Source of the DNA: a virus
Virus record (IMG/VR): IMGVR_UViG_3300009706_000036
Coordinates: 1-31,525 of that record
Length of the DNA: 31,525 bases
Strand: one strand, 5' to 3'
Shown here: piece by piece, positions 1-31,525 of the stretch
Layout of the letters: the number at the start of each line of letters is the position of its first letter
Position numbering within the stretch: the first letter of the stretch is position 1
Notes under the pieces: model-generated
The model's database searches: none
What the model was told of the DNA's origin: nothing
The model's input: the letters and a program-made list of their open reading frames with translations, nothing else
Position numbers and translations under genes: made by a program

Positions 1-1
1 A

Positions 2-10
2 ATTATATCA
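2..10 (-). promoter_or_regulatory. Extended -10 promoter, minus strand
   Basis: The minus strand reads TGTGATATAATT, a perfect TGnTATAAT extended -10. No convincing -35 hexamer lies 16-18 nt upstream. The same 12-nt string occurs near 4829, and close variants occur at 8499, 15301 and 29576, so this looks like a shared phage promoter class read by host sigma70-type polymerase. It would drive a gene to the left of the window. Activity is inferred. Confidence 0.6.
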
Positions 11-35
11 CACGCGACGACAAATGTCGAGGCAC

Positions 36-206
36 CTAGTGTCGGAATACCTCCTTATAAAGCGGCAAGTCTTTGGTACGTTGCTCGACAAGCTCTGCCA
101 ATGTGCCATGCGCGGCGTCCCGCTCAGAGAGAAGCGGAGACTCTACACCTTGCAGATCCGTTCGTTCGGCGTGCAGATGGGTGGTGTCGGGTTTCTCAGC
201 TATCAA
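36..206 (-). CDS. Small hypothetical protein, TTG start (possible)
   Basis: This is an open frame of 56 residues on the minus strand, in the same frame as the upstream exonuclease and beginning three codons after its TAA stop. The only usual start near the beginning is TTG, and no good Shine-Dalgarno precedes it. The composition is protein-like, with a charged C-terminal half (LSERDAAH, then ELVEQRTKD), and the frame fills the space between the exonuclease and the promoter at 2-10. It could be a weakly initiated gene, a product of TAA readthrough, or chance. A plus-strand frame covering the same DNA has no visible ribosome site and would be antisense to the whole neighbourhood. Function unknown. 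Confidence 0.35.
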   Translation of the reverse strand: MIAEKPDTTHLHAERTDLQGVESPLLSERDAAHGTLAELVEQRTKDLPLYKEVFRH

Positions 207-212
207 TGGTAA

Positions 213-881
213 TTACGCCACAGATACCGTGGCATGTGTGTAGAAGTAGTTAATCGCTTCGCGCAGTTGATCATAATAGTCCATTGGACGAATTGTAAAC
301 ACTTGTAACCCCTCTGGAGACGCGACAGGAAGCACGACCTGTTTGCACTTCATTCCCGTGCGTTCATACAAGGCGAGTGCGTAGAACGCGCCCTGTACGC
401 AGTAGGACTGAACATACGCTTCCTTCTTCGGTTTGTTGGATTGCTTGAAGTCTACGATAGACAACACGCCGTCCACTTCCGCAATCAAGTCGGTACGTCC
501 TGCCACCAAGAGTTTGTCGGAATAGAGATCAACTTCCTGCTCGTAGACGCCGGTAATGTTCGCGTCGAGCCATGGATGGAGGTGTCGCCAGAGTTCCATC
601 ACATGTGGCTCGACATCGTCGATGGGTAAATTGCCGAGATATTCCTCGGCGAGTGTGTGGAGTTTGAGGCCACGCCCTGATGCCGTTTTTGAAACCTGCG
701 CGGCTACCTTTTTCCCGACACGCTTCTGCCATGCTATGAGTTCCGGTTTCGGTTTCGCTCCGAGAACACGCGTGATAGAAGGATAGACCAGTTCAGTGCC
801 TACAACAGAATACACACGACCGGTGGTCGAGTTATGCTGTTTGAGCTTGGGGAGTCCGAGCGGCGTATGATGATGAAACAT
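213..881 (-). CDS. PD-(D/E)XK exonuclease, Cas4/RecB/MGME1-like
   Basis: A 222-residue protein carrying the PD-(D/E)XK nuclease core. Visible parts are the helix near residues 69-82 (RGLKLHTLAEEYL), an acidic strand at 114-116 (EQE), GRTD at 128-131, and DFK at 144-146 with D144 and K146 as metal-binding and catalytic residues. A Q/Y pair follows around 158-160 in the helix after the core. The arrangement is like RecB-family and MGME1-type single-strand exonucleases found in many T4-like marine phages. It probably trims DNA ends during replication, recombination or host-DNA breakdown in the cytoplasm. The start ATG overlaps the TAA of the upstream zinc-ribbon gene (TAATG), so translation is likely coupled. 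The specific substrate is inferred. Confidence 0.85.
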   Translation of the reverse strand: MFHHHTPLGLPKLKQHNSTTGRVYSVVGTELVYPSITRVLGAKPKPELIAWQKRVGKKVAAQVSKTASGRGLKLHTLAEEYLGNLPIDDVEPHVMELWRHLHPWLDANITGVYEQEVDLYSDKLLVAGRTDLIAEVDGVLSIVDFKQSNKPKKEAYVQSYCVQGAFYALALYERTGMKCKQVVLPVASPEGLQVFTIRPMDYYDQLREAINYFYTHATVSVA

Positions 882-1141
882 TACTCTGGAATCTGTATGG
901 TTGATCCGCGATTTCTTTTCTTGATGTCGCGGAGCATGTCCTTGAATGTCTCTGGTGTTTTCAGCCCACCTCGGTTGATGGTGTAGCTCACGCCTGGCGC
1001 GGCGATTACACGCTCAAGTGTGCCTTCCTTTTTACACGTCGGGCACGGTTGTGTGGTCGGATAGTCACGTTCGGCAATTAAAAATTGCACGTCCTCTATC
1101 CTAAAGTCACAAGCATTACAGGCGTAGTCATAACGTGGCAC
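881..1141 (-). CDS. FmdB-like zinc-ribbon protein
   Basis: An 86-residue protein opening with the FmdB-type pattern MPRYDYAC, with two CxxC pairs at C8/C11 and C33/C36 that should bind one zinc. FmdB-type ribbons are common in T4-like phages, but their role is unproven. Regulation of transcription or a protein contact is usually suggested. The start is GTG, chosen because AAGGAG sits 7 nt upstream. The stop overlaps the exonuclease start by one base. A second FmdB-like protein is encoded at 3712-3906. The C-terminal tail (about residues 60-86) is basic and unrecognised. Confidence 0.75.
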   Translation of the reverse strand: MPRYDYACNACDFRIEDVQFLIAERDYPTTQPCPTCKKEGTLERVIAAPGVSYTINRGGLKTPETFKDMLRDIKKRNRGSTIQIPE

Positions 1142-1152
1142 AAAAACACTCC

Positions 1153-1491
1153 TTAGTGGATATACGTATTTGAGGAATACAGCCTGGGATTTTCAAATCG
1201 TTCATCGGGCCCGACCGAGTTCGGTAGATATGTAAGCACGCCCAATGAGGCACGAACAACCTGTGCAATGTCATCGTAAAAGTTACTATGTTCGGGTGGA
1301 ACTAAGCTCGCCCGCATTTCACAAACGTTCGCCAGCACTAGCAGACAATCCATAGCAGACTCTTGTGATGTCTCATCCATCATTGCCTGTGCGAATTCCT
1401 GCATTGCTTCCACTTCTTCTTCTTTACTTTCGAATATCGATGACATTACCGTGTCTTTGCGGTATCGAATCTTAGGTGGCGTCGGATTCAT
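1153..1491 (-). CDS. Hypothetical acidic protein
   Basis: A 112-residue soluble protein I do not recognise. The N-terminus is basic (residues 1-13). An acidic helical stretch follows (about 17-45, rich in E and M), then a mostly helical region. There is no membrane segment or known motif. The start is supported by GAAGGAG about 7 nt upstream. It overlaps the end of the membrane protein gene upstream by 20 nt and is followed 11 nt later by the FmdB-like gene, so it is part of the same polycistronic unit. Confidence 0.65.
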   Translation of the reverse strand: MNPTPPKIRYRKDTVMSSIFESKEEEVEAMQEFAQAMMDETSQESAMDCLLVLANVCEMRASLVPPEHSNFYDDIAQVVRASLGVLTYLPNSVGPDERFENPRLYSSNTYIH

Positions 1492-1816
1492 TATGCGACT
1501 CCTTCTCAGATGATGTCGAAGTTTCCTCGGACATCCACCGTCGAACGCGTGCTATTGAATCAGGCGTCAACCGGCGGACCAGCGGGCTGCCCATCGTCGC
1601 CCGTATGTAAACACAGAGCGCACCTATTCCCAACACTATATCCCCGAATGAATCCGCCGCCGGAAGATTGTATATAGCAATCGCGAGAGCGGACAGCGCG
1701 ATGCCGATGCGAATTGCTTTATCGAATTGTAGGGTAGTTTCGCACTCTAGTTTAAGCTGCGATGCAACACGCTGCGAGACGGATTCGCTAAGGAGGTCGT
1801 TATCTTCGCTGCTCAT
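1472..1816 (-). CDS. Small membrane protein, two TM segments
   Basis: A 114-residue protein (from the ATG at 1816) with an acidic N-terminus, two hydrophobic segments near residues 37-53 and 58-73 separated by a short loop, and a charged C-terminal tail ending in a Ser/Glu-rich stretch. It probably sits in the inner membrane as a hairpin. ATG 1816 was preferred to an in-frame GTG at 1828 because it forms the usual ATGA overlap with the upstream stop. Lengths and topology resemble small phage membrane proteins of unknown role. A holin function is possible but there is nothing specific to support it. Confidence 0.6.
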   Translation of the reverse strand: MSSEDNDLLSESVSQRVASQLKLECETTLQFDKAIRIGIALSALAIAIYNLPAADSFGDIVLGIGALCVYIRATMGSPLVRRLTPDSIARVRRWMSEETSTSSEKESHNESDAT

Positions 1817-2007
1817 TGTCTTTTCCACTCGTCATAGTCTTCAAACGCTTCCGTGTCGTTATTCTTCACCGCATGGCGCAACTCTGTTTCTATCCGTTGC
1901 TTGGTTGGTACCTTGACGATCTTATCGGTATACGGGCTCAGTTCTCGCTTTCGGTTTAAGTTTTTGTACGCGGAGACTTTTTTTCTCTGACGTATTCCGT
2001 TAGACAT
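1813..2007 (-). CDS. Small basic hypothetical protein
   Basis: A 64-residue, strongly basic protein with an acidic C-terminus (about residues 50-62). No known motif is seen. It lies in a chain of overlapping genes: its stop shares ATGA with the next gene and the previous gene ends 18 nt upstream. A GAAAG stretch a few bases before the ATG may serve as a weak ribosome site. The basic first half could bind nucleic acid, but this is only a charge-based guess. Confidence 0.6.
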   Translation of the reverse strand: MSNGIRQRKKVSAYKNLNRKRELSPYTDKIVKVPTKQRIETELRHAVKNNDTEAFEDYDEWKRQ

Positions 2008-2025
2008 GATACTTTCATTAACCTC

Positions 2026-2508
2026 TTATCGAAGAAATTTAATAGAGACCGGGCGTTCCAACAAGCCAGGAAACGCCGCATCAACGATTTTCTTTGGCAC
2101 TCGATAGGCATTGACAAACTTTCCGTCCTTCGCCGCCACGATCATCGCCGCTTCAGTTGGGTGGATGCGCTCAAGAAGTTGTTGGAACAACACTTCACGT
2201 CGCCGTGGCGCGAGTCCGTCGTTGCCGCCACGCAAATAAAGGTACATGGTTCGCATCTCCCGCATCAGGTTTGATGGCGTCAATCCATGTGCGCCCTTTT
2301 CGGCTTTGTGTGGCGGCGTACCTTCGGGTAACAACCACTCAACATCCGAGTGCGCCAACTTCAAGAAATACAGTAAGGCCTGTGAGTTATTCTCGCGGAG
2401 GTTCTTGACCTTGTCCGCTATCTTGATGAGTTTCTGTTGCCGTTCGAACACTTCCCCGAGACTCCGAAGGTGCCGTGAATGCTTTATCCTCATGATTGGC
2501 AGTGCCAT
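2026..2508 (-). CDS. Conserved phage protein (DUF6433-like)
   Basis: A 160-residue protein whose core pattern matches a conserved family I recall from T4-like cyanophages, annotated as DUF6433. The family features are a helical N-terminus, then WLLPEGTPP (about 58-66), TPSNLMREMRTMYLYLRGGN (about 76-95), RRREVLFQQLLE (about 101-112), AAMIVAAKDGK (near 120-130) and DAAFPGLL near 143-150. The function of the family is not known to me. The family name is from memory and needs a profile search. The gene overlaps the upstream one by about 120 nt, unusually long for this window, but the family-like region begins within the overlap, so the early start is probably real. Confidence 0.75.
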   Translation of the reverse strand: MALPIMRIKHSRHLRSLGEVFERQQKLIKIADKVKNLRENNSQALLYFLKLAHSDVEWLLPEGTPPHKAEKGAHGLTPSNLMREMRTMYLYLRGGNDGLAPRRREVLFQQLLERIHPTEAAMIVAAKDGKFVNAYRVPKKIVDAAFPGLLERPVSIKFLR

Positions 2509-2737
2509 TCTCCGATAATAGGTGACAGACTTGTTTCAATAAACGCACGATATCGACAATTGGCTGATCACACGCCGTATTCCATCGACCCGTACTCTCA
2601 TAGTATTGTATCATACTTTTCAAACGAGCGAGCGTTTCTTCTTCCAGCTTTTTATATACTTCTGCCGATGATAGGTTATCAACGACGGGTTGTACGTAAT
2701 CACTCCGCGGCGTAAAAGGAATAACGTTTGCAGTCAT
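2387..2737 (-). CDS. Hypothetical protein overlapping its neighbour
   Basis: A 116-residue protein of unknown function. Residues 1-75 look ordered and helical. Residues 77-116 are hydrophilic and low in hydrophobic residues (rich in S, T, E, Q), as expected for a frame constrained by the overlapping DUF6433-like gene. The ATG forms an ATGA overlap with the stop of the upstream glycosyltransferase, arguing for coupled translation and for this start. The tail may be a disordered extension produced by loss of an earlier stop. Confidence 0.55.
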   Translation of the reverse strand: MTANVIPFTPRSDYVQPVVDNLSSAEVYKKLEEETLARLKSMIQYYESTGRWNTACDQPIVDIVRLLKQVCHLLSENGTANHEDKAFTAPSESRGSVRTATETHQDSGQGQEPPRE

Positions 2738-3705
2738 TCAATAACCAACTTCTGTACTGGCGTGCCTTCGCTAATGACCGCCTTCAACAGATGCTTCCAT
2801 GATTCCACACGTCCTTCAAACGAGTAGAACTGTTGATAGTAGATGCTCTGGAGCTTGAGGATGGTGTGAATGTGTTCATCATCATAGGTGTCTATCGCTC
2901 GACGCATACACCCCAGCGTACGGGTAATCATCACTTCGGGGCGTTCATCGAATTCGAACATCCAGGCCCATTCCGCCGCGGTTTCCGGCAGCGCACCAAA
3001 GTTTGTGGTGATTGCCAAGCAGCCCGACATGAGGGCTTCCTGAATCGCCATACATGAGGTTTCCGCGTAGATGGACGGATAGACAAACACATGTGAGTCC
3101 ATTAGTGCGCCACGCACGATGCTGTTCTCCTGTGTGCCGTGATAGACGACACACGGGTTCGCCTTCAAGGCGTCGAACACGGGCTTGAACTGCTCGTCTG
3201 CGTTTTCCCATCCGTAAATCTTGAAGGACGAATAAACGTGAAGTTCCCAATCCTGGCGTTCCTTTGCGAGTGCAGCCGCGGCCGCCGTCAAGATTGCCAG
3301 GCCACGATGCGGGGTGGACGTATACATAAACCGCAGTTTTCCATCCTGCTTTGGTTTGGGAAGCACGGCCGCCCGATGCGGCACACCATTTTTGATGACG
3401 AGGCCTTCGCTATACGGAATACCGAGATACTGATTATACTGCTGTTGCTGCCAATGAGAGACAAACACAATGCGATTGAACTGTGTACGATACGTCGGGT
3501 CACGCAAGACAGCACTGGCGGGATCTTGCGGCAAATCTTGAAGAATAAGAACACGCGGCTTATCTTCAAAGGTGTAATTCTCTGGGCGAGACATCATAAT
3601 TTGAACTTGGTCAGTCAGTTCTGGCAGCGCCTTCCGAATATTCGCTTCCAGTAATTCTGTGCCGCCCATGGGCTTTGCGTTGGGGTCGAACGCGTCGTCA
3701 CTCAT
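2734..3705 (-). CDS. GT4-family glycosyltransferase
   Basis: A 323-residue retaining glycosyltransferase of the GT-B/GT4 type. Seen in the sequence are a glycine-rich N-terminal loop (MGGTELL, residues 13-19), a Rossmann-like region with FVSHWQQQQY near 81-90, the mid-protein pattern RFMYTSTPHRGL (125-136) typical of the second domain start, and the EX7E signature with E215 and E223 (AETSCMAIQE followed by ALMSG). The family transfers a sugar from a nucleotide-sugar donor. It is encoded just after the UDP-glucose dehydrogenase and near the UDP-xylose synthase, so UDP-glucuronate or UDP-xylose is a reasonable donor. That is inferred from position, not seen. AAGGAT about 9 nt before the ATG supports the start. 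The acceptor is unknown (virion protein, host polysaccharide or modified DNA). Confidence 0.85.
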   Translation of the reverse strand: MSDDAFDPNAKPMGGTELLEANIRKALPELTDQVQIMMSRPENYTFEDKPRVLILQDLPQDPASAVLRDPTYRTQFNRIVFVSHWQQQQYNQYLGIPYSEGLVIKNGVPHRAAVLPKPKQDGKLRFMYTSTPHRGLAILTAAAAALAKERQDWELHVYSSFKIYGWENADEQFKPVFDALKANPCVVYHGTQENSIVRGALMDSHVFVYPSIYAETSCMAIQEALMSGCLAITTNFGALPETAAEWAWMFEFDERPEVMITRTLGCMRRAIDTYDDEHIHTILKLQSIYYQQFYSFEGRVESWKHLLKAVISEGTPVQKLVIE

Positions 3706-3711
3706 TGAGTA

Positions 3712-3906
3712 TCATCCTTTTTTAGAGTATCGGTTTTGGGCGTTGTAGCCTTTGATAATGAAACTGCTGACGCTGCTGAGTCTTTCAATCGTCTCACCCG
3801 CGCCGCCGCATTCAGGACACGCAACTTCTCCAAGATTTCGGTAGGAGTGAACATACTGTTGGAAATGTTTTTCGCAGTCATGGCAAATCAATTCATAGAG
3901 TGGCAT
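3712..3906 (-). CDS. FmdB-like zinc-ribbon protein
   Basis: A 64-residue protein with the FmdB opening (MPLYELIC) and zinc ligands at C8/C11 and C30/C33, followed by a short basic tail. It overlaps the upstream dehydrogenase by 14 nt and sits between two sugar genes, yet it has no obvious sugar role. Its similarity to the protein at 881-1141 is limited to the zinc-ribbon fold. FmdB-type proteins are often annotated as regulators, but evidence for that in phages is thin. Confidence 0.75.
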   Translation of the reverse strand: MPLYELICHDCEKHFQQYVHSYRNLGEVACPECGGAGETIERLSSVSSFIIKGYNAQNRYSKKG

Positions 3907-4780
3907 GTTTTGGTTTTGGAACCACCGCTTCGACTATGTCTTTCGTATCAAGAATACCTCGTCGAATAGACCAGTTATAATCGACGGCCGCCTTTAATGT
4001 TGCGAAGTCGTATCTCATGAGATCGCAGGCATGGAGCAACGCCGCGGTATCTTTGGGGAAACAGAAGCCGCCCCAGCCACGCTGTTGTGTGACGGTCGTG
4101 TGGTTAGCACCAATATCGTCACGCATGATGAGCAGCGACCGGACAACGTCGAAGTCCAATCCCTGCCGTTGACACAGATCGAAGATGTGATTGAAGAAGC
4201 TCACCTTCACTGCCAGAAAACCGTTCGACGCATACTTCATCATGATGGCTTCCTTGACCGCGCACTGGTGGATGTGAGCTTTGGGTAGCACCGTGTTGAA
4301 GTACTTCGTCCATGTGGCGTCAGGCGTATCATCACCAAGCACCACAAAATCCTGTGCGGCAAAGTCTGCGGCCGCGTCGGCCGCCTTTAGGAATTCGGGG
4401 GAGTATGTTATCTTCATGTGTGGACGCTGCGCCTTGATCGTGTCCCAAGATCCAAACGTGAGCGTACTCTTGATAAGCACCGGCACGTCAGGGTACTGGT
4501 GTGCAACACGCTTAAGTACGTCTAGAACGTTGTCGATATTACAACTACCATCGGGTGCCTGCGGTGTGGAGACACAGACGATGATACCATCGACCTCAAC
4601 GAATCGCTTCGAACTGACAACGCGACCGCCAAGCACCGTATCCGTTTGCGTCGTGCTGTGAAGAAGGTCCCACGAACCACGTTCGGGAAATTGGGGATCG
4701 ATAATGTAATGGGGAAGGCGCTTCGACGCGGTGTTGTAAAGGGCAGAACCAACATAACCAAATCCAGCAATAACGTACAT
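3893..4780 (-). CDS. ugd: UDP-glucose 6-dehydrogenase, short form
   Basis: A 295-residue NAD-dependent nucleotide-sugar dehydrogenase. The N-terminal Rossmann domain shows GFGYVG (6-11). IKSTLTFGS (103-111) corresponds to the family's IKST strand, SPEFL (127-131) carries the conserved Glu, and KYASN (182-186) lies on the central helix. The active-site cysteine is C240 in GWGGFCFPKD (235-244). The expected reaction is UDP-glucose plus 2 NAD+ to UDP-glucuronate. Typical bacterial enzymes are about 390-450 residues with a C-terminal sugar-binding domain. This one stops soon after the central helix, so that domain is missing. Similar shortened forms occur in marine phages as I recall. GGGAG 8 nt before the ATG and the promoter at 4829 support the start. 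A related GDP-mannose dehydrogenase function cannot be excluded. Confidence 0.85.
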   Translation of the reverse strand: MYVIAGFGYVGSALYNTASKRLPHYIIDPQFPERGSWDLLHSTTQTDTVLGGRVVSSKRFVEVDGIIVCVSTPQAPDGSCNIDNVLDVLKRVAHQYPDVPVLIKSTLTFGSWDTIKAQRPHMKITYSPEFLKAADAAADFAAQDFVVLGDDTPDATWTKYFNTVLPKAHIHQCAVKEAIMMKYASNGFLAVKVSFFNHIFDLCQRQGLDFDVVRSLLIMRDDIGANHTTVTQQRGWGGFCFPKDTAALLHACDLMRYDFATLKAAVDYNWSIRRGILDTKDIVEAVVPKPKHATL

Positions 4781-4828
4781 GCACTAATCTCCCATTAAAA
4801 TTCTAGCCCGAAGCATTTGTTACCGTTA

Positions 4829-4837
4829 ATTATATCA
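4829..4837 (-). promoter_or_regulatory. Extended -10 promoter for the ugd unit
   Basis: The minus strand reads TGTGATATAATT, identical over 12 nt to the site at the left edge of the window. The TG of the extended element overlaps the TGA stop of the gene at 4835-5125. The predicted transcription start is near 4822, giving a leader of about 42 nt before the ugd ATG with a GGGAG ribosome site. No -35 hexamer is evident. Confidence 0.6.
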
Positions 4838-5125
4838 CAGATCGGGAGGCGGGGGAAGCTGCACGGTCACTGCGGTCATGAAAAACTTTCGCATTTCCCT
4901 CTCCACAATCTTATCGTCTCTGTCCCGCGCTTCCATATTCAAAACACACCAATCATCCATCGCCCCCTTTACCTCTCGGCTTCCCTGCCCACTTCCGGCG
5001 GGGAATGTTGAGGAGGCGTAGAACCCGTTGACGCATTCCACCAACATGCTTATTTGCATTGTGGTTGGAGGGGCGTCGTAAAAAACCCCCAACAACATAA
5101 AAGATGTGGCGATAGATAGAATCAT
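4835..5125 (-). CDS. Hypothetical protein with hydrophobic N-terminus
   Basis: A 96-residue protein of unknown function. The first 16 residues are hydrophobic but lack the positive charges of a typical signal peptide, so it may be weakly membrane-associated or simply buried. It contains two cysteines (in VECVNG and DWCVLN), an acidic/basic helical region (about 65-80) and a proline-rich end. A TAGG stretch precedes the ATG, giving only modest support. It follows the zinc-ribbon gene closely and its stop codon is part of the promoter at 4829. Confidence 0.5.
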   Translation of the reverse strand: MILSIATSFMLLGVFYDAPPTTMQISMLVECVNGFYASSTFPAGSGQGSREVKGAMDDWCVLNMEARDRDDKIVEREMRKFFMTAVTVQLPPPPDL

Positions 5126-5134
5126 TAACCTACG

Positions 5135-5383
5135 CTAAAAGCTTGAATGAGTCAGTGTGTCTGTAGTCCACCCCTCCACTAGTAGCCCAACATTATTCGA
5201 ATGCGTGACTAACGTATCGTGTTTCAAACACACATCACACATAGCGGTGTGGTACTCTGCAATGGGTAGCGGTTTCTGTTCCTGTACCCACGTACTATAT
5301 TTAGTCGCGCAGCGCCGACACACTGCCGTTGGTTGTTCCTGTGCAATCTTGTAGTCTGCCACAGTTCTATTGGTCCTTGCCAT
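5135..5383 (-). CDS. Small zinc-finger protein, two CxxC pairs
   Basis: An 82-residue protein with zinc ligands C22/C25 (CRRC) and C49/C52 (CDVC), spaced as in a treble-clef or ribbon finger, flanked by a basic N-terminus and an uncharged C-terminus. Small proteins of this pattern are frequent in T4-like cyanophages, with unknown roles. It lies in the same direction as its neighbours with 9 nt to the upstream gene. No ribosome site is convincing. Confidence 0.65.
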   Translation of the reverse strand: MARTNRTVADYKIAQEQPTAVCRRCATKYSTWVQEQKPLPIAEYHTAMCDVCLKHDTLVTHSNNVGLLVEGWTTDTLTHSSF

Positions 5384-5392
5384 TTCGAATGA

Positions 5393-5614
5393 TCATCGTC
5401 CCGTGGATTGATAAGATTGCTTATTCCACACCGCGTCCTCGGAATGTGCGTCTCGCCGTGGTCGTTGCGGCCGCGTTGGTGTAATCCTAACGGGGTTCAA
5501 CTGTTCTGCCTGATGTGTTGCCCGAGCGCGTTCTTTGATAAGACGCTCCGGTGTGACCTCGCCGTAGAGGGTAGTCTTGATGGTGGTGGTGCCGACGGTA
5601 GTTGTAAATGTCAT
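5393..5614 (-). CDS. Small hypothetical protein
   Basis: A 73-residue protein with a Thr-rich beta-like N-terminus (residues 1-20) and a basic, disordered-looking C-terminus with several RP pairs. An in-frame extension upstream to 5812 exists but would overlap the membrane protein gene almost 200 nt. The ATG at 5614 has AGGAAA about 5 nt upstream and begins 9 nt after the neighbour's stop, so the short form was chosen. Function unknown. Confidence 0.6.
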   Translation of the reverse strand: MTFTTTVGTTTIKTTLYGEVTPERLIKERARATHQAEQLNPVRITPTRPQRPRRDAHSEDAVWNKQSYQSTGR

Positions 5615-5622
5615 AATGTTTC

Positions 5623-6537
5623 CTAGAACGTTACACTCACGACGAACCCCGTTTGATTGATGGTCACACCAGTTGTCGTGCCGACATACGGTGAGAACCA
5701 CAAGTTCGTCAACGGTTGGCGCGCCAGCGACCCGAGGTTGAATGAGATCGGCGCAATACCAACGCTCTGTTCTTCTTTGGACAGTGCGACCATAGGTGTG
5801 AGGAATGCCCAACGGGTATCTTCGGTTGCTGTCGTGTTACCACGTTTCAACCACGGAGTTGCGAAAAAGATTCGCTGCTCACCGCCCGCGCGTCCGACAC
5901 CACCCTGTACCGTCAGCTTGGTGTAGAAGTGCGGCGTGTTGCCTGTAACCGCAACCGTTGTGGTTTCCGTTGTGGGAATCAGCACACGCTCGTCATTTGG
6001 GCCGATCTCATATAGACGAATGAGGTTCGTTGGGACATTGTCTTTGTCGCGCCCAACGCTATTGACGATGGAGAACTTCTGTGTGAGCGTGTAGTTCGCG
6101 ATATTATTTTCTGCGGTGAAGTCCAGTCGCCAGTCTTTGAACGTCACGGTCGCCACGGCGGGTGCTGTCTCTGTCGGTGGAACCACAGTAGTGACCGCAA
6201 CGCCGGTGCCACTGCTCTGTGCTTCTGCCAACGACACCGACAGTTGTTCGACCCGTATCTTCAACTCGTCGTTTTGTTCCAGCAAGGCGAGCGCCGCGGT
6301 TTGATCCTCTATCTCAATATATTCGACCACGACCCTCTCAGTAATGACCTCGACGGGCACCTCTATGGTGACAACATTCGGCGCGGGCTGACTGATGGTG
6401 GCGGTTGTTTCGGGTGATGGACGTTGCAGGTAGCCAAAGAAAAACGCAGCTACAACCAATATGGTAAGAAATACCGTCACCATTTGTCCACCGCATATGC
6501 GCTTGAGTGTGGCGATAAGTTTATTCAATATATGCAT
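5623..6537 (-). CDS. Membrane-anchored protein with coiled coil and beta-rich C-terminal domain
   Basis: A 304-residue protein. The N-terminus is basic with one membrane segment near residues 19-38, followed by a Pro/Thr/Val-rich linker, a coiled coil (about 74-108, LLEQNDELKIRVEQLSVSL region) and a beta-rich domain from about 130 that ends in an aromatic residue (VVSVTF). This is the layout of an inner-membrane anchored protein reaching into the periplasm. The final Phe also recalls outer-membrane beta proteins, though a true beta-barrel is not shown. An alternative start at the second Met (residue 19, with GGTGG upstream) would shorten the basic leader. It lies just after the UDP-xylose synthase and directly behind a late-type promoter element. 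It could alter the host envelope late in infection; this is inference. Confidence 0.65.
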   Translation of the reverse strand: MHILNKLIATLKRICGGQMVTVFLTILVVAAFFFGYLQRPSPETTATISQPAPNVVTIEVPVEVITERVVVEYIEIEDQTAALALLEQNDELKIRVEQLSVSLAEAQSSGTGVAVTTVVPPTETAPAVATVTFKDWRLDFTAENNIANYTLTQKFSIVNSVGRDKDNVPTNLIRLYEIGPNDERVLIPTTETTTVAVTGNTPHFYTKLTVQGGVGRAGGEQRIFFATPWLKRGNTTATEDTRWAFLTPMVALSKEEQSVGIAPISFNLGSLARQPLTNLWFSPYVGTTTGVTINQTGFVVSVTF

Positions 6538-6545
6538 CTTACGGC

Positions 6546-6552
6546 TATTTAG
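6546..6552 (-). promoter_or_regulatory. T4-late-type promoter element
   Basis: The minus strand has CTAAATA in the 42-nt gap between two genes, matching the late promoter core of T4-like cyanophages (TATAAATA in T4). The start of transcription, 6 nt past the element, would fall about 3 nt before the ATG of the membrane-anchored protein at 6537. The sites at 19793, 23991, 26031 and 26055 share the same core. Confidence 0.5.
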
Positions 6553-6579
6553 CTCACCAACGCACTTCTTAAAGAAGGA

Positions 6580-7554
6580 TCAGTTGGCGACGAGCCTCGC
6601 GAGGCCCTCTGGCGTTGACGATGTAAAGTAATCAATAGTCTTCTGAAGGCCCTGTTCAAGTGTGACGGACGGTTCCCATTGTAACATCGTTTTGGCAAGC
6701 GTGATGTCTGGTTGTCGTTTTTTAGGATCGTCCACCGGAAGGGGACGAAAGACGATGCGACTTCTGGAATTAGTCAACCGGATTACCGTGCGGGCGATTT
6801 CCTCCACCGTGACCTCATATGGATTGCCAATGTTGATTGGGTCGCTCCAACTCGCATCTAATGCCATCAACCGCATCACGCCCTCGACGAGATCCGTTAT
6901 GTAACAGAAGCTCCGCGTCTGACTACCGTCACCGAAGACCGTCACATCTTCATTGTAGAGTGCCTGAGATATAAACGCTGGGATAGCGCGGCCATCCTTG
7001 GGCCTCATATGTGGACCGTAGGTGTTGAAGATACGTGCAATCTTTACGTTGAGTCCGTGGGAACGATGATACGCGAGCGTCAGTGCTTCAGCAAATCGCT
7101 TCGCTTCGTCATACACACCACGTGGTCCAGTGGGGTTGACGTTGCCCCAGTACGTTTCCTTTTGTGGATGTTCCAGTGGATCACCGTACACCTCAGACGT
7201 TGACGCGAGGATAAATCCCGCATTTTTCGCTTTCGCGAGTCCTAGCGCATTGAGTGTTCCAAGAGAACCGACCTTGAGTGTTTGGATCGGCAGTTCAAGG
7301 TAGTCCTTTGGGCTTGCGGGACTCGCCCAGTGTAGCACGAAATCAACCGGGCCATCGATGTCGATGGGATGGGTGACATCATGCCGAATGAAGTAGAACG
7401 AATCATAGAGTTCAAACTGCCGTAAATTGGCAATGTTCGCAAGACTACCAGTCAGGAGATTGTCGATACCGATCACCTTATGTCCGCGATTTAGCAGCGT
7501 CTGACTGAGATGAGAGCCGATGAATCCGGCCGCACCCGTAACAACTATTCTCAC
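6580..7554 (-). CDS. uxs: UDP-glucuronate decarboxylase (UDP-xylose synthase)
   Basis: A 324-residue short-chain dehydrogenase/reductase. It shows the NAD-binding GAAGFIGSH (7-15), [11 protein letters not shown] (75-85, matching the SPASP loop specific to this family), STSEVYGDP (118-126), catalytic YxxxK at Y148/K152 (YDEAK) and [16 protein letters not shown] (176-191). A C-terminal [15 protein letters not shown] pattern near 256-270 is also diagnostic. The expected reaction is UDP-glucuronate to UDP-xylose plus CO2. Length is normal for a bacterial UXS. The substrate would be the product of the dehydrogenase at 3893-4780, so the two genes form a two-step pathway. The start forms ATGA with the stop-side overlap of the gene upstream. 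Confidence 0.9.
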
Positions 7555-7763
7555 GACGACGCTTTTTTTAGCTCTTTCTGATATCGCTGACGTTGTCTTA
7601 CGGCGCCAATACCTTTCCCCAATCGCCGATCTAGGTCATCGAGCTTATGCTGTGTCGTGAGTTCGTCCCAGCGAGCAGTGCGCTCGGCACCCTCTTTGAT
7701 TCGCTCTACCTTGCGATCAGGGCGTGGCGTGTTTTTCTTTCCGCTACCTTTAAGTATAGTCAT
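7551..7763 (-). CDS. Small basic hypothetical protein
   Basis: A 70-residue, strongly basic helical protein (many K and [19 protein letters not shown] near 32-49). No motif is recognised. AGGAACG precedes the ATG by a few bases. It overlaps the UDP-xylose synthase start by 4 nt, so it is co-transcribed with the sugar gene. Nucleic-acid binding is possible from charge alone. Confidence 0.6.
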
Positions 7764-7772
7764 TTCACGTTC

Positions 7773-8042
7773 CTATTGACGGTTACGTTTGCGAGAACTT
7801 TTTGCTAATTGCGCCTTGCGACGGTTCTTCGCTTTCGTCTTTGCTTTACTCTTGACTCGCAATACACGACGTTGCTCTACTTCGACCATCTGTCGCAAAA
7901 TTGCGAGTTTCTTGGCCTGCAGTTCAGCTTCGGGTACCGTGATCCGTTTCGGTGTCGTGTCTGTCGTGTCGCCTTCGGGTGCGCCGGTAATTTCATACTC
8001 GACAGGTTCGGTAGGTGCAATAAGAGTTGGTTCTTTGTCCAT
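7773..8042 (-). CDS. Small hypothetical protein, acidic head and basic tail
   Basis: An 89-residue protein with an acidic, Thr/Pro-rich first third and a very basic C-terminal helix (about residues 55-89, many K/R). ATG 8042 was chosen over an in-frame start 12 nt earlier because it shares TAATG with the upstream stop and has GGGGAG 4 nt before it. The charge split suggests a nucleic-acid contact through the tail, but no family is recognised. Confidence 0.6.
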   Translation of the reverse strand: MDKEPTLIAPTEPVEYEITGAPEGDTTDTTPKRITVPEAELQAKKLAILRQMVEVEQRRVLRVKSKAKTKAKNRRKAQLAKSSRKRNRQ

Positions 8043-8491
8043 TAGACTCCCCATTCATCTGGATGGGCGATAGGCGACCATCCCATATTACGAAATGTGT
8101 CACGAACTTCGTCAGTGACAACACCCTCTTCGACCGCACCTTCGAGGCATCCCATACCACTACAATACCAATGGACGTACGTTTCTATAACGTCGGGGTT
8201 CTCTGTCTTGTTATAAAACTCGTTACGAATCAGTGCGATGATTTCTGCGGCTTTGCGCCATGAATACGACACCTTTATTGGATCCGCGCCTGTTGTCAAT
8301 TCCTCTACACGAATAAACTGTTGATTGCAGAGTGCCGCATACACATGCTGGGCAAACACTTCGTCTCTTCCAATACGTTTACAAATATCGGTTTGTGCCC
8401 ACAAGTCCGTTTTTAAGACATCATGAATGTCATCGGCATAGTTTTGCTCGTCGGTGGCGAAATGCTTGACCATCTCTTTTTTTGGTTTCAT
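8042..8491 (-). CDS. Conserved T4-like phage protein, unknown function
   Basis: A 149-residue protein from ATG 8491. The pattern of VYAALCNQQF, then YSWRKAAEIIALIR, WYCSGM and EGVVTDEVRDTFRNMGW matches a conserved hypothetical family I recall from many T4-like cyanophages. Its role is unknown to me. An upstream TTG at 8512 is in frame, but the promoter element at 8499-8507 overlaps that region and predicts transcription beginning near 8492, so the ATG at 8491 would give an almost leaderless message. A further in-frame ATG six codons downstream is also possible. Confidence 0.7.
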   Translation of the reverse strand: MKPKKEMVKHFATDEQNYADDIHDVLKTDLWAQTDICKRIGRDEVFAQHVYAALCNQQFIRVEELTTGADPIKVSYSWRKAAEIIALIRNEFYNKTENPDVIETYVHWYCSGMGCLEGAVEEGVVTDEVRDTFRNMGWSPIAHPDEWGV

Positions 8492-8498
8492 GTGGTCC

Positions 8499-8507
8499 AT
8501 TATATCA
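8499..8507 (-). promoter_or_regulatory. Extended -10 promoter downstream of tRNA-Ser
   Basis: The minus strand reads TGATATAAT, a perfect extended -10, located 9 nt past the CCA end of the tRNA. No -35 hexamer is seen. TATAAT is separated from the ATG at 8491 by only 7 nt, so initiation would be at or next to the start codon. Confidence 0.55.
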
Positions 8508-8516
8508 TACAATCAT

Positions 8517-8601
8517 TGGCGGAGAGTGCCGGAATCGAACCGACTACCCGATCACCGAGCGACAGTTTTCAAGACTGCTTGCCACCGTTGGCCTACTCTC
8601 C
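8517..8601 (-). tRNA. trnS: tRNA-Ser (anticodon UGA)
   Basis: An 85-nt minus-strand tRNA. The acceptor stem GGAGAGT pairs with ACTCTCC, followed by discriminator G and an encoded CCA. The anticodon stem GCAGT/ACTGT holds the loop CTTGAAA with anticodon TGA. There is a long variable arm as in serine tRNAs, and a T-arm GTCGG-TTCGATT-CCGGC. It reads UCA and related serine codons. The first 9 bases overlap the stop end of the upstream acetyltransferase gene. Confidence 0.93.
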
Positions 8602-9051
8602 CTGTGTTTGGCACGGATATTCATAGTTGTCGGACTCCTGATTAGTACTGAGTACTTTCGCCCCGTTCGCCAAATGAAAATCGCGAGCCATGTCTGTTAT
8701 TGGTGAGAGCGTGACAACTCGCGTGATTTCACTGTGCGCGGCCATGATGTGCTTCAGTGCTGCGGATACCATCTGGCGACCTGAGCCACGCACATACGAC
8801 CACACGGAGTAGAGAGTCACAATTGGCGCGCCGAGACTCATTGTCATGTCGGACAGTTCTGCCATCGTGCGAGGTACTGCCGAGACATACGCTACACAGA
8901 GAACCGCGAGAATAACACCGTCATTGTAAAGCCCGTAAACTTCTCGTCCGTCTGCAATTCGAAATTCCATCGGGAGATGGCGGCGCACCTGATCATCCCG
9001 AATCAATGGGCATGACAGGTCGTTAATTTTTTGCAGATAATTCATTGCCAT
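8593..9051 (-). CDS. GNAT-like N-acetyltransferase, phage type
   Basis: A 152-residue protein from ATG 9051. The central pattern LYSVWSYVRGSGRQMVSAALKHI (about 80-102) contains a GNAT-like acetyl-CoA loop (RGSGRQ), and VTLSPITDMARDFHLANGA (about 113-131) matches the C-terminal half of phage GNAT-like proteins. Substrate unknown. ATG 9051 or 9045 is possible; neither has a strong ribosome site, and the long upstream frame without motif was rejected. It overlaps the upstream gene by 29 nt, and its last codons (Gly-Glu-stop) are the 5' bases of tRNA-Ser. Confidence 0.7.
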   Translation of the reverse strand: MAMNYLQKINDLSCPLIRDDQVRRHLPMEFRIADGREVYGLYNDGVILAVLCVAYVSAVPRTMAELSDMTMSLGAPIVTLYSVWSYVRGSGRQMVSAALKHIMAAHSEITRVVTLSPITDMARDFHLANGAKVLSTNQESDNYEYPCQTQGE

Positions 9052-9307
9052 GTTGATACTCGCGAACACGTGGCATGATCTTCTCTCCGCGTTCACGACA
9101 TTCAAGCATCTCTGTCCAAAATGCAACACGATCACGTACAATTTTAAGTGACGAACTCCAGAGTGTCGGCATATTATTCTCGTTGATATAACCTTCGTAG
9201 ACGGTGGCAGATTTCTGAAAGTGGGTAATGATGCCACGAATGTCATCGAGTGTGATTATGTCCGCCCACTGTGGGTGAAGGGGGCTGGCCTTGCGATATT
9301 TAGGCAT
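9023..9307 (-). CDS. Hypothetical protein, possibly leaderless
   Basis: A 94-residue soluble protein of unknown function, starting MPKYRK and rich in aromatic and charged residues. A longer frame extends upstream to 9664, but it lies antisense-like inside another frame of the same strand and has no support. An extended -10 at 9314-9322 leaves exactly 6 nt before the ATG at 9307, so transcription should begin on the A of the start codon. It overlaps the acetyltransferase by 29 nt. Confidence 0.55.
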   Translation of the reverse strand: MPKYRKASPLHPQWADIITLDDIRGIITHFQKSATVYEGYINENNMPTLWSSSLKIVRDRVAFWTEMLECRERGEKIMPRVREYQHGNELSAKN

Positions 9308-9313
9308 GTGCAT

Positions 9314-9322
9314 ATTATAGCA
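9314..9322 (-). promoter_or_regulatory. Extended -10 promoter, TATAAT-6nt-ATG
   Basis: The minus strand reads TGCTATAAT. The 6-nt gap to the ATG at 9307 puts the predicted transcription start on the start codon. It lies in the 46-nt space after the gene at 9354-9878. No -35 hexamer is obvious. Confidence 0.55.
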
Positions 9323-9353
9323 AACTCCTTCTGTCGTAGCAATAAAAATCGTG

Positions 9354-9878
9354 TTACGGTACTGGCATGTGGAGCCATTCTGGCGCGTCACGTCGCTTCC
9401 ATGTGTCTGACTCGATAGTGCTGCCGCCGTAATACTTCCGATACGCATTAACGGTGGCGTCCCATGTGTTACCGCCAGCATCGGCCGATCCGGTAATTTT
9501 GTAAATATCCGGTATACATTGCGGTGGTGGCGTATCAGTCTTGAGACTGGGTATCTTGGGTACTCGCGCAAGAGCGCGCCGCAGGCGACTGGATGCGTGT
9601 ACCTTTCCGGTGCGATATGTGTATTCCTCCCATGTCGCACACGCAAGCTCATACAGCCACGCATAGTGGAGTGGATGCGTACGCGCCCATATTGTCGTTG
9701 GATGATGCTCTTGTATCATTTTGTATAGACCCACCAATGCCGGTTCTTCGGGGTGCGAACAGGCACGGTGGGCTGATGAGAGAAGTTGGGCATATTCGAT
9801 AGACTGTTGGCGCACATGCTTATCGGTGTGCATCTTTGCCGCTTCTTTCGGGTCACGGTGAAGGACAAAAATATTCAT
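9354..9878 (-). CDS. Conserved phage protein, unknown function
   Basis: A 174-residue protein from ATG 9878. The opening MNIFVLHRDPKEAAKMHTDKH and the later AQLLSSAHR, WARTHPLHYAWLYELA and EYTYRTGKVH segments match a conserved phage family I recall, in which the N-terminus is usually MNIF-L-DP with a conserved DKH. Histidines and acidic residues are strongly conserved in that family as I recall, hinting at metal binding or an enzyme, but no activity is established to my knowledge. The start forms TAATG with the upstream stop, so the longer in-frame reading was rejected. Confidence 0.72.
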   Translation of the reverse strand: MNIFVLHRDPKEAAKMHTDKHVRQQSIEYAQLLSSAHRACSHPEEPALVGLYKMIQEHHPTTIWARTHPLHYAWLYELACATWEEYTYRTGKVHASSRLRRALARVPKIPSLKTDTPPPQCIPDIYKITGSADAGGNTWDATVNAYRKYYGGSTIESDTWKRRDAPEWLHMPVP

Positions 9879-10309
9879 TAGATACCGTATCCCGCTGCTT
9901 TCATTCCCGCCGCCGTTTGCCATGGCACACTCGGCCGGAGATGATTAACAGTCTCATCTGTCTCGCCCTCGATGCGATAGTCCACAGTTTCCAAGTTAGA
10001 CAATAACTTGTTTAGGGCAGCGGCCGCGAGTCGGCGCGCCGCCTCAGGCGCCAGCGTTTGCCCGTGGACATGAGCGTAGTGCCCAGCGACTTGCCAGAAG
10101 GTGGCATACCCGTGGTAGTTCAACCACTCGTTCAGTCCGTCCATGTCGGACGAGTGAAAGTCGAGCGCCCTATCGGCGTAGTGCATCGAGTTTCTCATGT
10201 GAATATGATCGTTTCCACTAACAACAGTCACCCAATTGCCAGAACGCACTGCCCAGACGGCAGCCGTCCAATACATCTTATGCAGACTTATCGGAAGTGT
10301 GACTGGCAC
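9878..10309 (-). CDS. M15-like zinc peptidase (putative endolysin)
   Basis: A 143-residue protein. NSMHYADRALDF (40-51) fits the S-x-H-x-x-x-x-A-x-D signature of M15/hedgehog-type zinc peptidases with H43 and D50 as ligands, and AHVHG (79-83) provides the third histidine. This fold includes D-Ala-D-Ala carboxypeptidases and L-Ala-D-Glu endopeptidases that cut peptidoglycan. There is no signal peptide, so it would need a holin to reach the wall. The gene just upstream encodes a small holin-like protein. The GTG start has GAGGG about 8 nt upstream. The match is by eye, and the usual glycine of the motif is replaced by Asp. Confidence 0.6.
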   Translation of the reverse strand: MPVTLPISLHKMYWTAAVWAVRSGNWVTVVSGNDHIHMRNSMHYADRALDFHSSDMDGLNEWLNYHGYATFWQVAGHYAHVHGQTLAPEAARRLAAAALNKLLSNLETVDYRIEGETDETVNHLRPSVPWQTAAGMKAAGYGI

Positions 10310-10320
10310 GCGCAGGCCCT

Positions 10321-10557
10321 CTACCGCAATGGCTGAGGGCCACCCTGCGGGGGGAGTATGAACCCGTCCCTCGCCAACAGGTCGGTTTGCGTTTCATGGA
10401 CTTTAGCTACCGCTTCAAGTGCCGCGGCAAGTTCACCATTGATAGCCACAAGCGTTTCCTCATGTCTGTGCGATTCGATGAGACAGATGCCAATCATGAC
10501 AAAACACACGATCCATGGCCCGAATTTGTCGATGACTGCGTTGAATACATCTAACAT
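10321..10557 (-). CDS. Small UviB/BhlA-like holin candidate
   Basis: A 78-residue protein with one membrane segment (about residues 10-27) followed by a charged stretch (ESHRHEE) and an amphipathic helix (about 33-60). That layout is like UviB/BhlA-type phage holins. The ATG at 10557 has a strong ribosome site (AAAGGAG, 9 nt spacing), so the in-frame TTG at 10590 was rejected. The M15-like peptidase begins 11 nt after the stop, which makes a holin-endolysin pair plausible. A simple single-pass membrane protein of other use is the alternative. Confidence 0.55.
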   Translation of the reverse strand: MLDVFNAVIDKFGPWIVCFVMIGICLIESHRHEETLVAINGELAAALEAVAKVHETQTDLLARDGFILPPQGGPQPLR

Positions 10558-10595
10558 TGATATTGCTCCTTTTACGATACTGTTAAACAAACACT

Positions 10596-10624
10596 ATTAT
10601 ACCAGATCTCTGGGTACCGTGCAA
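10596..10624 (-). promoter_or_regulatory. Strong sigma70-type promoter
   Basis: The minus strand has TTGCAC (10624-10619), a 17-nt spacer, and TGGTATAAT with TATAAT at 10601-10596. This is the best sigma70 match in the window, with both hexamers and an extended -10. Predicted initiation is near 10589, 32 nt before the ATG of the holin-like gene and with a good ribosome site in the leader. Confidence 0.75.
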
Positions 10625-10625
10625 A

Positions 10626-11189
10626 TTATTTTCCGGTGGTCGTGATGAGGGGATCTGATTCGCTGGACACGCCATATTTGGCGATCCAGTAAGCATCTGC
10701 CAAGTCAGAAAGCGGGGCCTTGGCACGTGGCGTTGTGGGCGAGCGGGGGAAGAACGTACTACACCAACTCTGCCCATTGGGGTAGTCCTTGAGGAACGCG
10801 GATGTCATGCGTATTTTGTCGGCGTTACCTTTTCCAGTCGCAAACTTCTTGACGACCGTGGGAGGTACAGCATACACGGGGTAATCGGCTTTCCAGAGTA
10901 AGTACTTGAGAATGCCGGTATGTTCGCCAATATGAAAGACACGCCCCGTTGCGCTGAAGGCGTAGTTCTCCAATAGTACGGCACGAACATCCGAATGATG
11001 CTTCAACCACTCAATGAGTGCAATGGCAGTTGCTTCGGCTCGTTGCGTCACGTCGAGTGTTGTGATCTTATGCGTCGAGATCGAGGGAAGTGACGCATAG
11101 GTTCGTTGACTGGCAAACCAGAATTGTGGTGTGTCATAGGGAATACACGCCGCCGGGCACGTCATAGAGTAGTCCACACCCGCGATCAT
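10626..11189 (-). CDS. RuvC-like Holliday junction resolvase
   Basis: A 187-residue RNase H-fold nuclease of the RuvC type. Acidic catalytic residues are D6 (GVDYSM), E74 (LLENYAF), and D162/D165 (SDLADAY). KKFATGKGNADK (114-125) and the HTGILKYLLW helix (90-99) are also typical of the phage members. It should cut branched DNA during recombination-dependent replication or packaging, the job T4 gives to gp49, which is a different fold. The start shares ATGA with the upstream zinc-ribbon stop. No membrane or extra domain is seen. Confidence 0.85.
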   Translation of the reverse strand: MIAGVDYSMTCPAACIPYDTPQFWFASQRTYASLPSISTHKITTLDVTQRAEATAIALIEWLKHHSDVRAVLLENYAFSATGRVFHIGEHTGILKYLLWKADYPVYAVPPTVVKKFATGKGNADKIRMTSAFLKDYPNGQSWCSTFFPRSPTTPRAKAPLSDLADAYWIAKYGVSSESDPLITTTGK

Positions 11190-11386
11190 TCATCGTCCCG
11201 GTTGAAATCTGCATCATCGTCATACACGTCTTCAAAGAATTCCTCGCGGCCGGGTTTGTCATACGGCATTGGAACTGCCTCGCTACAGAATGGACAAAAT
11301 TGTACAAGCTCCACAGTCTGACCGGTGATGGTACAGGTGTATAGACAGGACGCACATTCAATAACGATTCGTTTCTTGGACGACAT
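11186..11386 (-). CDS. Small zinc-ribbon protein, acidic tail
   Basis: A 66-residue protein with C11/C14 and C31/C34 (CPFC) as zinc ligands, then an acidic tail with many D and E. Its role is unknown. AAGGAT precedes the ATG, and a late-type element lies about 30 nt upstream. It couples to the RuvC-like gene by a 4-nt overlap. Confidence 0.65.
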   Translation of the reverse strand: MSSKKRIVIECASCLYTCTITGQTVELVQFCPFCSEAVPMPYDKPGREEFFEDVYDDDADFNRDDE

Positions 11387-11415
11387 ATATCAACTATCCT
11401 TTTTCGCTGGTTTAT

Positions 11416-11422
11416 TATTTAT
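11416..11422 (-). promoter_or_regulatory. Possible late promoter element
   Basis: The minus strand reads GATAAATA, close to the T4 late core TATAAATA, and it spans the TAA stop of the ribonucleotide reductase gene. Predicted initiation is near 11410, leaving a 24-nt leader to the zinc-ribbon gene. If real, it gives late expression of the zinc-ribbon and RuvC-like genes. Confidence 0.4.
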
Positions 11423-13371
11423 CGCGGAATGAGATCCACAATTTCACAAACACCCGCACTACAGGCGAGTTCCTGTGTACCAGATGTATGGTCTGTCTTT
11501 TCATAATCTCCGAGCTTCGTCCAGTCCACATTTTTAGGCATCTTCTTCAGCCACTCCTCATATTCAGTCTTGGTGATGTCCTGATATGGTGCCTGCTGGT
11601 AAATGTGTTCTGAGTTTGGGAGGAACGACAGCCCAGATACCTTGTCGAAGTTGCGATAGATCCACGCACCAACATCGAGCCACTCATCTTCCTTGACATA
11701 GATCGTGGCACTGGGTTTATGCTCACACCAGCTATCCTGATAGGTGCGCCAGAATTCCAATTGTTCGACCGCATCTCGCTTGTTGCGTGTGATGCACCCC
11801 TTCGGCGCTTTCTGTGGAAACGAAAACACCCACGTATGATCGGGGCGCATCACATCCGCTTCGACGGGAAAGCCCGCATCGATCATCATCTTCGCCAACG
11901 GGTCTTTCTTATCCGCCCGCACTGTTCGAATATAATACTCTGCGTGTCGTGCGTGAATACCCGACGCACTATCAACAAGGTTCGACACGGTGCCTGAAGG
12001 CTTCACACAAGTGATGGCGACGCTCTGTGGAATGCCGATCTTCTTCGCCCACTCTGCGTTTGTCGCGACAGTGATCGCCTTCAATGCTTCCAGTCGTTCA
12101 GCTAATCCTTTGCTGCCGCCGTTGGTGAGTGCGCTATCCATGATGCCCGTGAGGGAAACACCAAGCAACCGCTCTTCGTCGCAGTTCTTCTTCCAATCTT
12201 TACTCACGTAGCTAAAGTTCGTCAGGGTTGACTGGAACGTGCCGAGGATGGTCGCGAGACGCACCTTCGCCGTCAGCGTCTCCTCGGTATCATCGACGCG
12301 CACCACCACTTCGCTCAGGTTGCAGAACTCTCGACTCCGCAGAATAATCTCCGAGCATGGATTCGTGCCGAAGTCATGGTCTGTGTTTCGGCGCCCGGTT
12401 TTCTCCGATTGGATCTTTGCACCGTAACGGGAAAAGACGCCACGCTCACCGCTCTTGCTTTCGTAGAGAGCTTTCCATTCATCGAGGAAGGTAGATAGTG
12501 TCGGACGTTCCTTCTGCGCCACATAGCTGTTGTTGGACAACGCCCGCTGGGAGTTCATGTTCCACCACTCCCCGTTCTTCGCATGGCGCATTCTGTCATC
12601 ATACAAATCTGAGAGCGAGATCAGCGCACTGCGACGAACGCCACCCACGACAACAATCTCCGCGATCTTACAGACAATGTCATGACACTCTAGTGTGGTC
12701 AATCTTCGTCCGGCCGCCGCACGAAAGGTTCGAACGCAGAACCGAAACAGTTCTACCAGCGGTTCTGGTCCTGACGCCCGCCCACCAAACGTCTTGAGCG
12801 GTGATCCGGCGGGCCGCACTTTGGTGACATCCCACGTTGGGATTTGCCCAGCATAGAGCATCGCCAGTAGTTCCTTTAGCGCCTTCGCCCAGCCGAGTTT
12901 GCTATCTCGCACGTTGATACAGGTATCCGTGTCGTGAAAGTCTTCGGCGACGCGGGGCAACTGTGATGTGTGTTGTGACTCCACTGAGAACCCGACGCCC
13001 GTGCCGTTCATAAGAATATAAATGATCTCATCAAACGCCCGCGGCGAGTCAATTGCCACGTACGAACAATTATAACCAGCGATGTTCTCGCGCTCCAGCG
13101 CCTCCCCTGCTGTCATAAGACATCGCATGGATGGCATAACTTTCAGCGTCAGTACCGCCTGTTCCAATTCTTTTCGAACGTTCTTCGTGAGCGTGAAACT
13201 GTTGTTCTCTTTCAGATGCTTTTCAAAGAAGTCAAAATATCGACCAACAGTTTCCGACCATGTTTCACGTCGGTTCTCTTCGGGCAGCCACCGCGCATAG
13301 CGTGAAATATGAATGAACTTCATATAGTCCGTCATACCGAATACGTCGCGGTCGAGTCCGTCTACTGCCAT
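11419..13371 (-). CDS. nrdJ: Class II (B12-dependent) ribonucleoside-triphosphate reductase
   Basis: A 650-residue monomeric-type class II ribonucleotide reductase. The catalytic cysteines fit the Lactobacillus leichmannii pattern: C102 (YNCSYV), C339 in NPCSEI as the radical cysteine, C350 in FCNL exactly 11 residues later, and the C-terminal C637/C642 pair used for re-reduction. MNGTGVGFSVE (121-131) is a hallmark of the adenosylcobalamin RTPR subgroup. It makes dNTPs from NTPs and needs cobalamin from the host or environment. ATG 13371 was chosen because GGAG lies 5 nt upstream and it follows the ThyX stop by two bases; an in-frame start 21 nt earlier has no support. It is encoded with ThyX and primase. 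Confidence 0.92.
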   Translation of the reverse strand: MAVDGLDRDVFGMTDYMKFIHISRYARWLPEENRRETWSETVGRYFDFFEKHLKENNSFTLTKNVRKELEQAVLTLKVMPSMRCLMTAGEALERENIAGYNCSYVAIDSPRAFDEIIYILMNGTGVGFSVESQHTSQLPRVAEDFHDTDTCINVRDSKLGWAKALKELLAMLYAGQIPTWDVTKVRPAGSPLKTFGGRASGPEPLVELFRFCVRTFRAAAGRRLTTLECHDIVCKIAEIVVVGGVRRSALISLSDLYDDRMRHAKNGEWWNMNSQRALSNNSYVAQKERPTLSTFLDEWKALYESKSGERGVFSRYGAKIQSEKTGRRNTDHDFGTNPCSEIILRSREFCNLSEVVVRVDDTEETLTAKVRLATILGTFQSTLTNFSYVSKDWKKNCDEERLLGVSLTGIMDSALTNGGSKGLAERLEALKAITVATNAEWAKKIGIPQSVAITCVKPSGTVSNLVDSASGIHARHAEYYIRTVRADKKDPLAKMMIDAGFPVEADVMRPDHTWVFSFPQKAPKGCITRNKRDAVEQLEFWRTYQDSWCEHKPSATIYVKEDEWLDVGAWIYRNFDKVSGLSFLPNSEHIYQQAPYQDITKTEYEEWLKKMPKNVDWTKLGDYEKTDHTSGTQELACSAGVCEIVDLIPR

Positions 13372-13373
13372 TA

Positions 13374-14294
13374 CTACTCCGATTGAGAACAAGTTTGTTC
13401 AAGAAAAAATTTGAAGTCTGCGTATTCACGATCTGTCATACCGTATGAATTTTGTGGCCATGAATGATTATTATCTATTGTGCGAAGCGCAGCGCCGAGC
13501 ATTTTACATTCTGCGGCACTAAGCGTGTAGCTATTCCGCACATAATCTTCCCATGCCTTAAAAGCATGTGGGAAGTATGGTTTCGCACATGCATACATCG
13601 CGTTCGCATAATCACGCACTTCCCGTTGGGCGTGATCGTCCATTCGCAGATTGAGAAAGTGCATGAAATTGTGGAGGTCACATTTCCAGTACAGTTCTGT
13701 GTAGGCACCGACGGGCGTGACAACCCGCGCTAGTTCACGGGCAACATTGTGATCTTTCAACAAGCGTCCATATGTATCAAACGCGTTCTGCTGCGCCTGT
13801 ACGAATTCCATTTGGATTTTCTCGTATTTGTCATCCCCCACTTTCTTGCCGCGCCCTTGCTTGTTGTTCGTAGACTGCTCACTCAAATGTGAGCGCCCGG
13901 GCAGATAAAAGTCATCTGAGAGTTCCGAGTACCTCGCACTATACTCATTGACGTTCGCGGTACGATGTCGAATGATTTGCCGTACAACGAAGATGGGCGC
14001 CCGGAGAAAGAAGGTGACCTCTGCTTGTTCCAACGGGCTCGTATGTTTGTGTCGTACCAAGTAACGAATCAGCGCCGCAGGACTTCGCTTTTGTGTCGTA
14101 CCTTTCCCGTATGACACGCGGGCGGCATCGACGATTAACTGATCGCTCCCATATGTCGCCAGCAATGATACGTATCCGTTGTCGTGTAATGGTAATGACG
14201 CCAGTGCAGTATCTTCATTCGTCGGCCGTGCGCCAAACTTGTCCGCAACATGTTCGCACCGCAAAATCCCATCATCATTTATTATTTCCGCCAT
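13374..14294 (-). CDS. thyX: Flavin-dependent thymidylate synthase ThyX
   Basis: A 306-residue ThyX. The signature RHR-x7-S is present at 109-119 (RHRTANVNEYS), followed by ARYSEL. The protein is longer than many ThyX because of an N-terminal extension of about 30-40 residues and an insertion-like loop near 130-150. It methylates dUMP to dTMP using FAD, NAD(P)H and methylene-tetrahydrofolate. It overlaps primase by 13 nt and its stop is immediately followed by the reductase start, giving a dNTP-supply operon. Confidence 0.93.
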   Translation of the reverse strand: MAEIINDDGILRCEHVADKFGARPTNEDTALASLPLHDNGYVSLLATYGSDQLIVDAARVSYGKGTTQKRSPAALIRYLVRHKHTSPLEQAEVTFFLRAPIFVVRQIIRHRTANVNEYSARYSELSDDFYLPGRSHLSEQSTNNKQGRGKKVGDDKYEKIQMEFVQAQQNAFDTYGRLLKDHNVARELARVVTPVGAYTELYWKCDLHNFMHFLNLRMDDHAQREVRDYANAMYACAKPYFPHAFKAWEDYVRNSYTLSAAECKMLGAALRTIDNNHSWPQNSYGMTDREYADFKFFLEQTCSQSE

Positions 14295-15292
14295 CGTTGT
14301 AGCTCCAGTTCCGCGCCGAGTCCTTGATATGTATGAGCGTTAACTAATGACAAAACTGAATATCCACCAGCGTACATGTCATTCAAATCTTTCGGGAGTC
14401 CGTCCGGCCAAATGACGACCGATTTTCCCCCCTTCACGGCCCGAGCCACAAAAGAAGTGATCTGTGAATTGCGAGGTTCATTGTCCCAAATGAGGGTACA
14501 CTTTGTCAAGTCAATATCAGAACGTGTAAGAGTATCTAGTCCCCCGCACAAGTCTGACCCACACATCGCGATGGCGTTCGGCAAACACAGTGAATCTAGT
14601 GGTCCTTCCACAACATAGACGTGCTGTGTCGTGTCAAGTGCGTCAAGTCCAAACACACGTAACTGATCGTGCCCCCACCGAAATGTGATGTATTCTTTGC
14701 GCGTGAGCAAACGAAACTGGGCACCATACCATTCGCCGTCCGTGAATCGCAATGGAATAACGAGATACGGCAACCCGTCCTTCACCCGTTCCGCCTTGTC
14801 ACCAACGAGTGGCGCCAAAAAGCTATGGGCGCGGGTGGTACCATAGAGTTTGGCCAGCGCGGATTTCGGCAACTTCCGCTCCACCACATAGTCTGCAATA
14901 CCGAGCATATCTGCCGGCAGATCTGCTGACGATAACTGGTGCATGTCAGAATGTACGACGAGCGTCCGTGTGGGAGGGGGTATAGACACTGCTGGAGACG
15001 GCCTAGGCGCATTGCCCTGCTCTTGGAACCTCTCCATCACATATTCGTTGAACAATGCGCGAGAGTGACGCTGGAGGAATGCTCCGAAGGGCAGTGCCAC
15101 TCCACAATCGTGGCATTTATAGAGGTAGGTTTGTTTGTTGAGGAAGAAGTAGCCCCGAGCTTTGGTTCGACTCTTTTCAGAATCGCCGCAGATGACGCAT
15201 CGGCAGTTTGCGACGGTGTCCGATTTCCAGGCGAATCGGGGCAACTGGCCGGAGATGAGATTGATATATTTTTTGTCTAGCCAAATGGACAT
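14282..15292 (-). CDS. 61: DNA primase, T4 gp61-like
   Basis: A 336-residue primase. The N-terminal zinc ribbon uses C32/C35 and C60/C63 (an extra C30 is present). A TOPRIM catalytic domain follows, with YVVEGPLDSL (E229) and LIWDNEPRN (D270 with acidic partner E272) as metal-binding positions. It makes RNA primers for lagging-strand synthesis and would work with the gp41-type helicase encoded at 26753-28147. In T4 the two form the primosome. The extended -10 at 15301 sits 8 nt before the ATG. Confidence 0.87.
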   Translation of the reverse strand: MSIWLDKKYINLISGQLPRFAWKSDTVANCRCVICGDSEKSRTKARGYFFLNKQTYLYKCHDCGVALPFGAFLQRHSRALFNEYVMERFQEQGNAPRPSPAVSIPPPTRTLVVHSDMHQLSSADLPADMLGIADYVVERKLPKSALAKLYGTTRAHSFLAPLVGDKAERVKDGLPYLVIPLRFTDGEWYGAQFRLLTRKEYITFRWGHDQLRVFGLDALDTTQHVYVVEGPLDSLCLPNAIAMCGSDLCGGLDTLTRSDIDLTKCTLIWDNEPRNSQITSFVARAVKGGKSVVIWPDGLPKDLNDMYAGGYSVLSLVNAHTYQGLGAELELQRWRK

Positions 15293-15300
15293 ACTCTGGA

Positions 15301-15309
15301 ATTATAACA
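15301..15309 (-). promoter_or_regulatory. Extended -10 promoter for the primase-thyX-nrdJ unit
   Basis: The minus strand reads TGTTATAAT within the 47-nt gap before primase. The -35 region is weak. The predicted start is about 2 nt before the ATG at 15292, with no clear ribosome site in so short a leader. Confidence 0.6.
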
Positions 15310-15339
15310 CACTGTGCGTGGAAATTGTCGGATTAGGTA

Positions 15340-15975
15340 CTACTGTTCAGCCCAGAACTGTTTCGTGTGTTCGTAGATGAATTGTGGCGTAAGACTATAA
15401 CCCGTTTGAGCATTGCTGCTTGTCGCTACGCCAACGACTTTACCGGCATAGTCCACTACAGGTCCGCCAGACATTCCTCCGACAAGTGCATTATCGAAGC
15501 CTACGAATGGGCTCCCATTATCTGCTAGGTCTAGTATTGATACAACGGCCGTGCGGAAGGAGGGGGTCGGTCGTCCGCGAGCAAAGCCAAGCACGGCCAC
15601 CCTCGTTCCAAGCCCCACGGGGTTCGGCCGTATCTTTAACGCAGGCCGCCGTGAGGTAATCTTGACCACTGCAAGGTCTAGGTCAACATCTTCGTAGAGT
15701 ATCTCAAGATCTTGTCCATCAATCTGCGGGACATCTTCCTCTTCTTCTGCTTGGGGGATGTGAAGACAATGGGACGCCGTGAGGTAATGTCCCTGCGCTC
15801 TATCAATAGAAAACGCGGAGCATGTGATACGTTGGTGAAGTGAGCATTGAATAGGTACTGTGGCGAGACGCACGGATGGTACAATGCGCGTCCAATCGAC
15901 AGCTTGCGCTGGCGTTGCCCGAGCGGGCAGTAGACTTACAGTGAGAAGGAGAAGTGTGCAGATTATTAGCCGCAT
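15340..15975 (-). CDS. Exported trypsin-like serine protease
   Basis: A 211-residue protein from ATG 15975 with a clear signal peptide (MRLIIC, hydrophobic core to about residue 17, then ARATPAQA, cleavage probably near 20-25). The S1/chymotrypsin triad is visible: H69 (TASHC), D100 (DLDLAVVKI) and S169 (GGMSGGP). Cysteines at 44, 52 and 70 could make a disulfide. It should act in the periplasm. It ends a module of holin-like, transglycosylase and membrane coiled-coil proteins, so it may help open or modify the envelope, or inactivate host defence proteins; both are inferences. The longer TTG start seven codons upstream is less likely. Confidence 0.82.
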   Translation of the reverse strand: MRLIICTLLLLTVSLLPARATPAQAVDWTRIVPSVRLATVPIQCSLHQRITCSAFSIDRAQGHYLTASHCLHIPQAEEEEDVPQIDGQDLEILYEDVDLDLAVVKITSRRPALKIRPNPVGLGTRVAVLGFARGRPTPSFRTAVVSILDLADNGSPFVGFDNALVGGMSGGPVVDYAGKVVGVATSSNAQTGYSLTPQFIYEHTKQFWAEQ

Positions 15976-16023
15976 ATGCGCCGAAAGGTGTGACAATAAG
16001 CATAGAAATTATTGTCGAGTGTT

Positions 16024-16512
16024 TTAAGGGACGCTGGAAAGGGCGTTGCTCCAGTTGCGAATCGACAGGCTTAAGAATTGAATGACGATCCACATGATAA
16101 CGACGCCACCACCGACAATCAGCCAGCGCCATTTTTCAAGGCCTGTAACACGCTTGTCGATTCGGACAAACTTCGTATCCCATTTTGTATCCAATTTATC
16201 AATGGATTTGTCGAAATGCTGGGCGATTTTTTCCGATTGTGTGTCGATTTTTTTTGAGAGGTTCTCTTCCACAGTTTGAATCCTAGTATTGAGATACATG
16301 TGATCTGTTTGTTGTTTATCACGTAACTCTGAGGACACTTTATCAATCTTCCCCATGATTTTGTCCTCACTGTTTTCAACCTGCTTATTGATTTCAACCA
16401 GCGTTTCTAGTGTGGTCGCGCCGCGGCCATGCATACCTACGATGTCGCAACGCTCCGCGGCATGATCATCATCGGCCAATTTACTAGACTCTTCTGGTTG
16501 TGGTTGTGGCAT
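16024..16512 (-). CDS. Coiled-coil protein with C-terminal membrane segment
   Basis: A 162-residue protein: polar N-terminus, long coiled coil (about residues 34-128, with many K/D/E and regular hydrophobic spacing), then one membrane helix near 131-152. This is a tail-anchored layout, so the coiled coil probably faces the cytoplasm. It sits beside another membrane coiled-coil gene with the opposite order, within the lysis-like module. Function unknown. No good ribosome site was seen. Confidence 0.6.
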   Translation of the reverse strand: MPQPQPEESSKLADDDHAAERCDIVGMHGRGATTLETLVEINKQVENSEDKIMGKIDKVSSELRDKQQTDHMYLNTRIQTVEENLSKKIDTQSEKIAQHFDKSIDKLDTKWDTKFVRIDKRVTGLEKWRWLIVGGGVVIMWIVIQFLSLSIRNWSNALSSVP

Positions 16513-16518
16513 TGGGTA

Positions 16519-16935
16519 TTATTGCGCTACTATCAGCATGTACAAGCGGGTTTCTAATACTTGTATTCTGGTTTTTATTTCTCCCAGTTCTCTCTCATGG
16601 GCAGACAATGCCGTATTCTGCACATGGTCAGATGAGATGGGCTTATCTTGATTTTCCGTGATGTCCGATTCAATGGCGCTAATTTTTTCTGCGTGCGTTG
16701 TAGTTTGATTCTGGACAATGGATATTCTGGCATCCAACTGCGAATACCCCCACACGGCAATGATGACCGTTCCCAAAATTTGAATGAGGAAGCTCATCGA
16801 GAACTGGACCCCCGCTCGTTCATTTACTTGGTACGATCCGTTGTCTTTGGGCGTAATCTGCTGTGTTGCTGGTGTGCGGAACTTCGGCGGCCGCGGTATA
16901 CGAATATCGTCCTCTCCTATTTTGTGTGATCGCAT
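16519..16935 (-). CDS. Membrane coiled-coil protein
   Basis: A 138-residue protein with a polar basic N-terminus (1-44), one membrane segment (about 46-63), and a coiled coil to the end (about 68-136). If the N-terminus stays in the cytoplasm, the coiled coil lies in the periplasm, the layout of an i-spanin-like protein. No partner lipoprotein is seen. It overlaps the transglycosylase gene by 19 nt. Spanin function is a guess from topology and position. Confidence 0.6.
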   Translation of the reverse strand: MRSHKIGEDDIRIPRPPKFRTPATQQITPKDNGSYQVNERAGVQFSMSFLIQILGTVIIAVWGYSQLDARISIVQNQTTTHAEKISAIESDITENQDKPISSDHVQNTALSAHERELGEIKTRIQVLETRLYMLIVAQ

Positions 16936-17621
16936 TCAACTAACCCTGGCAGTATTGCATCCTCGGGCACGTCAGTTGGTGCCGCCGGAGGAGGCTCTGG
17001 AGGCGCGGGCGGCTCACAAGAGATGCCCAATCCCCACGACAAATAGCGAGGTTGAAGATCCAACAAGATGCGGACCGGATAATTCCGATTTTCTCTGATA
17101 GCCCAGTCAGCGCGGTCACTATATTCTTCGACATTCCCCCACCATAAGGTTGAATCCTTGCCATCGGCTGTCGCGAGCCTTCGATCACGATTGACCCAGC
17201 CCGCGCCACCGTTATAGCCCGATAGCGTAAACGCCCACCGATCACACTCCCGTGTTGCGAAGGACATCCTGTCGTAAAGGTATTTATCATATCGCGCAAG
17301 GGCACGCAATGCCCATTCCGGTTCATAGGGTTGGTTTGCTCCAAGGTAGTCCGAATACCTCATGGAGATCCAGTCGGCGGTGTCTGGTGTGAACTGCGCG
17401 AGTCCGCCGGCGTATGGTGACTGCGCGTCTGGACGCCATGCGGACTCTTGATGTATCTGTGCCGCCATCGTTGCGATAGGGGCATTCAAGCCCCATACAA
17501 AACGGGCGTTTCCGATTAAAGCGCGTTGATAGGTATAGGCGCGTTGTGGAATCTGCGCTGCGGCCGGAGCAGCAACGCCGAACAACACGAACAGCAACAG
17601 AAGGGAGGACAGAACACGCAT
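16917..17621 (-). CDS. Exported SLT-type lytic transglycosylase (endolysin)
   Basis: A 234-residue protein with a signal peptide (residues 1-22, ending PAAAQ) and an SLT/lysozyme-like domain: catalytic E59 in AQIHQESAW, AGGLAQFTPDTADW (71-84) and SGYNGGAGW (134-142). The C-terminus is proline-rich (PPAPPEPPPAAP). It should cleave the glycan strands of peptidoglycan in the periplasm, either to lyse the host or to act on the wall during entry. Export by Sec means it would not strictly need a holin to reach the wall. The gene begins immediately after the holin-like gene's stop, so translation is probably coupled. Confidence 0.88.
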   Translation of the reverse strand: MRVLSSLLLLFVLFGVAAPAAAQIPQRAYTYQRALIGNARFVWGLNAPIATMAAQIHQESAWRPDAQSPYAGGLAQFTPDTADWISMRYSDYLGANQPYEPEWALRALARYDKYLYDRMSFATRECDRWAFTLSGYNGGAGWVNRDRRLATADGKDSTLWWGNVEEYSDRADWAIRENRNYPVRILLDLQPRYLSWGLGISCEPPAPPEPPPAAPTDVPEDAILPGLVECDHTK

Positions 17622-17945
17622 TTAGATACCAAGGGTCAAGCCGGCGATTACCGCGAGGACAACAATAGCACGTGCCAGGATACGTGCGGGTCCGAGTGAG
17701 GAGTTCTCTAAGGTTTCATCCACAGCAACGGTGTTGCTGAAGAGTGTGCGGTCTGCAAGATACGCGAGAACGATGGCATTGATGACCTGCAAGTTCTTGA
17801 AGACAAGAACGGGAATCTGCTGAAGCGCGATATAGCCCACCACACCAAGCGCGACGACGAGCAACACCCATAGAACACCGTTACGCTTGATTGCCGCAGT
17901 GGTGGCGCCGGTCTGATTTTTGACGAATGCAATAATTGAACTCAT
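17622..17945 (-). CDS. Putative holin
   Basis: A 107-residue hydrophobic protein with likely membrane segments near 23-43, 48-68 and 88-106, a basic N-terminus and a polar loop around 68-86. Size, number of helices and its place directly before the transglycosylase make a holin the likeliest role, releasing or activating the lysis enzymes by membrane permeabilisation. The ATG has AAGGAG about 6 nt upstream. I could not assign a specific holin family with certainty. Confidence 0.65.
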   Translation of the reverse strand: MSSIIAFVKNQTGATTAAIKRNGVLWVLLVVALGVVGYIALQQIPVLVFKNLQVINAIVLAYLADRTLFSNTVAVDETLENSSLGPARILARAIVVLAVIAGLTLGI

Positions 17946-17954
17946 ATAATCTCC

Positions 17955-18263
17955 TTAGTGGGTTTTATCTTTCGTAGGGTCTTTATGCCAAGATTGTTTC
18001 CGCAACCATGTCATGGCGCCGGTTTTACTATCGCGCAGGATAATGTCGCGTTTACTTTTCCGAGCGTGTAGACGAATTCGTTCACCCTCTTCTTCTACGC
18101 CTACATACTTAGCGTAGCGTTCCCACCGACGTTTCGGTGCTTTGGTCGCCATTACGCCGTCCATATCGGTTTCGAGTACGTCTGCACCAGCGAAGGTATC
18201 TTCGTATAGTTGTACGAATTCTTCTTCGGTGTAGGTAGCTTCGTCGATCTGCTTACGCGTCAT
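17955..18263 (-). CDS. Small hypothetical protein
   Basis: A 102-residue protein with an acidic N-terminal half and a basic C-terminal half (KRRWERYAKYVGV, then HARKSKRDIILRD). No family recognised. It overlaps the upstream duplicated-domain gene by 11 nt and precedes the holin-like gene by 9 nt. It may be a minor head or replication accessory protein, but nothing specific supports this. Confidence 0.55.
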   Translation of the reverse strand: MTRKQIDEATYTEEEFVQLYEDTFAGADVLETDMDGVMATKAPKRRWERYAKYVGVEEEGERIRLHARKSKRDIILRDSKTGAMTWLRKQSWHKDPTKDKTH

Positions 18264-19146
18264 CGTCTTTTTTCTTTCTTCTCAACCCTATTCGAGGCGG
18301 ACCGCCGGGTTCACCTTTCGGTCCGACACCTAAGCCAGCAACTTCACCACCACCGACAGCATTAGCTGAAGCGTCCTCGATACGCATCCGCATGACTTCG
18401 GCCTTTTCCAAGATGGCTGCGTTGAGCGCCATCTTCTTCATCTCTGGCTTCTCCACCGTGCCGTATTGATGTTTCGGAATCTTGTTCGGTGTCCCGTATC
18501 CCTTGATACCGTAGATTTTTCCATCAGACTTGTCGATCATAAAGACGCCGCGTCCCCCGTGCGAGACTCCGCCCTGCACGGCATCGATATTGATATATTT
18601 CGATTTGTCCTTGATCGTGAGTTTATCTCGGTCTTGTTTGGGGGTACGCGTATATTCACCGCTTTGGTCTTTGGCTTTAGCGAGAATTTTATTCAGCTTG
18701 TCCACCAGCGGCTGCACATCACGGGCGGTGACGTTCAACGGAAGTTCCCGTTCTTGTAATGACTCCTGTAACTCTGGATGACCCGTCATCAACTTCGTCA
18801 TATTCCTTATATCTGGCGCCTGCACCGTGCCGTATTGGTGGCTCGTATTCGGTTTTCCATATCCTTTGGCACTGTAGATCTTTCCATTGGACTTGTCAAC
18901 CGTGAAGATGACCTCGCGGCCGCGATGGCGCAGTCGGCCTCCCGACCCAACAACCGTGATATCGATAAAGGTTGTTTTTCTGGGGTCGCGAGCAAAAGAT
19001 ACTCCGAGTTCACTATGTATGTTCTTATTAAGCGCGTGAAATTTTTTATTCAGTGTGACCAACACTGATTCAACGTCTCGCCAATCGACGGCGCCGCGGC
19101 CTTTAGCTTCATCCAACTGACGGAGAATTTTCTGAAACAATGACAT
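18253..19146 (-). CDS. Protein with duplicated domain and capsid-targeting-like N-terminus
   Basis: A 297-residue protein with two copies of a beta-rich unit. Copy 1 (about 58-113) has RHRGREVIFTVDKSNGKIY then AKGYGKPN and HQYGTV; copy 2 (about 184-236) has HGGRGVFMIDKSDGKIY then IKGYGTPN and HQYGTV. The N-terminus MSLFQKILRQLDEA ends in L-x-E-A, which resembles the T4 internal-protein signal (MKTYQEFIAEA) cut by the prohead protease. The C-terminus has a Gly-rich stretch and a basic-acidic end. AGGAG about 9 nt before the ATG supports the start. I infer a head-packaged protein; its activity is unknown. Confidence 0.65.
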   Translation of the reverse strand: MSLFQKILRQLDEAKGRGAVDWRDVESVLVTLNKKFHALNKNIHSELGVSFARDPRKTTFIDITVVGSGGRLRHRGREVIFTVDKSNGKIYSAKGYGKPNTSHQYGTVQAPDIRNMTKLMTGHPELQESLQERELPLNVTARDVQPLVDKLNKILAKAKDQSGEYTRTPKQDRDKLTIKDKSKYINIDAVQGGVSHGGRGVFMIDKSDGKIYGIKGYGTPNKIPKHQYGTVEKPEMKKMALNAAILEKAEVMRMRIEDASANAVGGGEVAGLGVGPKGEPGGPPRIGLRRKKKDDDA

Positions 19147-19149
19147 ACT

Positions 19150-19545
19150 CTATAGCTCCTGTAATCGCCGGACGATACGCGCATCAGTCGGGATAGTGTC
19201 GGTCACAATATCATATCCATCGATACCGACGATCACTGATGGCATTACCATCAGATACTCTAAAAAAGGTTTGAGGACACGATACGACTTCTCATCGTCG
19301 CTTTTGACGAATAAGAGTCGCACCATGGCTTCTGGTCCAAAGACGTTGAGCAGTCCGATCAAATGATTGAGAATCAGCCGCTCGCTTAACTGCCGGGTCG
19401 TCAGATATCGACGACAGAGCCGTTTGACGTATTTGAACCGTTTATAATCTTCCGCAAACTCGCTAATACTGACACACTGCGGGTTGTCGTAAGATCGCGT
19501 AGCGTACAAAAGCGCGTTCTTTGATGTCAGATTAACAAACTCCAT
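19150..19545 (-). CDS. Conserved phage protein (DUF7207-like)
   Basis: A 131-residue mostly helical protein whose pattern (YVKRLCRRYLTTRQLSERLI then LNHLIGLLNVFG, KPFLEYLMVMP) matches a conserved family I recall from T4-like cyanophages, annotated DUF7207. No function is known to me; the family name is from memory. It starts just after the coiled-coil gene, with an overlap-like spacing of 2 nt, and lies in the late cluster. Confidence 0.65.
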   Translation of the reverse strand: MEFVNLTSKNALLYATRSYDNPQCVSISEFAEDYKRFKYVKRLCRRYLTTRQLSERLILNHLIGLLNVFGPEAMVRLLFVKSDDEKSYRVLKPFLEYLMVMPSVIVGIDGYDIVTDTIPTDARIVRRLQEL

Positions 19546-19547
19546 TG

Positions 19548-19766
19548 TTACACAGATGGTGGCGGTTGTGTATCACCCTCACCTTTGGACAAACCCTCAA
19601 GCACTTCAATAGCTCCTGCTACACGATGATACTGTTCGAGGCCAAGCTGTTTGGCTCCTTCCAAGTCTTCAAGTTCTTTAACGATCCGCCCCTGAAGTTC
19701 TTTCAATTCATCCAGTTTTGTGTTCATCCAATCCCTCTCATGTTGTTCGTACTGTCCGTCAATCAT
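19548..19766 (-). CDS. Small coiled-coil protein
   Basis: A 72-residue acidic protein, mostly one coiled coil (about residues 10-60), with a polar tail. GGAGG lies 4 nt before the ATG, and a CTAAATA late element sits about 27 nt upstream, so late expression is likely. A structural or assembly role is possible but unproven. Confidence 0.65.
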   Translation of the reverse strand: MIDGQYEQHERDWMNTKLDELKELQGRIVKELEDLEGAKQLGLEQYHRVAGAIEVLEGLSKGEGDTQPPPSV

Positions 19767-19792
19767 ACAACCTCCATTGTGTTTTCTACCGG

Positions 19793-19799
19793 TATTTAG
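19793..19799 (-). promoter_or_regulatory. T4-late-type promoter CTAAATA
   Basis: CTAAATA on the minus strand in the 29-nt gap between the nucleotidase and the coiled-coil gene. Predicted initiation near 19787 leaves a 21-nt leader with a strong ribosome site. It likely reads through the DUF7207-like, duplicated-domain and lysis genes. Confidence 0.6.
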
Positions 19800-20314
19800 A
19801 TCAATTGATGAACTACCTTTTTCACCTGTGCAATGTCACCGTCCTGATAGACAACTCCAACACCACCGGCTTGCTGCCATTCGTTAATGTTCTTTGCGAA
19901 GTCGTCGATGAGGATGTTCGCTGTGCCATCTCGTTGCTTGGCAAACCGTCGCTTTTCTGAACGACGCACCGCGTGAAATTTGTTCATGGATGGGCGAAAA
20001 TTGTGAAGATGGCGCTTACACCAGATGAGTTTGCCAGTTCCAGCGGATGGCCAATTAGACGGTGTAGCGGTGAGAATAGACGAATGGAGCGGACCGATCA
20101 CACTCCACAACTGCTGCGCGTGTGATAGCATAGGAAGATCCATCCAGAACGTCGGCCATTCCTTCGCCAGACGTGCGGATCCTTGGGGGGAATCCCATAA
20201 TTTTTTGAAGGTGGCGTCGCTGTGTCCTCTAATATCTACCTCAAAGAAGCGTTCTGCTGCCTCGACAAAGTTGGCTAATACACCGTCCATGTCACAATAA
20301 ATTTGTGGAGTCAT
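19796..20314 (-). CDS. 5'(3')-deoxyribonucleotidase, HAD family
   Basis: A 172-residue HAD-fold phosphatase. Motif I is DMDGV (D8 nucleophile, D10 acid/base), motif II is LTATP near 80-84, a conserved Lys follows in the central region, and motif IV is LIDDFAKNINEW near 135-146. This matches the dNT-1/NT5C-type nucleotidase family, which dephosphorylates dNMPs, and similar genes occur in T4-like phages. Its role could be nucleotide balance or nucleotide salvage. A GTAGAG/CTCTAC hairpin-like repeat lies just before its ATG and no clear ribosome site was found. Confidence 0.85.
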   Translation of the reverse strand: MTPQIYCDMDGVLANFVEAAERFFEVDIRGHSDATFKKLWDSPQGSARLAKEWPTFWMDLPMLSHAQQLWSVIGPLHSSILTATPSNWPSAGTGKLIWCKRHLHNFRPSMNKFHAVRRSEKRRFAKQRDGTANILIDDFAKNINEWQQAGGVGVVYQDGDIAQVKKVVHQLI

Positions 20315-20321
20315 TGTATCT

Positions 20322-20345
20322 GTAGAGGGGGGTTATATTCTCTAC
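20322..20345. repeat. Short inverted repeat at gene junction
   Basis: GTAGAG and CTCTAC flank a 12-nt loop across the stop codon of one gene and the upstream region of the nucleotidase gene. It could fold into a weak hairpin that affects translation or RNA ends. A 6-bp stem is also easily found by chance. Confidence 0.3.
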
Positions 20346-21103
20346 GTCCCAAGTTTTCTTTCAGAGGAATGCTCCGTGGAGGGATAGAAGGTCACCTCGT
20401 CGTTCTTCGTGTTATGCCTGTGAAGCAAATCGTCCTGCACTTTGTCATCCGCTTTCGCACGAAGTTTCTTTTCCCGTTCAGCTTCTTTTTGTGATGACGA
20501 TTTCTTCGTTGGATTAAAATTGCCAGACGGCGTGTCGTCTTCCTGCGCCTTCTCCGGCGCCTTCTCCGGCGCTTTGGCGACCGTGTCCTTCTTACGATTC
20601 ATTTCAGCATTACTTACCGGACCCTGAAACGATTCTAACCCGAAGGGCAGATCATCTTCATCGAGTGACTCCCGGTGTAGATCGGAAAATTTCTTTCCCT
20701 TTCGGAAGTCCCTATACAGTTCCTTCTCCAATTTTCTCCAAGAAGCCATGGACGATTTTTCTTTGTCCGTCTGGGGACGACCCGAATGCGCCATTTTAGA
20801 CCGTCGATCCGCGGCCCGCTGATCCCACGGCTTCACTTCATTAGGAGTAGCTGTAACAGCCCCGAGACGATAGCGAATACGGTTAGGTGGCCAAACGTCT
20901 GGCTTAAGGTTAATCTTTCCGTCAGGGTGTATAAACATGACCATGTGCTTAACACCCTTGTGCGGGCCCTTGTCCACCGTTACAGCGTCGCCCTTTTTGT
21001 AGCGGCTTTCGTGTATCGTTTCCAAGGTGTCAGACACCTCGTTAACTAACTCGGATGAGACACCAAAGAGGTCACACAGGTCTTGTTTGAGCGTTGGTGA
21101 CAT
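20342..21103 (-). CDS. KOW-like protein with long charged tail
   Basis: A 253-residue protein from ATG 21103, with AAAGGA before the start. Residues 1-35 are helical and end in I-H-E-S, a prohead-protease-like site. A KOW/SH3-like beta motif follows (RYKKGDAVTVDKGPHKGVKH, about 34-53, then HPDGKINLKP near 59-68), and then a long, low-complexity, Lys/Glu/Ser-rich tail from about 150, including repeated PEKA units. It resembles an internal head or DNA-binding protein, but no family is recognised. The upstream in-frame extension lacks support. Confidence 0.6.
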   Translation of the reverse strand: MSPTLKQDLCDLFGVSSELVNEVSDTLETIHESRYKKGDAVTVDKGPHKGVKHMVMFIHPDGKINLKPDVWPPNRIRYRLGAVTATPNEVKPWDQRAADRRSKMAHSGRPQTDKEKSSMASWRKLEKELYRDFRKGKKFSDLHRESLDEDDLPFGLESFQGPVSNAEMNRKKDTVAKAPEKAPEKAQEDDTPSGNFNPTKKSSSQKEAEREKKLRAKADDKVQDDLLHRHNTKNDEVTFYPSTEHSSERKLGT

Positions 21104-21181
21104 AGAATAATCCTTTGAGACAAACAGAAAATGGCAGTTGGCGTCCGAAGACACCAACTACCCATGATGTTACCGCCGAGT

Positions 21182-21622
21182 TTAGCTCGGCGAGGTCGAC
21201 GCGGACGGACTTCCCGAAGCTGAAGCCGAACTCGACGGACTGGTCGAAGTTGACGGACTGACCGACGCAGACGGACTCTGCGACGCAGATGGACTCTGCG
21301 ACAAGCTGGTTGAGCTTGACGGACTGTACGAACTCGACGGGCTCTGCGAACTCGACGGACTGTTCGACTGCGAACTCGACGGACTGAACGATGCAGATGG
21401 ACTATTCGACTGCGACGAAGACGGACTATATGACGGTGACGGACTCTGTGATGCAGAGTTCGCGGTAACCTGTCCGCCTATCGCAACAATAATCTCTTCA
21501 CCCCACGGGTGTCTAAATGTCCAACCCTGTTCAGTGGCATACGTGTTTGCAGCGGCAGCGTTATTCGGCTGCCCCCATGTTGGCTTATTCGCGTCAGTTG
21601 GATCTGATCCCCATCCAGACAT
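21182..21622 (-). CDS. Ser/Pro repeat protein, probable virion surface or fibre protein
   Basis: A 146-residue protein. Residues 1-56 form an ordered-looking head with GWTFRHPWGEEIIVAIGG, which resembles small head-decoration or structural proteins of marine T4-like phages. Residues 57-146 are almost entirely S and P with a few Q, N, T, A, Y, F and L, in repeats of S-P-S and SQS type. Such low-complexity Ser/Thr-rich tails can be extended and are possible O-glycosylation targets, which is of note because the genome encodes a GT4 enzyme and UDP-sugar enzymes. The start has AAGGAG about 7 nt upstream. Its role in the particle is inferred. Confidence 0.65.
   Translation of the reverse strand: MSGWGSDPTDANKPTWGQPNNAAAANTYATEQGWTFRHPWGEEIIVAIGGQVTANSASQSPSPSYSPSSSQSNSPSASFSPSSSQSNSPSSSQSPSSSYSPSSSTSLSQSPSASQSPSASVSPSTSTSPSSSASASGSPSASTSPS
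21185..21450 (-). repeat. Degenerate Ser-Pro coding repeat tract
   Basis: About 265 nt of imperfect repeats of a 9-18 nt unit (minus-strand codons for S-P-S and S-Q-S), visible on the plus strand as recurring cgacggact and gcagacggactctg units. Slipped-strand changes could alter the number of units. Confidence 0.75.
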
Positions 21623-21637
21623 ATTCGTACTCCTTGA

Positions 21638-23974
21638 TTAAGATGATGCCGGCGAGGCGGCGCTCTTCGGTTGATTAGCCTTGGCTTGCTGCTCGCGAGC
21701 CTTCTGTTGCACATCCCGAAGTTTTGCCGCCATCATTGTGTTCGCTTGACGGGTCTTGAGAGCGATCAATTCTTGCTGTTGCGTCGTTCGCAATTTCTCC
21801 GTTTCGGTTGGAGGTTTTATTACAGCCGGTGGGGTAGCAGCTTCCTTTACCCACTGATCGTCCTTTTCCACCATCACATACTTGCGAGGTGCTTTGATAA
21901 TACGATCACCCCACTTGGAACCCGGCTCCGGCCCTAGATTCACATAGATCCAATTACCATCGATGCGTTCCACTGTCCCGTCAAATCCCGCGCCTCCGCG
22001 AACGCGAAGGCCGGCGCGAACCTTATCACCAACCTTGACGTGCTGGTCAGGGTTGGCGGCGAAGCCCGACCGGGCCGGTGCTTCGTTTATACCGTAACCT
22101 TTAGGAGTTACGTCTTTCACATTAAACTTGGCTTTACCCTTCGCAACTCTATCCGCGGCATCCTTTGTCAAGTTGCCGTCTCGATCAAAGAGTTTTGCAA
22201 GATGTGGCGGGAGTTTAATTTTAGATGCTTCGTCCATTTTCATGGCTTTGCGGGTTGTCGGTTTCAGTAACTTCTGATCCCATTTGATGCCTAGCTCAGT
22301 AGCTCTGTTCAGCATCTGGCCAGCGAGGTTCCATGCTTCAACGGAATGACTATTATTCAAGAATATTTTTATCGCAGCATTAACGCTAGCCGCGGGCGTT
22401 GTTTTCTTCAAAGGATTCTGACCTCGACCCAGCGAATTGCTGATAATCCTTGCGGCGCGCCTCTGATCTGCGGAGCTTGCGGGTCGGCCGCCGAGGCGGT
22501 TGGAAGAAGGAAGAGTCGCCTCGTCCATTTGTTCCCCGGCTTCCTCTATCTGCTCGACATCTTCTTTCACCACGTTGTGTGCCGGAATTTTCTCCGACTC
22601 ATACTTACCAACGTCGATGACGTAAAACGGACTGCCGTGACGGTCGCCTTTATCGTAACGAACAACTTTCCCCCGACTTGAGCGGCTCGGCGAATCGCTA
22701 ATCTTTACCCATGTACCGGGATCGAGGACGAGACCGCGGTTCGGATTGACGCGTAACGTGCCATGTTTAGCTATGATTTTCTCAATCGCCTTGTTATATG
22801 CACGTTGGGACGCGGCCGAAACGCGCTTGCCTTCTTTCACGTAGGACTCCCCAGCAACAATCACTTTGTCTGCGCTAACTTTATCTTTACCGGCCGCACC
22901 AAAATCCACGATGTAATATGCGTCTCCAGCATACGGACCTGAGGAAGCTGCTGGGCGATTCGGTCGAGGCGCTAGGCCGCGCGCAGGGTGGTAACTAACA
23001 ACTCTCCCTTTCGCGAGATCGCCTCCGGTCGCGCCGCGGGCCCGCGCCCGGTCGAATCCACTGATCTTTACGCGTGTACCGGGCTTCAGATTCCGTAGCG
23101 ACCAACCGAACTTTTTAGTCGAAGTTGACAACTCAGCCAATCCTTCTTTATACTGCTGACCTGGTTTGATAACACTCACCACGCGACCACGAGCATTCTC
23201 AATAGAAAGAGTGGCCTTTGGGTGGTCGCGTTGGAAGTTTTGGACCCCATAGGGGAGTTCCTTCTTGCTGACATCCCACTGTTGATCCACCACCTTATTA
23301 TTGACAATGGCTACAATAGTAAATGTCTGTGGAGCCTCAAGCAACCCGATATTAAATTGTCCTTCGCTGAGATTAAACATTTCGCGTAGCCCCATATGTC
23401 GTCGTACTTGGTTAAACAAGTCTTTTGCTACCTTCTGTGGCACATGTGACGGAATCCCCGCCCCAAATGCCTTAAAGTCGTTCGCTTTCGCGAGTGCCCG
23501 CATCTTAGATGCCGACATCCCCGACACATCGTCTGCGTCGGGATCGCGATTACCAGGCACCGCAATAACCTGAAAGTGGTCAATGTCAATATGCTTGGCT
23601 GCATTATATTTAGGAGATTTGCGAGGGACAAGATATTGTGCGAACTTTTGGAAGTCACGCACACGGTCACTACCGACGATCATCAGAATTCGACGATAGC
23701 CGAGAGAGGACACCTCCGCAAACGCATCAACTGGCGTTCGTACTGACACATTGCTACTAACGAACAGTTTTGGAAAGAATTTCCGCAGAAACGCGACCTT
23801 GTTTCTGAACGGCAGTGGGTTCTTTCGCGAATCTTGAGTCTGCGAGGGGTACACACGCACATCAGCACTATTGCGCTGGGCAATCTGATTGACGAAGTTA
23901 ACGAGTGCGCCGTGCCCAGTGGTCGGTGGATTGAAACGACCGAAAACGAGAACGACGGTGCGAGATGATGGCAT
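21638..23974 (-). CDS. NMN-adenylyltransferase-like protein fused to SH3/KOW-like domains
   Basis: A 778-residue multidomain protein. Residues 1-200 are a nucleotidyltransferase of the NMNAT/cytidylyltransferase type: GRFNPPTTGH (12-21) is the (H/T)xGH motif and SASKMRA (154-160) is the SxxxxR-like C-terminal motif. Three SH3/KOW-like beta units follow near 298-372, 418-470 and 646-703, then a coiled-coil/Ala-Gln-Lys tail to the end. Prohead-protease-like sites (L/I-x-E before A/G) lie at 202-205, 211-214, 476-479 and 629-632, all in linkers; M-D-E-A also occurs at 483 and 580. A CTAAATA late promoter lies 17 nt upstream. Known T4-like phages carry the nucleotidyltransferase domain, as I recall. 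Substrate (NMN or other) is not proved. Confidence 0.8.
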   Translation of the reverse strand: MPSSRTVVLVFGRFNPPTTGHGALVNFVNQIAQRNSADVRVYPSQTQDSRKNPLPFRNKVAFLRKFFPKLFVSSNVSVRTPVDAFAEVSSLGYRRILMIVGSDRVRDFQKFAQYLVPRKSPKYNAAKHIDIDHFQVIAVPGNRDPDADDVSGMSASKMRALAKANDFKAFGAGIPSHVPQKVAKDLFNQVRRHMGLREMFNLSEGQFNIGLLEAPQTFTIVAIVNNKVVDQQWDVSKKELPYGVQNFQRDHPKATLSIENARGRVVSVIKPGQQYKEGLAELSTSTKKFGWSLRNLKPGTRVKISGFDRARARGATGGDLAKGRVVSYHPARGLAPRPNRPAASSGPYAGDAYYIVDFGAAGKDKVSADKVIVAGESYVKEGKRVSAASQRAYNKAIEKIIAKHGTLRVNPNRGLVLDPGTWVKISDSPSRSSRGKVVRYDKGDRHGSPFYVIDVGKYESEKIPAHNVVKEDVEQIEEAGEQMDEATLPSSNRLGGRPASSADQRRAARIISNSLGRGQNPLKKTTPAASVNAAIKIFLNNSHSVEAWNLAGQMLNRATELGIKWDQKLLKPTTRKAMKMDEASKIKLPPHLAKLFDRDGNLTKDAADRVAKGKAKFNVKDVTPKGYGINEAPARSGFAANPDQHVKVGDKVRAGLRVRGGAGFDGTVERIDGNWIYVNLGPEPGSKWGDRIIKAPRKYVMVEKDDQWVKEAATPPAVIKPPTETEKLRTTQQQELIALKTRQANTMMAAKLRDVQQKAREQQAKANQPKSAASPASS

Positions 23975-23990
23975 AGTTTTCCCTATAGAC

Positions 23991-23997
23991 TATTTAG
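23991..23997 (-). promoter_or_regulatory. T4-late-type promoter CTAAATA
   Basis: CTAAATA on the minus strand in the short gap after the ligase-like gene. Predicted initiation near 23985 gives an 11-nt leader to the NMNAT-like gene that includes AGGGA as a ribosome site. Confidence 0.6.
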
Positions 23998-24013
23998 AGA
24001 AAATGTGTTCCCA

Positions 24014-25243
24014 CTATTGCCAATCTTTTGGTGCGAGGAAGTTCAATCGGGAGAACTCCAGACGGTCTACGAGCTTTATCGTCTTCCCCCCGTGGGAGGT
24101 TGCCACAAAGCCCTCAGGGCCTGTAACTCGAAACCCACTCGCTGTTGGCACGAACGTGCTGATACGGGAAACTTGCGCCAACTTTCGCACGATGATCGTT
24201 TTAGCGTTCATGACGGCTTGATGAAGCTGAAACCAATTCAGGTACCCGCGAGCGTTGCCACGAATCTGTTTCATGACCGCGTTGAACTTCGCTTCCTGAT
24301 CCGTTTTGCCCCTCTCGGAGCCTCGCTTCCCGGCTTCCTTGTCTCGACGTGCAGCTATAAACTCCATCAGTTCGGTGACGGTCGACGCAGACACCCTGTT
24401 GCTACGCACACGCTGGTTGATAAACATCTGTACCAGCATATGCAGGGGTTCGTGTGTCATGACTTCGTACACAGATGACGCAACCTGACTCTGTAACGCA
24501 GTGACGTGCGACAGAGCAAGCGTAAAGTCGCTTTGTTCCGCGTTAGTGAAGGTGACGGTACCGGACAGATCGTCAAACGAAGCATCCAGCACAACCGCGC
24601 GGCCGGACTTGCCTAAGGACGCAAAGGCGCCAGGGGTAATGGGTGAAGCGGTGTAACTGTCAATTGTTGAACCGCGGCCGCTATACATGGTATGTACGAC
24701 AATGCCCAGATGAGCGCGACTGATCTGTTGCCCGAGGTTACTGTTTGCTTCGACCGCATAGAGAATAGTGTTAGGACGGAAGGTTACGTAGGACTTCTCG
24801 TCTATGGTCTGTGACTTGATATCGTCAGTAAAGAGCAAGTCACCCTGAAGAATCTGCTTTGAGTGAAGCGGTTGTAGTTCCTTAAGGCACGCCTGGAGTT
24901 TCGCACCAAGTCCACTACTGCCATAGGTCGCGTTAATCTGTGCCTTCGACTTCATGAGCTTCGGGTTCTTGGCGAACGCGGACTTCGTTGCGACAAAGAA
25001 TTTGTGATCGGCGGGATCAGGACCAAACACCACCGATGGCGCACCATCCCATTTCGTTGTGACGTTCATCGAGCGAGACACACCACCGTGTTCCAGCATG
25101 TGCCCGAAGTTCTTGAGGACATCCAGTGCAAACGTCGCACCTGAGGCACCGTCATCCAACATCAAATCTTCAAGATGTTGAAGATGCGTCAGTTTACCGG
25201 CCTTAGATTCTTGTAGATGTCGTGCAAATGAAATTAGCGGCAT
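24014..25243 (-). CDS. Ligase-like nucleotidyltransferase (DUF6267-like)
   Basis: A 409-residue protein from ATG 25243 (GGAGATACG before it; a 54-residue in-frame extension upstream lacks support). TKWDGAPS (63-70) fits the K-x-D-G nucleotidyl-transfer motif I of ATP-dependent DNA/RNA ligases and capping enzymes, with K64 as the nucleotide acceptor. FFVATKSAF (82-90) fits motif III, and ILQGDLLF (131-138) fits motif IV, with D where many ligases have E. FRPNTILYAVE (155-165) follows as a beta strand. The family was annotated DUF6267 in phages as I recall. The N-terminus MPLISFARHLQES ends in L-x-E-S, like a capsid-targeting sequence. It probably makes a covalent nucleotide adduct, but substrate is unknown. 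Confidence 0.7.
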   Translation of the reverse strand: MPLISFARHLQESKAGKLTHLQHLEDLMLDDGASGATFALDVLKNFGHMLEHGGVSRSMNVTTKWDGAPSVVFGPDPADHKFFVATKSAFAKNPKLMKSKAQINATYGSSGLGAKLQACLKELQPLHSKQILQGDLLFTDDIKSQTIDEKSYVTFRPNTILYAVEANSNLGQQISRAHLGIVVHTMYSGRGSTIDSYTASPITPGAFASLGKSGRAVVLDASFDDLSGTVTFTNAEQSDFTLALSHVTALQSQVASSVYEVMTHEPLHMLVQMFINQRVRSNRVSASTVTELMEFIAARRDKEAGKRGSERGKTDQEAKFNAVMKQIRGNARGYLNWFQLHQAVMNAKTIIVRKLAQVSRISTFVPTASGFRVTGPEGFVATSHGGKTIKLVDRLEFSRLNFLAPKDWQ

Positions 25244-26016
25244 CGTATCTCCAAGCGAAGCGATTTGTAAAACTCGGGGTGTGCGACTATCAAATCCCAC
25301 CACATTTTGATCTTCCGATGAAACACTGGCAGCGCAGCGTGTTTCGGTGTCGTCTTGAACGCTCCTGTATATACCGTATACGTGGATTTCGCGATAAACG
25401 GCCACGGAAGAATTTCGGTTTTCATCTGTTTCAACGCATCACGGTAATTAAGATCGCCATATATCGCCCACATCTCTAATGCTACGTCGTGCGAGTACGC
25501 TTCGATTTCGTCATAGTCACCCAGATAAGTTTGTTCCGCCTTCAGATCGATACCATCCGCCTGAGAACGATACACACGGGCATTGGTCTCTTCTCCCTTA
25601 ACACTCCGATACACATCTTGATGTCGATGAACCAATTCGTGTAGCAGGTATGACCAAAAATAGAAACGGCGTATGGCCCACGTTTTGCGCGACCATTGCT
25701 GCCGTCGCCCCCCTTTAGTTACATGCCATTCAAGTCGCACATCAGCCGAAGAATGTTGAAGCGGAAGAAGTTCGTTTGGCAACCATTGTGCCGTGATCAG
25801 GACGGACTTCTTGGGTATACCCTTTTCACCACTGCCGACAACATTTAAGACACCATATTCCTCCGTGACGGCATTAAGACGGTCTAAAAATGACGCCAAA
25901 TTAAACGCACGTCCTCGATAACAGTCCGGCCGTTTCACCGGAAAGACATCTTTCACCGCATCCTGTAATACCACTGCGTCCATTATTACTCGGCGTTGAA
26001 GTGCCTCGACTTGCAT
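25234..26016 (-). CDS. Putative HExxH zinc metallopeptidase
   Basis: A 260-residue protein from ATG 26016, with AGGAGG 4 nt before it. HELVH at 126-130 is a zinc-binding HExxH, preceded by a hydrophobic helix (FYFWSYLL), and a possible third ligand is E170 or E172 in DYDEIEAYSHD (167-177), 40-46 residues on, in line with gluzincin spacing. There is no signal peptide. The gene is behind a divergent late promoter and overlaps the ligase-like gene by 10 nt. A phage or host protein as substrate is possible. The family is not recognised and the assignment rests on the motif. Confidence 0.6.
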   Translation of the reverse strand: MQVEALQRRVIMDAVVLQDAVKDVFPVKRPDCYRGRAFNLASFLDRLNAVTEEYGVLNVVGSGEKGIPKKSVLITAQWLPNELLPLQHSSADVRLEWHVTKGGRRQQWSRKTWAIRRFYFWSYLLHELVHRHQDVYRSVKGEETNARVYRSQADGIDLKAEQTYLGDYDEIEAYSHDVALEMWAIYGDLNYRDALKQMKTEILPWPFIAKSTYTVYTGAFKTTPKHAALPVFHRKIKMWWDLIVAHPEFYKSLRLEIRCR

Positions 26017-26030
26017 TGTGCCTCCTATTT

Positions 26031-26037
26031 TATTTAG
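26031..26037 (-). promoter_or_regulatory. T4-late-type promoter, left-reading
   Basis: CTAAATA on the minus strand. Predicted initiation near 26025 gives a 9-nt leader to the metallopeptidase ATG with AGGAGG in it. This is half of the inverted repeat. Confidence 0.7.
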
Positions 26038-26054
26038 GGGGAACAAAGGCACCC

Positions 26055-26061
26055 CTAAATA
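26055..26061 (+). promoter_or_regulatory. T4-late-type promoter, right-reading
   Basis: CTAAATA on the plus strand followed by GGACT and then the ATG at 26067. By T4 late-promoter geometry, transcription would begin about 6 nt past the element, which is the A of the start codon. The transcript may therefore be leaderless or have a very short leader. Confidence 0.65.
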
Positions 26062-26066
26062 GGACT

Positions 26067-26756
26067 ATGCAATCCTTTCGCGAACATTGCCGGGATATCA
26101 CAGAAGCTCTCGACAAACCCTACCCGTACCGCGTTGTCAACAGCCGGGGCACGGGAAGCGGCGATGGCCCCGGTGTTTTTGAGGCCGAGTTTACCGTGGC
26201 CACTTCCGGCTTGAAGTATAATGTTCACTTTGCGAAACGCGTAGAGCAAAATATTCCTCGCACCAACGGCCGCGGTCAAGTGATCGAGCCACGGTGGGAG
26301 AGTGTAGAAAAGCCGTGGGAGTTTACGTTCGCGCTTAAGCGCACACACGGAAGCGGCGCCCCCGGTGATCCGAAAACCGATACGGAGACGTATGGCGTCT
26401 CGCGCACCGGACATGCGTTTAGTGTCTTTGCGACCGTGATTGCTGTGATGAAAGAGTTCATTACCAAGTATCATCCCGCCCTCATCTACTTTAGTGCCAC
26501 GGAAAGTTCTCGCGCAAAACTCTACGACCGTTTCATGAAGCTCGTACCCCGTTCCGTGTCGGGTTATGCGGGACACAAGTTGACTGGACAATCACGACGT
26601 AGCGCGTCCGCACTCGGTGATTGCCACCGAGGTTCCGGTTTTCTGCGCGATCCCGAACAGAAGTGTCACGCCGATTGGATTGGCCCGGGTAACTTTGTAG
26701 TCGCAAGACGCGACGTACCCCTCACGGCCATTCTCGCCGTGACTCAGGCCCATTAG
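26067..26756 (+). CDS. Conserved phage protein with capsid-targeting-like N-terminus
   Basis: A 229-residue protein and the only convincing plus-strand gene here. The N-terminus MQSFREHCRDITEA fits the T4 internal-protein pattern (MKTYQEFIAEA) and ends in I-x-E-A, the prohead-protease consensus. The segment FSATESSRAKLYDRFMKLVP (about 151-170) then a SGYAG-type turn matches a conserved phage family I recall from marine T4-like phages. The residues between are beta-rich and end in VARRDV. Its activity is unknown. ATG 26067 is preferred to one at 26001 because the promoter sits between them. It ends in a stop overlapping the stop of the convergent helicase gene. Confidence 0.7.
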   Translation: MQSFREHCRDITEALDKPYPYRVVNSRGTGSGDGPGVFEAEFTVATSGLKYNVHFAKRVEQNIPRTNGRGQVIEPRWESVEKPWEFTFALKRTHGSGAPGDPKTDTETYGVSRTGHAFSVFATVIAVMKEFITKYHPALIYFSATESSRAKLYDRFMKLVPRSVSGYAGHKLTGQSRRSASALGDCHRGSGFLRDPEQKCHADWIGPGNFVVARRDVPLTAILAVTQAH

Positions 26757-28147
26757 TCATCAGTTTTCAAGTGTGCAAGTGGTCGCCGAGCGGTGCGATC
26801 ACGAAATGGCTTGGTAAGATTGGTTGCGACAAATTGGTCTGGTGTCGGTGCAGTCTGTATCTGCTTCGGATCATACAGCTTCATACGAGAAGTATCAATA
26901 CCCAGAATGAACTTCTGAAAACTCTGTCGTTTGGCATATCGATTCTTTAATACATATGCCTGTATCTGATTATTCTTATCCAAGTCATCGCTTGTGGTCA
27001 AGGCAAAGATGAAGTCCGCCGTCTGTGCGATGGCAAATGACTCACTAATCTTTTCTAACCCCGGCGCTGTCGAGGACGCCCCATCACGATTGAACTGCGC
27101 GGCCGTAAAGACGGGAATGTTCATTTCCACCGCCAACCCACGCAACTCTTCCGCAATAGATTTGTTATAAGTGTAGCTGTTGACGGCATTGCCCATCTTT
27201 ATGCGCGAGGACGCACAGATCGACAGGTAATCCACGAACAGAATGTCCGGCGTGAAGTCCTGCTTGAGCTTCAATTCGTGGAGCAACGCACGGAAGTGCC
27301 CTGTGTGTGCAGCCGCTGTCGGATACTCCTTAATGATCATTCGCCCGGTGCTGGTTTGCTGAAGTGTTTTCAGTTTCTTGAGATATCGATCCCGCGACAA
27401 CGCGATCACATCATCAATCGGAATGTCCATGAGGTTTGCATCGACACGTTCAGCAATGCGTTCTTCCGCCATCTCCAATGTGATGTACAACACCTTCTTA
27501 CTCATACGGGCACACGCAGCCGCCATATGCACAAGAAACAAACTCTTTCCGACATTCGTACCTGCCAGCACCACATTCAATGTCTTTCTAGGAATGCCAT
27601 TCTTGGTCATGGTGTTGAACACGTCGAGATCAAACGGAATCCGCGCTTCCGCACGATGATAGAAGTCGTACCGTTCTTCCGCGTCACCGAAGAAATCGTG
27701 GCCGACGTGTGTATCGAATGAAACGGCCAACGCTTCTTTGAGAATGTCGGGAATTGCGTGAGGGTTCTCTTTCGGGTTGTCAAGCATTCCGACACTATGA
27801 CGTAGAGCGATATACAACGCTCGTTCTTGACAGAACTTCTCCGTCTCTGCGATGAGAAATTCGTGCTGTGATGAATCTTGTGGTTCGGTCTGTTCAAGCT
27901 CGTCGATGACCGTGTTCGCCTGTTTCGCTTCCGCCTCACTTAGATTCGGGACATCATCCAGCATTAACCGTAGAACCGACACCGAAGGAAGTTGGTGGTA
28001 TTCATCGAAGAACTTTTGATACACACCAAAGACGGTCGCACATTCTCCAGTCGGAAAATATTCACCCTTGAGATACGGCGCCGCCCGCTCGGCATAGCTT
28101 TGTGATGCGTACAATTGTCGAAGCACTGTTCGCTCAAACAAGAGCAT
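26753..28147 (-). CDS. 41: Replicative DNA helicase, T4 gp41-like (DnaB family)
   Basis: A 464-residue DnaB-family hexameric helicase. The Walker A motif is GTNVGKS (196-202). Walker B is in DILFVDYLS with D306. YITLEMAEER (221-230) is the H1a-type motif with E225. The N-terminal 150 residues are helical as in gp41. It unwinds DNA 5'-3' at the fork with the primase encoded at 14282-15292. The start ATG overlaps the upstream stop (TGATG). The stop codon overlaps that of the plus-strand gene, with no room for a terminator. GTP or ATP as fuel cannot be told. Confidence 0.9.
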   Translation of the reverse strand: MLLFERTVLRQLYASQSYAERAAPYLKGEYFPTGECATVFGVYQKFFDEYHQLPSVSVLRLMLDDVPNLSEAEAKQANTVIDELEQTEPQDSSQHEFLIAETEKFCQERALYIALRHSVGMLDNPKENPHAIPDILKEALAVSFDTHVGHDFFGDAEERYDFYHRAEARIPFDLDVFNTMTKNGIPRKTLNVVLAGTNVGKSLFLVHMAAACARMSKKVLYITLEMAEERIAERVDANLMDIPIDDVIALSRDRYLKKLKTLQQTSTGRMIIKEYPTAAAHTGHFRALLHELKLKQDFTPDILFVDYLSICASSRIKMGNAVNSYTYNKSIAEELRGLAVEMNIPVFTAAQFNRDGASSTAPGLEKISESFAIAQTADFIFALTTSDDLDKNNQIQAYVLKNRYAKRQSFQKFILGIDTSRMKLYDPKQIQTAPTPDQFVATNLTKPFRDRTARRPLAHLKTDD

Positions 28148-28479
28148 CAGTGAACGCCTTTCGTCTCCGAACTGAGAAGCGCATCAAAATTTGATAGCGA
28201 AATATAGCTTAACCACGCCATCAACACCTCACCACAGAAATAATCGAAGTCCTCTGTGACATGAAACCCTTTAGGCGACTCATATACTTCCGTCTCAAAC
28301 TTTGTCGGTACCATACCGTCCGGGCCAACTTTCTTCGAAACACGAAACGTTTTGAAGGAAAATACGACACCACGATACGGACCGGCTATGATTTCTAGAC
28401 CTAAAATAGCTTCGCCCTTCTTCTGTGGAATCAATCGGGGCATGATCATTTCGAGAATGTTTGATTCTGATTCACTCAT
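28147..28479 (-). CDS. Conserved small protein between uvsX and helicase
   Basis: A 110-residue protein. Its pattern (PRLIPQKKG, GLEIIAGPYRGVVFSFKTF, KFETEVYESPKGF and EVLMAWLSYI) matches a family conserved at this exact place between uvsX and 41 in T4-like cyanophages, as I recall. The function is unknown to me; a role in recombination or helicase loading is suggested only by position. It overlaps uvsX by 8 nt and the helicase start by one. Confidence 0.75.
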   Translation of the reverse strand: MSESESNILEMIMPRLIPQKKGEAILGLEIIAGPYRGVVFSFKTFRVSKKVGPDGMVPTKFETEVYESPKGFHVTEDFDYFCGEVLMAWLSYISLSNFDALLSSETKGVH

Positions 28480-29539
28480 CGGCCGTCACCTCATCTGTAA
28501 TATTCACAACCGGTTCGCCTGTATAAAGGAACGTCGCCTTCATGTGCGGGGCCAAGTCCTGTAGGAGGCTGTCCGTAAAATATTTAGTAGGCTTAGCGTA
28601 AACCTGTGATTCGAACGCCTTCATGTCGCCAGGGAACACATACTTGTTTCCGACCTTCGTCACCAGCCCCGAGTTCACCGCGTGCGGCAGCAACCCATAA
28701 TACCGATCCAGTCCCCCGTCAAACAGGATGCGCGTCTCCACCACTGACTCTTCTTTCGTCATACGGGATTTGACCATTTTCGCCTTGACAATGTTTCCAA
28801 TGATTGTCTTGTCGCTATCCCGCTCTTTCTTCTTGCTGAGAAACACGATGGTGTCTGCGGCATACTTCGCACCTGAACCGCCCGCCATTTCCTTGGTTGG
28901 GAAATACGCGCCGATCACAGCATAGGTGTGGGTCGTAACGATCATCGGTACTTGCACCTTCGCCATTTTCAGACGCAACACACGAAACGCACCCTTGATC
29001 AACTGACTCTTCGTCATGTCACGGGTGTCTTTGCCCTCTGTCATGTCACCGATTTCCTTGCCACTCGGTAGCGCAGACAGAGAATCGAGAATGATCAGAA
29101 ACGGAAACCGATCTTCTTCTGGGATGTTCGCATAGGTATCCAACATCTTCAATGCAACGGTGCGGAACCGTTCAATGGATTCCGGCTCGGACTTCATGAC
29201 ACGTTCAGGATCAATACCCCGTGAAGAAAACATGGCATTCGTAACCGCTGATTCTGTATCGAAGTATGCGACCCGTGCTTTATCATTGGCTGCCAAGTAT
29301 TGCGACATAATAGAAAGCGCAAAAAAAGACTTCCCTACTGCCGGGTCACCCGCGAGGACTAACGCTTTATTATTGGGGAGACCACCAAACATATCTCCCG
29401 ATAACGCGGCGTTCAATATGTAACTGCCGCTGTCGATGAACCCCGTAAATTCAGCCGCACTCTTGCCGTCTGATGCCAATGCAGTATCGGGATCGCCGAT
29501 GTCCACAACGAACTGCCTAAAAAGGTCTACTTTGGCCAT
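28472..29539 (-). CDS. uvsX: UvsX RecA-like recombinase
   Basis: A 355-residue RecA/UvsX-family protein. Walker A is GDPAVGKS (64-71), the catalytic Glu is E96 in FDTESA, and Walker B is LIILDSL with D152. It forms filaments on single-stranded DNA and starts strand exchange in recombination-dependent replication. Length is close to T4 UvsX (391 residues), somewhat shorter at the C-terminus. A sigma70-like promoter lies upstream, with the ribosome site AGGAG about 12 nt before the ATG. It begins the uvsX-helicase unit. Confidence 0.93.
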   Translation of the reverse strand: MAKVDLFRQFVVDIGDPDTALASDGKSAAEFTGFIDSGSYILNAALSGDMFGGLPNNKALVLAGDPAVGKSFFALSIMSQYLAANDKARVAYFDTESAVTNAMFSSRGIDPERVMKSEPESIERFRTVALKMLDTYANIPEEDRFPFLIILDSLSALPSGKEIGDMTEGKDTRDMTKSQLIKGAFRVLRLKMAKVQVPMIVTTHTYAVIGAYFPTKEMAGGSGAKYAADTIVFLSKKKERDSDKTIIGNIVKAKMVKSRMTKEESVVETRILFDGGLDRYYGLLPHAVNSGLVTKVGNKYVFPGDMKAFESQVYAKPTKYFTDSLLQDLAPHMKATFLYTGEPVVNITDEVTADE

Positions 29540-29575
29540 GATAATTTCAAGCTCCTGTCTTTATTCATATTAACT

Positions 29576-29605
29576 ATTTTATCACACTTTCGCGATATTA
29601 TTCAA
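29576..29605 (-). promoter_or_regulatory. Sigma70-like promoter before uvsX
   Basis: TTGAAT (29605-29600), an 18-nt spacer and TGATAAAAT (29584-29576, -10 TAAAAT). It overlaps the end of the membrane protein gene and belongs to the same TGTGWTA family as the other minus-strand sites. Predicted leader about 30 nt. Confidence 0.6.
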
Positions 29606-30650
29606 CAGAACGGTCGCGGCGGACGCGGACGGCACGTCTACCGAGACGTATAGACTTTGGGCGAATGGCGTCCAGTGTCGTATTTTCTAATGACGGTTCC
29701 GCCAGTGTTTCGGTGTCGACCGCGGTATCCACCCACGCCTGAGCCTTCAGTATATCCACTGGTGTATCTGGTGGGACACTATTAGGTTTCTTCACGGCCT
29801 TCTTCGCAGTCTTCTTCACAGTCTTCTTTACCTGTGGTGATGTATTCTGGTCAATGTCCGGTACGCTACTCGGCGTAATGCGCTTACCGGGAATTGACTG
29901 CGAGGCAAGCAACAACGCAATGGCCATTGGATCGAACACGGAGATGATGATAAGAATGAACACGGTCACGACGTGATCAAGAATATTGATATCGGTGCTG
30001 CCATACCATGCTTGCGCCACAAACATCAACGGGCCCACATCAACGGACTGCTCTTGTGTACGCTGATTCACCGCCAACAATTCCTGCTCTGCGATCTGGA
30101 GTGCTTCACCCGAGATATTCAATTGCGTTTGAAGTTCTTGTTCAAGGACTTGCTGCTCTCGTAACACATTCACCGCACCGTTGATGCTGGTGAGTCGGTC
30201 GTTCACCACAAGTCCCCCGATAACTTGATCCGCGAGATCGCTGCTTGTGAGCGTGGTGATAGCTGTTGCGCGGCGAGTATAGACGACGTTCGCTAACTCA
30301 ACATTCCGTTCTGCTGCGGAACGTTCTGCGAGTAGTTGCGCCATCGGTGCTTGCTGTGTCAGGTACGCCCGCGAAAGATACCCGAAGATACCGATACCCG
30401 TGATCACTATCAACACAAAGACGCCGACACTCACATAAGCGACTAACGGTTTCGGTGAGGTGCGCCAATACCGGAATACCCACGACGCGCCGACGAGCTT
30501 GGCGACTTCGAGTGTACCTCCCATGATTACAATAGGCCAGAACACACTCACAAAGATGTATGCTAATCCGGTAACTGAGTAGAACGCGGCGATGCTAGAG
30601 AGGCCGATGCCCGTCACAAAAAGCATTATCCGCATAAAGGTAGACGACAT
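29598..30650 (-). CDS. Conserved membrane protein with Lys-rich tail
   Basis: A 350-residue protein with probable membrane segments near 7-25, 30-50, 67-90 and 215-245, a coiled-coil region between (about 105-200), and a Lys-rich cytoplasmic tail (KKTVKKTAKKAVKKP, about 275-290). The opening FYSVTGLAYIFVSVFWPIVI with GGTLEVAKLV is like a membrane protein I recall as common in marine T4-like phages. It sits between the methyltransferase and uvsX, and AGGAG lies about 7 nt before the ATG. It may hold a replication or entry complex at the membrane; this is a guess from context. Confidence 0.75.
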   Translation of the reverse strand: MSSTFMRIMLFVTGIGLSSIAAFYSVTGLAYIFVSVFWPIVIMGGTLEVAKLVGASWVFRYWRTSPKPLVAYVSVGVFVLIVITGIGIFGYLSRAYLTQQAPMAQLLAERSAAERNVELANVVYTRRATAITTLTSSDLADQVIGGLVVNDRLTSINGAVNVLREQQVLEQELQTQLNISGEALQIAEQELLAVNQRTQEQSVDVGPLMFVAQAWYGSTDINILDHVVTVFILIIISVFDPMAIALLLASQSIPGKRITPSSVPDIDQNTSPQVKKTVKKTAKKAVKKPNSVPPDTPVDILKAQAWVDTAVDTETLAEPSLENTTLDAIRPKSIRLGRRAVRVRRDRSVE

Positions 30651-30658
30651 GTGTACTC

Positions 30659-31525
30659 CTAATCGAATAGTGTGGCGTTACGCCGAGGTTCAAAATTAGT
30701 AATTATTACTTCATCGACAGATACCGCGTCTCCGCGACCCGCCGTGTACGTCGCAGCCACTTGGTGTATCTGTGTGGCCGGGAAGTGGGTAATGTAGAAG
30801 GCATCACCAATCACTTTATTTGAGTATGCATACGGTCCGTTATGTGTGGTGAGAAACTTCGCCAAGTGAACGTGATTGCTTTCTTCGAAATTGCACTGAT
30901 AGTCCACAGACGAACTTCGATACGGTGGATCGGCGTACACGTAGTCGCCATCGCGAAGCGTTACGTCTGCATACGATCCACAATGAATGTCTGCATGGCG
31001 CAATACATCTGCCACTGCATGAATATTGTCAGTTGTGAAAAACTTCTCACCTTGCGTACAAGTGCCCGGCGGCGTCGAGTACCGTTTCTCACATATGTTG
31101 TATGCTTTCCATATACCATTGAAATTCACACTCAACATGAACAGTAGCATACCCGACAAGTATTCAGCCGACTTATCCTGATGTGCGAGGCAGTAACCTT
31201 TGCGTAGCTTATAGTAATACGGCTTTCGTGCTTCGGGAGTCAGCTTTAGCCACCCATTCACACATTCTTGCCATCGATCAATGACACCTGTGGTATTTTT
31301 CGCGAGTGTTTGATAGAGCAGGATAAGTTCCTTGTTGGCATCATTGATGACAAGCTGGCATGAGGGATAGGTTTCCGCCATCCACAATGTCGTGGTCAAT
31401 GCGCCCGCAAACAAATCGACAAACCGCGTTGGTTCCACCTTGGGAAAGAAGTATGGTTCATACAGGTTCAGCATTCGCTGTTTACTGCCTGTCCACTTAA
31501 AGAGGGGTTGAATGCGTGTACGCAT
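30659..31525 (-). CDS. dam: Dam-type N6-adenine DNA methyltransferase
   Basis: A 288-residue DNA adenine methyltransferase of the Dam/D12 class. FKWTGSKQRML (9-19) is motif X, FVDLFAG (35-41) is motif I for S-adenosyl-methionine, and ADPPY (198-202) is the catalytic motif IV. The remaining segments suit target recognition and dimer contacts. The recognition site cannot be read from sequence (GATC is typical). It may protect phage DNA from restriction or mark it for replication and packaging. The ATG is the last base triplet of the window, so the true start may lie beyond the edge, although the N-terminal sequence looks complete. Confidence 0.88.
   Translation of the reverse strand: MRTRIQPLFKWTGSKQRMLNLYEPYFFPKVEPTRFVDLFAGALTTTLWMAETYPSCQLVINDANKELILLYQTLAKNTTGVIDRWQECVNGWLKLTPEARKPYYYKLRKGYCLAHQDKSAEYLSGMLLFMLSVNFNGIWKAYNICEKRYSTPPGTCTQGEKFFTTDNIHAVADVLRHADIHCGSYADVTLRDGDYVYADPPYRSSSVDYQCNFEESNHVHLAKFLTTHNGPYAYSNKVIGDAFYITHFPATQIHQVAATYTAGRGDAVSVDEVIITNFEPRRNATLFD

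Follow-up and report, generated by a model that had tools for sequence, protein, structure and literature searches.

Putative capsid-targeting leaders on enzyme-like proteins of a virus with T4-type prohead components

In a 31,525-nt stretch of viral DNA (IMG/VR record IMGVR_UViG_3300009706_000036; hereafter the window), one region probably codes for proteins that are expressed late and enter the prohead by means of a T4-type capsid targeting sequence; we give this full mechanism a probability of roughly 0.8. A T4-type head-packaged set had been proposed in a sequence-only reading of the same DNA. The proposal holds for the protein families, whose predicted head packaging is well supported by the leader logo, the specificity for glutamate, the virion proteome of phage S-CREM2, the leaders of NMNAT-like proteins in MS-positive phages and the presence of scaffold and gp23. 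It does not extend in the same way to the window's own proteins, whose packaging and leader cleavage we infer.

Three proteins, named here by the lowest coordinate of their genes, have plausible starts and begin with short amphipathic leaders that end in x-E-A/S. The first, 24014 (409 aa; 24014..25243, minus strand), is a ligase-like DUF6267 protein with the leader MPLISFARHLQES (residues 1-13; 25205..25243, minus strand), in which a cut is expected after E12; its start is placed at the ATG at 25243, which has GGAG upstream, rather than at the GTG that opens the longest ORF. The second, 18253 (297 aa; 18253..19146, minus strand; leader MSLFQKILRQLDEA, residues 1-14, 19105..19146, minus strand), contains two copies of a DKS(N/D)GKIY..KGYG module and matches phrog_3274 (E=2e-6). 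The third, 26067 (229 aa; 26067..26756, plus strand; leader MQSFREHCRDITEA, residues 1-14, 26067..26108, plus strand), shows weak similarity to DUF6934 and phrog_16075. All three fit the form expected of T4-type tagged internal proteins, a leader of about 10-19 residues that is hydrophobic at positions 4 and 7 and ends in (L/I)-x-E. When the first 20 residues of a curated list of 47 window genes were compared with the extended and long forms of the pattern, exactly these three matched either form, and of 411 windows taken from the interior of these genes one did; the resulting P of about 2e-4 is optimistic because the long form was written after two of the three matches had been seen. The three head-targeting-like N-termini noticed earlier are therefore present. 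The similar I-H-E-S site proposed for 20342 is not supported: counted from the ATG at 21103, IHES occupies residues 30-33 and lacks the hydrophobic 4/7 pattern, and neither 20342 nor the neighbouring 21638 has a leader of the above form. Since a bare site occurs within the first 20 residues of 77 of 946 ORFs of related viruses (8.1%), the single IHES of 20342 is weak evidence. We consider 24014 and 26067 clear candidates for carriers of a targeting sequence, and 18253 a probable one.

The 24014 protein matches PF19782 (E=1.6e-91) as well as phrog_455. Its leader motif, F/Y-x-x-(Y/F/H)-L-x-E, is kept in all 37 DUF6267 proteins among the loci listed; in a wider set the leader is more variable, differing in length and sometimes absent within the family. 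Across 17 DUF6267 sequences the KWDGAP, EGFV and KLVDR blocks are invariant or nearly so, with K64, D66, G67, E377, G378 and K390 invariant; we take these residues to be the ligase KxDG motif and motifs IV and V. DUF6267 thus has the KxDG and downstream motifs of a covalent nucleotidyltransferase. A fold model of modest quality (pLDDT 64.5) gave no Foldseek match at E<0.001, while 49 of the 50 matches listed in a fold search were ligase or ligase-complex entries, the best being VIA (Z 7.7, below 8; rmsd 3.8; 179 residues aligned). The earlier suggestion of a ligase-like enzyme in the cluster agrees with the KxDG block and, less firmly, with this fold-search result at Z under 8.

Downstream lies 21638 (778 aa; 21638..23974, minus strand), a multi-module NMNAT-like protein of the cytidyltransferase family without an N-terminal leader. 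It matches phrog_3041 (E=1.3e-48), in agreement with the NMNAT-like enzyme noted before, and carries the GRFNPPTxGH and SASKMR motifs of the NMNAT/cytidylyltransferase family, although its score against Pfam PF01467 is only 17 bits, below the cut-off of 21. Its predicted chemistry would be the making of NAD+ from NMN. The sequence-only reading merely placed this protein beside the set; at the family level it is the set's best supported member. Residues 201-778 contain six [LIVM]xEA sites, predicted targets of a prohead protease, all on the minus strand: LLEA at residues 211-214, just past the NMNAT domain (23333..23344) and found also in the sister virus L007; IEEA at 476-479 (22538..22549); MDEA at 483-486 (22517..22528) and again at 580-583 (22226..22237); INEA at 629-632 (22079..22090); and VKEA at 709-712 (21839..21850). 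Shuffled versions of this tail yield 0.62 sites, and in excess of such sites 21638 ranks fourth of 621 proteins, among scaffolds. Alternatively, the tail could be an E/A-rich linker whose sites are compositional and uncut. In the NMNAT tails of relatives (35 representatives under 60% identity), [LIM]xE[AS] was observed 43 times against 15.5 expected; control ORFs gave 262 sites against 179.5. Replacing E by K also gave 43 against 27.3, a 1.6-fold rise, so the site excess in these tails is partly compositional. However, the D version was found 8 times against 14.2 expected, the Q and N versions were not raised, and the shuffled tail of 21638 itself falls far short of six sites; we consider an uncut linker somewhat unlikely. 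Among NMNAT representatives under 50% identity, only 4 of 14 have a tight leader and 3 of 14 a short one.

Packaging could also be limited to DUF6267, and NMNAT with it, the N-terminal resemblance of 18253 and 26067 being due to chance. These two proteins carry the rarer long form of the leader, found in relatives at 5 of 946 N-termini, one of them the sister of 26067, against 7 of 8,255 interior windows; the pattern is partly post hoc, and the homologues of 18253 are 100% identical at all four loci, with no divergent one in the scan. On the other hand, residues 1-32 of 26067 are unchanged in the sister virus while the rest differs (81% identity across the alignment), and the DUF6267 leaders of loci L122, L129, L152 and L157 share with 18253 and 26067 the F4..H7 plus xEA form. 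We consider such a restriction unlikely.

Virion proteomes bear on the larger set of leader-bearing proteins. NMNAT-like proteins have been published as components of cyanophage virions; within the tagged set, such reports cover NMNAT-like relatives only, and DUF6267 was detected in none of the virion proteomes consulted. In S-CREM2 the leader is present on 6 of 28 virion-detected non-structural proteins and on 3 of 167 undetected ones (Fisher P=3e-4), the detected ones including a SAM lyase (PF23780), a kinase and a cytidylyltransferase. The NMNAT-like protein has a leader in the three MS-positive phages checked (S-CREM2, S-SZBM1 and S-SCSM1). In S-SZBM1, DUF6267 has no leader and was undetected in the virion, as were two proteins with textbook leaders. 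In the same genomic slot of S-SCSM1 (ORFs 82-98, flanked by the gp41-like gene and primase), 7 of 17 ORFs are labelled virion proteins, just one of the seven with a leader; the pattern is also matched by ORF87 next to them, which carries no such label. It might be argued that these proteins join the assembly core or co-purify without being injected, their function lying in head assembly or in the cell that makes the particles: late expression is compatible with this, and the S-CREM2 authors allow for incomplete CsCl separation (PMC10665884). The association of the leader with detection in S-CREM2, and the description of T4 proteins with the same leader as injected in the available text of PMC12373910 and PMC9391042, make this quite improbable.

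Targeting rather than mere folding is indicated by the distribution of the leader. In 113 related viral contigs the T4-derived pattern was N-terminal in 170 of 1,123 ORFs, spread over 27 clusters of mature protein, against 53 of 13,696 interior windows. The enrichment remained when the two query families were left out, at 55 of 946 against 50 of 8,255. Versions with E changed to D, reversed or shifted by +1 showed no significant enrichment in these relatives, and the pattern was absent from four non-T4 phages (0 of 214). In T4 the internal proteins IPII and IPIII are the only 2 of 65 CDS matched, and the logo, M-K-S/T-F-K-E-Y/F-L/I-x-E-E/A/S, fits the residues that T4 genetics assigns to targeting (4, 7) and processing (8, 10) in the available text of PMC9026906. 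That the helix is each fold's conserved first helix with no targeting role, as its amphipathic nature and retention among close DUF6267 homologues might suggest, is very improbable for a leader common to 27 clusters, variable or missing inside one family, dependent on E rather than D, absent from the four non-T4 phages and matching the T4 IPs.

The virus has T4-type prohead components, since an overlapping 58.6-kb contig of the same virus encodes the scaffold (PF25623) and Gp23 (PF07068). The gp21-type (S77) prohead protease was not found on four incomplete fragments of this virus; a relative, the 168.8-kb G005, has one. CTAAATA, a late-promoter-like element, occurs nine times in the window (1.9 expected; nine reached in 0 of 100 shuffles), six of the nine at most 60 nt upstream of a same-strand start. 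Two of the tagged genes were said to lie near such elements. This is correct for 26067, with a copy 5 nt ahead of its ATG (26055..26061, plus strand), but 24014 and 18253 have none directly ahead. The region's other copies, on the minus strand, precede 25234 by 14 nt (26031..26037, upstream of 24014), 21638 by 16 nt (23991..23997) and 19548 by 26 nt (19793..19799, upstream of 19150 and 18253), or lie inside 21638; 24014 and 18253 could therefore at most share the transcripts of the genes ahead of them, and the cluster would be expressed late from these elements. The zinc metallopeptidase noted beside the set does exist as an HExxH protein (25234..26016, minus strand), a putative metallopeptidase with a late promoter in front and no Pfam match; however, it is leaderless, the leader occurs in only 1 of 17 HExxH proteins of the loci, and its place in the packaged set is uncertain.

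In the mechanism that we propose, the short N-terminal helix, hydrophobic near positions 4, 7 and 8 and ending in x-E, would bind the scaffold core, and the prohead protease would cleave behind the E. The enzyme thus released would remain in the head and, by analogy with T4, enter the cell with the DNA. The leaderless 21638 would probably enter with its partner DUF6267; the two are adjacent genes in the window, and in phrog_455 DUF6267 is fused to the NMNAT-like cytidyltransferase half. The same protease would cut 21638 at several sites between its modules, and at time zero of infection the enzymes may counter host defence by repairing RNA ends or NAD+.

The closest known system is that of T4 IPI, IPII and IPIII (capsid targeting sequence, gp21 cleavage), with which the window's set shares its leader pattern, an E-directed site, mature parts unrelated to one another, and T4-type scaffold and gp23 in the virus. 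The window's payload differs in being enzyme-like (ligase-like, NMNAT-like), with cleavage and injection presumed, and two of its three leaders are longer (E at 13), nearer to IPI. T4 Alt, a head-packaged ADP-ribosyltransferase, would be comparable as a head-packaged NAD-related enzyme; the family-search matches of the window proteins include no ART family, and where Alt consumes NAD+, the reactions predicted here would produce it or seal RNA ends. The virion NMNAT/cytidylyltransferase of cyanophages (T4-GC190; S-SM1, S-SZBM1, S-SCSM1, S-CREM2, S-CBWM1) belongs to the family of 21638, and in S-SCSM1 and S-SZBM1 occupies the same slot between the gp41-like gene and primase; in contrast to it, 21638 has no leader of its own, reaches 778 aa with many sites and lies downstream of a leader-bearing DUF6267 gene. 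Polyvalent phage effectors, large virion proteins, are likewise multidomain with predicted DNA-coupled delivery, but are set apart, as described in the available text of PMC9503650, by the window's T4-type leader and prohead-protease sites.

Tagged internal proteins are already known from T-even phages; an enzyme payload with a polyprotein of this kind was not found in the literature searched. More speculatively, and with considerable doubt, these proteins may form a head-loaded repair kit of ligase-like DUF6267 and protease-cut NMNAT polyproteins, joined in relatives by a polynucleotide-kinase-like HAD, SAM lyase and kinase, that would reverse tRNA cutting or NAD+ depletion before phage expression, the leaderless NMNAT of some viruses riding on DUF6267. 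Cyanophage proteomics repeatedly detects NMNAT-like enzymes and kinases in virions, where cargo and contamination have not been decided between; a T4-type leader on virion enzymes offers a mechanism and a testable sequence rule. With its ligase-like, NMNAT-like, SAM lyase, kinase and HAD-like members and its many unknowns, the payload predicted here suggests a function in early counter-defence, and the leader rule could make it possible to predict from sequence which proteins abundant viruses inject.

The window, a complete IMG/VR record of 31,525 bases, is a piece of a T4-like phage. From their translations we take frames 28472 and 26753 to be uvsX and gp41, and frames 14282 and 11419 to be the primase and the ribonucleotide reductase, the gene order being uvsX, gp41, the region of interest, primase and ribonucleotide reductase. 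No match among phages was returned by megablast for positions 17000-31000. The DUF6267 gene (24014) recurs at 100% identity on five other contigs, three of them larger than the window, and four of these five also match genes 18253, 26067 and 20342 at 100%. Sugar-nucleotide and glycosyltransferase-like proteins, judged from translations alone, are encoded at 2734-7554, and a tRNA-Ser (TGA) lies at 8517-8601.

The T4-like N-terminal leaders that the sequence-only reading had claimed for 18253, 24014 and 26067 are all three present. MSLFQKILRQLDEA and MQSFREHCRDITEA share the same spacing (F4, hydrophobic/H7, hydrophobic/C8, L/I11, E13, A14), and MPLISFARHLQES is a shorter form displaced by two. 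The leader pattern occurs in 3 of the 47 window genes, namely these three, against 1 of 411 interior windows of the same genes. Further N-termini of this kind, sought elsewhere in the virus, did not appear at any primary start in about 27 kb of extra sequence, which holds the pattern once, at an internal ATG. Gene 20342, put forward for a similar site, is rejected as a leader protein, having a single IHES and no helix pattern. We make no claim for the HExxH metallopeptidase (25234) as a tagged protein, as across the loci a leader is found on just 1 of 17 proteins with HExxH. The protein at 17955-18263 starts MTRKQIDEA, with a protease-like site at residues 6-9 and no helix pattern.

Residues 1-32 of 26067 are identical in the sister virus, while the remainder diverges; its AlphaFold2 model, built from a two-sequence alignment, is too low in confidence to use (pLDDT 39.1). 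For 18253, tblastn gave no match in phages. At 26031-26061 a divergent pair of CTAAATA motifs lies within a perfect 10-nt inverted repeat (TATTTAGGGG / CCCCTAAATA). The plus-strand copy ends 5 nt ahead of the 26067 ATG, and therefore the late transcript of this gene may start at or beside the ATG, i.e., be leaderless.

To describe the leader more widely we used a pattern shaped on the T4 internal proteins, [FYLI]..[FY][LIMFV].E, required to lie in residues 1-18 or directly behind either of the two following ATGs, and scanned 113 related loci (33 DUF6267, 80 NMNAT). It was found at the N-terminus of 170 of 1,123 ORFs, as against 53 of 13,696 interior windows. The two query families account for 127 of these 170 proteins, and without their leaders the 170 form 27 clusters. 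Because the loci had been picked by these two families, we removed both and kept the first ATG only, after which the pattern was still on 55 of 946 N-termini and in 50 of 8,255 interior windows (9.6-fold, P=2e-27, the P values of these tests being too small because related sequences are counted separately). Replacing E by D, or shifting E one position later, reduced the enrichment to 1.1-fold, and the reversed motif gave a non-significant 1.5-fold. With E one position earlier (the short form) the enrichment was 4.6-fold, and the long form reached 6.2-fold from 5 matches. In P-SSP7, HTVC010P, T7 and lambda, which lack a T4-type head, the pattern is on 0 of 214 N-termini and in 14 of 1,943 interior windows.

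Among 65 T4 CDS (a 49 kb sample, with alt outside it) the pattern matches just IPII and IPIII, IPI escaping it since its site comes later. The logo of the leader reads M-K-S/T-F-K-E-Y/F-L/I-x-E; the motif is led by F in 151 of the 170 and most commonly starts at residue 4 (80/170). According to a review, T4 genetics assigns targeting to residues 4 and 7 and processing to residues 8 and 10, and D at residue 10 inhibits processing while still permitting targeting (PMC9026906). Of 20 payload representatives, 17 had no Pfam match at E 0.01, and PADLOC gave none for 10 proteins.

Virion data come from related cyanophages. For S-CREM2, 52 virion-detected proteins are listed in Table 3 of PMC10665884. 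Among all 219 CDS of this phage (gp85 incomplete), the pattern lies in the first 30 residues of 6 of 28 detected non-structural proteins versus 3 of 167 undetected ones (Fisher P=3.3e-4; broader leader definitions gave a weaker association, P 0.007-0.022, and the T4-derived pattern was applied afterwards), and in 1 of 24 structural proteins. The six are a SAM lyase, a kinase, a Cas9-labelled protein (motif at about residue 18), gp13, gp136 and the cytidylyltransferase. The 'Cas9' identity of the third, gp12, was set aside, the label being the authors' and Pfam giving no match. Over about 150 N-terminal residues this protein (L044:7704-10313) and S-CRM01 g128 (L043:24412-24963) are 48% identical, and both carry a delayed leader downstream of SRWxxWS.

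For S-SZBM1, 216 CDS were tested (two cut at piece borders were excluded, and detection was assigned via protein length). The pattern is on 6, and the sole one among the 30 detected proteins is the cytidylyltransferase (MRFRQFIIEA); two further textbook leaders are absent from the detected proteins, as is the leaderless DUF6267 protein. One stretch each of S-PM2, DLP6, S-CRM01, Syn9 and S-SCSM1 was sampled. In S-SCSM1, where virion status is a label in the sequence record, 7 of the 17 ORFs from the gp41-like gene to the primase (82-98) are virion-labelled, all within 89-97; one of the seven has a leader, the pattern occurs in 1 of 48 ORFs outside this slot, and the virion NMNAT begins MKSFLQFLKEA. 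A low-complexity S/P-rich protein of the window (21182-21622; N-terminus MSGWGSDPTDAN) resembles by eye the MALWGNSDN virion-labelled ORF95 in the equivalent slot. According to PMC10665884, the S-CRM01 kinase, whose N-terminus is MISFDQFLSEKK, and the S-CBWM1 NMNAT/cytidylyltransferase have been reported as virion proteins, and T4-GC190 is also reported in S-SM1 virions (PMC3037559). The leader thus goes with packaging; from the S-CREM2, S-SZBM1 and S-SCSM1 data, other entry routes exist and some leader proteins are absent from the detected sets.

The DUF6267 leader, F/Y-x-x-(Y/F/H)-L-x-E, is present in 37 of 37 loci examined, a set drawn from 38 by leaving out one that starts at a contig edge, in which five are the window virus, one is the sister and many others are mutually close. 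S-PM2, S-CRM01 and S-SZBM1 lack it both on the DUF6267 protein as annotated and in the upstream frame. Within the protein KxDG is invariant, as are EG and K blocks further along. The structural model is of intermediate confidence (pLDDT 64.5). In VIA-align, limited to chains ranked by Foldseek, ligase entries make up 49 of the best 50, and the top Z of 7.7 (179 residues aligned, rmsd 3.8) is below the level that settles a fold; the sole match of a PDB sequence search was at chance level (E=0.9).

In the NMNAT family (80 viral loci) the leader mostly stands directly ahead of the nucleotidyltransferase domain, in a tight form in 46, a short form in 18 and neither in 16; tight or short leaders persist after thinning (49/64 below 75% identity, 23/35 below 60%, 7/14 below 50%). 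The window protein (21638-23974, 778 aa; MPSSRTVVLVFGRFNPP) has none, nor has that of the sister; a PDB sequence search with the domain gave no match. The idea that a leader on DUF6267 and one on NMNAT exclude each other was considered and rejected. Among 72 sequences with both genes, the window included, the counts, which lean upward because the script favoured leader-giving start codons, are full leaders on both in 32 and on neither in 3; on DUF6267 the leader is full in 50, short in 4 and, by the patterns used, missing in 18, and 12 of the 15 with a leaderless NMNAT have a full or short leader on DUF6267. Four of the 18 (L122, L129, L152, L157) begin F4..H7 with xEA shortly before the conserved domain, N-termini very like that of 26067. 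In phrog_455 the two proteins are a single chain, and for this reason they probably act as one unit, in which DUF6267 could bring the leaderless window NMNAT into the head.

The tail of the window NMNAT holds six [LIVM]xEA sites versus 0.62 in shuffles, six being reached in 0 of 5,000 (the pattern was picked after inspection of the sequence). When 621 proteins (eight sets, length 100 aa or more) are ranked by [LIM]xE[AS] excess it comes 4th (P=5.7e-4, uncorrected for 621 tests), behind the virus's own scaffold, a repetitive tail fibre and the S-CREM2 scaffold. The tails of relatives (35 representatives, <60% identity) contain 43 E sites versus 15.5 expected; with E replaced, the counts are 8 versus 14.2 for D, 4 versus 6.0 for Q and 7 versus 8.6 for N. 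Part of the excess is compositional, as K at the same position is also raised (43 versus 27.3). An earlier single-linkage thinning had reduced the 80 proteins to 3 clusters (7 E sites versus 3.6), and greedy thinning was used instead. We read the window protein as a predicted polyprotein cut between modules. Small modules, xxGxxVxxxxTGxxGxVxxxxxNYV, SH3/KOW-like by eye, recur between predicted cut sites in 21638-23974, 20342-21103 and the S-SZBM1 and S-CREM2 NMNAT tails. In the relative G005 the NMNAT (L075:12497-14608) is preceded by a DGHHRW stretch and followed by a domain resembling zeta toxin (PF06414, E=9e-12); in DLP6, DGHHRW is at the opposite end, so the modules are shuffled.

Contig G004 (58.6 kb), one of the five that share the DUF6267 gene, codes outside its window part for a scaffold of T4 type (PF25623, E=6.5e-53; phrog_237) and for a major capsid protein of gp23 type (PF07068, E=2e-142; phrog_138); this join may be a chimera, because the next longest contig, by its length, would not extend to these genes. 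The gp21-type protease that had been sought was found on none of four fragments of the window virus, and a relative supplied one: in G005 (168.8 kb) an S77 prohead protease gene adjoins a scaffold-like gene. Locus L067 has further putative glycosyltransferases, by eye, beside its scaffold gene.

Leader-tagged injected proteins are known from T-even phages, many of their genes having been discovered via the leader (PMC12373910), and it has been proposed in general that T4-like phages package various proteins in this way (PMC9026906). In the literature searched, outside which lie subscription papers and preprints, capsid targeting in cyanophages led just to PMC9026906, which has 'cyanophage' solely in a reference title; no report was found on capsid targeting of a phage adenylyltransferase, and no paper on DUF6267. 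Within these limits, we found no prior report of the leader on cyanophage virion enzymes or DUF6267, or of a multi-site NMNAT polyprotein. The window virus and its relatives share leader tagging with the T-even internal proteins, but differ in the enzyme-like carriers and the predicted NMNAT polyprotein.

One related protein (L085:3772-4758; phrog_415, E=2e-7), from a cluster of nine members of which three were examined, unites a leader, an HExxH metalloprotease and a polynucleotide-kinase-like HAD, with an IFEEA stretch between the last two. Since the tagged proteins of T4 itself act as inhibitors of restriction enzymes (PMC12373910), a counter-defence role of the predicted payload is plausible. 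The co-occurrence of ligase-like, phosphatase-like and NMNAT-like proteins suggests that this role would be RNA-end repair and NAD+ supply at DNA entry, against defences that cut tRNA or deplete NAD+.
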